The translations under genes were made by a program, and so were the position numbers. The notes beneath the pieces are model-generated. The model did not search any database and had not been told where the DNA came from. It was given only the letters and a program-made list of their open reading frames with translations. A stretch of DNA of 64,000 nucleotides, from positions 1 to 64,000 of the forward strand of contig JACGUK010000005.1 in assembly GCA_024256265.1 (NCBI GenBank), given 5' to 3'. Of this stretch, positions 1 through 64,000 are shown piece by piece. The stretch's first letter is position 1; each line of letters starts with the position of its first letter. The DNA is from an archaeon (GTDB taxonomy: Archaea; Thermoproteota; Nitrososphaeria; Nitrososphaerales; JACAEJ01).

Positions 1-2
1 AT

Positions 3-110
3 GCCTATATCGTGGCAGTCGCAAAAATGCTAGGAGGAACCTTAGTTACAACAGATCCTCGGCTTTTAGAGATTAAATTGGCGCAAACCAGATTACTTAA
101 GATTCCTTAA
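3..110 (+). CDS. PIN-domain (VapC-like) protein, C-terminal end only
   Basis: The window opens inside a reading frame of 35 codons ending at a TAA at 108-110; the start lies outside. The peptide runs AYIVAVAKMLGGTLVTTD followed by PRLL, which matches the last beta strand and final acidic residue of PIN-domain ribonucleases such as VapC toxins. The aspartate in TTD would be the last metal-binding residue. No antitoxin gene is visible because the upstream sequence is missing. The assignment rests on this short motif only. Confidence 0.55.
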   Translation, partial: AYIVAVAKMLGGTLVTTDPRLLEIKLAQTRLLKIP

Positions 111-294
111 ATATTATGTCTGATATTTTCCAAAACAAACCCGCATTTTTAGAGAGATAATAACAAGTAGATAAGAACCATAGCGAGAAGCATTACGAAA
201 GCTATTATCCAATTCCAAATAAAGTAGGTGCTTTACAAGTATTTTCTACCGGTAAATTAAGGTCGAAATCCCACCCCCTCACCAACATGTTCAC

Positions 295-774
295 TTAAAT
301 ATAGTTACAGGTGGAGCCAATAATGTGTAGCTTGAGAGGAATACAACACTCACCATAATAGTTGGCAGTCCTAAAGAGGTTATGTGTTTCTTTTTTTCGA
401 ATAAAGAAGCCGTTTATCAACGCCAGTATCTCCGGCATATTGAGGCTGTAGAGAGCCCATTTCCCTTCACGTCTCTTTTTGACTATTCCTTCCCGTTCAA
501 GTATGTTTAGGTGATGTGACGCATTAGGTTGAGTGACATCTAATGCAACCATTATCTCACAGACACACATCTCCTTCACAGCAAGCATCTTGACTATTCT
601 AAGTCGACTTGAGTCACCGAGCGTCTTGAAGAACTTCTCCTTAGACCTGAACAGGGCATCGTCACCAACACTTCCAGCGAGAAGTCTCAACTCTGCGGCA
701 TACTTTTCTACATTCCCCGCTTTACATATTTCAGAGGAAACTAAGCGTTGCAATCTTGCGTAGATGGTGCTCAC
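295..774 (-). CDS. arsR: ArsR-family metal-sensing winged-helix repressor
   Basis: This is a 159-residue protein with an ArsR/SmtB winged helix at about residues 48-115. The recognition helix region reads VTQPNASHHLNILEREGIV and is followed by a wing with KKRREGKWALYSL. The motif CVCEI in helix 3 matches the ELCVCDL arsenite/metal-binding site of classical ArsR proteins. It heads a cluster with a corrinoid-binding-like protein, a thioredoxin-like remnant and an ACR3 arsenite pump, so autoregulated control of arsenic export is the likely role. The C-terminal 30 residues carry two further cysteines (ECCIP) that could add a second site. The family call is secure; the ligand is inferred from the motif and the neighbours. 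Confidence 0.88.
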   Translation of the reverse strand: MSTIYARLQRLVSSEICKAGNVEKYAAELRLLAGSVGDDALFRSKEKFFKTLGDSSRLRIVKMLAVKEMCVCEIMVALDVTQPNASHHLNILEREGIVKKRREGKWALYSLNMPEILALINGFFIRKKETHNLFRTANYYGECCIPLKLHIIGSTCNYI

Positions 775-827
775 GTCACCATTTTAGTTTATTATAACCA
801 TTAACCAAAAATTACACAGAAGAAGGC

Positions 828-1454
828 TTAACAATTACTTTTTGTATCATCAATTAGGGTATCAAAGAGTTTTGAGGGGTCGGAGATTACAATGTCTGCA
901 CCGAGACCTTCGGCTATAGGCCCTCCTGTCACGATCTTTAGATCCGATCTAATCTCCCTTATTCTTTCTATAAGATCAATAATCGATTCTCTAGTCTCTT
1001 CCTGTGTGCAAGATATTATGACAAATTTAAGAGAAGGGTCTGACAGATGCTCCAATATTTCCTCTATGACTACTCCCTTCCGCATTTCATAGACTTTTAA
1101 TCCCTTTGCTTTCAGCAAGACAGTAAGTAGATCCTTTACGACAATGTGACCTTCGCCCTTCACAGTTATCACTAGTACGGTAAAGAGTGGATTTGGTGTA
1201 GGCGATATCCTCGCCTCAAGAAGTCTTAATACCTTATGTGTTGCGATATAGCATTCAGACCATCTACTCAGTGCACCGTCAGGGTCTCGATGGTACCATT
1301 CACTGTAATCCATCCATGCTTTGAGGACGCCCCTCAGTATAATATCCTCGATGTTGAGTCCATTATCAAGGGCTCTCCGAGTAGCGTTTATGGCGGCTTC
1401 GCTATCGCCTAAGAGTATGGTCCTAGCCTCCTCTTCCAGCAGATTATCCGTCAA
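828..1454 (-). CDS. Corrinoid (B12)-binding-like protein with a degenerate His motif
   Basis: The 208-residue protein has an N-terminal helical domain (about 1-85) resembling the cap of MtbC/MtaC-type corrinoid proteins, followed by a Rossmann-like B12-binding fold (about 90-205; FTVLVITVKGEGH, then FVIISCTQEE and KIVTGGPI). Corrinoid methyl carriers coordinate cobalt through DxHxxG. Here the equivalent stretch is GEGHIVVKDLL: the His is kept, but Asp is Glu and the Gly is Val. It may still bind a corrinoid or may have become a sensor or structural relative. Its position between arsR and the thioredoxin/ACR3 genes suggests a link to arsenic or methyl-arsenic handling, which is inference. Confidence 0.65.
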   Translation of the reverse strand: MTDNLLEEEARTILLGDSEAAINATRRALDNGLNIEDIILRGVLKAWMDYSEWYHRDPDGALSRWSECYIATHKVLRLLEARISPTPNPLFTVLVITVKGEGHIVVKDLLTVLLKAKGLKVYEMRKGVVIEEILEHLSDPSLKFVIISCTQEETRESIIDLIERIREIRSDLKIVTGGPIAEGLGADIVISDPSKLFDTLIDDTKSNC

Positions 1455-1468
1455 GATCTCTTCTCCAT

Positions 1469-1618
1469 CTAGCCAGCTACTCTATCCACGAACCACTTCT
1501 TCACTTCCTCATACTTTAGTATCTTTCCTTGAGATACGATCTCGTTATTGATGAGTGCCGGAGTGAAGAGGACTCCAGGCCCAAGAACTTCCACATTTCC
1601 TAACGTCTTTGCACTCAT
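1469..1618 (-). pseudogene. Thioredoxin-like (thioredoxin_3) C-terminal remnant
   Basis: The frame GPGVLFTPALINNEIVSQGK then ILKYEEVKKWF matches the cis-proline half of the small thioredoxin_3 family (usual form: GVMSTPALVINGKVVSSG...EEIKKLL). Family members are about 75-80 residues and begin with a CxxC-bearing half, which is missing here. A longer frame exists up to 1711, but its N-terminal residues do not look like thioredoxin and run into the ACR3 start. A Met at 1618 with an AT-rich promoter-like stretch just upstream would give a 49-residue product. It is most simply a truncated gene, although a short expressed protein cannot be excluded. Confidence 0.5.
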
Positions 1619-1639
1619 CTTATCACTTATCCCGTTTAG

Positions 1640-1665
1640 ATAAATAAACTTAAATATGTTACTAT
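1640..1665. promoter_or_regulatory. AT-rich divergent promoter between thioredoxin remnant and ACR3
   Basis: Between the two divergent starts lies GATAAATAAACTTAAATATG, which reads as a TATA-like box on both strands. It sits about 35-50 bases upstream of the ACR3 ATG at 1695 and 25-45 bases upstream of the Met at 1618. A weak call from base composition and spacing. Confidence 0.35.
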
Positions 1666-1694
1666 GAAGATCTTTGTTGCAGAAATGAACTCCT

Positions 1695-2747
1695 ATGAAT
1701 GAAAAGGCCAAGAGTCAACTACCACTACTCAGCAGGTTCCTCACCCTCTGGATATTCTTGGCCATGATGCTCGGCGTTGGTTTAGGATATGTCTTCCCTG
1801 AAACCGCTGACATCATCGGCTCCATGAGCATCGGCACAACATCAATTCCCATAGCCATAGGCCTAATTTGGATGATGTATCCCCCCTTAGCAAAGGTCCG
1901 GTATGAAGATCTGAGGAAGATAGTCAGGGCTGAAGGCTCAAAGACCATGCTCTCAACCTCGCTGACCCTGAACTGGATAATTGGGCCATTCTTGATGTTC
2001 ATGTTGGCTTGGATATTCCTTGCTGACCACCCGGCCTTCAGAAATGGGATAATCATAGTAGGACTGGCAAGGTGTATAGCTATGGTGATAGTTTGGAACA
2101 GTCTTGCAGAAGGGGATAATGAGTGGGCAGCCATACTTGTAGCCCTGAACTCCGTCTTCCAGATAGCAATGTATTCAATCCTAGCCTACTTCTACATAAC
2201 TGTGGTTAGCTCTTGGATTTCAGGACATGGGTTTGTTGTTCACATATCCTTGATAGAAGTAGCCCAGTCTGTGGCGATCTACCTAGGGATTCCTTTCTTC
2301 GGAGGGATGATAACCAGATTCTATTTTATGAGGACAAAGGGAAAGGCTTGGTATGAAAACGTCCTAATGTCCAAGCTGAGCCCCACCTCTCTTTTCGCCC
2401 TCTTATTCACCATAGTGGTCATGTTCTCCCTTAAAGGCGAATACATAGTTAGCCTACCACTTGATGTTGTCAGAGTAGCGATCCCCTTGCTGGCGTATTT
2501 TATTATAATGTTCTTAGCATCATTTGCATTAGGTTATTACTCAAAGCTAGATTATGGAAGAACAACCTCACTCGCCTTCACAGCAGCTAGCAACAACTTT
2601 GAGCTAGCTATAGCTGTTGCAGTTTCCGTATTTGGTCTAGCTTCACAGGAGGCATTCGCCACGGTAATAGGGCCATTGATTGAAGTGCCAGTTATGATAA
2701 GCCTTGTGAATGTAGCCCTTTGGGCAAGAAAGCATCTATTCATATGA
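1695..2747 (+). CDS. acr3: ACR3-family arsenite efflux permease
   Basis: This 350-residue integral membrane protein has about ten hydrophobic segments. The N-terminal part includes [15 protein letters not shown] and [19 protein letters not shown], both typical of ACR3, and the conserved cysteine needed for arsenite transport appears in [13 protein letters not shown] (about residue 128). The C-terminal part has [18 protein letters not shown], a further ACR3 signature. Length is normal for the family. It exports arsenite (or antimonite) using the proton-motive force. It lies divergently from the arsR-led genes, consistent with an arsenic-detoxification unit. Confidence 0.93.
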
Positions 2748-2862
2748 CAACACTTTTGAATAATTGAGCAAAGAATCTGAGTATTTATCAGAAGTAGGGT
2801 GCTTTTATATTACAATATAATCATAAATAGCTAAAAATTTCATAAAGCATTTTTATCTATGT

Positions 2863-3948
2863 TTGCCCAAGTATTCTGTTGAACTCGACTTGCCAAACCC
2901 AACCATGCTTAGACCAACTATAGCATTATTCATACTTTCCCCTATGATCGCTGAGCTTCTTTCGGGCTCATCCCCTCCGTTAGAGTTCTTCAACCCAATA
3001 GTCTTTCTCCTTCTTGCTTCTCTCTATGGAAGCGGAGCTATCATCATCAGGGAGTTGACAAGGAGATGGGGAAAGGGATGGCCATCTATCTTGTTGCTAG
3101 GTGCTGCGTACGGGATAGTGGAAGAGGGGTTGATGGTCAAGAGCTTCTTCGATCCAAATTGGATGGATCTAGGAATATTAGGGACTTATGGCCGATGGCT
3201 TGGTGTGAACTGGGTCTGGGCTGAGTGGTTGACCATATACCATTCCATCTTTAGCATAGCAATACCCATACTTATAGTCGATCTGATCTATCCATCTTAT
3301 AAAGAGACAAATCGGGTTGGCAATAGAGCCTTGATGAGCTTCTTCATCCTTCTCTCATTCATCGTGCTATTCGGCCACATCTTTCTAACCTCTTATCCTC
3401 TGTCTTTTGAACAGATCTTTGGCTCGATAATAATAATAGCTCTGCTGGTCTACATCGCGAGGAGATTTCCTGTTCTGAAAGCGGGGAAGAATAGAATTAA
3501 TGCATCTGCTTGGCTCTTCTGGCTGATAGGCTTCTTTATGACACTGACCTTCTTCATCACTTTTGGCGCTCTTCCCCATATCATTCCATTTCCTCTATTA
3601 ACCATGGTCATAGGCGCCATTGTAATCATGGGCTTTTCCCTCTTTATAGTCAGACTCTCTCGCAGAGGAATCAGCGATATGCACAGTTATGGACTGGTCA
3701 GTGGCGCTCTGAGTTTCTTCGTAATTCTCGCTCCGATTCAAGAAATGGACAAGAATAGAATGGACAACCCTGCTGGCATGACGCTGGTAGGATTAGCCTT
3801 CTTCCTCTTCCTCATCCTCATCGGTATGAAAGTGAGATCAAGAGCGACCAAGAAATTGGATCAAACTCTTTTAAGAGGTTCATTTAGTAGAGAATCTGCT
3901 TCGTCCAAGAAAGAGGGGCATGAAATCAACTCCTTCCATAAGCCCTAA
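2863..3948 (+). CDS. Polytopic membrane protein of unknown function
   Basis: About ten hydrophobic segments are spread over 361 residues, with a polar positively charged C-terminus. I do not recognise the family. Notable features are a loop with IIIRELTRRWGKGWPS and a following acidic GIVEEGLMVKSFFDPNW segment. The longest frame begins at a TTG (2863); the first ATG, at 2905, is an alternative start closer to the first membrane segment. An AT-rich run (2807-2850) could serve as promoter. Its last 69 bases overlap the 3' end of the convergent apgM gene. Confidence 0.65.
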   Translation: MPKYSVELDLPNPTMLRPTIALFILSPMIAELLSGSSPPLEFFNPIVFLLLASLYGSGAIIIRELTRRWGKGWPSILLLGAAYGIVEEGLMVKSFFDPNWMDLGILGTYGRWLGVNWVWAEWLTIYHSIFSIAIPILIVDLIYPSYKETNRVGNRALMSFFILLSFIVLFGHIFLTSYPLSFEQIFGSIIIIALLVYIARRFPVLKAGKNRINASAWLFWLIGFFMTLTFFITFGALPHIIPFPLLTMVIGAIVIMGFSLFIVRLSRRGISDMHSYGLVSGALSFFVILAPIQEMDKNRMDNPAGMTLVGLAFFLFLILIGMKVRSRATKKLDQTLLRGSFSRESASSKKEGHEINSFHKP

Positions 3949-5106
3949 AGATCCTTTTTTTACTGAAACCTCGTCAAAATGCTTGACCTTATCTCCTTTG
4001 ATTTGAGAAGTTGAGAATATAGCGAAGGGAACAGGGTCTCTTACATGAGTTCTCAATTCTGTTGGAGTAGCATGGTCTGGTAAAATTGCAATAGTATGAT
4101 CACCTTTAAGACCATTTAATACTCTACCAATCAACCTTTTATCCAAATCCTCTATCGTCTTTATCTTTAAGTTATGATCACCTATGTGACTTGCCTCATC
4201 AGGAGCTTCCACATGAATCAAAACGAAATCATGATCTTTTAAACTCTCCAAAGCGTAATCTGCCTTCCCTTCATAATTTGTATCATAATAACCTGTAGCA
4301 CCTGGAACTCTTATCACATCCATTCCTGCAAAGACTCCTATTCCATTAACTATATCCACTGCAGATATTACTGCACCTTTAATACCATGTATATCATAAA
4401 AGGGCTGAAATTTTGGCTTTATTCCCTGACCCCACGGCCATATCATATTCGCAGGGTTAATTCCTTTCTCAATTCTCTTTCTATTGATAGGATGATCTGA
4501 TAGTATATCTTTAGAAGCTATCATCATCTTTTTTAGAGTTCGGGCTGTCTTCACACCTTTTTCATCGATTTCTCTTGGGAGAATCTCTGAAATAGGTTTA
4601 TTCAAGGCATCATGAGGAGGTGTGCATGTAATTCTATTAGAGTATCTATTTCCTTTTAGAACGAGCAGATGCCTATAGCTCACACCCACAAAGAACTCTA
4701 TCTCCCTAGGCTTCTCATAAGCATCTTTTAAACATCTTAAAAGCTCTCTAGCCTCCTCTGTCTTAATATGCCCTGCAGAGTAGTCTATCAAGATGCCGTT
4801 CCTTTCAGTTATTAGATTACATCTAAAGGCGATATCGTTTTCATTAAGTTTAACTCCAATGCTCGCTGCCTCCAATGATCCTCTTCCAGTATGAAATTTT
4901 CTAGGATCATAGCCTAATATGCTCATGATGGCAACATCTGTGCCTGTATCCAATTCTTGAGGCAGAGTGCTTAATCTTCCACATGATCCATGGGATGCTA
5001 TAAAGTCCATGTTAGGATGCTCAGCTACCTGTAAAGGTGTCTTACCACCTAACTCTTTTAATGGGCGGTCTGCTATTCCATCCCCAATTATCAATATGTA
5101 CTTCAT
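3880..5106 (-). CDS. apgM: 2,3-bisphosphoglycerate-independent phosphoglycerate mutase, archaeal type
   Basis: This 408-residue enzyme interconverts 3- and 2-phosphoglycerate in glycolysis/gluconeogenesis. It belongs to the alkaline-phosphatase-like metalloenzymes: IIGDGIADRP at the N-terminus supplies a metal-binding Asp, GTDVAIMSILGYDP holds the nucleophilic Ser/Thr region, and HVEAPDEASHIGD and ILPDHATPTELRTH give the C-terminal metal ligands. Length and motif order match archaeal ApgM. The start ATG is the first residue of the conserved domain. Confidence 0.95.
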   Translation of the reverse strand: MKYILIIGDGIADRPLKELGGKTPLQVAEHPNMDFIASHGSCGRLSTLPQELDTGTDVAIMSILGYDPRKFHTGRGSLEAASIGVKLNENDIAFRCNLITERNGILIDYSAGHIKTEEARELLRCLKDAYEKPREIEFFVGVSYRHLLVLKGNRYSNRITCTPPHDALNKPISEILPREIDEKGVKTARTLKKMMIASKDILSDHPINRKRIEKGINPANMIWPWGQGIKPKFQPFYDIHGIKGAVISAVDIVNGIGVFAGMDVIRVPGATGYYDTNYEGKADYALESLKDHDFVLIHVEAPDEASHIGDHNLKIKTIEDLDKRLIGRVLNGLKGDHTIAILPDHATPTELRTHVRDPVPFAIFSTSQIKGDKVKHFDEVSVKKGSLGLMEGVDFMPLFLGRSRFSTK

Positions 5107-5224
5107 TGGATAGGTAAGGCTTATTGCTCTTTATCATAAACTTTTAGGTAAGGGAAAAACAGGTTAACATTATATTCAACGCTCTCTTAAACCTCTCCCT
5201 CGACTTATAGGTAAACCGTCAAGA

Positions 5225-5602
5225 TCAGGCTATTCTTATGCTTTCCTTGATGATCTTATAGTAGATAGAGCTATGTTTTGCTTCTTCTTTGGTTAGTAAA
5301 TGTATTTGGATAGGGTGGTATGGAGGTAAGCATGCCAACCTTTCTATTTCATCCTTTACTCTAGCTCTCTCAAGAATCTTTTTAGGCAAATTTTCGGTTA
5401 CAATTAGCACGTCAATATCGCTGGCTGCAGTCAGCATGCCTTTAATGGCACTTCCGAACACATAGACTTCACAACCCTCTAAAAGTTTCTCGCTTACGCC
5501 TGCGATCCTCTTCACATATTCCTTCCAGTTCTTAAGAATCTCTAATCGTTCTTCGTACAATCTCAGCTGCCTCCTTAGCGATACGAATACATTCTTCAGC
5601 AT
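5225..5602 (-). CDS. Minimal nucleotidyltransferase (MNT), antitoxin type
   Basis: The 125-residue protein carries the polymerase-beta-like motif VYVFGSAIKGML followed by the metal-binding DIDVL (about residues 49-67). This is the layout of small archaeal MNT proteins that pair with HEPN toxins and neutralise them by nucleotidylation. The N-terminal YEERLEILKNWKEY is typical of archaeal members. The expected HEPN partner survives only as a C-terminal remnant in another frame immediately upstream and overlapping. An internal TTG near the YEERL segment is an alternative start. Confidence 0.8.
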   Translation of the reverse strand: MLKNVFVSLRRQLRLYEERLEILKNWKEYVKRIAGVSEKLLEGCEVYVFGSAIKGMLTAASDIDVLIVTENLPKKILERARVKDEIERLACLPPYHPIQIHLLTKEEAKHSSIYYKIIKESIRIA

Positions 5603-5633
5603 CCTCTTTTTTAAGAACCTTTTTACTTCTCCA
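5532..5633 (-). pseudogene. HEPN-domain toxin gene remnant (C-terminal helix)
   Basis: In the frame overlapping the start of the MNT gene, the minus strand encodes KKEDAEECIRIAKEAAEIVRR and then ends at a stop at 5532. This resembles the last helix of archaeal HEPN proteins (typical ending: REDAEKAIECAEKIIEFV). No start codon or upstream HEPN sequence remains, because the frame runs directly into the end of the DNA methyltransferase gene at 5623. The remnant suggests the HEPN gene was cut when the methyltransferase segment arrived. Confidence 0.5.
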
Positions 5634-6774
5634 TTATAACTATGCTCTCTCTTGCTCTTCCTATCTTAACAGTCCTATCTCTGGTCACAACTCTTCTATT
5701 AGCAACAACCATTTTCTTAACCTTAAAGCCTATCCTCCCTGCCAAACTTGCCATCAACAAATCTACTGGCACTATTCTATCTGGAAAAGCGCCTTCAGCA
5801 ACTACCATGGAGCACTTAGCACCATCTTTCATAAATCTGTAAATCTCTTTGAGTGAATCGTTCATATCTTGCAAGTATGCTTTTGCTACATCTGGCAAGT
5901 TCAATTCTGGGAATAAATCTTTAACATGCTTCGGGCTTAATCCAATATACGATCTCAAGCTATCGAATTTGAAGTCTTCAAAGAATAATTCATACTCTAT
6001 TGAGTAAACTTTTGTGTACTCTATCTTATTCAGGTATGGAGGCGAGGTTACAACAGCATCAAAGTAATTTTCTGGAAGGAAATCCATCTTTCTAGCATCT
6101 CCAAGGTAGACTTTTATTTCAGAGCCTTTGTAATTCGCTCTCTTTAAATCATGGATCATCCTCTTTACAATTCTTTTAAATACCTTCTTTAGAGGGATAG
6201 TAGGCTTTTCACGTATCTTTATGACGCTACCATCTTTATATGCATAAGTAACTTTATTCGCTGAGTTCATCAAAGCCAATGTGAAGAAATTTCTTATCTT
6301 AGGATCGTCTATGCTTTTAATCTCTTCCTTGAAGAATATTATATCTTCAAGAGAGTATCTCGAAAAGGCTCTCTTAGTCAAAGGGCTTAATCCTTTAATT
6401 TCATACTTTTTAAATCTCTTTGAGAAGAGTTCTCTAGCATTATCTCTAATCTTCTCCAAATCGTAATTCTCTGTCTTTACTTGTGTAACGAAGACTGCGA
6501 GGGGCGAAGCATCAACCCCAATAGCATTAACTCCAGCTTCCTTCGATGCCAACAACGTTGTCCCTGAGCCGCAGAAAGGATCAAATATCCAATAATTACC
6601 CTTGATCTTGAGCCAGTCGAGCATGAGTAAGATGAAGTCTCTTGAGAAACCTTCTTTAAAGTAGAACCAATTATGTATAGGAACTTTCTTGTTTGGTATG
6701 AAGGTCACTAGATTGCCAAGATCGTACCTTTCCTCGATCATAAATGATAGAGAGCCTTCTTTTTGATCTACCAT
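5623..6774 (-). CDS. Orphan DNA methyltransferase (N4-cytosine/N6-adenine type)
   Basis: The 383-residue protein contains the SAM-binding motif I FDPFCGSGTTLLA (about 65-77) and the catalytic motif IV TSPPYLNKIEY (about 240-250). TSPPY is most common in N4-cytosine methyltransferases of the D12/N6-N4 class. Motif order (I before IV) places it in the beta-like group. No restriction endonuclease gene is adjacent, so it is likely a solitary modification enzyme. Its 3' end abuts the HEPN remnant, and a gene for a secreted protein starts four bases upstream on the same strand. Confidence 0.85.
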   Translation of the reverse strand: MVDQKEGSLSFMIEERYDLGNLVTFIPNKKVPIHNWFYFKEGFSRDFILLMLDWLKIKGNYWIFDPFCGSGTTLLASKEAGVNAIGVDASPLAVFVTQVKTENYDLEKIRDNARELFSKRFKKYEIKGLSPLTKRAFSRYSLEDIIFFKEEIKSIDDPKIRNFFTLALMNSANKVTYAYKDGSVIKIREKPTIPLKKVFKRIVKRMIHDLKRANYKGSEIKVYLGDARKMDFLPENYFDAVVTSPPYLNKIEYTKVYSIEYELFFEDFKFDSLRSYIGLSPKHVKDLFPELNLPDVAKAYLQDMNDSLKEIYRFMKDGAKCSMVVAEGAFPDRIVPVDLLMASLAGRIGFKVKKMVVANRRVVTRDRTVKIGRARESIVIMEK

Positions 6775-6777
6775 TGT

Positions 6778-7368
6778 TCACTCATAAATTATATGGATTG
6801 TAACACTATCTATATAATAGTTCATGTAGGTCTCCCAGAGCACTGTAATTCCAACAGCAACCCATACCTCATCACTTGAGCTTGTATTCAAACTTGCTAT
6901 ATAATTGTACTCTTTCCAGCCTGAAACTTGATTTGCTTGTCCTAAAGATTGAAAATTATCTTCAACCTCAGGATCATAAGTCCCTACGAAAACAACGACG
7001 CCAGCAATTATATTCACTTGGTTCTCAGACTCACTGTATAAATGGAAGGAGACTTTTACTTGAATATTCGAATAAGGTTTCACAGGTATCCTTCTTTCTA
7101 TCCATATTGTTCCATCATCCTGCCTTCCATCTATAGAAAAATTTAAAGAGTATGATCCAGAGTAAGCCAAAGAATTTGTTCGAGAAATATTCCAAAAAAC
7201 ATAATGCCCAGGATTGTTAGGGTCTAAGGGAACATGAGCATCTTTGCTCCATTCACCAAGACCACTCTCAAAGCTCTCATTTGTTACAAAGGGCTTTGGA
7301 TAAAGATAAAATCCTATTATGATTAGTGCGATAAATATCCCAATAATACTATAAGTCTTTAGCCTCAA
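6778..7368 (-). CDS. Membrane-anchored extracellular beta-sandwich protein
   Basis: One N-terminal hydrophobic segment (about residues 5-22) acts as a signal anchor. The rest looks like a carbohydrate-binding-module-type jelly roll: NESFESGLGEWSKDAH, then SLAYSGSYSLNFSID, then VKVSFHLYSE and a terminal YYIDSVTIHIIYE strand. This pattern (exposed event, grouped Gly-Ser strands, final strand with DSV) is common in archaeal and bacterial surface beta sandwiches. Ligand unknown. Residue length is 196. It may be cotranscribed with the downstream methyltransferase, although a functional link is not evident. Confidence 0.6.
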   Translation of the reverse strand: MRLKTYSIIGIFIALIIIGFYLYPKPFVTNESFESGLGEWSKDAHVPLDPNNPGHYVFWNISRTNSLAYSGSYSLNFSIDGRQDDGTIWIERRIPVKPYSNIQVKVSFHLYSESENQVNIIAGVVVFVGTYDPEVEDNFQSLGQANQVSGWKEYNYIASLNTSSSDEVWVAVGITVLWETYMNYYIDSVTIHIIYE

Positions 7369-7517
7369 CCCATTAATTAATATCTAAGTTAATAGATAAT
7401 ACTATTCATTAGAACGATAAGGGAGAATTTGTTCTAAAGTCAGAACTTAGCTAAACAATTTAAAAGAACTAAAATGAAAAAAGCAATTAACTTTTAATGC
7501 TCTAAGCCTAAAGTGTT

Positions 7518-8030
7518 TTAAGACTTTCCAACCTTCTTCATAAGCATCTGGTTTAGCCAATGAATGCCTTGAGTCGTTATCCTATAGCGCACGCCTTCCT
7601 CACTTGTCTCTTTATCTACATATCCCCATTTCAACATTTCACTCATCCTAGAGCTTATGGACTTTGGGTTAAGACCAGTAGCAGATCTCATCTCAGCTAA
7701 AGTGAGAGATGGTAAAGCTACCTTTCCACTCTCATGGTTTATCTTGGCTGCTACAAGTTGTAGCCCTAAAATGCCTTTATCACTTAATTTTTGTTCACCC
7801 ATCCAGACCCTTGGACCCTCTGGCGTTATCTTTACATAATCTCCAAACATGCCTATCAAATCGTTCAAAGAGTAGTTTATAGTAACTTTGGAAGCAAGCT
7901 CTATAGTGGGTATATGCTTAGCCAAGAATTCATTAATAGATGCCAATACATACTGTGGATCACCGCTGAACTCTGCCTTTAATTCGCCGTAGGTAATAGT
8001 TACGTTAAGACTCTTTTGCTCCTTGCTCAC
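7518..8030 (-). CDS. Winged-helix domain protein, function unknown
   Basis: The N-terminal 60 residues form a short beta-strand/helix unit (VTITYGELKAEFSGDPQYVL) and the C-terminal half is a winged helix (LTLAEMRSATGLNPKSISSRMSEM then LKWGYVDKETSEEGVRYRIT). The first domain has the same layout as the start of the neighbouring upstream protein (a short strand followed by a helix ending in a hydrophobic run), so the two may be diverged relatives. The ATG overlaps the stop of the upstream gene by four bases, which implies translational coupling. DNA binding is likely; target unknown. Confidence 0.65.
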   Translation of the reverse strand: MSKEQKSLNVTITYGELKAEFSGDPQYVLASINEFLAKHIPTIELASKVTINYSLNDLIGMFGDYVKITPEGPRVWMGEQKLSDKGILGLQLVAAKINHESGKVALPSLTLAEMRSATGLNPKSISSRMSEMLKWGYVDKETSEEGVRYRITTQGIHWLNQMLMKKVGKS

Positions 8031-8572
8031 TCTAATGCACCACCCTTATCCATAATGCTATCATCTTTATCAGAATTAACATTTTCGGAAATGGTTAAAG
8101 GGCTACTTATAGCGAGGCTTGTAGAAGATGTGTAGACGAACTCCCCACTCTCATCCTTGAACCTCCTCAACTTACCTTCTTTGGCAAGTCTAAGGAGAGC
8201 TACAGCCACTGATTGCTTTGGATAGATCAAGCCATAGGACTCTAGCACATCTCTTACATCGCTAAGTTTGCGGGGATGCCTTCCCCATTCATCTTTAAAG
8301 AATTTCGTTATCACGTTAGGAAGAGAATCATCCTTCTCTACTTTTATTTCAGGCAAGATTTTAGGCTTTTCAGTCAAATTTTCCTCTTTAGAAGAAATCT
8401 CAGTTATGGCCTCAGGTTTCGTTTGCAAAGGTTGAGTAGTTATGCTCTTAGGTAAATGCTGAACCAATTCAGGGATCAAATGAATGGCTTCTTTTACTGC
8501 TGAGAGAGGTGCTTCTATTTCAGCTTCATTTACACCCAGCCTTACTCTTATCTTCACAAGATTCTCAGACAT
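8027..8572 (-). CDS. Partner protein with C-terminal winged-helix-like domain
   Basis: The 181-residue protein starts with VKIRVRLGVNEAEIEAPLSA, a strand-helix module like that of the downstream gene, followed by a polar linker rich in Glu/Lys (about 50-85) and a helical domain (VITKFFKDEWGRHPRKLSDV, later SVAVALLRLAKEGKLRRFKD) that reads as a winged helix. The coupled pair sits upstream of nothing on its strand except gatE. The sequence does not reveal a specific role; it may be a transcription or chromatin-associated factor. Confidence 0.6.
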   Translation of the reverse strand: MSENLVKIRVRLGVNEAEIEAPLSAVKEAIHLIPELVQHLPKSITTQPLQTKPEAITEISSKEENLTEKPKILPEIKVEKDDSLPNVITKFFKDEWGRHPRKLSDVRDVLESYGLIYPKQSVAVALLRLAKEGKLRRFKDESGEFVYTSSTSLAISSPLTISENVNSDKDDSIMDKGGALE

Positions 8573-8624
8573 TGAAAATGAATATGAAAATAGTTGCTTA
8601 TTATCTTTACTGTATGAATCATGC

Positions 8625-10529
8625 TCATTCTTTTATCACATTTTCAATTCTTTTTTTCAAAATAGCTCCAACCTTTGCACCATCTACTCGTCCTCTTACA
8701 ATATTCATGACCTTGCCCATAAGTATGCTGAAGGAACGCTCTCCCCTCTCTTTTATCAATTCTTTACTCTCTTGCACTATCTTCTCAACTATTTGTGAAA
8801 GCTCATCCTCTGAAATTGTTACTATTCCAAGCTTCTTTATGGCATCTTCAATTCTTCTTGCTTCTCCCTTTAGCAATACTTCAAGGACTTGAGGTAAAGC
8901 CTCTTTTGATATTCTTCCCTCATCAAGTCTCAAGAATAGTTCTATCAAATCGTTTTCATCAAGGCGATTTATGTCAAAGCCAGCCCTAGATAGGCTGACA
9001 AGAGTTTCAGTCAATGTAGCTGCTATAAAGCTTGGCTGGATCTTTGTTTTAGATGTTATAATTTCAAATATTTCTGAGTACTCAGAATCAAAGACTTTTA
9101 ATGCTAGTTTATAGCTTAACCCATACTTGGATACATAATCCTCTATCTGCTCCTCCCAAGGTTTGGGGACTTCTTTTTCGAGCTTTAACAATAATTCTTT
9201 TGTGATAGGTATTGGAGGCATATCTGTCTCTGGGTACATTCTTGCAGGCCCAGGTCTAGGTCTTATGAACCTAGTCTTACTATCAGGAGTTGGACCACGA
9301 GTCTCATAAGGAACTCCTTGAAGAGCATCTTTTGCCCTCTCAATTAATGCCATCATGGCATCAAAAATGTTATCCTTTGGTCCTGCTAAGAGTATGAATG
9401 CATCTTTATTAGATATTTCCAATAATTTCTTTAAACTATCTATTTCGTTCATCTTTATCCCATAGCTAGGGAGCTCGTCTGAATGAAAGATGCCACCTAA
9501 TCCATAAAATCTGACAAGCTCAGCCATCTCTTTACCCAATCTAATATCTGGATAAGGCTCATATTCTAATAATCCAGAGAAGCCCTTTAACCTCACTGCT
9601 AATACTATACCATCTTTTTCTACAGCTTTTTCTATCAACTCACACTCTGTATCTTTAAATATCTTTGTCACATCTAAAGGCGAGCCTATATCTTCTGACT
9701 TAACTCCTATCTTCTCAAGCTCACTCTTTATCTCCATCAAGCCTTTCTGCCTTAGAGCCTCAAACTCTATGATCTTTGATATAAGGTCAAGCTTCTGAAT
9801 TCCCTTCACTTCTACTACCTTTCCTCCCTTTATAGATATGTTAACATCCTGCCTTATAGTGCCAAGACCTCTTGCCACTCTTCTAGTAGCTCTCAAAAGC
9901 CTTCCTAATGATAGAGCTATCTCTTGAATTTCTTCAGGAGAACCCTCCACAGGTGCTAGAGCTATCTCAACTAATGGTACACATAGTCTATCTAAATAGT
10001 ATTCTCGATAAACATCATGGTCTCCAACAAGCCTTGCAGCATCCTCTTCAAGGCATATAGTTTGGACTGGTACATCTCTATTTTTTGTTTTGAGCAATCC
10101 ACCAAGGGCAACTATTATAGTCCTTTGAAAGCCAGTTGTATTAGAGCCATCTATGACTATCTTTCTCATTGTATGTAACTCGTCGACTATGTTCGATCTT
10201 AAAGCCAAGGCTACTATTAAAGCAGATTCTACAGCTTCCATATTCAGATCATGAGGGGGCTCTTCATCAGCCTCTACAAGGCAAGAACTTCCACGATTGG
10301 CATGATAATTTATCACCTTTCCCTTCTTAAATTCAAACATGGCTGCTGGATCGACTTGACCCATTTCACTTTGAGTTGGTCTTAACCTTCTATTGAAAGA
10401 AAATTCAAATTCATCAGATTGAAACTTTTCACAATGACAGAAGAGCTTGTTTTTGGTTGCCAGTTGCTGATGTATTTCAAGTCCTACCTTTAATCCTATA
10501 TTTTTATAATCTATCAAATTCTTCACCAT
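8625..10529 (-). CDS. gatE: Glu-tRNA(Gln) amidotransferase subunit E
   Basis: This 634-residue protein binds tRNA-Gln and phosphorylates the glutamyl ester in the archaeal GatDE transamidosome. It has the GatB/GatE cradle with GLEIHQQLATKNKLFCHCE near the N-terminus (zinc-binding Cys pair CHC), SNTTGFQRT, ETDMPPIPI, and a C-terminal YqeY-like helical tail (about 520-634; ILMGKVMNIVRGRVDGAKV). GatE starts one base after gatD ends, so the two are one operon. Archaea without a glutaminyl-tRNA synthetase need this pair to make Gln-tRNA(Gln). Confidence 0.97.
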   Translation of the reverse strand: MVKNLIDYKNIGLKVGLEIHQQLATKNKLFCHCEKFQSDEFEFSFNRRLRPTQSEMGQVDPAAMFEFKKGKVINYHANRGSSCLVEADEEPPHDLNMEAVESALIVALALRSNIVDELHTMRKIVIDGSNTTGFQRTIIVALGGLLKTKNRDVPVQTICLEEDAARLVGDHDVYREYYLDRLCVPLVEIALAPVEGSPEEIQEIALSLGRLLRATRRVARGLGTIRQDVNISIKGGKVVEVKGIQKLDLISKIIEFEALRQKGLMEIKSELEKIGVKSEDIGSPLDVTKIFKDTECELIEKAVEKDGIVLAVRLKGFSGLLEYEPYPDIRLGKEMAELVRFYGLGGIFHSDELPSYGIKMNEIDSLKKLLEISNKDAFILLAGPKDNIFDAMMALIERAKDALQGVPYETRGPTPDSKTRFIRPRPGPARMYPETDMPPIPITKELLLKLEKEVPKPWEEQIEDYVSKYGLSYKLALKVFDSEYSEIFEIITSKTKIQPSFIAATLTETLVSLSRAGFDINRLDENDLIELFLRLDEGRISKEALPQVLEVLLKGEARRIEDAIKKLGIVTISEDELSQIVEKIVQESKELIKERGERSFSILMGKVMNIVRGRVDGAKVGAILKKRIENVIKE

Positions 10530-10530
10530 A

Positions 10531-11901
10531 TCATCTAACTGGTCTCCTCTCTAAATCTGATCTGTAATTTATCTCGCCTGCTATATTCCTCCTCATCAAA
10601 TCCTTTGCTTCATTTATGCTATCAGAATTGCCCAATGCCCACATCATCTTTACCAATGCAGTCTCAGATAACATATCCTCAAGAGGTATCACTCCTATAT
10701 TCAGCAAATCACGTCCAGTATCGTAAACAGTCATTCTTACTCTCCCCCAAATGCATTGAGACGTCATTGCTACTAACAATCCTTTATCTATAGCATCCCT
10801 CAATTTTTCATAGCAATAATTACTCACATGACCTAAGCCAGTACCTTCTAAAACTATTCCCCTATAACCTTTATCGATAAGATAGCCTATGATCTCAGGA
10901 TCAAAGTTAGGATAAAACTTCAGTAATGCAACTCTAACATCAAAATCCGGCTTAACATCAAAATCCTTATCATCTCTTCTAGGAGGAAGATCAGGCATAA
11001 TATTCTCGATTTTATTGCCCCTAACATAAGCTACTGGAGGAATATTAACAGACTCAAAAGCATCTCTTCTGCTAGTATGGTTCTTCCTAACCTTAGTACC
11101 AAGATGAACTGCTAGAATATCATCACTTATGCCAGAATGCATAACAACGTATACTCCTGAGAAAGGAACTTTTGATGCTACTAAAACAGCACTTATCAGA
11201 TTCAATGCTGCATCTGAAGATGGTCTATCTGATGATCTTTGTGAGCCAACCAATACAACAGGTATTGGCACATTGGAGAGGGCAAAGCTTAATGCAGCAG
11301 ATGTATAGCCCATTGTATCTGTTCCATGAGTTATCACTATGCCTTGATAACCATCTTTTACCTTCTCTTTAACCTTTAATGCTATTTCTCTCCAATATTC
11401 AGCCTTCATGTTCTCACTGTATATGCTGAAAAGAACTTCAGCATCTATCAAAGCGTATTGAGATAGTTCAGGGACTACTGAGTATAGGTCAGAGGCTGAT
11501 AAAGCCGGATGAACTGCACCAGTCCTATAATCTACTCTGCTCGCTATTGTACCTCCTGTGCTTATTATTGATACTTTTGGCAATTCAGGATTTATAGACG
11601 GCTTAGGTGGGGCTTTGAAATGAGGTTTAACTCCTTCAGATATTCTCTTTATGGATTGAATGTTTCTAACATCGATACCAATATTATAGCCATTAGGAAG
11701 TTTTATCACTATGTGAAGATCGTCAGCATATTCATACCTTGGCATTAGAATTCCTTCATATCTCATTTTATGAGTTATGATCTCTATCAAATCTCCTATA
11801 GCTGCACTTGATTTCTTTAATAGCTCTAATGAAGAGCCTTTGTAACCTACTAATTCGCCCATACTTCTAATGGAATTCTTATAAGAAATAAGCTTTATCA
11901 A
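10531..11901 (-). CDS. gatD: Glu-tRNA(Gln) amidotransferase subunit D (glutaminase)
   Basis: This 456-residue protein releases ammonia from glutamine or asparagine for GatE. It has an N-terminal beta-barrel domain (about 1-90) followed by an asparaginase-like domain with the catalytic Thr in VSIISTGGTIASR (about 110-122) and the second Thr/Asp/Lys site in VITHGTDTMGYTSAAL. Length and domain order are those of archaeal GatD. gatD lies directly upstream of gatE on the same strand. Confidence 0.97.
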   Translation of the reverse strand: MIKLISYKNSIRSMGELVGYKGSSLELLKKSSAAIGDLIEIITHKMRYEGILMPRYEYADDLHIVIKLPNGYNIGIDVRNIQSIKRISEGVKPHFKAPPKPSINPELPKVSIISTGGTIASRVDYRTGAVHPALSASDLYSVVPELSQYALIDAEVLFSIYSENMKAEYWREIALKVKEKVKDGYQGIVITHGTDTMGYTSAALSFALSNVPIPVVLVGSQRSSDRPSSDAALNLISAVLVASKVPFSGVYVVMHSGISDDILAVHLGTKVRKNHTSRRDAFESVNIPPVAYVRGNKIENIMPDLPPRRDDKDFDVKPDFDVRVALLKFYPNFDPEIIGYLIDKGYRGIVLEGTGLGHVSNYCYEKLRDAIDKGLLVAMTSQCIWGRVRMTVYDTGRDLLNIGVIPLEDMLSETALVKMMWALGNSDSINEAKDLMRRNIAGEINYRSDLERRPVR

Positions 11902-11970
11902 TGCTGATGGATCGAATGTTATTAGGAAGTTCCAACAGTAAAGCTTGTAAAAAAGCCAAAGTGAAGAAAA

Positions 11971-12630
11971 ATGAGAAAATTTCCTAAGAAGTGGCTCTGT
12001 GTAATTGGTTTAGCCATTATTTTGGCTAGTGAGTTTATACTGCGTGATGTTTTCCTTCCAGAGCACGCGGGAGATATTCATATTGGAATGGCTGTTCTAG
12101 TAGAATGGTTGATTCTTTTAGTATTACTCGCTTTCTGGATCCCTAAAATTGAGGGCAACAAATTAGCAAGCATTGGGTTTGGAAATTTTAAATGGAGATA
12201 TTTTTGGATGGGTATTCTGACATACTTTATACTTCTAATAGCTTGGATTGGTAGTGGTTTCATTCTGGAAGCAATCGGACTTGAGGGACTAAGGAGTCTC
12301 CAGCCCATGATAAGAGAACATAGTTTCCCCATTCTCTTCAGCCTTTTTCTTACTGGAACTTTTCTTGAGGAGGTATTTTATCGAGGATATATCATTGAAA
12401 GATTAACCTCGCTAACAGGGAAAATTTGGTTGGCAGGACTCATATCTTGGATAGCCTTTACTTTTGTGCACCTCAAGTTTTTCGGTTTGGGACCGACATT
12501 AGACGTGGGGGTTCTTTCAGCAGGACTTGTAATTCTTTACCTCAGAGAGCGAAGCATTTGGCCATGTATTATAGTTCATGGAATAAATGGTGCATTTAGC
12601 TTTTTAATAGCGCCTTTATTAATGTTATAA
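11971..12630 (+). CDS. CPBP/CAAX-type membrane protease
   Basis: The 219-residue membrane protein has about six to seven helices and the family signature FLEEVFYRGYIIERL (EExxxR, about residues 130-144) followed by FVHLKFFG, which carries the second His. These are the catalytic Glu and metal/water ligands of Rce1-like intramembrane proteases. Such proteins can process prenylated or lipid-modified substrates or act in bacteriocin/immunity-like roles; the archaeal substrate is unknown. It stands alone, convergent to hicA. Confidence 0.85.
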   Translation: MRKFPKKWLCVIGLAIILASEFILRDVFLPEHAGDIHIGMAVLVEWLILLVLLAFWIPKIEGNKLASIGFGNFKWRYFWMGILTYFILLIAWIGSGFILEAIGLEGLRSLQPMIREHSFPILFSLFLTGTFLEEVFYRGYIIERLTSLTGKIWLAGLISWIAFTFVHLKFFGLGPTLDVGVLSAGLVILYLRERSIWPCIIVHGINGAFSFLIAPLLML

Positions 12631-12674
12631 TGAAGTATGTTAAAATGCCTCTTTGCCGAGAGCAAAGAATTTTG

Positions 12675-12899
12675 TTAACCCTCCTCCAAAAGTTTAATGA
12701 ACTCATTCTTTGTCAAGCCAGCCTGCTCGATGATCGACATTAACGTTCTTCTTTTTATCTGATTGTGCCTTGGAACTACCACTAGTCTTCCCTCAAGGTT
12801 CTCGACTATTATGTGACTCTCCCTCTGCCTTACTGGCTTGAATCCCCTCTTTGCTAACGCTTTAACAACTTCTCTCCAATTGAGAATAGGGAGAGCCAT
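12675..12899 (-). CDS. hicA: HicA mRNA interferase toxin
   Basis: The 74-residue protein has the dsRBD-like HicA fold: VVKALAKRGFKPVRQRESHI with the catalytic His in ESHIIV, then VVPRHNQIKRRTLMSIIEQA. HicA cleaves mRNA when not neutralised by HicB. Its ATG abuts the stop codon of the upstream hicB with no gap, the usual tight toxin-antitoxin arrangement (antitoxin first here). Confidence 0.9.
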   Translation of the reverse strand: MALPILNWREVVKALAKRGFKPVRQRESHIIVENLEGRLVVVPRHNQIKRRTLMSIIEQAGLTKNEFIKLLEEG

Positions 12900-13130
12900 T
12901 TAGACAGCAACTTCTAAAACTTCAGCCTTCTGAGCTTTAGCCTTCTCCTCTAAATGCTCAAGCACTAATGTAATAGCTTCCTTTAGATTCTTGATAGCCT
13001 CTTCCTTTGTCTCGCCTTGGCTTATCGCTGCTGGCAATTCTAGGCATTGAACTGAATAACCCCCTTCTTCAGCCTTCATTAATATTGCTGTGAACCTTCT
13101 CGGCTTTATCGATACCCTCTTTCTGCTCAT
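12900..13130 (-). CDS. hicB: HicB antitoxin
   Basis: The 76-residue protein has the HicB partial RNase-H-like fold: FTAILMKAEEGGYSVQCLEL, PAAISQGETKEEAIKNLKEA. It lacks an added DNA-binding domain, so the pair's transcriptional control may depend on another factor or on this short form. It lies immediately upstream of hicA. The short tail AKAQKAEVLEVAV may contact the toxin. Confidence 0.88.
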   Translation of the reverse strand: MSRKRVSIKPRRFTAILMKAEEGGYSVQCLELPAAISQGETKEEAIKNLKEAITLVLEHLEEKAKAQKAEVLEVAV

Positions 13131-13204
13131 GCTAATTTGAGTAAAGTATCAGGAATAGTTAAAGATTGCCCATAATTTAGCTTCATTTTCTAACTTTAAA
13201 CTAT

Positions 13205-14803
13205 TTAATCGATGCTCTTTACCATGTATGGTCCTTCTTTCTCATATCCAAGCCTTCTATAGTATTCTTTAGTCCCTATGGCACTCATCACAACCATCTT
13301 CTTTGCATCAAATTCTTCTTTAGCTATTCTCTCAGCTTCATTCATCAATCTTGCTCCAAAGCCTTTGTGCTGATAACTATCATCATATCTTTTTCCAATA
13401 GGTACCATATTACCATATACATGCAACTCTCTAACTAAGCATGTTTTTGAACTGATCTCTTTTCTATGGGCTTTTTCTGATGGGTACCTTAGCCTTAAGA
13501 ATCCTATCAATGTATCATTTACAACATCTTCATAAGATATGAATACCTCGATCCCATTAGATGCCTCATAAATTTGCTTTAACAATTTTATATTTTCAGG
13601 CTTTATATCTATCTCATACTTCAATTTCTTTAAGCCAACTTCACGGCATCTTATACACTGGCAATTTTTACCTATCTTTAACAATTCTCTTTGCACTAGT
13701 TCTCTCAAATTGCTCTTTTTCATACCTGCTATGATTAGTCTTGCTGGTATATCCCTTTGAATCCTCATTATTCTCATCCATCTTGGAACTATCGCTTTCA
13801 CTTTTGCTAAGAGCTCTATCATAGTATAATCATCATAAGGCTTGTATTTTCCATCTAAATACCATTCATAGAGCTCAGAAGACTCAATCACTAGAGTTGG
13901 ATAAATCTTCAACATATCTGGCTTAAAATCACGATCATTGAAAAGGCGATTGAAATCATCAAAGTCTCTATCTGGGTTTGAGCTTGGCAACCCTGGCATC
14001 ATATGGGCAACTATTTTAAGAGAAGAATCTTTGGCAATTCTAAAGGCATCTATTACATCTCTTACAGTATGCCCCCTCTTAACTAGACTGTAGATTTTAT
14101 CATCAAGGGCTTGGACTCCTATCTCTACTCTTGTTACTCCATAGCTAAGCATCAAATCAACATGCTTCTCCTTACAAAAATCTGGCCTAGTCTCTATAGT
14201 CGTGCCAACATTCCTTATCTTAGAATTCTCAGCTATAATTTTAGCTTCTTCAAGATCCTTAGAATAAGTCATGTTCAAGGCATCATAGCAACCTTTTATG
14301 AATTCTCTCTGATATTCTATAGGGAGGCTAAGAAATGTTCCGCCCATTATTATTATTTCAGCCTTTTCGACATCATGACCAATAGCTCTCAACTGATTAA
14401 CTCTTGCTGATACTTGCTTAAATGCATCGAAATCATTCTGCACTCCTCTTAATGCTGCTGGCTCCTGACCAGTGTAGCTCTGTGGTGTCGAGAATTTATA
14501 ACCTCCTGGACAGTAAATGCAAGCTCCATGAGGGCATGGATAAGGCTTACTCATGACTGCTATAACTGCTATTCCAGATGCTGTTCTAACTGGCTTTACT
14601 TTAAGGATTCTCTTAAATCTCTCATTATCTTTTAAAAATGATAAAATCATGCTTTTGCTTGGCAGAGATTTTAGCCCATACTTTTCACACACGGAGTTTA
14701 TAATCTTCATCAAGTCTTCTTCATCGAATTCTTTAGTTATCAATGATCTTGCTATCTCTTCACATGCTCTTTTCATGGCTTCATCATATTCCATCTTTTG
14801 CAT
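13205..14803 (-). CDS. elp3: Elp3-family tRNA wobble-uridine (cm5U) synthase
   Basis: This 532-residue enzyme combines a radical SAM domain and a GNAT acetyltransferase domain. The cluster motif is CPHGACIYCPGG (about 93-104) followed by QSYTGQEPAALRG. The C-terminal GNAT part carries GFGARLMNEAERIAKEEFDA and AIGTKEYYRRLGYEKEGPYM. Archaeal Elp3 alone makes 5-carboxymethyluridine at tRNA position 34 from acetyl-CoA. A Cys pair at NCQCIRC fits the zinc site of the family. The gene directly follows the DUF2119 gene (one-base spacing). Confidence 0.95.
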   Translation of the reverse strand: MQKMEYDEAMKRACEEIARSLITKEFDEEDLMKIINSVCEKYGLKSLPSKSMILSFLKDNERFKRILKVKPVRTASGIAVIAVMSKPYPCPHGACIYCPGGYKFSTPQSYTGQEPAALRGVQNDFDAFKQVSARVNQLRAIGHDVEKAEIIIMGGTFLSLPIEYQREFIKGCYDALNMTYSKDLEEAKIIAENSKIRNVGTTIETRPDFCKEKHVDLMLSYGVTRVEIGVQALDDKIYSLVKRGHTVRDVIDAFRIAKDSSLKIVAHMMPGLPSSNPDRDFDDFNRLFNDRDFKPDMLKIYPTLVIESSELYEWYLDGKYKPYDDYTMIELLAKVKAIVPRWMRIMRIQRDIPARLIIAGMKKSNLRELVQRELLKIGKNCQCIRCREVGLKKLKYEIDIKPENIKLLKQIYEASNGIEVFISYEDVVNDTLIGFLRLRYPSEKAHRKEISSKTCLVRELHVYGNMVPIGKRYDDSYQHKGFGARLMNEAERIAKEEFDAKKMVVMSAIGTKEYYRRLGYEKEGPYMVKSID

Positions 14804-15439
14804 CTAAGTCACCCTTGATAGATAATCGTAAAGCAATATCTCTGCCTCTCTCATAGATTCTTTATACTTTTCCTTAAGCTTATCCCTTATCTCTTTAACG
14901 CTATTGGAATTTATCACAGAATTTAGAATGAAGAGCAGAGTATTTTCAGCTTTCTTACCATATTTCTCATGAATCTCTAGAGTTATGTAAGATGCATGCT
15001 CCTTAAATCTATCCTTAACAAACGGTGGAGGTCCTCCATGTAAGATTTGATCTTCTATAGGCAAATCTGCTCTATAAGGCACTAGCCTTGGCACCCCTCT
15101 TTTATAGATTCTATCTGGATTTACCAAATTTTCATAGCTTATAGAGTTGAATACATGTAGCTCAACGACAACATCAGGCTTGTAATGTTCAAGGATTGAG
15201 AGATAAATCTTACCTACTGGGCTCTTTATGTAATTTTTGTTTATTATGCTTATATATTTCGTTCCAGAGACATTTACGTTAGGGATTATAACAACTCGAC
15301 CTTCTGAAGGGCTTGGCTTTATCCTATCCAAAATCTTCTTGATGACCTCATACTCTCTACCGTGCAATCCTCCTAATATGAGCCTTGTGATACCTCCTCC
15401 ACCTGAGTTATATTCTCTTACCTTTAACCCTTTGATCAA
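14804..15439 (-). CDS. DUF2119-family protein (peptidase-like fold suspected)
   Basis: The 211-residue protein has LILGGLHGREYEVIKKIL near the start and DVVVELHVFNSISYENL in the middle; the Gly-Leu-His-Gly and Glu-Leu-His pieces resemble the zinc-ligand loops of M14-type carboxypeptidases. It matches my memory of archaeal DUF2119, whose function is not established. Its stop abuts the elp3 start, so the two genes are probably cotranscribed. Confidence 0.65.
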   Translation of the reverse strand: MIKGLKVREYNSGGGGITRLILGGLHGREYEVIKKILDRIKPSPSEGRVVIIPNVNVSGTKYISIINKNYIKSPVGKIYLSILEHYKPDVVVELHVFNSISYENLVNPDRIYKRGVPRLVPYRADLPIEDQILHGGPPPFVKDRFKEHASYITLEIHEKYGKKAENTLLFILNSVINSNSVKEIRDKLKEKYKESMREAEILLYDYLSRVT

Positions 15440-15586
15440 TTATTATTAATAATAATCTTAGGATAAATAAATAGCATCATCAAAGATGAAGTGGGCATTA
15501 AAAAATTATTCGAGAAGATTAAAGAAGAGCTGGGATTAGTAAAGGTTGATGATTATTGGGAATCGAACCTATGAACAGAAATATTA

Positions 15587-16465
15587 CTAAGAAATAGTTT
15601 TAGCTGGAGCAAGAGTCTTCTTCCTTCTTATGATGAATATGGCAGAAATGCTTGCTATTGCTATTGCAACAATTCCTATAGCCAAATAGAGCTTCCAATC
15701 TACAGGAGCTGGTGGTGTGTATGGTGTATAAGTATACTTTGTCAACACTTCTTCGGTTTCTAAACCATATTCATCGTAGGACAATATTTTGACATAGTAA
15801 CCAACTTCTTGAGAGTAATAGTACTCTGTATAACCACCGTCAGAATCTGTGTAATTTATGAGGAAAGTTTCAAACGTTCCTGCAGGCACTGTTACATTCT
15901 CCATTTTGATACAAGTGTATGTTCTAGAAATATTAATATCTGTAGTTTCTGGCGGCGGTGCTACATCATCAAAGATAGTTTGATGAGTCACAGTTTTTGT
16001 TGTATTTTCAGTCCAAACATTCCCTTCACTTATGGGGAAATCAAACTCATCAAGAGGAGGACTATAGGTTGCGTTGGAGATTTCAGTTATCACGAAGGGT
16101 GTGCCTCCTCCAAATGTTGTTTCCTCGGTTTCTTTCAGATTCTCCTTTACTATGGATAGATCAGACTTCTGTAGGTAAAGCTCTCCATCAACAGTAAATT
16201 TTACAGTTATTCCGTATTCTGAAGATTCTCCCTCACCTTCCACCTTTATTATATAGTAATCGCTGGTCACGTTTACAACACTTTTTGTTAAGCTTCTTTC
16301 CATCATCAACTTTTTGTCATCAACACTATACTCCCAATGATCTCCAATCGAATAGGATGGCTTTTCTGCCTCATTCACTTCTAAACAACTTATCGATGAT
16401 GCTTGGAGGACCATCAAGAAGATCAAATAAAGGGCTAAAATCTTACAATTCATCTTCTTCATCAT
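15587..16465 (-). CDS. Secreted protein with C-terminal membrane anchor
   Basis: A signal peptide (about residues 5-27, ending near SSISCLEVNEA) precedes a beta-rich extracellular domain beginning SYSIGDHWEYSVDDKK. The ectodomain has repeated TVTH/TYTC strands and Asn-x-Ser/Thr sequons (NVT, NTT, NIS). A Pro-rich spacer (YTPYTPPAPVDW) precedes a C-terminal transmembrane helix and a basic tail (RRKKTLAPAK). The layout is that of archaeal surface proteins. I do not recognise a family; the ectodomain pattern GDxWEY appears in other archaeal surface proteins. Confidence 0.65.
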   Translation of the reverse strand: MMKKMNCKILALYLIFLMVLQASSISCLEVNEAEKPSYSIGDHWEYSVDDKKLMMERSLTKSVVNVTSDYYIIKVEGEGESSEYGITVKFTVDGELYLQKSDLSIVKENLKETEETTFGGGTPFVITEISNATYSPPLDEFDFPISEGNVWTENTTKTVTHQTIFDDVAPPPETTDINISRTYTCIKMENVTVPAGTFETFLINYTDSDGGYTEYYYSQEVGYYVKILSYDEYGLETEEVLTKYTYTPYTPPAPVDWKLYLAIGIVAIAIASISAIFIIRRKKTLAPAKTIS

Positions 16466-16599
16466 TTGATCGCAATGGTTAAGATTTACTGATACTTAAA
16501 GAATTTGTTGGTCTCTTTTAACTTATCAGCTTATTCTCAATATGAGGATTCATAAATAGAGTTTAACATCAAAGAATTATGCATGTTTTATTCTATGAT

Positions 16600-16613
16600 T
16601 AAAAATAAAGGGG
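16600..16613 (-). terminator. T-tract terminator of first beta-helix gene
   Basis: On the minus strand the stop codon is followed within a few bases by CCCCTTTATTTTT, a pyrimidine run of the kind that ends archaeal transcription. Confidence 0.45.
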
Positions 16614-16614
16614 A

Positions 16615-18687
16615 TCATGGTATTGGTGCTGTTAGCCATGGTATGTAGTCAATATCATCTGATACTTCATCTCCATGCCCAGGACCTACTCCGAATGTAT
16701 CTGGGTTGCCTGGACCGCTCATCTCTCCCCACCAGTTGTATGTTGCATCTATATCAGGAAGAACTCCTCGATCTACAGTATTGACTCCATATCTAACATT
16801 ACCATATATGTTGTTGTAGTTTATTACAGGGTCTGAAGCATCATCAGCTATGTATATTCCATCCTTATAGTTCCTTACTATGTAGTTTCTGTTATCGTAA
16901 GTATTTCCTATCGTAGCATCTGAACCTAACCCTTTACCAGATTCAAGCCAAATTCCATATACATTGTTAGCAATATAGTTTCTTACTATAGTTGGGTCTG
17001 AACCAGCACAGTGGATACCATGATCATTGCCTATTATCGTGTTATCACTTATTGTTGTTAGACCTATATCAGGTACAGTGCTAAGACAATCATCTAGGTA
17101 TATTCCATTCTCGTTTCCTGATAACGATCCAGCATAGCCTATTATGTTGTTTGCTATCAAGCCAGAGCTAACATACCAGTCGATACCATCCTCTTCATTG
17201 TCGTATATCTTGTTGTACTGTATCGTCATGTCCTCAGAGTTATCTGCTTCTATTCCATCATCTGTAGACCCTACTATAGTATTATATTCAATGATTACAT
17301 CATCAGAGCCACCTATAAAGATGTTATCGCCTGTATTGTATGATATGGTATTATATGCTATCCTTGCTCCATCACAACTATCCATTTCTATCCCATTGTC
17401 ATATGTATACATTATTGTGTTATGAACTATCTGTGGGCTCTCAACATCGTCTAGTTTTATTCCATCATCACCATTTCCTAGAATCGTGTTCCACTCTATT
17501 ATCACTGGAGCATTGAAGTTAGATAGTTGGCACGCATAACCCCTACTATTCTCTTTCACAACATTGCCCTTGATGAGTATATCTTCACTATATTCTCTCC
17601 CATCAATTTCAATCCCATATATGGCGTTTCCTACTATATTGTTGAAAAGGATTTTTACATCAGATACGTAGTCCATGTATATCCCATAATAGTTCCCGCT
17701 TATTGTATTGTATGCTACCAGTACAGGCTCCATCAAATAGTCACCCTTAAAATCTCCATAGAGGAATATTCCAAAAACTTCGTTTCCTACTATCTCATTG
17801 TATATTATTACAACGTTCTGTGTGTACTCAGCGAATATCCCACCTGGTGCACCGTTTCCCATTATCTTGTTGTAGCTTATCGTAAAGCTCAATGCCACTG
17901 TATGATCACCAGTGCTTGTAGTTATGTCTGGCCAATCGTCATCTCCAATGTAGAAGATGCCAGTCCCTGAATTGCCAAGTATCTTGTTATATGTTATGGA
18001 TACTATTGGACAGATGTATAGACCTAGACCATCAACATCATTTGCATATATCAAGTTGGATGCTATGCTCACATCGTTCACCCAGAAAAGCTCTATTCCA
18101 TCATCACCATTCGTAGCTATCTTGTTTCCCTTTATGATTATATTATGCATTGAGTTTGGATCATCATCGTACAAACCAATTGTATTCTCAATTATGGTTA
18201 TATCTTTTGAATCCTCGAACTTTATTCCGTTACTACCTACTCCTTCTATACCATTATGAATTATAGAGTTCTCCTTTATCACTATGTTTGAAGAATCCTT
18301 TATGTATATTCCATCCTCATAGTTTCCTACTATTATATTATCATAAACGAATCCGCTTGCACCATATAAGAATTGAAGAGCACCACTCGCCACGATCTTT
18401 GCGCCGTTTGTAATCGTGCACCTCTCTATGTATAAGTATGCACCTGTGACGTCTATGCTTCCCCATTGTAAATCTATCGTTGCACCATTGCCATATATCC
18501 ATGTATCTTCTACTATTGTGACCCAACCAGTGTATAGAATATTTGGATCAAGATAGAATTCACCTCCAGTACCTCCTTCTATTGCATCTGATAGCTTCAT
18601 AGTGGGCTGTGCACTTACTGGTATAATGAGAAGAAATGGCATAATAAGAAGCATTGCTATTGTAATTGTTACTATGGTTCTTTTCAT
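16615..18687 (-). CDS. Secreted right-handed beta-helix (NosD/PbH1) protein, paralog 1
   Basis: After a signal peptide (about 1-27, ending VSAQPTM) this 690-residue protein has an N-terminal cap shared with its three neighbours (MKLSDAIEGGTGGEFYLDPN, then WIYGNG) and about twenty parallel beta-helix coils containing patterns such as IIVGNYEDGIYIKDSS, ENSIIHN and YNTISYN. It ends with YNWWGEMSGPGNPD and DYIPWLTAPIP, also conserved in the paralogs. There is no membrane anchor, so it is exported and held at the surface by other contacts. Beta-helix coils of this type often bind or cleave polysaccharides, but no catalytic site is apparent. It is the most 3' of four tandem copies. Confidence 0.85.
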   Translation of the reverse strand: MKRTIVTITIAMLLIMPFLLIIPVSAQPTMKLSDAIEGGTGGEFYLDPNILYTGWVTIVEDTWIYGNGATIDLQWGSIDVTGAYLYIERCTITNGAKIVASGALQFLYGASGFVYDNIIVGNYEDGIYIKDSSNIVIKENSIIHNGIEGVGSNGIKFEDSKDITIIENTIGLYDDDPNSMHNIIIKGNKIATNGDDGIELFWVNDVSIASNLIYANDVDGLGLYICPIVSITYNKILGNSGTGIFYIGDDDWPDITTSTGDHTVALSFTISYNKIMGNGAPGGIFAEYTQNVVIIYNEIVGNEVFGIFLYGDFKGDYLMEPVLVAYNTISGNYYGIYMDYVSDVKILFNNIVGNAIYGIEIDGREYSEDILIKGNVVKENSRGYACQLSNFNAPVIIEWNTILGNGDDGIKLDDVESPQIVHNTIMYTYDNGIEMDSCDGARIAYNTISYNTGDNIFIGGSDDVIIEYNTIVGSTDDGIEADNSEDMTIQYNKIYDNEEDGIDWYVSSGLIANNIIGYAGSLSGNENGIYLDDCLSTVPDIGLTTISDNTIIGNDHGIHCAGSDPTIVRNYIANNVYGIWLESGKGLGSDATIGNTYDNRNYIVRNYKDGIYIADDASDPVINYNNIYGNVRYGVNTVDRGVLPDIDATYNWWGEMSGPGNPDTFGVGPGHGDEVSDDIDYIPWLTAPIP

Positions 18688-18730
18688 TTCAGAATATATT
18701 ATCTAATTCTGTTAATAAGACTTATCGTAC

Positions 18731-18743
18731 TAGAAATATTCTA
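18731..18743 (-). promoter_or_regulatory. 13-bp palindrome TAGAAATATTCTA upstream of beta-helix paralog 1
   Basis: A palindrome of TAGAA and TTCTA arms around a three-base centre lies 43 bases upstream of the ATG at 18687. The same element is at the equivalent place upstream of the other three paralogs and of the S-layer candidate, suggesting a shared regulator binding site upstream of the TATA box. Confidence 0.6.
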
Positions 18744-18746
18744 TAA

Positions 18747-18765
18747 CAAAAAAAATAAAAGGGGG
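18747..18765 (-). terminator. T-tract terminator of second beta-helix gene
   Basis: The minus strand reads CCCCCTTTTATTTTTTTTG shortly after the stop at 18775. It sits directly next to the operator of the following gene. Confidence 0.5.
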
Positions 18766-18774
18766 TTGGTTAGT

Positions 18775-20952
18775 TTATGGTATTATTGCTGTTAGCCAAG
18801 GAATGTAGTCTATGTAGTATGTAGTAGGTGGACCTACAGCTTCTACTGGAGCTATTACTTCATCTCCATGCCCAGGACCTATTCCTCCTGGAGTTACTGG
18901 ACCATCTCCTCCTGGACCATCCATAGCACCCCACCAGTTGTATGTTGCATCTATGGTACTGTCTGCTGCGTTCACATTGACACCAAATTCAACGTTCCAG
19001 TATATGTTGTTATAAGTGATTACTGGTTCTGAATTCACATCAGATATGTATATTCCATCCAAGTAGTTCCTTATTATGAAGTTTCTGTTATCATAGCTAC
19101 CACCTATTATTGGGTCTGAATAATCATAGAGATATATACCGTATACGTTGTTAGCAATGTAGTTCCTTACTATTATTGGGTCTGAACTATAGATGTCGAT
19201 ACCTTCATAGTTGCCTATTATTATGTTATCACTTATTGTAACTAGCTCGTCAGGGCTATCACAATCGTTTATGTATATTCCATACCATTGTCCTGATATT
19301 AGATTGCCATCAGTATGTCCTATTATGTTGTTGGCTATCAATCCAGAGCTATCATAGAATTCTACACCATCATCGTAGTTGTTGTGTATAGTATTGTACT
19401 GTACTGTTATGTCATCACTATCAGAGACATTGATTCCATCTCCTTCAGTAGTAGTTCCATCTGCTCCAGAACCTATTATGGTATTGTGCTCAACTATTAC
19501 ACCATCAGAGTCTTCTATTTCAATGCCATTGTCTGTATTGTATGCTATGGTGTTGTATGCTATTCTTCCTCCTTCCTCACAATACTCCATGTCTATCCCC
19601 TCCTCACCGGAATATGTGTACATTATAGTGTTGTGGATTATCTGTGGGTTCTCAAGATCGTATAGATATACTTCATACTCGTTGCCCAAGACTGTGTTCC
19701 ATTCTATTGTCACTGGAGCATACCAGTACTCTATATACATGCCCTCGTCCTCATTCCCAGTGATAACGTTGCCCTTTATGAGTAGATTCTCACCGTAGCC
19801 TTCTCCATCATTGTATGCATATGCATATATCCCGTCTTCTGCATTCCCTACTATCTTGTTGAATAGGATTGATACATCTGATACGTAATCCTCTAAATAT
19901 ATACCATCATTGTAGTTCCCAATTATTGTATTGTATGCTATGAGTATGGGCATCATCAAGAAATCTTGGTCATCTCCTTCTAGGTATATTGCAGCATCAT
20001 CATTCCCTACTATCTCGTTGTATGTTATTACTACATTCTGTGTGTAATATATCTCCATGCCATAATAGTAGTTGCCCATTATCTTGTTGTAGCTTATAGT
20101 AAGGCTCAGTAATACTTCTGTATCATCTCCACCAACACCATCTGTATCTACAAGTGGCCAATCAGTATCTCCCTCGTAGTAGATTCCATTATCATAGTTT
20201 GCCAGTATCTTGTTGTATGTTATGGATACTACTGGACAGTAGTATAGCTCTATGCCGCTCTCATACGCATTGCTGTATACAAGGTTGGATGCTATGCTCA
20301 CACCGTTCACGTATTCAAGGTATATGTTCTCATTGTAGTTTACTCCTATATCGTTTCCTTTTATCAATATGTTGTGTAGCTCGTTTACTTCAGGAAGCCA
20401 GTCACTATCTACCATCAGATATTCATTGATACCATATATGCCATAATCATTGTTCTTTATGATATTCTCAAGTATCGTTATGCCTGTTGAATCATAGAAT
20501 TCTATTCCTGTATCAGAACTGTAAAGTATTGAGTTCTCCTTTATTATTATCTCATACTTGTCACAGTCATCTATGTATATTCCATCCTCGCTGTTCACTA
20601 TTATGTTATTGTATACAAAACCACTTGCATCATCCTCAAAGTCAAGACCATAATAAGCGTTTGCTATAGTGCACCTCTCTATGTATAGGTATTTACCTGT
20701 GATAACTATCGAATTTCCATCCATGTCTATCATTGCACCATTACCGTATATCCATGTATTCCCTGATATAGTAACATCATCATCAGCATAGTATAGCGTG
20801 TTAGGACTCAGATAAAATGTACCACCAGTACCTCCACCAATTGCATCAGATAACTTCATTGTAGGCTGAGCAATAACTTGAACTGGTATCATTAGAAGCA
20901 TTGGCATCATTAACAGCATTGCTATTACAATCGTTCCTATGATTTTCTTCAT
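18775..20952 (-). CDS. Secreted right-handed beta-helix (NosD/PbH1) protein, paralog 2
   Basis: This 725-residue copy has a signal peptide (ending PVQVIAQPTM), the shared cap GGGTGGTFYLSPNTLYYADD and GNTWIYGNGAM, and PbH1 coils rich in Asp, Glu, Tyr and Asn (for example YNKIMGNYYYGMEIYYTQNV). The C-terminus carries YNWWGAMDGPGGDGP and DYIPWLTAIIP. It is the longest of the four, with an insert (EAVGPPTTYY) before the last motif. The high acidic and Asn content suggests Ca2+ binding along the helix, which is inference. Its promoter region contains a CTTTATAAG TATA box and the shared palindrome. Confidence 0.87.
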   Translation of the reverse strand: MKKIIGTIVIAMLLMMPMLLMIPVQVIAQPTMKLSDAIGGGTGGTFYLSPNTLYYADDDVTISGNTWIYGNGAMIDMDGNSIVITGKYLYIERCTIANAYYGLDFEDDASGFVYNNIIVNSEDGIYIDDCDKYEIIIKENSILYSSDTGIEFYDSTGITILENIIKNNDYGIYGINEYLMVDSDWLPEVNELHNILIKGNDIGVNYNENIYLEYVNGVSIASNLVYSNAYESGIELYYCPVVSITYNKILANYDNGIYYEGDTDWPLVDTDGVGGDDTEVLLSLTISYNKIMGNYYYGMEIYYTQNVVITYNEIVGNDDAAIYLEGDDQDFLMMPILIAYNTIIGNYNDGIYLEDYVSDVSILFNKIVGNAEDGIYAYAYNDGEGYGENLLIKGNVITGNEDEGMYIEYWYAPVTIEWNTVLGNEYEVYLYDLENPQIIHNTIMYTYSGEEGIDMEYCEEGGRIAYNTIAYNTDNGIEIEDSDGVIVEHNTIIGSGADGTTTEGDGINVSDSDDITVQYNTIHNNYDDGVEFYDSSGLIANNIIGHTDGNLISGQWYGIYINDCDSPDELVTISDNIIIGNYEGIDIYSSDPIIVRNYIANNVYGIYLYDYSDPIIGGSYDNRNFIIRNYLDGIYISDVNSEPVITYNNIYWNVEFGVNVNAADSTIDATYNWWGAMDGPGGDGPVTPGGIGPGHGDEVIAPVEAVGPPTTYYIDYIPWLTAIIP

Positions 20953-21000
20953 TTTTCTTCGGCATAGATTATCTAAGTCTACTTATAAAGCTTATTCTAT

Positions 21001-21013
21001 TAGAAATATTCTA
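21001..21013 (-). promoter_or_regulatory. 13-bp palindrome TAGAAATATTCTA upstream of beta-helix paralog 2
   Basis: A perfect arm-matched palindrome 48 bases upstream of the ATG at 20952. Between it and the start lies AAGCTTTATAAGTAGAC, which holds the probable TATA box about 28-38 bases from the ATG. Spacing is the same in paralogs 3 and 4. Confidence 0.65.
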
Positions 21014-21015
21014 GG

Positions 21016-21031
21016 ATAAAAAATAAAAGGG
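21016..21031 (-). terminator. T-tract terminator of third beta-helix gene
   Basis: CCCTTTTATTTTTTAT on the minus strand lies about ten bases after the stop codon at 21041. Confidence 0.5.
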
Positions 21032-21040
21032 TGGATGACT

Positions 21041-23170
21041 TTATGGTATTAGTGCAGTCAGCCAAGGTATGTAATCTATGTAATCTGTTACTTCGTCTCC
21101 ATGTCCGGGTCCTACTCCATCTGGAGTTACTGGTCCTACTCCTCCTGGACCGTCCATAGCACCCCACCAGTTGTACTCTGCATCTATATAGCCATTTTCC
21201 TTGTCATGATCTGTATGAGTTTGAAATACACTGTATACACCATAGTTGACGTTCCAGTATATGTTGTTGTATCTAATTATTGGGTCTGAATCATCACTAT
21301 CTATGTGTATACCATCAGCAAAGTTCCTTATTATGTAGTTTCTGTTATCATAGCTATCACCTATTGTAGCATCTGAATCACCATCAAGCCAAATACCATA
21401 TACATTGTTTGCTATGTAGTTCCTTATTATAGTCGGGTCTGAATCATAGCAGTAGATACCTTCATAGTTGCCTATTATTATGTTATCACTTATAGTAGTT
21501 GTATCAGCAGTGCTTAGGTATATTCCATCATCGTTTCCTGACAATGTGTCCATCCCAGCACCGTAGCCTATTATATTATTTGTTATCAATCCAGAGCTAT
21601 CATACCAATCTATACCATCATCCTCATTGTTGTATATCTTGTTGTACTGTATTGTCATATCGTAACAGTAATCTGCATCTATTCCATCATCGTCTCCACA
21701 GCCTATTATAGTATTGTGCTCTATGATTACATCTTCTATTGGATCTGTTCCGTCACCATCTATATCGATATTCGGATCGTCTGAATTGTATGATATGGTA
21801 TTGTATGCAATCCTTGCTCCATCACAATAACTTATATCTGTCCCGCCGTCATAGTTATACATTATTGTATTATGAATTATCAGTGGGCTCTCAAGATAGT
21901 CTAGTTCTAATCCCTCATACTCATTGCCCAATATAGTGTTCCATTCTATTATCACTGGGGCATCGAAGTCATCTATATCCATACCTTCGTCGAAGTTCTC
22001 ATTCACAATGTTGCCCTTGATGAGCAGTCCTTCGCTACCGTCCTCTCCATCTATGTAGATTCCTTCATCATCATTCCCTACTATCTTGTTGAATAGGATG
22101 GATACATCAGATACGTAGTCCATGTCTATCCCATTCTCCTCGTTCCCTCTTATGGTATTGTATGCTATCAGTACTGGCTCCATCAAGTAATCCCCATCAA
22201 AATCTCCATCGAGGTATATTCCTTCATCGTTATTCCCTGCTATCTCATTGTATGTTATTACTACATTCTGTGTGTAATAAATATCCATGCCCTCATCATC
22301 GTTACCCATTATCTTGTTGTAGCTTATTGTAAGGCTCAATTCTACTTCTACATCAGTTCCATCAACATCTACGATTGGCCAATCATCATCTCCATCGTAG
22401 TATATTGCATCATCATCGTTTGCTAGTATCTTGTTGTTTATTATGGATACTATTGGACAATCATCTAAATCTATGCCATCAGAACTATTTGAAGCTATCA
22501 AGTTAGATGCTATCGATACACCGTTCACATAGTCAAGCTCTATTCCATCATCACCATTTGCTATTATAGTATTTCCCTTTATGATTATGTTATGTAGCTC
22601 GTTTACTTCAGGAAGATAATATGGCGAGTCATACATCAGATCTTCATTGTCTCCATCTATTCCCTCGTCTCCATTGTTGGCTATTGTATTCTCAAGTATA
22701 GTTATGTCTGTTGAATCATCGAAGTATATTCCATCATCATCATTCTGAATTATTGAATTCTCCTTTATTATTATGTCTGAAGAATCCTCAATGTATATTC
22801 CATCATCATTGTTGCCAACTATTATATTATGATATACGAATCCGCTTGCACCATCTAAGAATTCAATAGCACCACTATCAACTGTACCATTTGTAATCGT
22901 GCATCTCTCAATGTATAAGTATTTACCTGTGACAACTATGTTCGATTCTTGTAGGTCTATCATTGCACCATTACCATATATCCATGTATTCCCAGATATA
23001 GCAACTCCACCATAGTAAAGAATGCTTGGACTAAGATAGAATGTACCACCTGTACCTCCACCAACTGCATCAGATAATTTCATAGTGGGCTGTGCAATCA
23101 CTGGTATTGAGACAGTTAATGGCATCATGAGAAGCATTGCTATCGTAATTGTTCCTATGAATTTCTTCAT
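21041..23170 (-). CDS. Secreted right-handed beta-helix (NosD/PbH1) protein, paralog 3
   Basis: The 709-residue protein begins with a signal peptide ending SIPVIAQPTM and the shared cap GGGTGGTFYLSPSILYYGG. Coils such as NNDDGIYIEDSSDIIIKENS recur with a period of about 22-24 residues. Asp and Glu are enriched (runs such as EDDGIDWYDSSG). The C-terminal block has YNWWGAMDGPGGVGP, GPGHGDEVTDY and YIPWLTALIP. It is the closest intact reference for the broken fourth copy. No membrane anchor is present. Confidence 0.88.
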   Translation of the reverse strand: MKKFIGTITIAMLLMMPLTVSIPVIAQPTMKLSDAVGGGTGGTFYLSPSILYYGGVAISGNTWIYGNGAMIDLQESNIVVTGKYLYIERCTITNGTVDSGAIEFLDGASGFVYHNIIVGNNDDGIYIEDSSDIIIKENSIIQNDDDGIYFDDSTDITILENTIANNGDEGIDGDNEDLMYDSPYYLPEVNELHNIIIKGNTIIANGDDGIELDYVNGVSIASNLIASNSSDGIDLDDCPIVSIINNKILANDDDAIYYDGDDDWPIVDVDGTDVEVELSLTISYNKIMGNDDEGMDIYYTQNVVITYNEIAGNNDEGIYLDGDFDGDYLMEPVLIAYNTIRGNEENGIDMDYVSDVSILFNKIVGNDDEGIYIDGEDGSEGLLIKGNIVNENFDEGMDIDDFDAPVIIEWNTILGNEYEGLELDYLESPLIIHNTIMYNYDGGTDISYCDGARIAYNTISYNSDDPNIDIDGDGTDPIEDVIIEHNTIIGCGDDDGIDADYCYDMTIQYNKIYNNEDDGIDWYDSSGLITNNIIGYGAGMDTLSGNDDGIYLSTADTTTISDNIIIGNYEGIYCYDSDPTIIRNYIANNVYGIWLDGDSDATIGDSYDNRNYIIRNFADGIHIDSDDSDPIIRYNNIYWNVNYGVYSVFQTHTDHDKENGYIDAEYNWWGAMDGPGGVGPVTPDGVGPGHGDEVTDYIDYIPWLTALIP

Positions 23171-23218
23171 TTCAGTTCAGCATAGCATATCTAAGTCTAC
23201 TTATAAAGCTTATCCTAT

Positions 23219-23231
23219 TAGAATTGTTCTA
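23219..23231 (-). promoter_or_regulatory. 13-bp palindrome TAGAATTGTTCTA upstream of beta-helix paralog 3
   Basis: Both arms (TAGAA, TTCTA) are kept and only the centre differs from the other copies. It lies 48 bases upstream of the ATG at 23170, with AAGCTTTATAAGTAGAC in between. Confidence 0.63.
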
Positions 23232-23233
23232 TG

Positions 23234-23250
23234 ATAAAAAAATAAAGGGG
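23234..23250 (-). terminator. T-tract terminator of fourth beta-helix gene
   Basis: CCCCTTTATTTTTTTAT on the minus strand lies a few bases after the stop at 23255. Confidence 0.45.
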
Positions 23251-23254
23251 TGGT

Positions 23255-25473
23255 TTACGGTATTGGTGCTGTAAGCCAAGGTATGTAGTCTAATCCAGAA
23301 GTTACTTCATCTCCAGTACCAGGACCTATTCCTCCTGGACCATCCATCTCGCCCCACCAGTTATACTCTGCATTATCATCTGTAGTTGCAGCCCAGTTAT
23401 TTATACCGAATCCAATATTCCAGTATATGTTGTTGTAGTTTATTACAGGGTCTGAAGCATCATCAGCTATGTATACTCCATCAGCATAATTCCTTATTAT
23501 GTAGTTTCTGTTATCTGGAGTACCACCTATTGTTGGGCTTGATGTAGAAGTGAGGTAAATACCATACACGTTGTTTGCTATGTAGTTCCTTACTATAGTC
23601 GGGTCTTCATTAATTAAGAAGATGCTTACGTTGTTGCCAATTATTACGTTATCACTTATCGTGACTGGACTAAAATCATCAATGCTAGTTAAGTTTATTC
23701 CAACATTATTGCCTGATAGTGAACCACTATATCCTATTATGTTGTTTGATATCAAGCCAGAGCAATCTATCCATCTTATCCCTTGATCATTATCTGTTAT
23801 CTTGTTATACTGTACTGTCAAATCTAAGCTTTCTTGAGCTAATATACCATCCACACTACCACCTATTATTGTGTTATGCTCAACTACTACATCATAAGAG
23901 TCAAATATCCCAACTTGGTGACCAACATTGTATGCTATAGTATTGTATGCTATTCTTGCTCCATCACAATAACCAGAAATCACAGTATCATCAATTGCTA
24001 AACCGAGCGTAAGTGCATACCTAAGATCGAGCAAAAATGGTATTCCTAGAGCCCCTAGATCTAACTTAAATCCACGCTGATACATTATAGTGTTATGAAT
24101 TATCTGTGGGCTCTCACAGTCAAATAAGACAATTCCTACCATGTTGTTAGTGACAGTATTCCATTCTATTGTTACTGGAGCATCAAAAGCTATTAGAATC
24201 AATGCAAAGAGCTGGTCTTTCAAGACATTTCCCTTGATAAGTATGTCTTCACTTTGTATACCTTCAATAGGATTTCCAAATATACCTGCGCCTAATATCA
24301 GAACACCTGCAATGTTTCCTTCTATGTTGTTGAAGAGAATCTTTACATCAGATACTCCTATCATGAGTGCTGCCATAGTGTTTCCGCTTATAGTGTTGTA
24401 TGCTACTAATACAGGCTCCATCAAGAAGACTTCTTCATCGAAGTTGCTATATGCTACTGATGCAGATCCAGGCATTATAAATCCTCCGAGAAGGCATAGT
24501 CCAACACCTGAGTTCCCTTCTATCTCATTATATGTTACTACAACATTTTGTGCGAACGCAACGAATATTCCTGCACCGAACTTCATCATAAAAGGATCTA
24601 CTTCATTGAAAAGCATTGTTTCCTCTGGGCTACCTGCTTCCAAAGACAGGAAAGGAAGTAGAGAAATAATCCCTTCTATCAGCTCGCCAATGTCCAGTCC
24701 ATTTCCCATTATCTTGTTGTAGCTTATTGTAAGGCTCAATTCTACTTCTACTTCAGTTGTATCGACAAGTACGATTGGCCAATCAGGATCTCCAAAGTAG
24801 GTGATACCGCCATCTTCGTTTGCCAGTATCTTGTTATGTGTTATGGATACTATAGGACAGCTGATTAGTAATATACCATCGCCTGAATTGCTATGTATCA
24901 AATTAGAAGATATGGATACTCCATTCACAAACTCAAGGGCTATGCCAGGGCCTCCGTTTTCGAATATTTTGTTTGCCTTTATATTTATGTTATGAAGAGC
25001 ATTTGGATCTTCCTCGTACAAAAACCCATTGCCGCCATATATGCCTGGTTTTTCTATTGGTTCTACGTCATTGTTAGCGATGATGTTCTCAAGTATTGTT
25101 ATGTCTGTTGAGTCATAGAATTCTATTCCATACCAAAAATTATGAATTATCGAGTTCTCCTTTATTATTATGTTTGAAGAATCCTTGATGTATATCCCAT
25201 CATCATTGTTTCCAACTATTATGTTATTATAAACGAATCCGCTTGCACCATCTAAGAATTCACACCATTACCATATATCCATGTATTCCCAGATATAGTA
25301 ACTCCTCCTGTATACAGAATGCTAGGATTAAGATAAAATGTACCACCAGTACCTCCTCCAACTGCATCGGATAACTTCATAGTAGGCTGTGCAATAACTT
25401 GAACTGGTATCATAAGAAGAAATGGCGTCATAAGAAGCATTGCTATTGTAATTGTTCCTATGATTTTTCTCAT
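23255..25473 (-). pseudogene. Beta-helix paralog 4, broken by a 100-bp deletion and frameshift
   Basis: The start (25473) encodes the same signal peptide and cap as its neighbours (GGGTGGTFYLNPSILYTGG) up to WIYGNG, then shifts frame and stops at 25252. The rest of the gene continues in another frame to 23255, ending with YNWWGEMDGPGGIGP and LDYIPWLTAPIP. Aligned with paralog 3, bases equivalent to 22866-22965 (100 bp) are missing, with the junction near 25262. The sequence beyond the junction is otherwise open through more than 580 codons, so the deletion looks recent. A protein could still be made from an internal Met (25021) but would lack an export signal. It has more hydrophobic coils (LVAYNTISGNTMAALMIGVS) than the others. 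Confidence 0.85.
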
Positions 25474-25521
25474 TTCAGTTCAGCATAGCTTATCTAAGTT
25501 AACTTATAAAGCTTATCATAT

Positions 25522-25534
25522 TAGAAATATTCTA
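25522..25534 (-). promoter_or_regulatory. 13-bp palindrome TAGAAATATTCTA upstream of beta-helix paralog 4
   Basis: It is identical in sequence to the copies at 18731 and 21001 and lies 48 bases upstream of the start at 25473. The promoter is still intact although the gene is broken. Confidence 0.63.
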
Positions 25535-25590
25535 AGTTAGGATACCTTCTTAAAAATATAGAGGAAAGGCTCGTCTCTTAAAGTGATGAA

Positions 25591-26604
25591 TTAAAAAAGG
25601 GTGGGTGTTGGAGTTATTGGAGGCGCTGGTTTTCTTCTCATTGTTACTACGATCACGATTACAGCTGCTATGGCACCGACTAATATAGCCCAGAACCACC
25701 ACATTGCCCAAATCGGTGGACTTGGAGGTGGAGGGGGTAGAGGGACAATCGTATACATTACTACTATATAATTGCCATCAGAGTCTATTGCTACACCCCT
25801 TGGTGACTGTGCTTCCGCTTCATTGAAGTATATCACACTTCTTACACCATCAGGAGTTATCTTGACCAGACTGTTTGCAATATTTTCTGTTACTGTATAA
25901 TTGCCATCAGAATCTATTGCTACACTGTAAGGTCCTGCCCCAAAATCGAATGTATATATCACACTTCTCTCACCATTAGGGGTTATCTTAACTAGATTAT
26001 TTACACCGAATTCTGTCACTATATAATTGCCATCAGAGTCTATTGCTACACTGTAAGGAATCGTCCCAACATCGAATGTATATATTACACTTCTTTCACC
26101 ATCAGGGGTTATTTTAACTAGATTATTTGCTTCACTTTCTATTACTGTATAATTGCCATCAGAATCTATTGCTATACCCCTTGGCCTTGCCCCGCTACTG
26201 AATTCATATATAACACTTCTATCGCCTTCAGGGGTTATCTTTACTAAGTTGTCTGCACCATATTCTGTCACTATATAATTACCTTCAGAATCTATGGCTA
26301 CACCGCAAGGATTTGGCTCACCACTGAATTCATATATCACAATTCTTTCACCATCAGGAGTTATCTTGATTAGATTATTTGTATAGCCCGAGAATTCTGT
26401 TACTATATAATTTCCTTCAGAATCTATAGCTACGCCGTCGGGTATTGTCGCTAGATCGAAGAAGTATATCACACTTTTTTCACCATCAGGGGTTATCTTG
26501 ACTAGAGTATCCGTAGAATATTCTTGTGCCGATGCTGGATGAACATAGGAAGAGACCAGAAAGATCGCCAGTATGAGTATGGATAGCTTTTTTATCATCT
26601 TCAT
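25591..26604 (-). CDS. Secreted six-repeat NHL/SMP-30-like beta-propeller with membrane anchor
   Basis: A signal peptide (MKMIKKLSILILAIFLVSSY) precedes six repeats of about 42 residues with the core LVKITPDGERSVIY, a variable segment, then VAIDSDGNYIVTE. This matches NHL- or streptogramin-lyase-like propeller blades. A Pro-rich spacer (PLPPPPPSPP) leads to a transmembrane helix (about 300-325) and a short basic tail (MRRKPAPP). The repeats are close to identical also at the DNA level, implying recent internal duplication. Likely role is binding or scaffolding outside the cell; no enzymatic residues can be assigned. Confidence 0.8.
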   Translation of the reverse strand: MKMIKKLSILILAIFLVSSYVHPASAQEYSTDTLVKITPDGEKSVIYFFDLATIPDGVAIDSEGNYIVTEFSGYTNNLIKITPDGERIVIYEFSGEPNPCGVAIDSEGNYIVTEYGADNLVKITPEGDRSVIYEFSSGARPRGIAIDSDGNYTVIESEANNLVKITPDGERSVIYTFDVGTIPYSVAIDSDGNYIVTEFGVNNLVKITPNGERSVIYTFDFGAGPYSVAIDSDGNYTVTENIANSLVKITPDGVRSVIYFNEAEAQSPRGVAIDSDGNYIVVMYTIVPLPPPPPSPPIWAMWWFWAILVGAIAAVIVIVVTMRRKPAPPITPTPTLF

Positions 26605-26734
26605 AGTAACACTCCCATCATGAGAATATTATTTTTCTATTTATACTTTTTGAGAACTTTTATTACAAGCTCGACATGGATGTATCTTCAGATGTAGAGC
26701 GTGAAAAATATAAAAATCGATAAATTTCTTCTCC

Positions 26735-26747
26735 TAGAAATGTTCTA
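26735..26747 (+). promoter_or_regulatory. 13-bp palindrome TAGAAATGTTCTA upstream of S-layer candidate
   Basis: It has the same arms as the four beta-helix operators and lies 49 bases upstream of the ATG at 26797. The sequence between resembles theirs (AAGCTTTAAATATAGACTTA), and the TATA-like CTTTAAATA is about 30-40 bases from the start. The divergent strand and separate gene family make chance or simple duplication of one gene a poor explanation. Confidence 0.65.
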
Positions 26748-26796
26748 AACACACAAGCTTTAAATATAGACTTAGAAATAAGGCTTCCGAAGACAA

Positions 26797-29700
26797 ATGA
26801 ACAACTATTCAAAGGGATTGATGTCGATACTAGTCATATCATTGCTTCTCATACCTTCTATCTTACCTGTAGTTTCATTCGGTTTCGGAAAACCAGCGAA
26901 CATAGGCGCAGACGCTGCAAGTTGGTACATGACTGTAGAAGGAGTTCTTGCTGACGACAAATATTCACTTTATCCATATGAAAAGAAGAACCTAAAGATT
27001 GGCTTCTCTCAATTCGGTGAACTTATCAACTCTATAGATAACGTCGGTCTAGAGTACGGTGGAGAAAGAGACCCATTTGCACCACCAGCAGGTCCATCAG
27101 AAACATCTGCAATGCCAAAGAGATCATGGAATGAAGGATGGTTGATCAATATAACATACAAGAGCATAATGACTGGCAATATAAGGAATGTATGGGCTAG
27201 TGCTACACATACTGATACATTGGAATATGGCAATGGTTGGGTAAGAGTTGACAATGAGTATACATCAGGAGACGAAGATGACGAGGATCCAAGAGACCCT
27301 GGATACTATATCGGTAGTGTCCCAGCAGCTTATGGCCAAGGTGGAAGGAAGACCAACGGCACTGTAGAAACAGAACCTATAGAAGTATTGTATGATGGAC
27401 CAAGAAGGTTCGTTGCAAGAATTGTAAATCATTTATTTGACTTTGTACAAACAGACGGCATTGATGACGCTGTACCTGTAGCATTGGTGGACATTATAAT
27501 AACAATAGACTTCAACAAGGACAAGAAAGAGGTAAACCTACTCAAGGACATAAAGATAACAGCAGACAAGACAACTTATGATTACCTACCACAAGAATAC
27601 TTCTTCCCAACATTCGTTACTGAAGAAATACCATGGGATGTTGATGAGGATGGAAAATTAGAGGACGGCGAGACAGCGATAGTGACAGAGAGAGAAAGTG
27701 CATACCCATACCCGTTCTATCCAGAAGGTTTCCTAGGATTGTTCGTTCAGTTCAGCAATAGAGGAGAGTGGGACTTAGGAAAACCAGACACCTATAAGAG
27801 CTATGCCCATATGTGGACTGAAGGTGATTGGGGTTTCGGACTACCATGGGAGGACTTCATAACTGCAAATACACCGTTCGATGATCCTTTGGTAGACGGT
27901 CTATGGACTCCATACGACTATGAATACGCTTTGACAACAACTATATTCCCGAACTACTGGTCAAGGCATGGTCCTGAGCCTATAGAGCATTGGGGTTCTA
28001 CATTCGATCTGGCTCAAATCATAGGCTATGAACCTGGAGCTGATCCAGAGTATGTAGGCTTTGCAGCCTTCTGGCCATCACTATCAGACTGGCGTGTTGA
28101 TGGAATGGCCAGTTGGTGGAGGTCTATGAAGACAGAAGATCCTCACAGGATAGATGCACCCACTGAGCCCTGGAGATCACCCTACATCATAGGCGAATGG
28201 GACTTCATGCTTGCCTTTGAGTCATACACAATCGACTCTTATTGGCCAAACCCAATAAAAGTTGATAGTCAGTTCAGAGGAGTTACAGCTTATGGATTGA
28301 CAGACATACACCTAGACGACCCAGTGGTTGACTATGAGTGGAGTAAGTTCTATGATGTCCCATGCACAGATGTTCCTTCACCTCCAGAGTTTGCACAAGA
28401 ACCATATGAAAAACCAGAAATAGACTCAAGGATAGGTCCAGCAGTAGTCGGTGCTGGAGATGATCATAGCATAGGCAAAGGACACAAGGATGTAATAGAC
28501 AGAGAAGTAGCCTATCAACTATATGAAAAGTTCAAGCCATGGGACCTACAAAAGGCATCTGAAAAATGGACATCTAGATGGGTTGAATTCGGCGAAGGAT
28601 TGGACGATGAAGATGAATTAGACCCGAATGACATAGAGTGGAATGATTACTGGCCATACCCAGCAGAGACCTATGACTTCCTCTATCTTGAGCAAACAAA
28701 CACTTTGATAGGTCTACCATTCTACAGTTTAGCCTACTATGGCGACGGTATCCTTGGTGATGACAGAGAAGCTGATATAGGTTTCGAAATGGGAGAGTGG
28801 GGTGCATACTGCACATTCCCTGAAAAGGTACTTGTAGAGCTCGATCCAGTGAATGAACCAGGAGTGCTAACACTTCTCCAGAGAGGAGAAGACTATGTGA
28901 TATTCTTCCCACACGGTGGTGCCAACGATGCATACATAATATTCATAGATGATGGAGACCTTGAAAAACCACTAGAATTGGAAGAAGGTGCTCTGATAAA
29001 GGTACTATACTCAACATGGTATGCTTGGGACAACCCGATAGACTGGGGCAGAGGAAGCTACGAGTGGATAGTAGCTGGCAGAGATGCAGCATCAGTTGAT
29101 AGCCTAGGTGCAACCATGATCACACAGGCATTCGATTCAATAAAGGACATACATGTATGGAAGCCAGGCTTAGATATGAAAGATACTCAATTCGGACCAA
29201 AAGTACCATTCTTATTGAGGAAGTTCGGAACTGGAAATGCTCGTGCAGACTACTACTTTAGCGCAACACCTAGACTAGCATTGAAGGATGATTGGAGTAG
29301 CACTGTACCAATTGCAAGCTCAAACATAATAACTGTAGGTGGACCATTAGCCAATGCAGTTACTGAGTACTTCAATGATTTCACACAAGTTATATACAGA
29401 AAGATTGAGGGCAACTTCTTACTAGTACCAGACTGGGGAGCAACATTCCTCGATCATGATACCCTTGATACATCTGTAATTGGTGGCTGGACTACAACAC
29501 TGGAGCCAAGAACAGATCTAGAGATAGATACACAAGTTGGAATAGGAATCGTAGAAACATACAAGGATATCAACGGTACTATAGGTCTAGTGGTATACGG
29601 CTACAGTGGTCAAGACACTACATGGACTTCTGATCTATTCTTCAACTTCAACAACATACCTCTGTTCTTAGATGATGGTGACGGTGTAATAGAATGGGAA

Positions 29701-30060
29701 GATGATAACGAAAATGGCTTATTAGATCCAGAAGACCTTGAATACGATACAAGGTGGGTAGACAAACTCCATCAAGAAGCAACTGGCTATTGGCTAGGTG
29801 ACGATCTAATGCTTGGATGGATGTGGTTAGATAATGAAGGCGATCTCAAGTGGACCTTCATGCCATTGATCGTAGTACTACAGAAGGAGAACCCAGGTGT
29901 TACAGCATTGGTCATAGAGATATACTATGATATTCCAGTAACAGATAACCCAGCAGCGATAAGCAGAGAGGAGCTATTCAGTCAAGACTCACACCCAGTA
30001 GCATTGATCGTAGAAGAGCTAGGTACGATAAGTGAGAAGCCACAGCATCCAGACCCATAA
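26797..30060 (+). CDS. Large secreted acidic protein, probable S-layer protein
   Basis: This 1087-residue protein has a signal peptide (about 1-30, ILVISLLLIPSILPVVSFGF) and a very acidic mature chain rich in Trp, Tyr, Asp and Glu, with no C-terminal membrane helix. It contains EF-hand-like or dockerin-like acidic loops (DVDEDGKLEDGE, DDGDGVIEWEDDNENGLLD) that could bind Ca2+, and sequons such as NIT and NGT for N-glycosylation. Single copy, large size, promoter signals, and position beside surface-protein and glycosylation genes fit an S-layer protein. No known S-layer family motif was recognised, so this is inference from features and context. Confidence 0.65.
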   Translation: MNNYSKGLMSILVISLLLIPSILPVVSFGFGKPANIGADAASWYMTVEGVLADDKYSLYPYEKKNLKIGFSQFGELINSIDNVGLEYGGERDPFAPPAGPSETSAMPKRSWNEGWLINITYKSIMTGNIRNVWASATHTDTLEYGNGWVRVDNEYTSGDEDDEDPRDPGYYIGSVPAAYGQGGRKTNGTVETEPIEVLYDGPRRFVARIVNHLFDFVQTDGIDDAVPVALVDIIITIDFNKDKKEVNLLKDIKITADKTTYDYLPQEYFFPTFVTEEIPWDVDEDGKLEDGETAIVTERESAYPYPFYPEGFLGLFVQFSNRGEWDLGKPDTYKSYAHMWTEGDWGFGLPWEDFITANTPFDDPLVDGLWTPYDYEYALTTTIFPNYWSRHGPEPIEHWGSTFDLAQIIGYEPGADPEYVGFAAFWPSLSDWRVDGMASWWRSMKTEDPHRIDAPTEPWRSPYIIGEWDFMLAFESYTIDSYWPNPIKVDSQFRGVTAYGLTDIHLDDPVVDYEWSKFYDVPCTDVPSPPEFAQEPYEKPEIDSRIGPAVVGAGDDHSIGKGHKDVIDREVAYQLYEKFKPWDLQKASEKWTSRWVEFGEGLDDEDELDPNDIEWNDYWPYPAETYDFLYLEQTNTLIGLPFYSLAYYGDGILGDDREADIGFEMGEWGAYCTFPEKVLVELDPVNEPGVLTLLQRGEDYVIFFPHGGANDAYIIFIDDGDLEKPLELEEGALIKVLYSTWYAWDNPIDWGRGSYEWIVAGRDAASVDSLGATMITQAFDSIKDIHVWKPGLDMKDTQFGPKVPFLLRKFGTGNARADYYFSATPRLALKDDWSSTVPIASSNIITVGGPLANAVTEYFNDFTQVIYRKIEGNFLLVPDWGATFLDHDTLDTSVIGGWTTTLEPRTDLEIDTQVGIGIVETYKDINGTIGLVVYGYSGQDTTWTSDLFFNFNNIPLFLDDGDGVIEWEDDNENGLLDPEDLEYDTRWVDKLHQEATGYWLGDDLMLGWMWLDNEGDLKWTFMPLIVVLQKENPGVTALVIEIYYDIPVTDNPAAISREELFSQDSHPVALIVEELGTISEKPQHPDP

Positions 30061-30070
30061 ATCTCACAAA

Positions 30071-30091
30071 CCCCCTTTTCTTTTTTTTTAT
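30071..30091 (+). terminator. Poly-pyrimidine terminator of S-layer candidate
   Basis: Ten bases after the stop lies CCCCCTTTTC followed by an unbroken run of nine T, the strongest archaeal-type terminator in the window, as expected after a highly transcribed gene. Confidence 0.65.
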
Positions 30092-30173
30092 TAAAAGAAT
30101 TTAAAAGATTAGACTCTATAGTCTAGAATGAACCATTTTGAGTTTACACTACCATTTTAGGCTCTGCTCTAGG

Positions 30174-30353
30174 ATGAACCATCCAGACCTACTGGAACTT
30201 TGGGATCATCTTTGGGATCATCTTTGGGGCATCTATGGTGCCCTAGGATATGGAGGTTTAAACGGTGAAAGAGCTAAACAGGCTCTAATTATCCTCAAGA
30301 AATGTTTAACCGAATTGAGTGGGAGAGAGAAGATTGCAATCGCAAGTCTATGA
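30174..30353 (+). CDS. Short protein preceding a nucleotidyltransferase, unrecognised
   Basis: A 59-codon frame from an ATG at 30174 encodes a peptide starting MNHPDLLELWDHLWDHLWG, with helix-forming ERAKQALIILKKCLTELS near the end. Its last 35 bases overlap the start of the nucleotidyltransferase gene. The WDHL repeat comes from a 12-bp tandem duplication (GGGATCATCTTT twice). It might be a small partner (HEPN-like length and helicity), but no HEPN motif is visible. Upstream is a palindrome AGACTCTATAGTCT at 30110-30123. Confidence 0.35.
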   Translation: MNHPDLLELWDHLWDHLWGIYGALGYGGLNGERAKQALIILKKCLTELSGREKIAIASL

Positions 30354-30912
30354 AAAGATAGAGCATTTTGTCAACGAAATAAAGAAAATAGATGGAGCCA
30401 TAGGCATAATCCTCTTTGGCAGCTTTTCAAGAGGAGATTATGATGAAGGAAGCGACATTGATCTTCTCGTAGTTTTCAAAGACAAAAAAGAGCTTGACAA
30501 AGGATTAAGAGAAATATACAAAACAACAGCCAAGACAGAATTATTCTTCCAAGTCATAGGCTTGACCTTAGATGAACTAAAAGGCTCGCCATTCCTAGAG
30601 TCTGTCTTAAGGGATGGAAAAATATACTATGCAAAAGAAGATGTAAAGAAACTGCTCACTCCAAAGCACAGACCATATGCCCTTGTAACCTACAGCACAG
30701 CAAACCTAAGCCCAAAGGAAAGAGTCATCTTCACCCAAAAACTTGAGGGACGACATAGGGGCAAGTATAGTTATGACGGACTTATACAGGAGCTTGGAGG
30801 TTACAAAGTTGGAAGGGGTGTAGCGATGGTTCCACTAGAGAAATTGAAGACCCTAACAGAGCACTTAGATAAGAAGGAAATCGACTACATCATAAGATAT
30901 TTATGGGCTTGA
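30319..30912 (+). CDS. Polymerase-beta-type nucleotidyltransferase
   Basis: The 197-residue protein contains IGIILFGSFSRGDYDEGSDI followed by DLLVVF, the GSx-DxD signature of the MNT/Pol-beta superfamily (about residues 29-52). The C-terminal 100 residues are helical with KYSYDGLIQELGGYKVGRGV, a larger domain than in minimal antitoxin MNTs. The start is a GTG at 30319; a TTG five codons downstream is an alternative. The substrate is unknown; it may act with the small upstream protein as a toxin-antitoxin or RNA-modifying pair. Confidence 0.72.
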   Translation: MGERRLQSQVYEKIEHFVNEIKKIDGAIGIILFGSFSRGDYDEGSDIDLLVVFKDKKELDKGLREIYKTTAKTELFFQVIGLTLDELKGSPFLESVLRDGKIYYAKEDVKKLLTPKHRPYALVTYSTANLSPKERVIFTQKLEGRHRGKYSYDGLIQELGGYKVGRGVAMVPLEKLKTLTEHLDKKEIDYIIRYLWA

Positions 30913-31133
30913 AAACCCTCTTAAGGGATTCGCTTCAGACTTCTAAACCGCTAACTACGGGTTCTGAATTATGTATTCTTTAAAGTCAATCTTTGCCATC
31001 TAAATATAATCCCTTCTAAGCTTCGACAGAGGCTTTGACGGATTGACTACAAGAGTATTCTGATCTTCATTCATACAAGCCAAAGAATCTAGATTCTTAA
31101 AAGTTCTTAAACCTCCTTTTTTTCTTTTTTAAT

Positions 31134-31820
31134 ATGCAAAAGGATTATGATAAAAAAATTATAGCATGTTTGCCTGCTTTTAATGAAGAAAAAACGATTG
31201 CCAATATCATAAAAAAGTTGAAAAATTATGTCGATGATGTTATAGTTTGTGATGATGGATCATCCGATATGACGAGCTTTATTGCAAAGAATTCTGGAGC
31301 AGTTTTGATAAGAAATAGCAAGAATAAGGGCAAAGGAGTAGCCTTTGATATACTCTTTAAAGAAGCAAGAAGAATGAATGCAGATGTTGTTGTAACTTTA
31401 GATGCAGATGGTCAACATGATCCTGATGATATTCCTAAAATAATAAAGCCCATCTTAAACGATGATTTTGATATAGTAATAGGTTCAAGGTTCTTAAGCA
31501 ATAATAATATTCCTAAGCACAAACTGATAGGGAATTACATTCTTAACTTATTGGCGAACATATTATCAGGTTCTAAATTCACAGACACTCAGAGTGGTTT
31601 TCGTGCCTATAGCAAAAGGGCTTTAGAATCAATTAGAATAAAGGAGAGGGATATAGGAGTTGACTCTCAGATAATAATGGATGCTGTCAAGATGAAATTA
31701 AAGGTGAAGGAGGTTCCTATAAGAGTTTATTATAATGATCTAGATACATCAACTTATAATCCTATAAAGCATACTCTAAAAGTGATTAAAAGTGTGATAA
31801 AGTATAAGTTCATCCATTAA
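31134..31820 (+). CDS. Family 2 glycosyltransferase (DPM1-like)
   Basis: The 228-residue enzyme has IIACLPAFNEEKTIANIIKK, VCDDGSSDMT and the catalytic/metal motif TLDADGQHDPDDI, all typical of GT2 enzymes that transfer sugars to dolichol phosphate or glycan chains. The C-terminal end has VGVDSQIIMDAVKMKLKVKE, typical of soluble Dpm1-like members. No membrane segments follow. It is the first gene of the glycan locus and sits behind a T-rich run that probably ends the upstream transcript. Confidence 0.88.
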   Translation: MQKDYDKKIIACLPAFNEEKTIANIIKKLKNYVDDVIVCDDGSSDMTSFIAKNSGAVLIRNSKNKGKGVAFDILFKEARRMNADVVVTLDADGQHDPDDIPKIIKPILNDDFDIVIGSRFLSNNNIPKHKLIGNYILNLLANILSGSKFTDTQSGFRAYSKRALESIRIKERDIGVDSQIIMDAVKMKLKVKEVPIRVYYNDLDTSTYNPIKHTLKVIKSVIKYKFIH

Positions 31821-31838
31821 TAGATTGTGTGATCCTTT

Positions 31839-32933
31839 TTGAAGCTATTGTACGTGATGAGATGCGTATGGGGAGGTGGAGCAAGCAGGAGATTTTGGGA
31901 GATTCATAAGAGATTGGTTAAGAAAGGCTATGATATAACTATGTTAGGATCATCAACAATATCAAAGTATAATCCTGAAGGTAATTCTTTGAGTGAGCAT
32001 GAAGGAATTAAGATATATTCGATCGAAACTAAATTACCTTTCCCTGACTACCTCTTCTACATAAAAGCCATAGCAATAATAAAATCTATTCATAAAGATT
32101 TTGATGTAATCCATGATGATTTCTCTCCTACTGGGTGCTACTCATTTTTATGGCATGATAGATGTATCGCTACTATCCACGAGACCTTTGGAGGCTATGC
32201 TCTGAATAAGTATGGCATGGCTGGTCTTATACCCCTCTTGAATGAAAGATTTTACAGGAGAATGGATTACAAAGGCTTCATATCATGTGCACCTTCTGTA
32301 AGGAATAATTTAAGAAATTTAGGCATAGATAGCATACTGATCCCTGGGGGGGCGGATACAGAATCGTTCAAGCCTGGCAGAAAAGATAATGATGATATAG
32401 TAATAACCATGGTCTCAAGGTTATCGAAGGGTAAAGGTCTTGATCTATTCATCGAAATAGCTAGGTCTCTAGCATCAAAGTATCAAGGTAAAGATATTAG
32501 GTTCATGCTCATAGGGAATGGGAGTATGATGCCCCCCCTCCAGAGAAGGATAAATAGGTTAAGGTTAAATATCGAGCTGGCAAGTCGAGTAAGCGATAAA
32601 GAACTTGCAAAGATCCTCCAAGATACCTCTATATACCTCCATACATCTCTGCAAGAAGGCTTTGGACTTTCCATCTGTGAAGCAATGGCTTGTGGCTTGC
32701 CAGTGGTTGCCTTTGACGTTCTAGGTGTGAGGGATTTGGTAAACTCTAAAACGGGCATACTTATACCGCCCGTTAACATAAAAAGAGTGATTGATGCTCT
32801 TCAGAGGCTTATCGAGGACGAGGATTTACGTAGGAAGCTAGGAAGGAATGCCCGTGATCTCGTTTTAGAAAGATATACTTGGGAAAAGTCTTCTGCTTTG
32901 ATGGATAAAGCTTACAAATCCTTATTCGATTAA
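31839..32933 (+). CDS. Family 4 glycosyltransferase
   Basis: This 364-residue GT-B enzyme has an N-terminal acceptor-binding domain (MRCVWGGGASRRFWEIHKRL) and a C-terminal nucleotide-sugar domain with MVSRLSKGKGLDLFIEIARS and the ExxxxxxxE motif EGFGLSICEAMACGLPVVAF. The start is TTG at 31839, directly before the conserved first strand. Likely extends a surface glycan using a nucleotide sugar. It is 18 bases downstream of the GT2 gene and probably cotranscribed. Confidence 0.88.
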   Translation: MKLLYVMRCVWGGGASRRFWEIHKRLVKKGYDITMLGSSTISKYNPEGNSLSEHEGIKIYSIETKLPFPDYLFYIKAIAIIKSIHKDFDVIHDDFSPTGCYSFLWHDRCIATIHETFGGYALNKYGMAGLIPLLNERFYRRMDYKGFISCAPSVRNNLRNLGIDSILIPGGADTESFKPGRKDNDDIVITMVSRLSKGKGLDLFIEIARSLASKYQGKDIRFMLIGNGSMMPPLQRRINRLRLNIELASRVSDKELAKILQDTSIYLHTSLQEGFGLSICEAMACGLPVVAFDVLGVRDLVNSKTGILIPPVNIKRVIDALQRLIEDEDLRRKLGRNARDLVLERYTWEKSSALMDKAYKSLFD

Positions 32934-32964
32934 CTTTTTAAGCTTAAGAATTTAGGCTCTATCC

Positions 32965-35700
32965 ATGATGACTGAGTTATCATTACAAGGATTCTTACTT
33001 GGCTATTTTACAATTCTTGGGCTCCTAGCACTATTCATTATACCATACTATCTTATAGTTAGAAGATTTTTCCCCGAAGTTTCGATATATAGGCAGATAA
33101 TCTTCGCCTTTATTTTTAGCCAAGGAGTAAAGCTAATCCTCTTTGGTGCTTCATTTGTAACACAAATCCCTCTTAGATACCTTTTCATCGGAGAAAGCAT
33201 AACGGTTACAATTCTTACCATGATATTGATCTATTATGATAGAGATGTTCTCACTTTGATAAAAGGTGTAAGCAAGGAAAAGATAATTTTTGTCTTGCTA
33301 CTCATTTTGACTTTATGGGTCTTTCTTTATCTGTATTCTAGCAGATTCGATTGGGATGCTTTGGAAGTTTATTTACCATATGCAAAATTATACGTTACTG
33401 AGAATAAACTTTTAGGCTATTCTGAGGAAATCTCCAATTATCTAAGCCTGCCTTTCTTACAACCAGCGGTTATTGCATGGGTCTTTAGTCAAGTAGGGAT
33501 TCAAGATGATGTTTCCCTTTTTTTACCCCTGATCAATACTTTGATGCTAGCATTAGTATCATACGAAATTACCAAACAGTTTCTGAAGCAAGAGTTTGTT
33601 TGGCTCGCCACAGCTTTGTCGGTATTGAATGTTCTTATGGTGCGTTATCTTACGTTAGTTCCTCGGTATGTGGATTTGCCTTTTGGAGTTCTTGTCCTCG
33701 TCTTCTTTTTGGCTTTGTTTGGCAATGCCTCGACTTTAGGCAATAAACATTATCTGATATCTTTCTTTATTCTTTCCGAAGCCATCTTTACTAAAGCTAG
33801 TTCCTTTAGCTTATACTTGATAGTCGCACTGCTCTTTATACCTTGTTTCTGGCCCCGATTATCTAGCCTTACAAATATAGCAGTTTGGACCGGTACTTTA
33901 TTTGTTGCATATTTTGTCTTTCCTGTGGCCAGTGTCGTCGTAGCCCAAGAGAATTTGCTAATTTACCAAGTTATAACAATCATACTACTTGTTTTAGTAA
34001 CAATTTTGCATAGAGTTATTTTAAGATTTTCTAGAAAAAAGAATTCCTCATTTAAAGTTGTATTATACATAATCCCCTTGATAATCCCTGCGTTAGTGTA
34101 TTTCTGCTATGAATATTCATTAACAGGTCAACTTTTTTTCCCTTACGTAAAACCACATTCAATGGAACCAGCGGTGAATTTACTTACTGAAACTTCAGTC
34201 AGATCAGGGCGTATCGAATCCAATGCTTTGTCAATCATATACCTTATGTTCTCATCGATGACAGGACCCTTCTTGCCCTTTTTTGTATTATACGTGGTGA
34301 TTTTAGTGCAAAAAGTCTATAAAGGTACAGTGGGAGAGAAGGAGCTCTTCGCGTTACGATTGCTTTTGTTTATGTTATTGCTAGTTCTTTTTGATTATAC
34401 GATTTTTGGTAGTATATCAAATAGACGACATATAGCAACATATGTCATATTTCAAACATTCTGCGTGGCTGGTTTTGCTAGTGTGATCAAAGGATCCAAC
34501 AATAAGGTAAAGGTAAGTTCTATCCTTTACCTCATAATCAGCCTTCTATTTTCAATTTGGGAAGTTGGCGAAACAAACCTAGATCTTCAGTATTCACAAC
34601 TTTCATTTGATATTACATTATTCTTTATCGATGTGGGGATCTTTCTTCTAATTTATTACGTATACTCTAAATCAAAAGGTAAGGTTGTAGGATCAGACTC
34701 AGAAGAAAAATTGTCGAAAGACAAAAGAGTTACAACAAGAATCACAAAAACGAAATTGGCTATTTCGTCTTGTTTAATTTTATTAATTTTATTCCCAATT
34801 GCTCAAAACCTACTACCTGCGCTAAATATTTACAATTGGAAAAATGATAAGTCACAGTATGAAATCCAAGAGATACTATCAAAACTGCCTGAAGAAAGAG
34901 TTATCACATTTGCCGTTATGGGTGAGTATTACTATGCAAGTGTTCTTCCCTTAGATCTGGCACAAGCAGAAAGTCTGAGCTTGATTTATCCTAGATATAC
35001 CAACTCGATTTCTGATTTTATCATTAAGTTAAAGGAGCTAAATATAGAATATAGTTTCCTTCCTGAGGATGGTTGGCTTGCTCCTTGGTTTATGAGGATA
35101 GTAAAAGATGTACCTGTTATGCAATTGCTACTTTCAGAAAATTTCTTTCCTATAGTTGAGCGTTCAGATGCATCAGGATACAATTTAAGGCATTTCAATA
35201 ACAACGTCACTTTTGATGCACCTATGTTAATCACTATCTTTGCCCAAGGAGAACGAACGGTAGTTATCAATGATAGATACGAATTAGAAAGATGGATAAA
35301 CTTAGGGACTTCAGAAAGTTTAACCATCGACATAAGCTTCATAACTCCCAACGAACTTCAGTCAATTGAATCACTCTATTTAGAGGGGCAATATATCGTA
35401 GGAAGCCACGTTGAAAACTTGACATCAAATCCGCCTTATACTCTAAGCGAACATGTTGAAGGCTTATATACCCTCTCTATTACATTCACAGGCAGTAAGA
35501 TCGAAGAAAACCAAATCATAAAAATCTCAGAAATTGTTATCACATTAAAAGATGTAGAAGGAAGGGACTTCATTCTAAGGTTAGTATCGAATTACGATAA
35601 GCCTTTAGCCTTTTGGTATGTTCCCAGCGTAAATAAGTGGGGATTAGAACAAGGAACTTTCTTACTATACCAAGATCTTGATGACTTTAACTCAAATTGA
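32965..35700 (+). CDS. Large membrane GT-C-like glycosyltransferase
   Basis: The 911-residue protein has about 12-14 membrane segments in the first 610 residues and a soluble extracellular domain after. The first extracellular loop carries SSRFDWDALEVYLPYAKLYV (about residues 129-148), which matches the acidic catalytic loop of GT-C enzymes (PMT/ArnT-type) that use polyprenyl-phosphate sugars. The C-terminal 280 residues form a mixed beta domain. It likely transfers a sugar from a lipid carrier outside the membrane. Specific substrate cannot be deduced. Confidence 0.72.
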   Translation: MMTELSLQGFLLGYFTILGLLALFIIPYYLIVRRFFPEVSIYRQIIFAFIFSQGVKLILFGASFVTQIPLRYLFIGESITVTILTMILIYYDRDVLTLIKGVSKEKIIFVLLLILTLWVFLYLYSSRFDWDALEVYLPYAKLYVTENKLLGYSEEISNYLSLPFLQPAVIAWVFSQVGIQDDVSLFLPLINTLMLALVSYEITKQFLKQEFVWLATALSVLNVLMVRYLTLVPRYVDLPFGVLVLVFFLALFGNASTLGNKHYLISFFILSEAIFTKASSFSLYLIVALLFIPCFWPRLSSLTNIAVWTGTLFVAYFVFPVASVVVAQENLLIYQVITIILLVLVTILHRVILRFSRKKNSSFKVVLYIIPLIIPALVYFCYEYSLTGQLFFPYVKPHSMEPAVNLLTETSVRSGRIESNALSIIYLMFSSMTGPFLPFFVLYVVILVQKVYKGTVGEKELFALRLLLFMLLLVLFDYTIFGSISNRRHIATYVIFQTFCVAGFASVIKGSNNKVKVSSILYLIISLLFSIWEVGETNLDLQYSQLSFDITLFFIDVGIFLLIYYVYSKSKGKVVGSDSEEKLSKDKRVTTRITKTKLAISSCLILLILFPIAQNLLPALNIYNWKNDKSQYEIQEILSKLPEERVITFAVMGEYYYASVLPLDLAQAESLSLIYPRYTNSISDFIIKLKELNIEYSFLPEDGWLAPWFMRIVKDVPVMQLLLSENFFPIVERSDASGYNLRHFNNNVTFDAPMLITIFAQGERTVVINDRYELERWINLGTSESLTIDISFITPNELQSIESLYLEGQYIVGSHVENLTSNPPYTLSEHVEGLYTLSITFTGSKIEENQIIKISEIVITLKDVEGRDFILRLVSNYDKPLAFWYVPSVNKWGLEQGTFLLYQDLDDFNSN

Positions 35701-36256
35701 GCTTGATTACATATCTACAATTCTGAACTTACCACTCTTTGATATGGGAGCAAAATTCCTAGACATGGCAAACACTCTGGATATTCCAGCTACTCTCTGG
35801 AGTATTAGTGGTAACCACAATAGCTTTATAATTACAACCATATACTTTGCAAGAAGGAGACCTAAAGTCAAAGCTTGACTTTGGCTCAATATAACTCCTT
35901 CTTTTTTGATATAAATGATATAGTAAAGTATTTTCCGACGATCTGAAATATGTGAAATAACGTCAAGAACTCTTAAGTTAACCGAGCTTTAGGCTCAGAC
36001 CCCTCCTTTGCTACCCTATTTTCAGCATATTCGCTAGAGACATCGGTGGGGTCTATGCATGGTATACGCATCAAGCCTCTTGCCATAAGCTCGCTGTAAC
36101 CTCTATCGGTTTCTCTTCTAAACTGTAGGTATAGCACAAGAAGGATAGGGCTATCAAATCGACCCGCTAAGATTATGTTGGAATTCTTCGTTTCTGAGTG
36201 AGGTAATGAGAAACATTCTATGAAGAGAGCTCACAGTCAGAATGTTTTTCACTATC
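35701..36256. other. Intergenic stretch without an assignable gene
   Basis: No convincing intact gene lies here. On the plus strand a 66-codon frame continues through 35878 but lacks recognisable features. On the minus strand a frame of 85 codons (36230 to 35973) has no start codon at its 5' end yet reads protein-like (PILLVLYLQFRRETDRGY, RIPCIDPTDVSSEYAEN), so it may be the tail of a decayed gene. The region separates the GT-C gene from the convergent methyltransferase. Confidence 0.4.
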
Positions 36257-36979
36257 TCAGATTACGTCCTGAAAAGCATTCTTAATTGCTACTGCGATTT
36301 GGAAAACTGAAAAGCTTGGCAGAAGCTTTGAGAATAAGCCAGAAATTTTTCCGCTAAAAGGATAGAATCCATTCCCATAATACTTCTTTACTCGTAGTCC
36401 GTAGAATTCGAGCATCTCTTTGAAAGCTGCAGGAGAAAAGGCTGTCAAGTGTCTATATGGTCCCCACATATTACTTTCTGCTCCGCGAGCAGGGTTACCA
36501 AACACGAATTTTGTGCTCGGTGCTATTACAGTTGGTTGCCATCCAAGTAGAACAAAAAGCCTGTTGTGTAATGCACAAAGATTTGGGACTGAAATGTAGG
36601 CATGCCCCTGTTTTCTTAGCAACCTTCTGATTTCCTTAAAGAGAGTATCAGGGTTCAATAAATGCTCTGCAACTTGATTACAAAGGATAACATCGAAGAA
36701 CTCTGAAGGAAAATGTATTCCTTCATTAACGTCACTTTTTTCTATTATTATCCCCTTATTTTTTGCTTCTTCCAATGCTGGTTCATATATATCAACACCA
36801 TATACTTCTTTTGCTCCTATTTTTGTTGCGAATTCAAGAGTAAATTTTCCATCACCACAACCGATGTCTAAAAATCTACTCCCTTCTTCTTTCTCAGCGA
36901 TAGATAGAAGCTTGATTTGATTTTCTCTTTTCTCTCTTTCGGACATTCTCATTAGTTTTTCTTTCAATGTTATTTTCAA
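36257..36979 (-). CDS. Class I SAM-dependent methyltransferase
   Basis: The 240-residue protein has the SAM-binding motif GSRFLDIGCGDGKFTLEFAT (about 34-53), acidic motif II VYGVDIYEPALEEAKNKG, and ILCNQVAEHLLNPDTLFKEI typical of Methyltransf_11. The C-terminal region is divergent. Placed among glycosyltransferases on the opposite strand, it may methylate a sugar or lipid carrier of the surface glycan. Other small-molecule substrates are equally possible. Confidence 0.82.
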   Translation of the reverse strand: MKITLKEKLMRMSEREKRENQIKLLSIAEKEEGSRFLDIGCGDGKFTLEFATKIGAKEVYGVDIYEPALEEAKNKGIIIEKSDVNEGIHFPSEFFDVILCNQVAEHLLNPDTLFKEIRRLLRKQGHAYISVPNLCALHNRLFVLLGWQPTVIAPSTKFVFGNPARGAESNMWGPYRHLTAFSPAAFKEMLEFYGLRVKKYYGNGFYPFSGKISGLFSKLLPSFSVFQIAVAIKNAFQDVI

Positions 36980-37087
36980 TTTACCGCCTCTCTCACATTC
37001 TCCTAATATCTTTTATTTAAGCGAAAAGTTTTTGGGCATCTCTATCACCTTGACAAGCGGCCAAGTGAGCGGCGAGGCAGAAACATA

Positions 37088-39415
37088 TTGAGTAAACCAT
37101 CGTTACGTGAATGGATAACTTCTCTACCTAAGAGAAAATCTACAATCATAGACATGACACTCCATCGAAAAAGAAAATTAATGGTGCATGCACTGCTCGC
37201 TTTGTCATGTATAATACCCTTCCTGATGGTCTGGGTATACTTTGACACAAGATTACTCCCGTTGGGGTGGGATCCAGGAACGTATCTCAAATTTACAAAT
37301 GCCTTAGAAGCCGATGTAGCCATCAGACTGGGACTCACAAGCTTTGAGGAGGCGGGCTGGAAGCTCTTGCCTATGTGGGGGCAGGATGCGTGGCAGTATC
37401 CACCTCTGTTCTTCATCCTTCTATCCATAATGAGCAAACTAATCGATCCAGTCTTAAGCCTTAAGCTCCTTGGCACCCTTGCCTTATCATTGCAACCCAT
37501 TCCAGCATTCCTGCTTGCTAGAAGGATTGCTAAGAGCAATCTAGCTGGGTTATTAGCCGCTTACGGATCGTCTATGACTCCCCTCTATATCGAGATGATG
37601 GGATGGGGAAGCTACACTAACTTACTCGGCTTTCTGCTAATGGGTTTTGCCATTTACTCTACTCTATGTGCACTGGAAAATCCATCTAAGGGGAGCTTTG
37701 TAAAAGCAGCTTCGTTGAGTATGCTGCTAGTCCTCGCCCACCACCTAACCTTCTTAATATATGTTGGAGTACTTGCAGGCTGGGTTCTGTTAACGATCCT
37801 CTTTAGGAAAAAGCATGAGCGAATAGAGTTACACGCCATTCTTGTGAGCTTAGGTTCAGCAATATCATTTTTTCTTCTCTATAACCTTTTACTGGCGTGG
37901 CCTCTCCGATATACTTTATTAAATGAATCTGCATACTATGAGCTAAGGTTCGAACCTCTAGGTACCATGGGTATTCAATGGGTCTTTAAGGACTACATTC
38001 CTATGATTACTACAGGCCTAGTAGTACTAGCGATGTTCTTTGGTATTAAAGGGGCATTAGATAAGAGGTACCTGACTCTACTCTTTAGTTGGTCCGCTTT
38101 TCCATCCATAGCGACCTTGGGCTTTCTTTTCGGCGTGATGATCGATTATAACAGGGTCTTCTACTTTGCCATCCAGCCCATAATTGTGCTGATAGCAACG
38201 CCTATAGCCCTAATCCATAACTCGAACCGCAAGTTAGAATTAACACCTCTCTTCAGGTTGGTCAAGAAGATGCTAAGTACCATGACCCCTTTTAAGGTGA
38301 ATCACCGCAGGCTTGGAGCATATGCGCTCATCGCCCTCTCCATTCTAGCATCGCTAAGTATATTTGTAACTGGCTTCACAACGATTGGCAACGTCTACTT
38401 CTATAATACTTCTATAGATCCCTACGGGGACAGAGAGAAGCAGGAGGCCCTAAATTGGATAGCTAGGAACACGATGCCGAATGACATCTTCGTAGCAGAG
38501 GGGTTAATAGCGAGCTGGATAGAGGGTTTCAATGTAAGAAGGGCGTTTCTCTACGAGGAGCCCAGATTTCTCTTCATAGAGGGCGAGCTCGATAGGTACT
38601 ATATAGCATCATCAATCTTTGAATCCAACTATGAGGCTAGGAACTGTTACGTAAGGGTATTAGATCAAGCACCTTACAACACTGCCTTGAGCCCACAGAT
38701 CCAATTCTGGTCCAAAGGTAGGTACCGTGAATATTTATCGTTCAATGACGTTAGTGCATTCGTTAGAGTTTCACTTAACGGCAAGCCGCTTATTATCAGT
38801 TCTTTCCACCGCATCAACGTAACAGCATCAGCTATAAAAAGTTCTGATAATAAAGTTATGATCGAAGTCACCTATAAAAATTCTCTAGTTATGCTTGAAA
38901 AGAGGGTTCTTATCACTAAAGACTCTCCCAAAGTTGTTGTGGAATACGTGTTCTCTCCTGTAAGTCCTTCAGTTACCTTAAGTAACGCAACTGTTGTAGC
39001 CTTCCTATCAGATGAGAGGAGGATCGATCTGATTGAAGCCGGATTGGGGTGGGCAAGGGTCGTGAGTGACGTAGGGAGCATGTTAGTGAGTGCCCAAAAT
39101 GCATATGTCATAGCGGACCAGAAGACCGCTCCTACAAAGGGTTTATACATGATTTTTTCCAGTGGAGCGGACGGGAGCATAAGAGGCGTGATCGAGGTGA
39201 GCCTGATGGAGGCGAGCGAGCACCGTTGCTCATCAAGCCTAGAGGCCCATTCGAGAGAAGAACTTTTAGGGACATACGATATATCCTACATAGTCTTGCC
39301 GAGGGCGTTATCGTTTGGAATTACGACCCTCCCTAAATATCAGCACCTGTTAGATGACAGAAGGCTCGGGATTGTCTATTTTAACGACAGAGTGATAATA
39401 TTGAGAGCCCCTTAA
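37088..39415 (+). CDS. Membrane GT-C-like protein with large extracellular domain
   Basis: This 775-residue protein has about 11-12 membrane segments (about residues 30-450), a first extracellular loop with LPLGWDPGTYLKFTNALEAD and a second with MWGQDAWQYPPLFFI, which resemble the Asp-containing loops of GT-C transferases. Residues 460-775 form a beta-rich extracellular domain. The longest frame starts at TTG (37088); ATG at 37154 is an alternative closer to the first helix. Likely involved in extracellular sugar transfer or polymer export. Confidence 0.68.
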   Translation: MSKPSLREWITSLPKRKSTIIDMTLHRKRKLMVHALLALSCIIPFLMVWVYFDTRLLPLGWDPGTYLKFTNALEADVAIRLGLTSFEEAGWKLLPMWGQDAWQYPPLFFILLSIMSKLIDPVLSLKLLGTLALSLQPIPAFLLARRIAKSNLAGLLAAYGSSMTPLYIEMMGWGSYTNLLGFLLMGFAIYSTLCALENPSKGSFVKAASLSMLLVLAHHLTFLIYVGVLAGWVLLTILFRKKHERIELHAILVSLGSAISFFLLYNLLLAWPLRYTLLNESAYYELRFEPLGTMGIQWVFKDYIPMITTGLVVLAMFFGIKGALDKRYLTLLFSWSAFPSIATLGFLFGVMIDYNRVFYFAIQPIIVLIATPIALIHNSNRKLELTPLFRLVKKMLSTMTPFKVNHRRLGAYALIALSILASLSIFVTGFTTIGNVYFYNTSIDPYGDREKQEALNWIARNTMPNDIFVAEGLIASWIEGFNVRRAFLYEEPRFLFIEGELDRYYIASSIFESNYEARNCYVRVLDQAPYNTALSPQIQFWSKGRYREYLSFNDVSAFVRVSLNGKPLIISSFHRINVTASAIKSSDNKVMIEVTYKNSLVMLEKRVLITKDSPKVVVEYVFSPVSPSVTLSNATVVAFLSDERRIDLIEAGLGWARVVSDVGSMLVSAQNAYVIADQKTAPTKGLYMIFSSGADGSIRGVIEVSLMEASEHRCSSSLEAHSREELLGTYDISYIVLPRALSFGITTLPKYQHLLDDRRLGIVYFNDRVIILRAP

Positions 39416-39602
39416 GTCTTGAAGACCCTAATGTTGGTTTCCCTGTCACTTCTTGATACATTATCGACAAAATAATAACGATGCCTGATTAACATCAAGG
39501 AATCCATGATCGAATATTACTTATAGCGCTTCAGATCCTTTAACTATACAATCCTAGTGAAAAATGATTAGGAACTAGAGCAAGAAGAATGATCTTAATC
39601 AA

Positions 39603-39730
39603 TTATACATTTATCCAGTTCTGTCCCACTCTTCTCTTCAATGAAAACCTCTTTACGAACTTCCTTCTGTTGCCCATTTTCGGTATAGTAGCATTCTTAG
39701 GTCTAGCAACTAGCTTTGGTGTTGCACTCC
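39603..39730 (-). pseudogene. Truncated second copy of ribosomal protein S30e gene (3' end)
   Basis: On the minus strand this reads TPKLVARPKNATIPKMGNRR then KFVKRFSLKRRVGQNWINV and stops at 39603. It matches the last 42 codons of the intact S30e gene at 41968-42135 with six base differences in 128 bp. The first 13 codons including the start are absent; a stop codon precedes the retained part. Same orientation as the intact gene. The two copies bracket the epimerase and GalU-like genes. Confidence 0.85.
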
Positions 39731-39747
39731 CTAATCAAGAAGTAGCC

Positions 39748-39909
39748 ATGTTCAAATGTGATGAGGAGGCTGAGCTCTTAGAGAGAAGGAGTAAGGTCAA
39801 GAAGTATCTCAGTAATAAGAGTCCTCAACTCCTAGACAAGATTTTAAGCATAGAGATCAGCAGGATGACATACTTCAGAGCAAAGAAGTTCCTACGAAAA
39901 CGCTTTTAG
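39748..39909 (+). CDS. Small basic protein, unrecognised (weak)
   Basis: From an ATG at 39748 a 53-codon frame encodes a helical peptide with DEEAELLERRSKVKKYL and AKKFLRKRF. A longer frame from 39589 exists but its first half is the antisense of the S30e fragment and is therefore not credible. No family is recognised; it may be the remnant of a gene cut when this segment was rearranged. Confidence 0.25.
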   Translation: MFKCDEEAELLERRSKVKKYLSNKSPQLLDKILSIEISRMTYFRAKKFLRKRF

Positions 39910-39950
39910 GATACAGCCTATTATATTCTGAAAGTAATAAAAGAGATGGT

Positions 39951-40994
39951 ATGATGAAAATCCTAATAACAGGAGGTGCTGGCTTTATAGGCTCTCATAT
40001 CGCTGAATATTATGCTAAGAAGGGAGAAGACGTCCTAGTCTTTGATAATCTCTCAAGAAATGAGATTTTAGGAAAGAGCGTTATAGACCCGCTCTATAAC
40101 TGGAGATTTTTAAAGAATAATTATAGTAATGTTAAGCTGGTTAAGGGAGATGTGAGGAATTTTGAAGATTTAAATAATATAGCAGAAGGGTCAGATGTTA
40201 TAATACATACTGCGGCTCAGGTAGCTGTAACAAAATCTTTGACTGACCCTAGAACAGACTTTGAGATCAATACACTGGGAACATTCAATGTCCTTGAAGC
40301 TGCAAGACTGAACGACTCAACTATGGTATTTACATCAACCAACAAGGTATACGGAGAAAACGTGAATAAGATACCAGTAGTGGAAAAGAAAACTAGGTAT
40401 GAATTCGCCAGTCAAAAACATAGAAAAGGGATACCTGAAGAATTCCCAATAGACTTGACTGGACATAGTCCTTATGGATGCTCGAAGCTTGCTGCTGATG
40501 TGTATGTTCAAGATTATGCTCATACTTATGGGCTTAAGACAGGCATTTTCAGAATGAGTTGCATTTATGCTGAAAGACAATTCGGGGTGGAGGATCAAGG
40601 ATGGTTAAGCTGGTTCGTAATCGCCACTCTCACCAATAAGCCCATCACCATCTACGGAGATGGAAAGCAAGTTAGAGATGTGCTTTACGTCAGTGATCTG
40701 ATTGAAGCCTTTGACAGTTTTCTGGAGAGCAGATTAAAACATGAAGTACTTAACATGGGCGGTGGACCAAACAACACTCTCTCATTATTAGAGCTCCTAG
40801 AATTGCTGGAGAAGCTGATTGGTAAGAGACCTAAGGTTAACTACTCGAACTGGAGGCCTGCAGATCAGAAGGTCTACATTTCAGACATCTCTAAGGCAGA
40901 GAAGCTATTAAGATGGAAACCCAAAGTAAGACCAGAGGATGGCGTGAAGAGACTCGTGAATTGGGTCTCAAAGAATATTACTTTATTCAACTGA
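39951..40994 (+). CDS. NAD-dependent sugar epimerase, CDP-paratose-2-epimerase-like
   Basis: The 347-residue extended SDR enzyme has the NAD motif GGAGFIGSHIAEYYAKKG, the TSTNKVYG catalytic Ser/Thr region, the YxxxK active site in SPYGCSK (about 177-183) and the distinctive block RMSCIYAERQFGVEDQGW, which is characteristic of CDP-paratose 2-epimerase relatives. It would interconvert C2 epimers of an activated deoxysugar for the surface glycan. The start can be either of two adjacent ATGs. It precedes the GalU-like gene by about 80 bases. Confidence 0.85.
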   Translation: MMKILITGGAGFIGSHIAEYYAKKGEDVLVFDNLSRNEILGKSVIDPLYNWRFLKNNYSNVKLVKGDVRNFEDLNNIAEGSDVIIHTAAQVAVTKSLTDPRTDFEINTLGTFNVLEAARLNDSTMVFTSTNKVYGENVNKIPVVEKKTRYEFASQKHRKGIPEEFPIDLTGHSPYGCSKLAADVYVQDYAHTYGLKTGIFRMSCIYAERQFGVEDQGWLSWFVIATLTNKPITIYGDGKQVRDVLYVSDLIEAFDSFLESRLKHEVLNMGGGPNNTLSLLELLELLEKLIGKRPKVNYSNWRPADQKVYISDISKAEKLLRWKPKVRPEDGVKRLVNWVSKNITLFN

Positions 40995-41073
40995 GGTTGA
41001 AAGGTATGAAGGCTGCTAGGTTAAGAGAGGGCAAATACATGTTTTATACCATGGGTTTTGATGAGGTAAGATC

Positions 41074-41940
41074 TTGATTAAGAAGGTAGTTATACCGGCT
41101 GCTGGCTTGGGTACAAGGCTGCTATCTGCTACAAAGGAGCAACCGAAGGAAATGCTACCAGTGTTCGCCAAGGATAGTAATGGAGCCTTATGCCTTAAGC
41201 CTTTGGTGCAACTGATCTTCGAGCAACTCTATGATTTTGGTATCAGAAACTTCTGCTTTATTGTAGGGAGAGGTAAGAGGGCTATTGAAGATCATTTTAC
41301 GCCTGACTACCAATTTATAAAAAGCCTTGATGATAAAGGGAAGAATAGCCAAGCCTCTCAGCTTGAAAGCTTCTACAAGATAGTCGATGCCTCAACTATT
41401 GTATGGGTGAACCAACCTGAACCGAAGGGCTTTGGACATGCAGTTCTTCAGGCTAAATCGTTCATCGGAGATGAGCCTTTTCTTGTTCATGCAGGCGATA
41501 CATACATAGTCTCAGAGGGTAATGATCACTTAAACAGATTGATCAAAGAGCATCAAAGTAAGAGTACTGATGTATCCTTGCTACTTCAAGAGGTGCATGA
41601 TCCTCGACAGTATGGTGTGGCTGAAGTGATAAGAGAAGGGTCGAAGCTCATCGTAAAGAGAGTTGTGGAGAAGCCTGAGCAACCAAAGACGAATCTAGCC
41701 ATAATGCCCATTTACGTGTTTAACCCAGTCATCTTCAGGGCTCTAGAAGCCATAGGACCGGGAAAAGGAGGCGAAATCCAGCTTACAGACGGGATACAGA
41801 AGCTTATCGACTGGAGATTAGAGGTCAGGGCTATCAGACTTAGAGAACGCGAACTTAGGCTTGACATTGGCACACCAGAAACGTATTGGGAAGCTCAAAG
41901 GCTATCCTACGAATACTTTAAAGAGCAGGCGAGGGTTTAA
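41074..41940 (+). CDS. galU: UTP-glucose-1-phosphate uridylyltransferase-like enzyme
   Basis: The 288-residue protein begins VVIPAAGLGTRLLSATKEQP then KEMLPV, the nucleotide-binding signature of GalU-type enzymes, and has NQPEPKGFGHAVLQAK, LVHAGDTYI (metal-binding Asp) and RVVEKPEQPKTN. These assign a sugar-1-phosphate nucleotidylyltransferase that makes UDP-glucose or a close analogue. The start is TTG at 41074. With the epimerase it forms a two-gene cassette inside the S30e duplication. Confidence 0.88.
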   Translation: MIKKVVIPAAGLGTRLLSATKEQPKEMLPVFAKDSNGALCLKPLVQLIFEQLYDFGIRNFCFIVGRGKRAIEDHFTPDYQFIKSLDDKGKNSQASQLESFYKIVDASTIVWVNQPEPKGFGHAVLQAKSFIGDEPFLVHAGDTYIVSEGNDHLNRLIKEHQSKSTDVSLLLQEVHDPRQYGVAEVIREGSKLIVKRVVEKPEQPKTNLAIMPIYVFNPVIFRALEAIGPGKGGEIQLTDGIQKLIDWRLEVRAIRLRERELRLDIGTPETYWEAQRLSYEYFKEQARV

Positions 41941-41967
41941 GTTAATAAAATATTGTCTATCAAAAGT

Positions 41968-42135
41968 TTATACATTTATCCAGTTCTGTCCCACTCTTCT
42001 CTTCAATGAAAACCTCTTTACGAACTTTCTTCTATTGCCCATTTTCGGTATGGGAGCAGTCTTAGGTCTAGCAACTAGCTTTGGTGTTGAACTCCTAACC
42101 TTCCCCGCCTTCGTCAGAGATCCATGAGTTGGCAT
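41968..42135 (-). CDS. rps30e: Ribosomal protein S30e
   Basis: On the minus strand an ATG at 42135 starts a 55-codon frame: MPTHGSLTKAGKVRSSTPKL, a linker, and a basic tail (GNRRKFVKRFSLKRRVGQN). The GSLTKAGKVRxxTPK start and NRR motif are hallmarks of archaeal and eukaryotic S30e, a small-subunit protein near the decoding site. The AT-rich AAATATATG about 40 bases upstream could be its TATA box. S30e is known from TACK/Asgard archaea and eukaryotes, not Euryarchaeota, so it is useful for taxonomy. The opposite-strand frame here is an artefact. Confidence 0.93.
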   Translation of the reverse strand: MPTHGSLTKAGKVRSSTPKLVARPKTAPIPKMGNRRKFVKRFSLKRRVGQNWINV

Positions 42136-42295
42136 TATCTATACACCTAACTTTTGTTAGAACTATTCATATATTTCCTTTTCGATATTAATCTATCAGA
42201 AGATTTCTAATATATTCACATATAGCAACATAGATTAGAATGGGCAGAGGGAGTGATAATATCAAATCTTCTAAAGACTCATTCAATAGCTTCTA

Positions 42296-43111
42296 TTATA
42301 ACATAACCATCTTCCCAGAATGGTCTCTTTTAAATAAGCCAAACTCATCTTTAACTTCTTTTAGCTTTAAAGAGTCGAATATCGGTCCATCTTTACATAC
42401 ACGATACTTGCCTATACAGCAACTACCACAAATCCCTATTCCACATTTCATTACTCTCTCTAAACTTGCTTGAACAGGCAGATTAAATCCTTGAGCAATT
42501 TCAAAGACTTTTTTCATCATCAGCTCTGGACCACATGTGTAAATCATATCTATTCTCTTCTCCTTCAATATGGGTAATATTGCGTCTGTTGCCAATCCCT
42601 TTATGCCATAACTACCATCTTCAGTAGTTATTATCATATTACTTTTAGTCCTTGATAGAATCTCTTTTGCTCCATTCAAAAATATAAATTCGTCTATAGT
42701 CTTCCCGCCTATTATCATATCTATTGAAGCTGATTTCTTTGCAAGAATCTCTGATAATGGCATCAAAGGTGCAAGCCCTGTCCCAGCTCCTACCATCATA
42801 ACATTGCCTATTATAGGAGTGAAATTATTGCCATAAGGCCCCCTTATGCCAATCATGCTACCGACTTTCATGTTAAATAAAGCAGTAGATGCTTCTCCAA
42901 CCTTTCTTACAGTCAATCCAGCTAGACCATCTCTCATCATGGATATGCTCATAGGAATCTCATCCACTCCTGGTATCCATACCATCATGAACTGACCAGG
43001 CTTAGCTTTTGAGCATAGATCATCCTTGAATATTAGAGAGCGAACTGTTGAGGACTCTTCTATCACATCTAAAACTTTTACAATTCTTGGCTTGTTAATG
43101 GGAAAGACCAA
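42296..43111 (-). CDS. pyrK: Dihydroorotate dehydrogenase electron-transfer subunit
   Basis: This 271-residue FAD/2Fe-2S protein has MMVWIPGVDEIPMSIS (FAD-binding RxxS-like region), GVGTGLAPLMPL-type NAD site (MVGAGTGLAPLMPLSEILAK), and a C-terminal ferredoxin-like cluster motif CGIGICGSCCIGKYRVCKDG. It passes electrons between the PyrD FMN and NAD(H) or another carrier. It overlaps the 3' end of pyrD by 17 bases, so both are one operon. Confidence 0.92.
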   Translation of the reverse strand: MVFPINKPRIVKVLDVIEESSTVRSLIFKDDLCSKAKPGQFMMVWIPGVDEIPMSISMMRDGLAGLTVRKVGEASTALFNMKVGSMIGIRGPYGNNFTPIIGNVMMVGAGTGLAPLMPLSEILAKKSASIDMIIGGKTIDEFIFLNGAKEILSRTKSNMIITTEDGSYGIKGLATDAILPILKEKRIDMIYTCGPELMMKKVFEIAQGFNLPVQASLERVMKCGIGICGSCCIGKYRVCKDGPIFDSLKLKEVKDEFGLFKRDHSGKMVML

Positions 43112-44012
43112 TTATCTCTCTCACACTCTTCTTTTCTTTCATGATAAGATAATCCCTTATCCCTTTTTTTATCTTCTCAAATATATCTAACCCTTCATAA
43201 GCCATGGCTGTGCCTATCTGTATGGCTTTAGCTCCTGCCAAGAAGAATTCTATAGCATCCTTCCAATTCACTATTCCTCCACAGCCTATAACAGGAATTC
43301 TTACTTCTTTTGAAACTTCATAGACACATCTAACAGCTATAGGCTTTATGGCAGGCCCTGATAATCCTCCTATCTTATTTGCTAAAATAGGTCTAAAAGT
43401 TTCTATATCTATGCTCATGGCTCTGATAGTGTTTATAATTGTTAGAGCATCTGCACCAGAATTCTCAGCAGCCTTTGCTATTTTCACTATGTCTGTAACG
43501 TTAGGAGATAGCTTCACGAATAATGGCTTTTTCGTCTCTTCTTTTACAGCCTTTATTACCTCTCTAATTGCTTTAGGGTCCTGACCAACTTCTATTCCAA
43601 AGCCCTTCACATGAGGACAAGATAGATTCAATTCATAAGCCTTTATCTTCAATCCATCAAGAATAGATACCATTTCTTTAAATTCAGAAGGCTTGGCTCC
43701 GAATAAGCTTACTACTAACGGTAAATCTTCGATTTCCAATTTTGATAATTCATTATAAAACTCCTTTACCCCTGGGTTTGATAGACCTATAGCATTTAAG
43801 TATCCTCCATGAACTTCAACTAAAGTTGGATTGTCATAACCTATTCTTGGCTCAAAGCCTATGGATTTTGTTATCACTGCTCCTGCACCTGCTTCAAACA
43901 CTCGCCTTAACGATGCTATAGATATGCCAAGTATGCCTGATGCCAGCATCAATGGATTATTCATCTTGAAGCCTGCTATCTCTACAGATAAATCTGGCTG
44001 CATCTGACTCAC
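43095..44012 (-). CDS. pyrD: Dihydroorotate dehydrogenase, catalytic subunit (class 1B)
   Basis: This 305-residue FMN TIM-barrel enzyme oxidises dihydroorotate to orotate in pyrimidine biosynthesis. Motifs: NPLMLASGILGISIASLRRV, VITKSIGFEPRIGYDNPT, ELNLSCPHVKGFG with the catalytic Cys, KLSPNVTDIVKIA, and GCGGIVNWKDAIEFFLAGAK. Catalytic Cys (instead of Ser) and the adjacent pyrK identify class 1B. Confidence 0.94.
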   Translation of the reverse strand: MSQMQPDLSVEIAGFKMNNPLMLASGILGISIASLRRVFEAGAGAVITKSIGFEPRIGYDNPTLVEVHGGYLNAIGLSNPGVKEFYNELSKLEIEDLPLVVSLFGAKPSEFKEMVSILDGLKIKAYELNLSCPHVKGFGIEVGQDPKAIREVIKAVKEETKKPLFVKLSPNVTDIVKIAKAAENSGADALTIINTIRAMSIDIETFRPILANKIGGLSGPAIKPIAVRCVYEVSKEVRIPVIGCGGIVNWKDAIEFFLAGAKAIQIGTAMAYEGLDIFEKIKKGIRDYLIMKEKKSVREIIGLSH

Positions 44013-44110
44013 TAGATAGAATTAACTAGGTTCTTAAGAGGTTTTGCCCAATTAAATGATAAAGGATTTTAAGTTAGAAAAATAAATTTGAAATTGCCGG
44101 GAATAGGCTT

Positions 44111-44222
44111 GCCGGGATTTTAGGAGGAATCTCCTCCAATCCGATGGCAGAGTGGACTAATGCGCGGGCCTTGAGAGCCCGTGACCCTTTGGGTCTCGTG
44201 GGTTCGAATCCCACTCCCGGCG
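44111..44222 (+). tRNA. tRNA-Ser(UGA) with a 27-nt insert near the acceptor/D-arm junction
   Basis: Acceptor GCCGGGA (44111-44117) pairs with TCCCGGC (44215-44221) with discriminator G. The D-arm is GCAGAGTGGACTAATGC, the anticodon stem CGGGC/GCCCG encloses CTTGAGA with anticodon TGA, the variable arm is long (class II, serine type), and GTGGGTTCGAATCCCAC is the T-arm. Between acceptor and D-arm 27 extra bases occur, with a GGAGG/CCTCC hairpin and flanking GGAT/ATCC pairing, which resembles a bulge-helix-bulge intron though the splice points do not fit canonically. Its 3' part is repeated at 51268-51330 as attachment site. CCA is not encoded. Confidence 0.75.
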
Positions 44223-44423
44223 TTCAAAAAGGTTAATCTTTTCTCCAATAAAGGTTAACTTATCCTCTATTGAGGTTAACCTGCTCTCAAGCTCATTTAG
44301 ATCGACTTTGCCCTCTATGACGGCCCTTAAGAATTGGCCTAATGTCTCATGTCCTTTGGTTTGTAGGATTCGGTTTAAGGCTATAAGATCGTTCTCGGTT
44401 AGCTTTGCTCCTATGGTTGGCAT
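44157..44423 (-). pseudogene. Integrase N-terminal part, int(N)
   Basis: The 88-codon frame begins MPTIGAKLTENDLIALNRIL and continues with a helical, coiled-coil-like stretch (ESRLTSIEDKLTFIGEKIN), then reads through the att/tRNA antisense (REWDSNPRDPKGHGLSRP) before stopping in the tRNA D-arm. In the circular form the frame passes from 44166 to 51267 without interruption and yields an integrase of about 356 residues. The first 50 residues could fold as a ribbon-helix-helix or oligomerisation domain. On its own it lacks any catalytic residue. It is the last gene of a three-gene minus-strand operon. Confidence 0.8.
44166..44228. repeat. attL: 63-bp direct repeat in tRNA-Ser 3' half
   Basis: The stretch from the anticodon stem through the tRNA 3' end plus six bases is identical to 51268-51330. 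It lies inside the integrase reading frame, so recombination between the copies excises a circle of 7,102 bp and restores the integrase. Confidence 0.88.
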
Positions 44424-44425
44424 GG

Positions 44426-44659
44426 TTAGCAGTCCGCCTCAATTGCGTAAATCTTTAAAACTTCCTCTGGATCGACTTCTTGGGTAGGATCAGAAGTTAC
44501 CTCTTCGGCATGATCTTTCAGAAAATTAACGATCATGTCCTCTATGAAAGCTCTCACATCATAATAAGCCTTTGTCCATAAGTTGAAGTTCTCGTAGAAT
44601 TTATAGAGGTTCTTAGGAATGTTAATGGTTATTTTAATTTCTAGCTCCTGCTCACTCAT
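44426..44659 (-). CDS. Small protein, possible ribbon-helix-helix
   Basis: This 77-residue protein starts SEQELEIKITINIPKNLYKF, a beta strand followed by a helix as in RHH DNA-binding proteins, then RAFIEDMIVNFLKDHAEE and an acidic tail. It lies between the zinc-ribbon gene and int(N) with two-base spacing to the latter, so it could regulate integrase expression. The RHH call is tentative. Confidence 0.5.
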   Translation of the reverse strand: MSEQELEIKITINIPKNLYKFYENFNLWTKAYYDVRAFIEDMIVNFLKDHAEEVTSDPTQEVDPEEVLKIYAIEADC

Positions 44660-44663
44660 TCTC

Positions 44664-44789
44664 TTATTTCACCTCCTCCCCACAGAAGAGGCATTTTGCA
44701 GCGTGGGCATACAGAAGGGCTGGGGCTTTATCAGCTATGAATACCAGCCCTAAGCTTGTTTTACATCTTGGGCATTCTATTTTGCTCAT
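44664..44789 (-). CDS. 41-residue zinc-ribbon protein
   Basis: From an ATG at 44789 the minus strand encodes MSKIECPRCKTSLGLVF, a short helix, and KCLFCGEEVK, then TAA. The CPRC and CLFC pairs form a complete zinc ribbon. It starts the small operon that ends with int(N); only five bases separate it from the next start. Tiny zinc ribbons are common in archaeal viruses and plasmids. Role unknown. Confidence 0.7.
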   Translation of the reverse strand: MSKIECPRCKTSLGLVFIADKAPALLYAHAAKCLFCGEEVK

Positions 44790-45195
44790 CTTCTTACCTC
44801 GACAAAAATAAATTTTGTTTCGCTTCAATTTCAGAAGCTCATCAAGAGGCTTAAGTTTCCGCTTGTTGATAGGGGAACTAGGCTGCCCAAGTTTGGGTAA
44901 TCGCCTGCGGAACCCGTTTGCTTATGTCAGCCGAACGGTTTATTTTTACCGTTGCTTAGAGCGTTTTGCTCTTGGCTCCATTTATCATAATGCTATTAGA
45001 ACGATTAGTATTTAACATTTTAGCCTTTTCTGAGAATAATTCGTTTATGTAAATTTTGCATTAATAGAACGATTAGCCCTAATAATCTTAAAAGGATTAT
45101 TAAATATTCATTCCTTCTTAACTCTAGCATATTTAAACTAATATAAATTTTAATAAGATAACATTAATATACCTACTAATCATGTAACGTAATTC
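44790..45195. other. Noncoding region of the element with repeats (possible origin/control region)
   Basis: Between the divergent zinc-ribbon and AbrB genes no gene is seen. The stretch has two exact copies of TAGAACGATTAG (44997-45008 and 45065-45076), an inverted repeat TAATAATC/GATTATTA around 45080-45102, a hairpin AACGGT/ACCGTT at 44934-44953, and a very AT-rich tail towards AbrB. These fit a replication origin or a divergent regulatory region. No experimental parallel can be named. Confidence 0.45.
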
Positions 45196-45363
45196 ATGGA
45201 TGTAGTAAAACTACAGCTGTCTGGATCGGGACCTAGAACCCAATACCGAGTTACAATACCAAAGGAATTAATCCAAGAACTTGGCTGGCAAAGGGGCATA
45301 GCCCTTTCAGTTGAGAAAAAGAATGGTTATATCGTTATTAGAGCAATGAAGGCTGAAGGATAA
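45196..45363 (+). CDS. AbrB/SpoVT-type DNA-binding protein
   Basis: A 55-codon frame from an ATG at 45196 encodes LQLSGSGPRTQYRVTIPKEL and LGWQRGIALSVEKKNGYIVI, the swapped-hairpin AbrB fold (VTIPKEL...LGWxxG). AbrB proteins dimerise and bind AT-rich DNA. It faces a 400-bp noncoding region and is followed by composite operator A, so it is a candidate regulator of the element. Confidence 0.75.
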   Translation: MDVVKLQLSGSGPRTQYRVTIPKELIQELGWQRGIALSVEKKNGYIVIRAMKAEG

Positions 45364-45390
45364 GGTATTTCTACAGAATAGGCCCTTTAA

Positions 45391-45420
45391 GGCTGTATGG
45401 CTGTATGACGTCTATACAAT
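45391..45420 (+). promoter_or_regulatory. Composite operator, copy A
   Basis: Four pentamers spaced 8 bp apart: GCTGT, GCTGT, ACGTC, ACAAT with three-base gaps. It resembles copies B and C (ATTGT-N3-GCTGT-N3-ACAGC-N3-ACAAT) but has two changed pentamers. It lies at the 3' end of the winged-helix gene and after AbrB. Confidence 0.45.
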
Positions 45421-45897
45421 TATCTCATCTTTCAATGGCCCAAATTCCATTGGCCGCAACATATAGACCTTTCTTTTTGGGTTCCATCTAGCATAAGTTC
45501 TAGCATGAAGCTTTAAAACATCATTCGCTTCCTTTCTTGTTAGCTTTCTTACTTTTGTCTTAGCCATTTTTCGGATTTCTTCAAATTTCTTTTGAATCTC
45601 CGGGTTTATAATTGGGTGTGAAACCCCCCTTAATTGTGAGCCACTAAAATAAAGTATCATGGTCTCTGAATCAATCAACTTATCAGGCTCATACCAGCCC
45701 CTTCTTAAAATAATTATGCCTTCTTTTAAGAGATTCTGCAGCTGTGTATAAAAAGTTGAACGTGAAAGCTTCTTTAACGCATCCGTGGCTTCGAATAATT
45801 CTCCAAAAGTTAAAGGTTGTAGTTTTAAAAGAGCTAATATGATAACTCTTTGTGTTTCTTCTCTCTCCTTTTGCTGCCTCTCACCTAAACCTCTCAA
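45412..45897 (-). CDS. Winged-helix transcription regulator
   Basis: The 161-residue protein begins with a polar Arg/Glu/Gln helix and then has RVIILALLKLQPLTFGELFE, LKKLSRSTFYTQLQNLLKEG and IILRRGWYEPDKL, a winged-helix fold of the kind used by many archaeal virus regulators. The C-terminal half (about 100-161) is basic and helical. It is transcribed towards operator A, against the structural-like genes. Confidence 0.7.
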   Translation of the reverse strand: MRGLGERQQKEREETQRVIILALLKLQPLTFGELFEATDALKKLSRSTFYTQLQNLLKEGIIILRRGWYEPDKLIDSETMILYFSGSQLRGVSHPIINPEIQKKFEEIRKMAKTKVRKLTRKEANDVLKLHARTYARWNPKRKVYMLRPMEFGPLKDEIIV

Positions 45898-45935
45898 TGA
45901 ACCCCCGAACTAAATTATTAGAACTGATATATAAA

Positions 45936-45954
45936 TCTTATAATTATTATAAGA
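45936..45954. promoter_or_regulatory. 19-bp perfect palindrome TCTTATAATTATTATAAGA
   Basis: The palindrome ends four bases before the ATG at 45958 and overlaps the promoter/start region of the downstream gene, between two divergent genes. The short gene it precedes looks like a VapB/RHH-type protein, so autoregulation is plausible. Confidence 0.5.
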
Positions 45955-45957
45955 ATC

Positions 45958-46116
45958 ATGAGCACGACTATAGCCATAAGTGAAGAGACGAAAAAAAGAC
46001 TTATGGAGTTAGGCCGTAAAGGAGATACCTTCGACCATATTATATCGGTACTCTTGACCAAAGCGAAGCTCTTAGATAAAATTGAGGAGAATCAGAAGGC
46101 TTTGGGGGTAGCTTAA
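45958..46116 (+). CDS. VapB/RHH-antitoxin-like small protein
   Basis: A 52-codon frame encodes STTIAISEETKKRLMELGRK then GDTFDHIISVLLTKAKLLDK. The pattern TIAISEETKxxLxxLGxxGDTFDxII is common in archaeal VapB-like/DUF7557 proteins. No toxin gene is next to it; the following gene starts two bases later. It may act purely as a regulator in the element. Confidence 0.7.
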   Translation: MSTTIAISEETKKRLMELGRKGDTFDHIISVLLTKAKLLDKIEENQKALGVA

Positions 46117-46118
46117 AC

Positions 46119-46337
46119 ATGGATCCAGAAATATTAAACCGAGGCATATCTCGAATACAAACTGTTGGGGAAGCAAGTACAGACCTGGAAAAGAACATTC
46201 AAGAATATAATGTTCATGTCAAAAGGCTTTTTGATCTAAATGTTGAGATTCTGAAGTCAATAAATGTTATCGTTACAAATCTTAGCCTTTTCCTAGGTGA
46301 TTTAGAAGCCCTAAGTAAAGAGGGAGAGAAAATATGA
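46119..46337 (+). CDS. Small helical protein of the element
   Basis: The 72-residue protein is amphipathic and helical: LNRGISRIQTVGEASTDLEK, KRLFDLNVEILKSINVIVTN, FLGDLEALSKEG. No known family. The start of the tape-measure-like gene overlaps its end by four bases, so the two are translationally coupled and may form a complex. Confidence 0.6.
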   Translation: MDPEILNRGISRIQTVGEASTDLEKNIQEYNVHVKRLFDLNVEILKSINVIVTNLSLFLGDLEALSKEGEKI

Positions 46338-47683
46338 GTAGCGTAGAACTAATTGCTAAGTTAAAGGCTGTAGATGAAGCCTCAGATAAGATAAAACAAA
46401 TAGGTGATAAGACAGAAGAGGCGATGAAGAAGGTTGAGGATAGCACAAAGAAGGCCGACTTTAGCTTTAAGCAGTTTACAATCTCAGTATCAGGAGTTAT
46501 GACAGCGGGCTTCAATCTCTATAATATGTATAATAGAGTGACTGATGCTCAAAGGAACGTTGAAAAGGCTCAATACTCTCTAAAGCAAGCACAAGATGCA
46601 GCAAAGGGATCCCAAGACGCTTATACCAACGCTGTAAATAGGTTCGGAACAGATTCACCTCAAGCAGTGACAGCTTTAGATAATTTGAAAGATGCACAAG
46701 AAAAGGTGAGGTTAAAGTCTGAAGAACTAAAGGATAAGCAAGATAGAGTTACTGAGAGCATGGTCTATTGCTTTGTAACTCTAGGCCCAACGATTATAAC
46801 AGGGATAAAGAACATGAAAGACGCTATAACTGAACTGAACGCTACTCTTGGTGTTTCTGGGCTGGCCGGTGCAGCAAGTACTGCGGGAACAGCTCTGGCA
46901 GCAATAGCAACTGTACTAGCTGGCGGTGCAATGATATATGGTGCGTATGTAGATTCTCAAAATGAAGTTTCAATGGCGTTTAAGCAGATGGGTGTTTATT
47001 GTAAGGGTGGTCAATTAGCCCTAAAGCTATATCATGAAGAATTAAATCAACTTAATCAAGACGTTATACAGCTACAGCAAGCAGAAACCATAATGGAAGG
47101 GGCAGCCTTATCAATGGATGAGCTATCTCTCACTTTAACAGATTTGGCTTTAAGCAACGAGCAAGTACAGACAGCAAGTCAGGAGACTATAACTGCCCTT
47201 ACAGGTGTGGATGAAGCTCTTGGTGCTTTATCGGGCTCAGTTGGATCAATGTCAGGAGCCTTCGGTGAGGCTTTTGCTTCTATATCAGGCATGATAAACG
47301 AATGGGCAAGTACTACAAAGGCTGCTATTGATGATGTAGTTGGTGCTTTTGAGAGTGCAAGTCAAGAGATAGCCGGAGGCTCGATATGGCCAGATATGTG
47401 GGCTGATATTCTATCACAAACTAAAAAAGGCATGAGAGAGAACATAAGAGAATTGGATAGGGGTTTGGATAAAGTAGAGGATATGCTCTCAAGACCTATG
47501 TATATGGACTTTAGAATCAATATCGATGTTTCTGGCTTAAGAGCACAAATTGCAAATATGATTAAGAGTATGCTTAAGAGCGTAACTATAGAGAAGACAT
47601 CAGCACAGGCTACTACTTCAAGGATAAGAGTGCCTACAACTACTACAACAACTACACCACGGAGCCCAATTCTTGGAAGGTGA
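46334..47683 (+). CDS. Tape-measure-like coiled-coil and membrane-active protein
   Basis: The 449-residue protein starts with a coiled-coil region (AKLKAVDEASDKIKQIGDKT) as in tail tape-measure proteins, continues with long Gln/Ala-rich helices (NVEKAQYSLKQAQDAAKGSQ), then two hydrophobic segments (about 145-160 and 175-206; AAIATVLAGGAMIYGAYVDS), more helices, and a Thr-rich C-terminus (TTTTTTTPRSP). Tape-measure proteins and related spindle-virus proteins show such segments, but no other tail gene occurs in the element. It might be a virion or conjugation/transfer protein. Family assignment is inference. Confidence 0.6.
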   Translation: MSSVELIAKLKAVDEASDKIKQIGDKTEEAMKKVEDSTKKADFSFKQFTISVSGVMTAGFNLYNMYNRVTDAQRNVEKAQYSLKQAQDAAKGSQDAYTNAVNRFGTDSPQAVTALDNLKDAQEKVRLKSEELKDKQDRVTESMVYCFVTLGPTIITGIKNMKDAITELNATLGVSGLAGAASTAGTALAAIATVLAGGAMIYGAYVDSQNEVSMAFKQMGVYCKGGQLALKLYHEELNQLNQDVIQLQQAETIMEGAALSMDELSLTLTDLALSNEQVQTASQETITALTGVDEALGALSGSVGSMSGAFGEAFASISGMINEWASTTKAAIDDVVGAFESASQEIAGGSIWPDMWADILSQTKKGMRENIRELDRGLDKVEDMLSRPMYMDFRINIDVSGLRAQIANMIKSMLKSVTIEKTSAQATTSRIRVPTTTTTTTPRSPILGR

Positions 47684-47688
47684 TATAG

Positions 47689-48459
47689 ATGAACATTGAA
47701 GATTATGTAAGAGTAACGAAGATTGAAAGCGGATCCCTACAAATTCCTAGGCCAGAGAAATTTAGTTTTCCATGTCCAACTTGTAAAAATAACATAGATG
47801 TTAAGGGAAAAATAAAATTCCTTCTGAGAGATGATCTAGAGGCTGTAGAAAATACACTCAAGCGGGCCGAAGAAATGGAAAAATTCTATGATGACGTCAA
47901 ATCAAGCCGCCTTGATTTAATTAGTTATTTCAGACGGCTAAGAGAAATGACAGCTAAATATTCACAAGTACCCCTCATAGGCTGGGTTGTAGATGCTCAT
48001 AACTTTTTGAACGAAAGATGCTCTCAGTGCGGACTTGGCCTCACAATACATTATAATTTCAAATTCACGCCGCCACTAGTACCAACTCCAAAAGTTGGTG
48101 AGATAGCGGCCCTCGAATTGAAAGATGAATACACACAACATTACGTAAGGCGACAACTTGACTTTAAAACCTGGCCAGAGGTAGAGAATTGGCTCTCTGG
48201 TGCAGATACTTATTCCCTAATTCAGAAACTAAAAGAAATTTCTGCTATATTAGAGACGCTTGATTATTTTAGACACCCTCACACCGATCTGAGTCTTTTA
48301 GAGTTGTCAGTGGGCAGCCTCAAGGCGTTCTCAAATAGTATTAGAGACCTAATTAACAGCTTTGAGCAAGAAGTTCAGAGCAGACCGAAAATTTTCTTAA
48401 ATCTTGTAGAGGAATATTCTCATGAAGCAGCCCCAAAAAGCCCCATGCAATCCCTATGA
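47689..48459 (+). CDS. Zinc-binding protein of the element, unrecognised
   Basis: The 256-residue protein has two cysteine pairs 80 residues apart: FPCPTCKNNIDVKGKI (about 28-43) and ERCSQCGLGLTIHYNF (about 109-124), which together could form a split zinc ribbon. Between and after them lie long helices (LEAVENTLKRAEEMEKFYDD; LIQKLKEISAILETLDYF). It starts six bases after the tape-measure-like gene. Its 3' end overlaps the next gene by 38 bases. Confidence 0.6.
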   Translation: MNIEDYVRVTKIESGSLQIPRPEKFSFPCPTCKNNIDVKGKIKFLLRDDLEAVENTLKRAEEMEKFYDDVKSSRLDLISYFRRLREMTAKYSQVPLIGWVVDAHNFLNERCSQCGLGLTIHYNFKFTPPLVPTPKVGEIAALELKDEYTQHYVRRQLDFKTWPEVENWLSGADTYSLIQKLKEISAILETLDYFRHPHTDLSLLELSVGSLKAFSNSIRDLINSFEQEVQSRPKIFLNLVEEYSHEAAPKSPMQSL

Positions 48460-48892
48460 GAGAGGGGAGGAGAATTTTCACACGAAGACAGGACCCGAGA
48501 CCGCCTCACCGCCTCATCCCCTCCCCCTCAAAGTAGAAATTCCTTTAAAAATTTATAAAAGGCTGAAAGAAGTACGAAGGCTGCTAAAGGAAGAAGGGAT
48601 AAACCCCGTACCGTCAATTCATGATATAGGAACGTCTCTCCTATTGGATTTTCTCAATTGGCCAAAGATTAAGCAAGATGAGTTTATCAAAGAGATAAAA
48701 GAGAAGCCTAACATAGTTGAAATTGACTATGAGATTCATAAGAAGTTGAGGCAGGTACAAAAAGAGCTAAAAGATGAGGGTGTAAACCCGCCCTCAACCG
48801 ATCAAATAGTCAATACAGCATTAAAGGCCTTCTTTTCTCTGCCTAAGTTTAATCAAATAGAGATTATTGAGGAAATGAAGCATGAGCCTTGA
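48422..48892 (+). CDS. Protein with a duplicated ~50-residue domain
   Basis: The 156-residue protein holds two similar units: VEIPLKIYKRLKEVRRLLKE plus GINPVPSIHDIG (about 37-75) and VEIDYEIHKKLRQVQKELKD plus GVNPPSTDQIVN (about 99-137), each ending in a hydrophobic helix and a WPK/LPK turn. The pattern (strand, helix, PS-DI-helix) looks RHH-like with two units in one chain, which could make a pseudo-dimeric DNA binder. The start ATG lies within the previous gene; a later start is not obvious. Confidence 0.55.
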   Translation: MKQPQKAPCNPYERGEENFHTKTGPETASPPHPLPLKVEIPLKIYKRLKEVRRLLKEEGINPVPSIHDIGTSLLLDFLNWPKIKQDEFIKEIKEKPNIVEIDYEIHKKLRQVQKELKDEGVNPPSTDQIVNTALKAFFSLPKFNQIEIIEEMKHEP

Positions 48893-49259
48893 AGACTTTA
48901 TCCCTAGAGTAAAGAAGAGAGGAACAGGCTGCCATTATGCTCATAAAATTAAGAAACTAGGACAGCTGAGGCTGCTAATCTTAAAAGTCTTAAGTCAGTA
49001 TGAGAATCGCTGGCTAAGGAATAAAGATGTTACAGTTAGAGTTAACAAATCAAGAAGGCAGGATAATAAGAGAAATATTACTTCAGGAACTACTTCAGGG
49101 CGCCTTTCTGAACTTTTAGGCTTGAGGCTGGTAAAGATGAGCGAGGGTATTGTACAAGTTTATGATGAGGATGAGATGAGCTTCATTTATACGAAAGAAC
49201 CATGCTGGAAGATCACAGAGACCGGTGAGCGTGCCTTAGAGGCTGCTAAGCATGAATAA
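48882..49259 (+). CDS. Winged-helix protein of the element
   Basis: The 125-residue protein has a basic N-terminus (RVKKRGTGCHYAHKIKKLGQ), then a winged-helix region (LRLLILKVLSQYENRWLRNK, SGTTSGRLSELLGLRLVKMS) with a wing ending in CWKITETGERALEAAK. It overlaps the preceding gene by 11 bases, consistent with a joint transcript from 45958 to here. Likely DNA-binding. Confidence 0.6.
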   Translation: MSLEDFIPRVKKRGTGCHYAHKIKKLGQLRLLILKVLSQYENRWLRNKDVTVRVNKSRRQDNKRNITSGTTSGRLSELLGLRLVKMSEGIVQVYDEDEMSFIYTKEPCWKITETGERALEAAKHE

Positions 49260-49328
49260 ATTAACCAAGCCATGCAGGAAAATCTCATCAAATCAGATTG
49301 ACTTACCATTAGTTTTTTTGACATATAC

Positions 49329-49358
49329 CATTGTAGGACTGTAGGACAGCATGACAAT
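49329..49358 (+). promoter_or_regulatory. Composite operator, copy B
   Basis: It contains ATTGT-N3-ACTGT-N3-ACAGC-N3-ACAAT. The 20 bases CTGTAGGACAGCATGACAAT are exactly repeated in inverted orientation at 50009-50028. It lies 35 bases upstream of the GTG start at 49394, in promoter position. Confidence 0.65.
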
Positions 49359-49393
49359 TTAGGTGATAAAGACTGCCTCTAAAACGCTATAGC

Positions 49394-50005
49394 GTGAGAT
49401 TAACTGAAGATCAGGTCTCTTTCCTTTCAAAGACTGATAATGCTTCAGCCCTGCTACGCCGCCTTATAGATCAAGAGAGGTTAAGATCGGCTGTAGAAGA
49501 TAGCTCTAATAAGAAAATTCTGGCTAACGCTAAAATTGAAGAACTAGATGAAAAGATCAAGTTCTTAAAGAAGAAAATGGATGAGGTTGAAGGTCAGCTA
49601 AAGAATCAGATAGAATTGAGAGAATTTTATGGAGAATGTTCAGAATTTCTTAATAAAGCGAAAGAAAAAGGGATGGATTATGCTAAACATTTATCTTTAA
49701 AACATGCTGGAATTAGGGCTGCTCGCATATATAGTACTAAACATGATGAAGTTGAAAAATGGGAGGTAAAGGTCTATCAAGAGAAGAGAGAAATGGGGGT
49801 TTGGAGAGAGCCAGAAGATTATATTTCTTTTAAGGGCTCTGAAAAGGAATGCTTAGATCAAGTTGAAAAATGGGTAAATGAGAATCTTGCCCCGATCTCT
49901 CAAGAAGAATTAAGGTTTAAGAAGGCATGTGAAGCATTAGAAGAGGAGATTAAAGTATTAGAGGATAAGAAGGCTGCCATGGTTAAGGAATTTCTTCAGA
50001 TGTAG
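49394..50005 (+). CDS. Coiled-coil protein bracketed by inverted operators
   Basis: The 203-residue protein has a long charged coiled coil (ILANAKIEELDEKIKFLKKK, about 34-75), a central globular part (AKHLSLKHAGIRAARIYSTK; KWEVKVYQEKREMGVWREPE), and a second coil at the end (ALEEEIKVLEDKKAAMVKEF). Start is GTG. It has its own promoter region with operator B and a mirrored copy C right after its stop. No family recognised; as it is separately controlled it might be a partition, replication or maintenance factor. Confidence 0.6.
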   Translation: MRLTEDQVSFLSKTDNASALLRRLIDQERLRSAVEDSSNKKILANAKIEELDEKIKFLKKKMDEVEGQLKNQIELREFYGECSEFLNKAKEKGMDYAKHLSLKHAGIRAARIYSTKHDEVEKWEVKVYQEKREMGVWREPEDYISFKGSEKECLDQVEKWVNENLAPISQEELRFKKACEALEEEIKVLEDKKAAMVKEFLQM

Positions 50006-50008
50006 AAT

Positions 50009-50038
50009 ATTGTCATGCTGTCCTACAGCCATACAATC
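50009..50038 (-). promoter_or_regulatory. Composite operator, copy C (inverted)
   Basis: On the minus strand it is a perfect dyad: ATTGT-N3-GCTGT-N3-ACAGC-N3-ACAAT. It begins four bases after the stop of the coiled-coil gene and faces opposite to copy B. It could act as a binding site, as a boundary, or as an RNA hairpin at the end of the transcript. Confidence 0.62.
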
Positions 50039-50454
50039 AATAACAGATAATCCCATAAAATATCTCCAGAGCCTCCAGCCCTTTATTATGAGAGCGATCA
50101 TGGATACTTTTTAACAAAGCCTCCAGCAAGCGTAAACCCTCCAACTATAAACTATCCAGCCAGCACAAACTATCCATTTTGGTCTGCTCCTTTGCTAAAA
50201 AATAAAAAAATTTAATGTGTTTTTCAATAATTTTTAAACTCAACACAACCTAACATTAAATCTCCTTTGTTATTATTGAGATAGTTGTTATTCTTCTTGA
50301 TTTAATGACAGGGTTTGTAATTCTTTCCCTCAATCTCATGACCTTGCACACATACAAACTTAGCCCTCTTAATTACTTAACTCCCATGACGCTGGTACTT
50401 CTATCCTTACTAGATACTCCTACCCTTACATGACAAAAAAATAAGGTGAGAGGG
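50039..50454. other. Noncoding region upstream of integrase end, pyrimidine-rich with short repeats
   Basis: About 416 bases without a recognisable gene on either strand. It contains AGCCTCCAGC twice (near 50055-50068 and 50119-50132), AAACTATCCA twice (near 50145-50180), and a long A/T block (50199-50250). It is a second candidate site for replication or packaging signals in the element. Confidence 0.35.
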
Positions 50455-51252
50455 CTAGGATAGAACCTTGAGCCCCGTCTGGCTATATACTTTGGCAGCC
50501 TCTTCTGCATCCCTAAGCTCATAATGATCGTATAATACATCTCTTAATATATGCCCCGTTAGAACTAATCTCCATTCTCTTGGCATGCTTCTCTTTCTTG
50601 TTTCGTTAAGGAACCAATCTCTGAGCATGTAAGGATACATATGGATCCCACTCTTTTTGCTGGCTATTTGGAAGTCCTTATTGAGAACCCTTTTACTATA
50701 AGGATATACTCTATCTTCTTGCAGAAGATTATGCTCTTTTATCCAAGATAGAACTTCACTATTTACACAGGCCAGCCAAGAACGCTTTATTTCATTTTGA
50801 TGTATTCGGCTGAGATTTATAATTCCAACCTCTTCATAGACTTTAATATCCATAACTCTTAGAGGGAGCATTTCTATAGGTCTCATGCCACTACTCGCAA
50901 GAATAAGGAAGGCTATCTTGGTTCTTTCTGGCAATTCGTGATAGAAGATTGTAATTTGCTCATTAGAGGGGAGGAAGATAGGATTCGGCATTGGCTTCGG
51001 TATTTCAATTATGGTCTCTATTTCATCATATCCAAGAAACCTTAGAAGGTGCCTGGCAACCTTCGCTATATTTCCTCTAGTATTAGGGTTCTTTACAGCC
51101 TTAAGAGTTTGATTAATATCTTTTGGGGTGAAAGACTCTGGAAGAATGGCCATGAGCATGTTAAGTTTGTATCCGTAATTGATAGCTGTATTCTCGCTTA
51201 CTTCCCCTTTAAGATAGTCTATGAATTTCTCTCTTTGGGGTTCGACTATCAT
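50455..51252 (-). CDS. int: Tyrosine integrase, C-terminal catalytic part, int(C)
   Basis: A tyrosine recombinase with a SAM-like core-binding domain (EPQREKFIDYLKGEVSENTA) and catalytic residues Arg in SSGMRPIEMLPL, Arg in MYPYMLRDWFLNE, His in LTGHILRD and nucleophile Tyr in LYDHYE. The usual HxxR box has Tyr in place of the first His. The frame stays open from 51252 through attR to 51348 (antisense of the tRNA), and in the circular form continues into int(N). The Met at 51252 is the first start inside the integrated element, giving 265 residues. Similar in size and layout to SSV-type integrases. Confidence 0.88.
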   Translation of the reverse strand: MIVEPQREKFIDYLKGEVSENTAINYGYKLNMLMAILPESFTPKDINQTLKAVKNPNTRGNIAKVARHLLRFLGYDEIETIIEIPKPMPNPIFLPSNEQITIFYHELPERTKIAFLILASSGMRPIEMLPLRVMDIKVYEEVGIINLSRIHQNEIKRSWLACVNSEVLSWIKEHNLLQEDRVYPYSKRVLNKDFQIASKKSGIHMYPYMLRDWFLNETRKRSMPREWRLVLTGHILRDVLYDHYELRDAEEAAKVYSQTGLKVLS

Positions 51253-51267
51253 TTTACTTATGAGTAA

Positions 51268-51330
51268 GGGCCTTGAGAGCCCGTGACCCTTTGGGTCTCG
51301 TGGGTTCGAATCCCACTCCCGGCGTTCAAA
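51268..51330. repeat. attR: 63-bp direct repeat of tRNA-Ser 3' half
   Basis: Identical to 44166-44228 and separated from it by 7,102 bp. It contains the anticodon arm, variable arm, T-arm and acceptor 3' strand of tRNA-Ser but no 5' half, so it is not a functional tRNA gene. Confidence 0.88.
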
Positions 51331-51367
51331 TTTAAGGTCAAATCTCAAGCACTCTTTAAAATTGAGA

Positions 51368-51784
51368 TTACTTCATTATTTTTATTCCTTTTATTACACA
51401 CTCTTTTCCTGATATGACATCTACTTCATTTGAGCCACAATTAGGACAAATCATGAATGCAAAGTAAGTATCCATGCAATGTACACAACTTAGGTTTTCA
51501 AGATGGCTTATCATAGGTGACCTAGAAGATAGATTAGGTCTCCAAGAATGCTTACACTTTTTACACTCGAAGATAGGCTCGATTGCATCTATCTTTATCT
51601 TGCAATTCTTAAAAGGAGACTCATCCTCGAATATGGTTTCAAGTGCGAATTTGAGTTGTAAAGGGCTTATCATAGTTAACCCTCCCAACTCTATTTCCAA
51701 CTCTATCACCTCTTTGCCCTCTTTTTCCTTTAGTATTCCCTTGGCCGTTTCAAATATGGCAAAAGCTAAAGATATCTCATGCAT
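51368..51784 (-). CDS. hypA: Nickel-insertion protein HypA
   Basis: The 138-residue protein starts MHEISLAFAIFETAKGIL, where His2 with Glu3 is the nickel-binding site of HypA, and has the zinc site CKKC...CVHC...CPNC (about residues 75-125) with extra spacing, as in archaeal HypA. It inserts nickel during NiFe hydrogenase maturation. No hydrogenase gene is in the window; the neighbouring HdrDE and mcr genes suggest a role in methanogenic energy metabolism. It overlaps the upstream gene by eight bases. Confidence 0.9.
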   Translation of the reverse strand: MHEISLAFAIFETAKGILKEKEGKEVIELEIELGGLTMISPLQLKFALETIFEDESPFKNCKIKIDAIEPIFECKKCKHSWRPNLSSRSPMISHLENLSCVHCMDTYFAFMICPNCGSNEVDVISGKECVIKGIKIMK

Positions 51785-52835
51785 TTTTCTCCTTCACCGT
51801 TGGAAAATCCTTTGCTGGCGACGGTTTTATGATCTCAATCCCTTTTGATCTGAGAATCATGTTTATTGCTCCACTCAAAGCACACAAAGAACCGTATCCT
51901 TTACCGATTGTCCGTGAATCATCTTTAACGGTGACTGTTAGGAATGTTTCATAACCTAGTTCGGCTTTCAATCCAACATCTGATAACCTCTTCAAAACAA
52001 CGTTTCCCATAGCACCCATGGCTTTACCAAGCCAGATATTCTTGACTGGGCATTGATCACAGTATACCTTGAGAACCTTACCAACTTTCGAACCAACCAG
52101 TCCTGCAGCAACCTCTGTTCTAACTATTGCGTAGGCTGTGCAACAACCCCAATTCTCAGCTAATTTCTTCTCCCCTTCCCAAATTGAGACGGTTACATGA
52201 AAATTATCCCATTCAAATACGTTCTCGATCCCACGTTCCCATTTCAATTTACCTGTATTGACTTCATTTTTAAGTTGTTCTTTTAAATGATAACTGAGTT
52301 CAGAGTCCCTTGAGGCTGCTATAACTGCAGCGCATGCAGGACAGAATATATTTTGAGCTTCAGATATCTTTTTATCATTCCTATCGTAGAACTCGACTGT
52401 TACCCCAATCCTATCCCTCCTAGCAAATACCTTCCCTCCTTCACTTGAGACCTTTGAAATAGCCATGGCAGCTGGTCTGACAATTCGACCGAAACCGAAA
52501 ATCTCTTTGACTTTTTTTATATCATCTTCACTTGTTAGGACTTCCTTTAATTCACTTCTCCAAGGCTCAGGTATAATCTCTCCCTCTATCATGGCTCTTA
52601 GGGTGGCTGGCGGCCATGTAATATCTACTCCCTCTCCTATAACATTCCCAAAAGGATCAACGACTCGACTTATAGCGCCTTCAGGAATCTCTTTTGAGAC
52701 AACTTTACAACCATATTCGCTTAAAAGTGCCAGTGTTTGATGATACATCCCACATGACCCTTCAGAGCGCCTTAAGTATTTTTTTAAACGGTCTTTAATT
52801 ACATCGAGGTCGAATTTATCTTTCACATATCTCAT
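51777..52835 (-). CDS. Cys-rich protein coupled to hypA, unrecognised
   Basis: The 352-residue protein carries several cysteine groups: EGSCGMYH near the start, IFCPACAAVIAAS (about 166-178), NWGCCTAYAIVRTE, VYCDQCPVKNIWLGKAMGA and GSLCALSGAINM near the end. CPAC and CDQC could hold a zinc ion or Fe-S cluster. I do not recognise the family. It overlaps hypA by eight bases, so they are coupled. Next to the HdrE-like gene on the same strand, it may be involved in redox-enzyme assembly. Confidence 0.6.
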   Translation of the reverse strand: MRYVKDKFDLDVIKDRLKKYLRRSEGSCGMYHQTLALLSEYGCKVVSKEIPEGAISRVVDPFGNVIGEGVDITWPPATLRAMIEGEIIPEPWRSELKEVLTSEDDIKKVKEIFGFGRIVRPAAMAISKVSSEGGKVFARRDRIGVTVEFYDRNDKKISEAQNIFCPACAAVIAASRDSELSYHLKEQLKNEVNTGKLKWERGIENVFEWDNFHVTVSIWEGEKKLAENWGCCTAYAIVRTEVAAGLVGSKVGKVLKVYCDQCPVKNIWLGKAMGAMGNVVLKRLSDVGLKAELGYETFLTVTVKDDSRTIGKGYGSLCALSGAINMILRSKGIEIIKPSPAKDFPTVKEKNA

Positions 52836-52916
52836 TATAAAGAATAATAACTTAAGTTTTACTATTAGGGTTAAAGCATCAAAGGTAATAGAAAATTTTT
52901 CATTTGCATTTTAAGG

Positions 52917-53666
52917 CTATTTAGAGATTCCCTTTATAACTGCAGATACTGTAATATTGATTACATGAATCAGTTTGCTGAATGGAAAGTATATCATGAA
53001 TATCTCTACAATCAAGAGGTGCATTGCAAAATAGGGATTAGAAGCACTAGCTATAAAGGGCCATGGATTAAAAGCAAGCATATTTACGAAATATGGTCTT
53101 ATTTCTTCAGATATTAAAACGTGAGCCTCTGGAATTAACCTCATAGTCATTCCGAAAATCCCTATGATAAGTAAAAGAACTAATAAGACGTAATCATCTA
53201 AAACTGAGATCGCTCTGACTTCTTTAACTACCATCCTTCTTAAGAGGAGAATTGTAAGACCTGTGATCATTATCACTCCAACTATTGAACCGCTTAGCCC
53301 AGAGAAGAATTCGATATCCTCTTGAGTCATATTGAATGCATTCCATATAGGGGTGAGTTCAGCGACTAGCCTTGAGTGGCCTATCAACATCCCTAGAATA
53401 GCTATGTGTGTAGGCCAAGTAACTAGCCATAACTTACGAGAACCTTTGTACACCTTTCTAAGAAAAAATATTTCCAAGATCAGTCCTTTAAAAAGGTTAA
53501 TTATCCTTTCTATAATGCTTGATTTTTTAGGATTAGCCAATTGTGACTTTTGGCCCGATTTAAGCCATATCGCTATTCTATAGATTAATCCACCAGTAAA
53601 TATTGTTGCTGCTATGTAGGGCATAATCCCCATAACTATTATGTAAAAAGCATCTTCTGCAGGCAT
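52917..53666 (-). CDS. hdrE: HdrE-like b-type cytochrome subunit
   Basis: The 249-residue membrane protein has about five to six helices and resembles the NarI/HdrE family (nitrate reductase gamma-like): IIVMGIMPYIAATIFTGGLI, WPTHIAILGMLIGHSRLVAE, and FAMHLLIVEIFMIYFPFSKL, with conserved His residues for haem in the second and last segments. It would anchor a heterodisulfide reductase to the membrane and exchange electrons with a quinone-like carrier (methanophenazine-type). It is divergent from the HdrD-like gene with 65 bases between starts. Confidence 0.8.
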   Translation of the reverse strand: MPAEDAFYIIVMGIMPYIAATIFTGGLIYRIAIWLKSGQKSQLANPKKSSIIERIINLFKGLILEIFFLRKVYKGSRKLWLVTWPTHIAILGMLIGHSRLVAELTPIWNAFNMTQEDIEFFSGLSGSIVGVIMITGLTILLLRRMVVKEVRAISVLDDYVLLVLLLIIGIFGMTMRLIPEAHVLISEEIRPYFVNMLAFNPWPFIASASNPYFAMHLLIVEIFMIYFPFSKLIHVINITVSAVIKGISK

Positions 53667-53731
53667 GCCCCTCCCGTTTGTCTAATCAAATGCTTTATAT
53701 TTAACAATTTGGTAACAATAATTGGGGAAAA

Positions 53732-54925
53732 TTGAAAATAGAAGCCAGAAATATCAGAAATATTTCACATGAGCTAAGACCCCTTCTGAGGATGCAATTG
53801 GATTCATGCACAAGATGTGGAAATTGTGTAAAATGGTGTCCTGCTGTCGAAGAACTAGGAGATTTGAATCTTTCTCCGGCAAAAAAGATAACTCTTCTAA
53901 GAAATGCTCCAAAATCAAATGTAAAGGAAGATTTTATCGAAGAAGCGAAGAGAGCTTTCTATTCTTGTACAGTATGTGGCGCTTGTAGCGCTGTCTGTGG
54001 CTCCTTGATAGATACTCCAGAGCTTTGGGAGGAGATAAGAACTGGGTTAGTAGAACAAGGGATAGGCCCTTATGGGAAACAAAAGGGTTTTTTGTCAAGA
54101 ATAAAATCAAAATATAATCCTTATGACGAGGATCCAAATGCAAGATTGAACTGGCTCCCTAAAGATGTAGAGGTTGCAAAAAAAGCAGACTTAGGTCTCT
54201 TTGTTGGATGTACCCAATCATATAGGCAGCAGAAATATGCCAGCCTCACAGCAAAATTGCTACAAAAACTAGGAATTAAGTTCACTTTACTTGGGAACGA
54301 TGAGTGGTGCTGTGGATCTCCTTTACTGAGGACAGGTCAAACAGAGATAATACGTGATTTAGTCAAGCATAATGTCGATGCCTTTAAAGAGAAGGAAGTG
54401 AAAAGGGTTATATACAGTTGTGCAGGATGTTTTCGCACTAGCCTTATCGATTGGCCTAAATATTATGAGATGCCTTTTGAAGTTATCCATATAACACAAT
54501 TTCTGGCTGAATTGGTCAATAGAAATTACTTTAAGCTCTATGCTAACAAATTAGCTCCTCTTGAAAAAGTTGTTACTTATCATGATCCATGCCATCTAGG
54601 CCGTCATATAGGAGGCAACATATATGATGCCCCTCGTATAATACTAAATGCAATTCCGAAACTCAAGTTAGTTGAAATGGAAAGGAGTAAAGAAATTGCA
54701 AGGTGTTGCGGAGCAGGAGGAGGGGTTAAAGCAGGACTGCCAGATTTAGCGCTAAAAATGTCTACTAAAAGACTAAAAGATGCAATTAGTACGGGAGCGC
54801 CTACCTTGGTTACTTCTTGCCCATTCTGCTTAACAAACTTCAGGGATGCATTAAATGAGGCAAAGATGGATTTAGAAATCTTAGATTTGACAGAGCTAAT
54901 AGCAAATCAATTAGGAATAACATGA
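53732..54925 (+). CDS. hdrD: HdrD-like heterodisulfide reductase catalytic subunit
   Basis: The 397-residue protein has two 4Fe-4S motifs, CTRCGNCVKWCPA (about 27-39) and CTVCGACSAVC (about 74-84), followed by two CCG domains: CCGSPLLRTGQ with CAGCFRTS, and DPCHLGRHIGG with RCCGAGGGVK and CPFC. This is the HdrC-HdrB fusion seen in HdrD, which reduces the CoM-S-S-CoB disulfide made by methyl-CoM reductase. The start is TTG at 53732. Together with the divergent HdrE-like gene it probably forms a membrane HdrDE complex. Related GlpC/lactate-utilisation iron-sulfur proteins are possible but the context favours Hdr. Confidence 0.82.
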   Translation: MKIEARNIRNISHELRPLLRMQLDSCTRCGNCVKWCPAVEELGDLNLSPAKKITLLRNAPKSNVKEDFIEEAKRAFYSCTVCGACSAVCGSLIDTPELWEEIRTGLVEQGIGPYGKQKGFLSRIKSKYNPYDEDPNARLNWLPKDVEVAKKADLGLFVGCTQSYRQQKYASLTAKLLQKLGIKFTLLGNDEWCCGSPLLRTGQTEIIRDLVKHNVDAFKEKEVKRVIYSCAGCFRTSLIDWPKYYEMPFEVIHITQFLAELVNRNYFKLYANKLAPLEKVVTYHDPCHLGRHIGGNIYDAPRIILNAIPKLKLVEMERSKEIARCCGAGGGVKAGLPDLALKMSTKRLKDAISTGAPTLVTSCPFCLTNFRDALNEAKMDLEILDLTELIANQLGIT

Positions 54926-54958
54926 AAGCCTAACTTAGTTGCTAGAACTTATATTTTC

Positions 54959-55213
54959 TTACATATCCTTTATCCTCTGACCAATGTAATCTATTAGAAG
55001 TTGCCTTGCTTTTTCAAGAGTTTCTTTATTTTTTGATTCAAACGCTAGAACTTTTACTTTTATAGTATTTTCTTCACCAGGTATATAAGTATATGCTTCT
55101 TTTTCCACAATATTTAGATTAAGCTCTTTAGCTATCTTCGTTATTATTGAAAATGGAACGCCAGGCAAGATGACTAGATGATAAACCTTTTTATCTTCTC
55201 GTTTATCGCTCAA
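54959..55213 (-). CDS. Small conserved-looking protein beside mcr, unrecognised
   Basis: The 84-residue protein has a beta-alpha-beta pattern (KVYHLVILPGVPFSIITKIA, then IKVKVLAFESKNKETLEKAR) that could be an ACT-like or ferredoxin-like fold. No cysteines in metal motifs. It lies between the HdrD-like gene and mcrB on the minus strand, with its upstream region shared with the mcr promoter. Possibly a regulator or a methanogenesis accessory protein; unproven. Confidence 0.5.
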   Translation of the reverse strand: MSDKREDKKVYHLVILPGVPFSIITKIAKELNLNIVEKEAYTYIPGEENTIKVKVLAFESKNKETLEKARQLLIDYIGQRIKDM

Positions 55214-55278
55214 TTTTATTTCTGGGTAAATAGTAAAGTTTATCTTTGTTAATAATATTTACTAAGTGGCGAAAAAAT

Positions 55279-56610
55279 ATGCCAAAATATTCAGACAGAG
55301 TAGATATTTACGATGATAGAGGCAAAATAGTTGAGAGGAACGTTCCAATTGAGGCGTTATCGCCTTTAATGAATCCTGCAATAAAGAAGATAATGAATCT
55401 AATAGAGAGAAGTGCTGTAGTGAGGTTAGATGCTTTACAAAAGGCACTGGAGACAGGAGAAGTCGGCGGCGAGCACTGTTCCATTCCTGGAAGAGAAATC
55501 AAATTGCCCATACTTGAGAATGTGGATGCATTAGTCGATTTATTAGAGAAGTACATAAGAGTAAAGCCTGGGGATGATACTGAGATAACTAAGATCCAAG
55601 CAGGTAAGCAACTTCTTGTTAAGATCCCAACCTTAAGAATTGAATCAGGCGTAGAGTATACCGGTGCCTTTACTGCTACTGCTGCTGCTTTGTGTCAAGC
55701 ATTAGTTGATGTCTTCAAGTTGAATATATGGGATGCAGATATAGTTCACGCAGCCGTATGGGGAAGGTATCCTCAGTCAGTTAATCCTATGGGAGCTTAT
55801 GTATCTACCCTTTTGTCAGTGCCCCAAATGAATGAAGGAATGGGTTATGCCCTCAGAAATATACCTTGCGCCCACATCGCTTTAATTACTAGGAAGAATG
55901 CTCTGAATGCAGCTGCATTATCATCCATACTTGAGCAAACAGCCATGTTCGAAATGGGAGATGCTATAGGTTCGTTTGAGAGATTTCATCTGCTAGGCCT
56001 AGCCTACCAAGGCCTTAACGCAGATAATTTGGTCTATGATCTTGTGAGAGAGAATGGAAAGACTGGTACAGTTGGAACTGTAGTCGGCAGTACAGTCAAA
56101 AGAGCTATAGAAGATAATTTGGTAAGACCTTTAGAGAAACGTGAAGAATACGTGGTTTATACAACAGATGACATGCCCAAATGGAATTCTTACACTTGTG
56201 CAGGTATGCTAGCCGCCACTATGATATCATCAGGTTCTGCTAGGGCTATGCAACATGCACCTTCTGTTATGTTGTACTTCACAGACCTTATAGAACATGA
56301 GACAGGTCTACCTGGACCAGACTTTGGCAGAATAGGTATGACGTCAATTGAGATGTCATTCTTTAGTCATTCAATTTATGGAGGAGGAAATCCAGCAGTT
56401 TTCCATGGCAACCACATCGTAACAAGACACAGTAAAGGATTTGCCATTCCCTGCATAGCCGCAGCCGTTGCTCTAGATGCTGGAACTGTCTATTATACAC
56501 CTGAGAAGATAAGTGGAATGGTCGGAGAAATCTTAAGCGAAATCCCAGAATTAAGAGAGCCACTAAAGTACGTCGCTGAAGCTACCGCAATGATCAAAGG
56601 AAAAATCTAA
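55279..56610 (+). CDS. mcrB: Methyl-coenzyme M reductase subunit beta
   Basis: From an ATG at 55279 this 443-residue protein begins MPKYSDRVDIYDDRGKIVER, the typical McrB start; the longer frame from 55246 lacks homology. It has TMISSGSARAMQHAPSVMLY, GPDFGRIGMTSIEMSFFSH, and GGGNPAVFHGNHIVTRHSKG, conserved parts around the F430 and coenzyme B channel. It forms the alpha2beta2gamma2 enzyme that releases methane. First gene of mcrBDGA. Confidence 0.97.
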   Translation: MPKYSDRVDIYDDRGKIVERNVPIEALSPLMNPAIKKIMNLIERSAVVRLDALQKALETGEVGGEHCSIPGREIKLPILENVDALVDLLEKYIRVKPGDDTEITKIQAGKQLLVKIPTLRIESGVEYTGAFTATAAALCQALVDVFKLNIWDADIVHAAVWGRYPQSVNPMGAYVSTLLSVPQMNEGMGYALRNIPCAHIALITRKNALNAAALSSILEQTAMFEMGDAIGSFERFHLLGLAYQGLNADNLVYDLVRENGKTGTVGTVVGSTVKRAIEDNLVRPLEKREEYVVYTTDDMPKWNSYTCAGMLAATMISSGSARAMQHAPSVMLYFTDLIEHETGLPGPDFGRIGMTSIEMSFFSHSIYGGGNPAVFHGNHIVTRHSKGFAIPCIAAAVALDAGTVYYTPEKISGMVGEILSEIPELREPLKYVAEATAMIKGKI

Positions 56611-56646
56611 ATTCTCCATACAATATTATTTATCTAAGGTAATAGA

Positions 56647-57042
56647 ATGGAAATAGAGATATTCCCCAAGAGGTTACTCTCGTCAGATACTCTAGAGGAG
56701 CTTCTGAATTCTATCGTTCAGCTTAGAATGTGTAAAAGCGTGATTTTACAAGGACCAAGGCTTCCTAAACATGCTATAAATGCAGAGACTGGATATGAAG
56801 ACTTGAGAAGAATTAAATTTGGTGATAGAGAAATAGAGTTAGAGGTGAAAGTTGGTCGAATAATAATCCAGCCGATTGAGGGTGTTGATTTGCAGGATTT
56901 CTTGAATAAATTAAAGGAAATATGTAACAAGATATTGCCCTTTGGATTCTTTATAAAAACGGGGCAATTTACGAAGATACGCCCAACAATAAGTGATTCA
57001 ATAAAAGAGAGCCTTAAAATTAGTAATGTTTATAAATTCTAG
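56647..57042 (+). CDS. mcrD: Methyl-coenzyme M reductase operon protein D
   Basis: The 131-residue protein has the McrD pattern IEIFPKRLLSSDTLEELLNS, VILQGPRLP and KVGRIIIQPIEGVDL. McrD is associated with assembly/maturation of the reductase. A weak RBS (AAGGTAATAG) precedes the ATG. It lies between mcrB and mcrG; there is no mcrC between it and mcrG. Confidence 0.92.
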   Translation: MEIEIFPKRLLSSDTLEELLNSIVQLRMCKSVILQGPRLPKHAINAETGYEDLRRIKFGDREIELEVKVGRIIIQPIEGVDLQDFLNKLKEICNKILPFGFFIKTGQFTKIRPTISDSIKESLKISNVYKF

Positions 57043-57071
57043 TTCTACCTCTTTAATGGGGTAAAAAGTAT

Positions 57072-57848
57072 ATGAGCATATATACACCTCAATTCTATCC
57101 AGGCACAACTCAATCAGCTATTAACAGAAAAAAATACATGGACCCAAGTTATACATGGGAGAAACTAAGAAGTGTAAGTGATGAGGATGTCGTTCTTGTT
57201 TTAGGACATAGGAAACCTGGCGAAGCTTACAAAACGGTTCATCCACCGTTAGAAGAAATGAAGGAACCTGATTGCCCAATCAGAAAATTAGTAGAGCCTA
57301 CTCCCGGAGCAAAAGCAGGAGATAGAATCAGATTTGTCCAATTTACAGATTCGGTTTACTTTTCACCTATGGCACCATACGTAAGAACATGGGCAGTAAA
57401 TTGGAGGTATAGAGGAGTTGATCCAGGAGTTCTATCTGGAAGAAACCCAATTGAAGGAAGAGAAAGGGACATAGAAAAGGTAACAAAAGATTTGATTGAG
57501 ACTGAGGTATTTGATCCTGCTCGTACCGCTTGTAGAGGATATACAGTCCATGGACATGCACTAAGGCTTGATGAAAATGGATTGATGTTTGACGCTATAA
57601 GGAGGTATATGTTCAACAAGGAAAAGGGAGCCGTCGTGTATGTTAAGAATCAGCTAGGAGCCCCGTTGGATAAGCCTGTAGAAATCGGAAAACCACTGCC
57701 TGAAAAGGAATTGAAGAAGAGAACAGTTCAGTTCAGAGCAGACCACATTAAGTTAACTGAAGACAAAGATTTGTTAGACTTCGTTCACAGAATATTTGAA
57801 CTAAGGGCAAGGTCTGGTTTTAATCCAGAAGGAGTTAAGGGTTATTAA
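57072..57848 (+). CDS. mcrG: Methyl-coenzyme M reductase subunit gamma
   Basis: The 258-residue protein has YTPQFYPGTTQSAINRKKYM at the start, DEDVVLVLGHRKPGEAYKTV, HPPLEEMKEP and DRIRFVQFTDSVYFSPMAPY, all typical of McrG, and ends with RSGFNPEGVKGY. Normal length. The stop is 14 bases before the mcrA start. Confidence 0.97.
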   Translation: MSIYTPQFYPGTTQSAINRKKYMDPSYTWEKLRSVSDEDVVLVLGHRKPGEAYKTVHPPLEEMKEPDCPIRKLVEPTPGAKAGDRIRFVQFTDSVYFSPMAPYVRTWAVNWRYRGVDPGVLSGRNPIEGRERDIEKVTKDLIETEVFDPARTACRGYTVHGHALRLDENGLMFDAIRRYMFNKEKGAVVYVKNQLGAPLDKPVEIGKPLPEKELKKRTVQFRADHIKLTEDKDLLDFVHRIFELRARSGFNPEGVKGY

Positions 57849-57861
57849 GAGGTGATATGAA

Positions 57862-59535
57862 TTGTCTAAAAAAGAAAAACTATTCATTAAGGCTTTAAGA
57901 AAGAAGTTTAAGGAAGCTCCTGAAGAAAAATATACAACTTTCTATACTCTAGGTGGTTGGGCACAAGATTCAAGAAAAAGGGAGTTCAAGGAGATAGCAG
58001 ACAAGATCGCTAAGGAAAGAGGCATACCATTCTATAATCCAAGTTTCGGTGCCAGTGGTATGGGCTTAGGCCAGAGAGTAATCATGCCTTACCTAATTTC
58101 AGGAACTGACGTTTATGGAATGCCTGAAGACATCCACTTTATAAACAATGCAGCAATGCACCAGGTTTGGGATGATATCAGAAGAACCGTTATAGTTGGT
58201 CTTGATGCTGCCCACACGATTTTAACAAAAAGGCTAGGAAAAGAAATCACTCCTGAGACAATTAATCATTATCTTGAGATACTGAATCATGCTCTTCCAG
58301 GGGGTGCTGTTGTACAGGAACACATGGTAGAGATTCACCCAGCCTTAGTCTCAGACTGTTACGTTAAGGTCTTCACAGGAGACGATGAACTAGCCGATAG
58401 AATCGATGAGAGGTTCTTGATAAATATAAACAAGCTTTTCCCATCTGATCAAGCCGAGAAGCTGAAAAAAGCGATTGGACCTAGAACTTACCAAGTCCTA
58501 AGGATGCCTACGATAGTCGGTCACCTTTGTGATGGAGGAACGATGGCTAGATGGGCAGCTATGCAGATTTCTATGTCTATGATATCCGCATACAAGCTTA
58601 TGGCTGGAGAAGCGGCGGTAGGTGAGTTTGCATTCGCAGCAAAGCACGCTGAACTTGTTGAGATGGCAACCTTGACACCTTGGAGAAGAGCCAGAGGGCC
58701 TAATGAGCCCGGAGGTATTCCATTCGGTTTCTTAGCAGATATGGTTCAGACGAATAGAGAGAAACCAGATGATCCAGTAATTTGCTCCTTAGAAACACTG
58801 GCTGCTGGTTCAGTCATATATGATCAATACTGGTTTGGTAGCTACATGTCTGGAGGTGTTGGTTTCACTCAATACGCATCAGCTGTCTACACAGACAACA
58901 TATTGGATGATTACGCCTATGCTACAGCTGACTATGTAAAGAAGAAGTACGGTGGCTTTTCAAAGGCTAAACCTTCAATGGAAGTTATAAAGGATATAGC
59001 TACTTTTGCGACTGATTATGGATTATCACAATATGAGAACTTTCCAACTGTAATGGAGACTCACTTTGGAGGCTCACAGAGAGCTTCTGTATTAGCAGCG
59101 GCATCAGGAATAGGAGGATCAGTTGCTACTGGAGTTGCACAAGTTGGCATGGGAGCTTGGTATCTGAGCATGCTTCTACACAAGGAATCGTTAGGCAGAC
59201 TAGGCTTCTACGGTTACGATGCACAAGATCAAGCTGGGCCATGCAACCTTTGGTCATGGAGAAGTGATGAAGGCTTGCCAGTCGAGTTGAGAGGGGTGAA
59301 CTATCCTAACTATGCTATGAATGTTGGACACGCAGGTGAGTATGCAGGAATAGTGGCAGCAGCACACATGGCTAGGGGAGATTCTTGGTGTGTTAACCCC
59401 TTGATAAAAGTTGCATTCGCTGACCCGAGCCTCAAATTCGATTGGTTGCATCCAAGACGATGCTTCGCCAAAGGAGTATTAAGAGAGTACATTCCCGCAG
59501 GTATAAGAGACGTAATCCTACCTTCTCTGCGCTAA
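57862..59535 (+). CDS. mcrA: Methyl-coenzyme M reductase subunit alpha
   Basis: This 557-residue catalytic subunit starts with TTG (57862) behind an AGAGGTGA Shine-Dalgarno motif. It contains the modified-His/Arg region [20 protein letters not shown], the active-site Tyr region [20 protein letters not shown], and [20 protein letters not shown] followed by [18 protein letters not shown], which hold the thioglycine and methyl-Cys positions. The GGVGFTQYA motif is that of methane-type rather than divergent alkane-type enzymes. It binds F430 with the other subunits. Confidence 0.98.
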
Positions 59536-59620
59536 GCCATTCCCACCTACTTTTTAATATCTCTCTAGATATAATATAAACTCTTATATATTATCCTTAT
59601 TCTAATTACCATAGATAGCA

Positions 59621-59884
59621 ATGTTAGCAATAGGCATGTTTGTTAGATATACACACACAGGCACTATTGGTAAAGTGATAGATATCAAAGAGTTTGACGG
59701 AAAGACTTGGGCTCAACTTGATAATGAATTATATTACGACATAGATCATCTCGAACCTATTTCTGAGTTTGAGTTTCTAGAGATTAGAGCGAAAGAAACC
59801 AGTAAGAAGATGGATGAAAGGTTAAAGAAACTATTGGAAAAAGAAGAAATTGAGTTCAAAGAGGACCTTTGTGGAGCTGGTTAA
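59621..59884 (+). CDS. DUF2098-like methanogen protein
   Basis: The 87-residue protein starts MLAIGMFVRYTHTGTIGKVI then DGKTWAQLDNELYYDIDHLE, matching my memory of DUF2098, a short family present in methanogens, with a beta-barrel-like N-terminal half and a charged helical tail (KKMDERLKKLLEKEEIEFKE). It is downstream of mcrA and separated by 85 bases with its own AT-rich promoter-like region. Function unknown. Confidence 0.7.
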   Translation: MLAIGMFVRYTHTGTIGKVIDIKEFDGKTWAQLDNELYYDIDHLEPISEFEFLEIRAKETSKKMDERLKKLLEKEEIEFKEDLCGAG

Positions 59885-59891
59885 ACAGAAT

Positions 59892-60212
59892 ATGAATGAG
59901 GACGTAATTACTACTTTAGGATATGCTAAAAGAAAAATGAGAGAGTATAAGAGACTTTTATCGATAGATGCTGCTTTGAGATACTCTTCTGAAATAGAAG
60001 AGGAGAAATTAATGAATTCAAGTGAGCATCTAATAAAGGAACTAGAAGCTTATCTTAAAAATAACCCTGAGAAAGCTGGATCAGAGAGTAACTTGCCAGA
60101 AGAAATCATTCATAAAGTCAATGAATTGAAAAAGAACTTAGAAAAGATCTCAAGTAATTTAGCAAAGTTATCTCTTTCTATTTCAAGACCTGAGGATTCA
60201 TACTTAGAATAA
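59892..60212 (+). CDS. Helical protein downstream of DUF2098-like gene
   Basis: Start chosen as the ATG at 59892, eight bases after the previous stop, because the longer frame (TTG at 59850) overlaps that gene. The 106-residue product is helical: NEDVITTLGYAKRKMREYKR, EEEKLMNSSEHLIKELEAYL, KKNLEKISSNLAKLSLSISR. No known family. Operon position suggests a link to the methanogenesis genes. Confidence 0.55.
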   Translation: MNEDVITTLGYAKRKMREYKRLLSIDAALRYSSEIEEEKLMNSSEHLIKELEAYLKNNPEKAGSESNLPEEIIHKVNELKKNLEKISSNLAKLSLSISRPEDSYLE

Positions 60213-60216
60213 AGTT

Positions 60217-61155
60217 TTAAGGTTTCCCGAATATTGATTCTTTTTCCAAATCCAAGAATATCTCATGTTCGCCTAAATATTCGACTTTTATTTGCCTTTC
60301 TTTAACTATTTCACCAACTACTTTTGCTTCATACCCGCTTTCTCTAAGTATTTCGATACATTCTTTTGGCTTACTAGTTGTTATTATAAAACCAAAAGAT
60401 GGATAGCAAGTTAACCATTTCTCTAATTCAACATTGGCAGGCTTTGGAATATCTTCTATTTTTACTACAGCACCCAAAAGGCTAGATTCACAAAGCATTG
60501 CCAGCGATCCTAATATTCCTGGAGCACTTATATCCCTTGTAGCATTGGCAAACTTTTTCTTTGCAATTTGGATAATTGCATTTATTCTTTTAAATACCTC
60601 TTCTTTATTGAGTTTTCGAATGCTGTCGAAGGTTCTAACCCACCCGTTTGTGCCGAATTCTCCATTTGTATCAATGCCAATTACTATCTTATCATTAATC
60701 TTGGCAGTACTGCTTGGAATTATCTCTTTAGCTACACCTATTAACGTTCCACTCACACTTTCAAAGTTGGCATCAGGATGGGCGTGCATCTTCAAGATCA
60801 TCAAGCCATAAATGTCTATGGCTTTTTTTATTCCCTTAGTAAGCTTGAGTCTTATTTCATGATTTTTTGATGCAATAACTCCAGCAAAACCAACTGGCTT
60901 TGCACCTTTAGCCACTATATCGTTAACATTTGCTAGTACTGAATAGAAGCCTGCTCTCAAAGGATCTGCTTTCACCAGATCTTCAGTTATTCCATCAGCT
61001 GAGACAACGATGAATTCATCGTTACTTACTTTAAACCATCCAGCATCATCGTATTTACATTCAGTCGTAAAAATGTTGGCAAGGACTCTTATACAAGACT
61101 TCCGTGTTAAACCTTTATAATGCTTCAAAGCATCGATCAATTTCCTACTGCTCAT
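60217..61155 (-). CDS. mmp2: Methanogenesis marker protein 2 (AIR synthase-like)
   Basis: The 312-residue protein belongs to the PurM/ThiL/HypE fold: VVSADGITEDLVKADPLRAG (metal-ATP site), SVLANVNDIVAKGAKPVGF, and a C-terminal AIRS domain with GILGSLAMLCESSLLGAVVK. AIR-synthase-like proteins use ATP to activate a carbonyl or thio-carboxyl group. This size and layout match Mmp2 of methanogens, whose function is unproven. It is transcribed towards the DUF2098 operon. Confidence 0.8.
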   Translation of the reverse strand: MSSRKLIDALKHYKGLTRKSCIRVLANIFTTECKYDDAGWFKVSNDEFIVVSADGITEDLVKADPLRAGFYSVLANVNDIVAKGAKPVGFAGVIASKNHEIRLKLTKGIKKAIDIYGLMILKMHAHPDANFESVSGTLIGVAKEIIPSSTAKINDKIVIGIDTNGEFGTNGWVRTFDSIRKLNKEEVFKRINAIIQIAKKKFANATRDISAPGILGSLAMLCESSLLGAVVKIEDIPKPANVELEKWLTCYPSFGFIITTSKPKECIEILRESGYEAKVVGEIVKERQIKVEYLGEHEIFLDLEKESIFGKP

Positions 61156-61237
61156 TTCTATTTGGACAGTATTATGATCTGTTTAATTAAAGTTTATTTG
61201 GTTCAAATTAGATAAATTTGTTGAGGTTGTAACAAGG

Positions 61238-61375
61238 ATGGAATATGCTGAATATGCTAAAAAATTGACTGTAGGGACATTGGAGAAGATGAAGAAGCCA
61301 TTAGAAGATTCTAAAGCCAAGAAAGGGTTTTATGAATTTTATCCGGAGAAGAAATCAACTACTATACAATCATGA
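61238..61375 (+). CDS. Small 45-residue protein upstream of mmp11
   Basis: An ATG at 61238 opens a 45-codon frame: MEYAEYAKKLTVGTLEKMKK then PLEDSKAKKGFYEFYPEKKS, ending at 61375. It is lysine-rich and ends before a promoter-like TTATTAACTGG region. It resembles no family I know. It lies between the divergent mmp2 and mmp11, and could be a small cofactor-associated protein or a chance frame. Confidence 0.35.
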   Translation: MEYAEYAKKLTVGTLEKMKKPLEDSKAKKGFYEFYPEKKSTTIQS

Positions 61376-61445
61376 TCTTTAATACAGTTACTGTACGATA
61401 TATAGTTTATTAACTGGAAAAATTTGGCTTATTTAGGTAATTACC

Positions 61446-62399
61446 TTGGAGAAACTTAATCGAACAGATCTTCTAGAGAAGTTCTCCAGTTCAACTTGGA
61501 TTTCCCCATATGAGAGAATAGTGGCGATGGTCGATCCAGAGGCAGGCTTATTAGAAATACACGAATTTCATGCTAGAGGCAAATGTATAGGAGGCTCGGC
61601 TTGGGAGATTTATCACTACCCAAGGGTTAGTAGTCTTGTCATGAATGCTAAAAGGGAAGGAGCTAGGAATATCTTTCTGGTTAAGCTAGGAGAATGTAAG
61701 TTGAGTCTTGTTCCAGGAATAGCTGGTGCGGGGATAGAAAAGGCAACCTTTTCCGAAGATGAGATTCGAATAACTTATGCTGGTTTGGCAGGAGGTGGCA
61801 TAGCAGCAACTATATGTCGCGGTATGGCAGAAAATGTGAAGGGAATAGAGATTTATGAGAGAGGTGGAGGAAGTCAACTTGGCAGAGCGACACTCATACT
61901 CCCTGTGAGAAAGAAAGTTATTTTAGGTGTAGATGATACTGATGAGCCTGGTAACGGAGCCACTTGGGGACTTATCAATGAATTATCTTACTCTATGGAA
62001 AAAGAAGGGTTGGCTAGCTATCTAGGACATGTAATAGTTCAACTCTACACCAAGAACCCTTACAAAACGACAAACTGTGTCAGTATAGCTACAACATTTG
62101 CCGTTGACCCGAAATATGAAAATCATCTTATTGAAACATTCCGAGACTGTTTGAAGAAGAGCACATACTCAGAACATACAGGCATGGCAGTTTATAGAGG
62201 GATCGATCCTCCTGAGCTTGTGAGAGATTTTTCAGTAAGAGCGAAGAAAGAATTATTAGAGTTAGCTGACGCTGAGAAGGTAGCAGTTGCCGGCAAGGTC
62301 GACTTAATTCCAATAACTGGACAGCGTGGTCTAATAGGTGCCTTGGCAGCGATAGGGTTTGCAAACGATCCAGATGAAGCAGTGAAAGTTTACGCATGA
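61446..62399 (+). CDS. mmp11: Methanogenesis marker protein 11
   Basis: The 317-residue protein carries GVDDTDEPGNGATWGLINEL (about 159-178) and NPYKTTNCVSIATTFAVDPK, features I associate with Mmp11 and with the tiaS-like (DUF1743) DDT motif fold. The N-terminal half has SSTWISPYERIVAMVDPEAG and ISGxGGGI-type glycine runs (YAGLAGGGIAATICRG). The exact reaction is unknown; ATP-dependent chemistry is suggested by the fold. It ends with a four-base overlap with the radical SAM gene, so the two are coupled. Confidence 0.78.
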   Translation: MEKLNRTDLLEKFSSSTWISPYERIVAMVDPEAGLLEIHEFHARGKCIGGSAWEIYHYPRVSSLVMNAKREGARNIFLVKLGECKLSLVPGIAGAGIEKATFSEDEIRITYAGLAGGGIAATICRGMAENVKGIEIYERGGGSQLGRATLILPVRKKVILGVDDTDEPGNGATWGLINELSYSMEKEGLASYLGHVIVQLYTKNPYKTTNCVSIATTFAVDPKYENHLIETFRDCLKKSTYSEHTGMAVYRGIDPPELVRDFSVRAKKELLELADAEKVAVAGKVDLIPITGQRGLIGALAAIGFANDPDEAVKVYA

Positions 62400-63481
62400 T
62401 TCTAAATCCTGCCGTATTAAAGATAGAGCTATTATGCCTTGGTGCTCATGCTGCCGAGGATATTGATAGAGGTCGTAAAGGAGGAGCTGGACCAGCAGGA
62501 GGACAATATTTTGTGCTTCCTGGTAATGTAGTCGTTAATGTCCCACTTCAAGGCAGGTTTGTGGAGAACTCCCCCTTTACTATATTGAAGGGTGATAAAG
62601 GATATAGCCTCTACAAGAATCAGAAGTTCCTAGCTAAGGTAGAGATTGTCCCAAGACCAAAATTCTATGAAAAATTCACTTCTGATGGTACACCTATGTG
62701 GAAGATCGCTCTTCTCCATGGAAGGGATTGCTTGGCATCTACAGTCTCTCAAAGATGTGTCTATTGGAGGGAGAATAGACAGTGCCTTTTTTGCGGGATC
62801 GAACTTTCACTTAAGTATGGGACTACAACAGAGTTCAAGACACCCCAACAGCTGAGTGAAGTTGCTTCAGAGGCAGTTAAAGAAGGCGTTGTAAAGCATG
62901 TAACTTTGACAACAGGAACTGTGCCAAGCCCTGATAAGGGAGCTGTAATACTAGCGGAGGCAACACTTGGGATTAAGAAAGATACAAGCTTACATGTCCA
63001 TGTCCAGCTTGAACCTCCGACTGATTTGAAATATATAGAGTTACTACATAAAGCTGAAGCGGACACTATAGGCATCCACATAGAATCGTTTGATCCTGAA
63101 GTCAGATCAAGAGTATGCCCAGCTAAGCCCGCGATGGACAGTTTTGTTTCAGCATGGGAGATTGCTGTGGACCTATTTGGAGCTGGTCAAGTAAGTTCTA
63201 TGATTATTGCAGGATTGGGCGAGAGTGATGAAAGTATCATTCAAGGGGCTGAAATTTTGGCTCGCATGGGCGTAGTACCATTACTTGTACCTCTCCGCCC
63301 CATCATAGGGACGCCACTTGAGGATGTAAGGCCACCATCACCTGAGAGGATGATTAGCCTCTATATGAAGCTTGGCGAAATACTTAGAACTTTTGGAGAG
63401 AATATCCTCGAAAACAAAGCTGGTTGCGTAAGGTGTGGAGGATGCTCTGCCTTAGGTGATGTTCTAATCTTTGGGGTCTAA
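62396..63481 (+). CDS. Radical SAM protein resembling the MSMEG_0568 family
   Basis: This 361-residue protein starts ATG overlapping the mmp11 stop. The Fe-S cysteines lie in CVYWRENRQCLFC (about 122-134), spaced Cx8Cx2C instead of the usual Cx3Cx2C. Further features: HGRDCLAS, VKHVTLTTGTVPSPDKGAVI, GLGESDESIIQGAEILARMG, and a C-terminal Cys group CVRCGGCSAL that could hold an auxiliary cluster. From memory, the order and wording match the MSMEG_0568 (TIGR04043) family known from nitrilase-associated clusters. Here it is coupled to mmp11 and followed by mtxX, so a role in methanogenic cofactor or enzyme modification is inferred. Confidence 0.75.
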   Translation: MILNPAVLKIELLCLGAHAAEDIDRGRKGGAGPAGGQYFVLPGNVVVNVPLQGRFVENSPFTILKGDKGYSLYKNQKFLAKVEIVPRPKFYEKFTSDGTPMWKIALLHGRDCLASTVSQRCVYWRENRQCLFCGIELSLKYGTTTEFKTPQQLSEVASEAVKEGVVKHVTLTTGTVPSPDKGAVILAEATLGIKKDTSLHVHVQLEPPTDLKYIELLHKAEADTIGIHIESFDPEVRSRVCPAKPAMDSFVSAWEIAVDLFGAGQVSSMIIAGLGESDESIIQGAEILARMGVVPLLVPLRPIIGTPLEDVRPPSPERMISLYMKLGEILRTFGENILENKAGCVRCGGCSALGDVLIFGV

Positions 63482-63603
63482 GGTTAGCACGCTAATGGCG
63501 GATCTTGACTTTCAATCATGGATCGTTTTTGTGTTCCAATCATTTAATAAAATAAGGTATTTATTAACATAAAATTATACTCAAAAGAGTAGATGAATCT
63601 AAA

Positions 63604-64000
63604 ATGTTAACCATGGAATACATAAAAAGCATAGCCAAAGAGAGAGCTGCAAAAGTAGCCATAGGGGTTGGTTGGGAAAGGGAAGATTGCATATCTAAAA
63701 CAGTTCTTTCTGCCATAAATGCACAGAAGCAAGGTCTTGCCAAAGTAATCTTAGTAGGGGATGAATCAAAAATTCGCAAATATTTGATCAACGATGGGGC
63801 AGAAGTCATTCATAGCGATAGACCTTGGTTTGAAATAGTGAAATTGATCAAAGAGAACTATGTAGACGCTGCAGTCAGGGGCTATCTTTCTGCAACAAAA
63901 GTAATAAATGAGGTTAAGAAGTCTTTCAATATTGTTCATCTACATAGAATAGCTCTCTTCTCAACTTACAAGGGAGAGTTATTCTTTTTCGCCCCAGTTG
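63604..64000 (+). CDS. mtxX: MtxX / methanogenesis marker protein 4 (5' part)
   Basis: The ATG at 63604 opens a frame that runs off the window (132 codons seen). It has IAKERAAKVAIGVGWERED, ILVGDESKIRKYLINDGAE and DAAVRGYLSATKVINEVKKS, with RIALFSTYKGELFFFAPV at the edge. This is the phosphotransacetylase-like fold of MtxX (Mmp4), found near methyltransferase genes in methanogens. A methyltransferase function has been proposed, but not firmly shown. Confidence 0.8.
   Translation, partial: MLTMEYIKSIAKERAAKVAIGVGWEREDCISKTVLSAINAQKQGLAKVILVGDESKIRKYLINDGAEVIHSDRPWFEIVKLIKENYVDAAVRGYLSATKVINEVKKSFNIVHLHRIALFSTYKGELFFFAPV

What the first reader, a model, noticed from the sequence alone, without database searches (positions are those of the whole stretch)
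44166..51330. SSV-type integrated element whose integrase gene is split by integration into tRNA-Ser(UGA)
A 63-bp identical direct repeat (44166-44228 and 51268-51330) consists of the 3' half of a tRNA-Ser gene. Both copies are traversed on the minus strand by open frames that share the peptide WDSNPRDPKGHGLSRP. The frame of the left part (44423 down) and that of the right part (to 50455) are in register when 44166 is joined to 51267, giving an integrase of about 356 residues with all catalytic residues. That is the defining feature of SSV-type integration of archaeal viruses and plasmids. Finding this type in a methanogenic TACK-like genome would be a new host range if confirmed.
Basis: partly seen in the sequence, partly recalled or inferred. 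Interest (0 to 1): 0.88.

Follow-up and report, generated by a model that had tools for sequence, protein, structure and literature searches.

The report
Self-splitting integrase element in methanogen
A 7-kb mobile element has inserted into a serine tRNA gene of a methane-producing archaeon with a recombinase whose own gene is cut in two by the insertion; the trick is known from other archaea, but the element oddly carries a lone tail-length gene of a tailed virus.

Summary
A perfect 63-bp direct repeat (44166-44228, 51268-51330) is the 3' part of tRNA-Ser(UGA); the left copy lies in the complete gene (44111-44222). Int(N) (44157-44423, minus) and Int(C) (50455-51348, minus) read it in one frame: codon 86 of Int(N) ends at 44166, codon 28 of Int(C) begins at 51267. 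Int(C) is a tyrosine recombinase by profile, alignment and predicted fold. In 5 of 7 genomes of the host family this tRNA stands beside pyrD with one repeat-like stretch and no integrase nearby. Four further genomes of the class show both halves of a split integrase at the two copies of a tRNA repeat, so the self-splitting mode is real and recurs. The host is nearest to Ca. Methylarchaceae (Nitrososphaeria). 'New host range' is only a family-level gain: a split SSV1-like integrase is in print for a Nitrososphaerota element, and suicidal integrases for Methanosarcinales. The extra find is cargo: a full-length homologue of tail tape-measure proteins, with no recognised capsid, portal, terminase or replication gene, which suggests a satellite, a plasmid with a captured gene, or a remnant.

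The parts
44111..44222 (+). tRNA-Ser(UGA), complete, with a probable 27-nt non-canonical intron at 44118-44144; attL side
   Evidence: Rfam core 44143-44216; ends and intron by comparison with L149 and by eye
44166..44228 (+). left copy of the 63-bp att repeat
51268..51330 (+). right copy of the 63-bp att repeat (3' part of the tRNA only)
44157..44423 (-). Int(N), 88 aa, N-terminal part of the split integrase
   Evidence: homologue beside the repeat of G155, 41% over 66 aa
50455..51348 (-). Int(C), 297 aa with the tRNA-encoded stretch, 265 aa from the ATG at 51252; catalytic part
   Evidence: phrog_1 1.2e-12; fold model pLDDT 86, best PDB match archaeal Xer
44426..44659 (-). ORF of 77 aa, unknown
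44664..44828 (-). ORF of 54 aa with two CxxC pairs (by eye)
45196..45363 (+). AbrB/MazE-type DNA-binding protein, 55 aa
   Evidence: PF04014 8.2e-6, above cut-off
45412..45897 (-). winged-helix regulator, 161 aa; also a sub-threshold match to F-93_WHD
   Evidence: PF01022 1.5e-4 at its cut-off; PF22194 4.3e-4, 20.7 of 28 bits
45958..46116 (+). ORF of 52 aa; not scanned against any family library
46119..46337 (+). ORF of 72 aa overlapping the start of the tape-measure gene
46334..47683 (+). tail tape-measure homologue, 449 aa
   Evidence: phrog_9228 2.6e-6; P0071 46% over 94%; G263 38% over 381 aa
47689..48459 (+). ORF of 256 aa with two CxxC pairs (by eye), no relative found in 380 genomes
48422..48892 (+). 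ORF of 156 aa, possibly two ribbon-helix-helix units (by eye), no relative found in 380 genomes
48882..49259 (+). ORF of 125 aa, possibly winged helix (by eye)
49394..50005 (+). ORF of 203 aa, coiled coil by eye
49330..50037 (.). 29-bp inverted repeat 49330-49358 / 50009-50037 round the 203-aa ORF

Best explanation
An integrated mobile element of 7,102 bp that uses SSV-type (type I, suicidal) integration. In the free circle the att site lies inside the integrase gene as a copy of the 3' part of tRNA-Ser(UGA). The integrase recombines it with the host's tRNA gene; the host keeps a whole tRNA at the Int(N) end and the integrase gene is left as Int(N) and Int(C). Excision then needs an intact integrase from another element. 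Shown: anatomy, register, uninterrupted tRNA in relatives, the same split in four further genomes. Inferred: the circle, enzyme activity, the crossover point (in or near the anticodon arm), dependence on a second integrase. What the element is beyond that is open: small DNA-binding proteins, one tape-measure protein and no recognised replication or capsid gene fit a small plasmid or a satellite that borrows from a tailed virus.
For: Perfect 63-bp repeat made of tRNA; both ORFs read it in one frame. Int(C) is a tyrosine recombinase. In 5 of 7 genomes of the family of G002, tRNA-Ser(UGA) stands beside pyrD with one repeat-like stretch and no match to Int(C) or the tape-measure protein in the 12-20 kb fetched; the other two, G200 and G280, were not examined at this site. 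The repeat search on 11 loci gave 4 with a tRNA repeat next to the integrase, and in all 4 the other copy is read in the same frame by a second ORF: G155, G200, G262, G278. G155's Int(N) is homologous to the window's. Unsplit relatives of 350-383 aa with what looks by eye like a tRNA-encoded peptide inside one frame exist (P0004, P0007, P0016, P0021).
Against: No empty site with both flanks conserved: the right flank (HypA to McrB) lies beside this tRNA in none of the five relatives. Int(C) is divergent (22-31% identity to relatives other than P0002), scores below the cut-offs of PF00589 (26.1 of 27.1 bits) and PF16795 (16.2 of 27). P0002, 82% identical, seems to read its tRNA in another frame. 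Only one clear homologue of Int(N) was found. The repeat search found no tRNA repeat in 7 of the 11 loci, and none in the stretches fetched round the two integrases of G004. GC is the same in element and host (0.386; 0.388 and 0.392), so composition gives no sign of foreign DNA.
Confidence: 0.93

Rival explanations
1. Satellite of a tailed virus: integrates by its own self-splitting integrase and supplies its own tape-measure protein when a helper virus builds tails, so that helper virions carry it. A refinement of the best explanation, not an alternative to the integration mode.
For: Tape-measure homologue of full length (449 aa; P0071 452) with an open frame and no other virion gene recognised; tailed-virus genes with a related tape measure occur in two genomes of the host family (G263, G001); no replication gene recognised.
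Against: No helper, no packaging site and no second element with the same cargo found; the neighbouring ORFs of 256 and 156 aa had no match in 380 genomes each; none of the four other split elements shares the tape measure.
Confidence: 0.25
2. Plasmid-like integrative element that captured a tape-measure gene, whose product now does something else (for example a membrane or coiled-coil role).
For: Small regulators, operon-like overlap of ORFs, lack of all other virion genes; cryptic integrated elements with only an integrase in common are usual in Thaumarchaeota (PMC6563490 passage).
Against: No plasmid replication gene recognised; similarity to tape measures includes the C-terminal part, so the whole protein is kept.
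Confidence: 0.35
3. Remnant of a tailed provirus that lost most genes and is now immobile.
For: Tape-measure gene is a tailed-virus gene; a self-split integrase cannot excise alone; GC equals the host's.
Against: Both att copies are identical over 63 bp, the ORFs are open and tightly packed from 45958 to 50005, and no fragment of another virion gene was recognised (12 of 13 ORFs scanned).
Confidence: 0.2
4. Not an insertion: tRNA duplication or assembly error that placed two unrelated integrase pieces at two repeats.
For: Right flank is not conserved in relatives; P0002 reads the tRNA in another frame.
Against: Same frame on both sides, homologous Int(N) beside a repeat in G155, same anatomy in four genomes.
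Confidence: 0.03

Closest known systems
SSV1 and other fusellovirus integrases (type I / suicidal)
   Same: att inside the integrase gene, tRNA target, split into Int(N) and Int(C); the SSV1 record marks its integration site inside ORF D-335
   Different: SSV1, SSVK1 and pXZ1 fall on another branch of the tree; no fusellovirus structural gene recognised
pT26-2 / pGE2 integrases of Thermococcales plasmids
   Same: Suicidal (Badel 2021); by eye a ribbon-helix-helix-like N-terminus and a tRNA-type peptide before the catalytic part (letters)
   Different: Branch with SSV, not with the window; hosts are Thermococcales; plasmids of 21.6 and 24.0 kb
NitEve-E3 (Krupovic 2019, PMC6563490)
   Same: SSV1-like integrase split on integration, Thaumarchaeota (passage)
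   Different: Encodes MCM (same passage); its sequence was not compared here
Split-integrase elements in G155, G200, G262, G278 (found here)
   Same: Direct tRNA repeats of 58, 37, 45 and 47 bp with 5.1, 7.7, 6.7 and 5.0 kb spacing, both halves in one frame
   Different: Other cargo: only Int(C) and, for G155, Int(N) are shared; G278 uses the 5' part of its tRNA, as published for pTN3-like integrases
Tail tape-measure proteins (Nitrososphaera Pro-Nvie1; provirus piece in G263)
   Same: Homologous to the 449-aa protein (22% over 34% of it; 38% over 381 aa)
   Different: There the gene lies among other tail genes; here it stands alone

Membership tests
SSV-type (type I, suicidal) integrated element | att site lies inside the integrase reading frame | tested here: met
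   Int(N) and Int(C) read the 63-bp repeat in one frame
SSV-type (type I, suicidal) integrated element | int(N) and int(C) at the two ends, no intact integrase on the element | tested here: met
   no other integrase among the ORFs scanned (12 of 13)
SSV-type (type I, suicidal) integrated element | target is a tRNA gene that is kept whole | tested here: met
SSV-type (type I, suicidal) integrated element | tyrosine recombinase catalytic residues in Int(C) | tested here: met
   R156, K188, R243, H266, Y276 by alignment; fold
SSV-type (type I, suicidal) integrated element | Phage_integr_3 (PF16795), named for suicidal integrases by Badel 2021 | tested here: inconclusive
   window 16.2 bits, cut-off 27; above cut-off in 7 of 8 other integrases scanned, P0002 has no match listed
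SSV-type (type I, suicidal) integrated element | one clade with SSV and pT26-2 integrases | tested here: inconclusive
   free tree: window, P0002 and G175 on a branch of their own; AU tests reject neither one clade of all 29 rows labelled self-splitting (p 0.217) nor the window branch with the SSV group (p 0.362)
SSV-type (type I, suicidal) integrated element | circular free form; active integrase | not testable with these tools
   needs reads, cells or protein
Fuselloviridae | fusellovirus structural genes | tested here: not met
   none recognised with Pfam or PHROGs (12 of 13 ORFs by one or both); a sub-threshold match of the 161-aa regulator to F-93_WHD is the only hint; Int(C) has no match in 50,697 phage records at 1e-5
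Caudoviricetes provirus | terminase, portal, major capsid and tail genes | tested here: not met
   only a tape-measure homologue
virus satellite | mobilised by a helper virus | not testable with these tools
   function; no helper identified

The most novel reading that the evidence does not exclude
The element is a satellite of tailed viruses of methanogenic Nitrososphaeria that combines a self-splitting integrase with a stand-alone tape-measure protein by which it could set the tail length of a helper's virions; and its integrase belongs to a lineage in which self-splitting is widespread and may have arisen, or been lost again in non-split relatives, apart from the SSV/pT26-2 event.
Probability: 0.18. 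Interest if true: 0.75.

Novelty: new member of a known kind. Interest (0 to 1): 0.5.

Why it matters
It brings self-splitting integration to Ca. Methylarchaceae, methanogens for which I found no mobile element in print, and shows four more cases in the class. Badel 2021 derives suicidal integrases from a single event (passage); the new members, with non-split integrases of class members among them in the free tree, make that testable on a larger set, though my tests do not reject one origin. A lone tape-measure gene on a 7-kb element points to a satellite or gene-capture route in uncultivated methanogens.

Tried and rejected
Fusellovirus: rejected, no structural gene recognised. Classical type II element with intact integrase: rejected, no other integrase among the ORFs scanned. 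Independent origin of self-splitting: considered, not supported: AU p 0.113 for one clade of the 24 rows labelled split, 0.217 for all 29. Left out of the tree: L126 and L145 (broken frames), L130 and L142 (partial).

Nothing found: Int(C) in phages, in viral contigs alone or in alignments and in genome contigs; plasmids gave one weak match, pNOB8 (E 6e-3). The 256-aa and 156-aa ORFs had no match in 380 genomes each (the tool warns that an empty answer without a positive control shows nothing); the 203-aa ORF none in viral contigs. The Int(N) model is of low confidence (pLDDT 55.7). In G004 and G280 no second repeat copy in the stretches fetched. Class and order searches drew 380-400 genomes from larger groups.
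Full report
What is there. The window has a 63-bp perfect direct repeat at 44166-44228 and 51268-51330. It is the 3' part of tRNA-Ser(UGA) plus six bases; Rfam finds the tRNA at 44143-44216. The anticodon TGA is read by eye. The complete gene is 44111-44222 if GCCGGGA at 44111-44117 is its 5' acceptor strand; 27 nt, 44118-44144, then stand between acceptor and D arm. In G272 (L149) the same gene runs GCCGGGATGGCAG without them, so they are most likely a non-canonical intron, which would also explain why ARAGORN misses the gene. They lie outside the repeat.

The split integrase. On the minus strand Int(N) (44423 to 44157, 88 aa) runs through the left repeat, and Int(C) (51348 to 50455, 297 aa) opens outside the right repeat and runs through it. 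Both use the same frame of the repeat: 86 codons from 44423 to 44166, 27 codons from 51348 to 51268. The implied free-form protein has 86 + 270 = 356 residues; unsplit relatives P0004, P0007, P0016 and P0021 have 350-383. Int(C) matches integrase profiles (phrog_1 1.2e-12; PF00589 8.2e-6, one bit under its cut-off). Its model (pLDDT 86) best matches an archaeal Xer recombinase in the PDB (E 6.5e-8). R156, K188, R243, H266 and Y276 align with conserved positions, with R instead of H at 266 in most relatives. The tRNA-encoded residues 1-24 have pLDDT under 50.

Int(N). It has no Pfam match. It is homologous to an ORF of G155 (41% over 66 aa, E 4e-8 in a small local set) that stands beside the second tRNA repeat of that genome's own element. 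The Int(N) of G262 matches the antitoxin family CcdA (PF07362, 6.6e-7, above cut-off), and P0004, P0007, P0021 and P0044 carry PF07362 before the catalytic domains. CcdA is a ribbon-helix-helix protein (recalled). The window's Int(N) may be such a domain: helices at 10-22 and 28-36 would fit, but the model is poor (pLDDT 55.7).

Other cases. Int(C) matched 16 of 400 genomes drawn from the class of HK01M at 1e-10, and alignment A6 matched 20 of 400 drawn from its order at 1e-20. I fetched larger stretches for 20 places and ran the repeat search on 10 of them and on L143: 4 of 11 had a tRNA repeat next to the integrase, namely G200 (37 bp, 7.7 kb), G278 (47 bp, 5.0 kb), G262 (45 bp, 6.7 kb) and G155 (58 bp, 5.1 kb). 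Rfam confirms a tRNA at one copy in all four. In all four the other copy is read in the same frame by a second ORF. In G278 the repeat is the 5' part of the tRNA and the whole tRNA lies on the Int(C) side, as published for pTN3-like integrases. G200 is in the same family as HK01M. In the other 7 loci no tRNA repeat was found; some of these contigs are short. Nine integrases of unnamed class members show no tRNA-type peptide (letters, by eye).

Empty sites. In G001 (H03B2), G002 (HK01M), G263, G272 and G273, five of the seven genomes of the family, tRNA-Ser(UGA) stands beside pyrD and pyrK, as on the window's left side, with one stretch similar to the repeat and no match to Int(C) or the tape-measure protein in the 12-20 kb fetched; the window's right flank is beside it in none. 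So the tRNA is otherwise uninterrupted, but no relative gives a clean two-sided empty site.

Host. McrA is 88% identical to that of archaeon H03B2 and 86% to Ca. Methylarchaceae HK01M, which NCBI places in Nitrososphaeria and PMC9478090 (passages) in the order Ca. Methylarchaeales. No whole genome is held for the window.

Cargo. Between the integrase parts lie eleven plausible ORFs. Recognised: an AbrB/MazE-type protein (PF04014), a winged-helix protein (PF01022, with a sub-threshold match to F-93_WHD), and a 449-aa tape-measure homologue; the 52-aa ORF was not scanned. The tape measure is related to P0071 (46% over 94%), to a 374-aa protein of G263 beside neck (phrog_5, 5e-22), possible terminator (3e-3) and tail (3e-6) genes, to a piece in G001 beside a terminase (phrog_2, 4e-41), and weakly to the annotated tape-measure protein of Nitrososphaera Pro-Nvie1 (22% over 34%). 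Relatives occur in 13 of 400 genomes of the order at 1e-6 and on 10 IMG/VR contigs. In the window it stands alone: no terminase, portal, capsid, neck, baseplate or replication gene was recognised. It is as long as its homologues and its frame is open. I weigh a satellite (0.25), a plasmid with a captured gene (0.35) and a remnant (0.2); nothing here decides. Of papers that hold all four of 'satellite', 'archaeal virus', 'tape measure' and 'integrase' there are 4 (listing only); none has a title on such an element.

Place among known integrases. Free tree of 41 rows, 294 columns: window, P0002 and G175 form one branch (89/93); the other split and tRNA-peptide rows form, with nine non-split ones, a group (96/94); SSV and pT26-2 types form a third (90/89). 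AU tests reject neither one clade of the 24 rows labelled split (p 0.113), nor of all 29 (p 0.217), nor the window branch with the SSV group (p 0.362). The data are compatible with the published single origin and do not prove it.

Print. PMC6563490 (one passage): NitEve-E3 has an SSV1-like integrase split on integration. PMC8371274 (passages, abstract, section 18): definition, hosts, att lengths usually of 40-50 bp for suicidal integrases, single-origin view, 5'-half targets of pTN3-like integrases. No paper holds both 'Methylarchaeales' and 'provirus'; 3 hold 'Methylarchaeales', and the main one, PMC9478090, has none of 'virus', 'plasmid', 'mobile genetic', 'integrase' in its main text. The other two were not read. 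The library lacks most subscription journals.

Verdict. Observation confirmed; interpretation right in mechanism, overstated in host range. New member of a known kind, with unusual cargo worth following.

Noticed in passing
window 44118-44144; L147, L148, L149, L109, L110: tRNA-Ser(UGA) has a probable 27-nt intron after position 7. In relatives the gene seems to have none (G272), one in the D-arm region (G263), or two, one of 13 nt in the anticodon loop (G001, G002, G273). Intron positions in one tRNA vary within a family.
   Followed up: partly
window 49330-49358 and 50009-50037: 29-bp inverted repeat round the 203-aa ORF; a 19-bp core occurs twice without mismatch (0.03 expected). Could be operators, an origin or ends of a small cassette.
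   Followed up: partly
P0002; window 51268-51330: An integrase 82% identical to Int(C) starts with a peptide (GVGFEPTRPKRVTGSQGP) that looks like this tRNA read in another frame. The variable arm of the tRNA differs by one or two bases between hosts, so host tRNA changes may force frame changes in the integrase.
   Followed up: no
window 16615-25021: Row of four long minus-strand proteins with beta-helix-like repeats (by eye).
   Followed up: no
L128 (G278) 5461-5507 and 10460-10535: Split integrase whose att is the 5' part of a tRNA-Pro gene, the pTN3-like arrangement, in the order of HK01M.
   Followed up: partly
L137, L138 (G004, genome of L005, Ca. Methanomethylicus oleisabuli V3): Integrase C-terminal parts whose frames run out of intact tRNA-Gly and tRNA-Glu genes in the sense direction; no second repeat copy in the stretches fetched. 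Hints at self-splitting integrases in Methanomethylicia too.
   Followed up: partly
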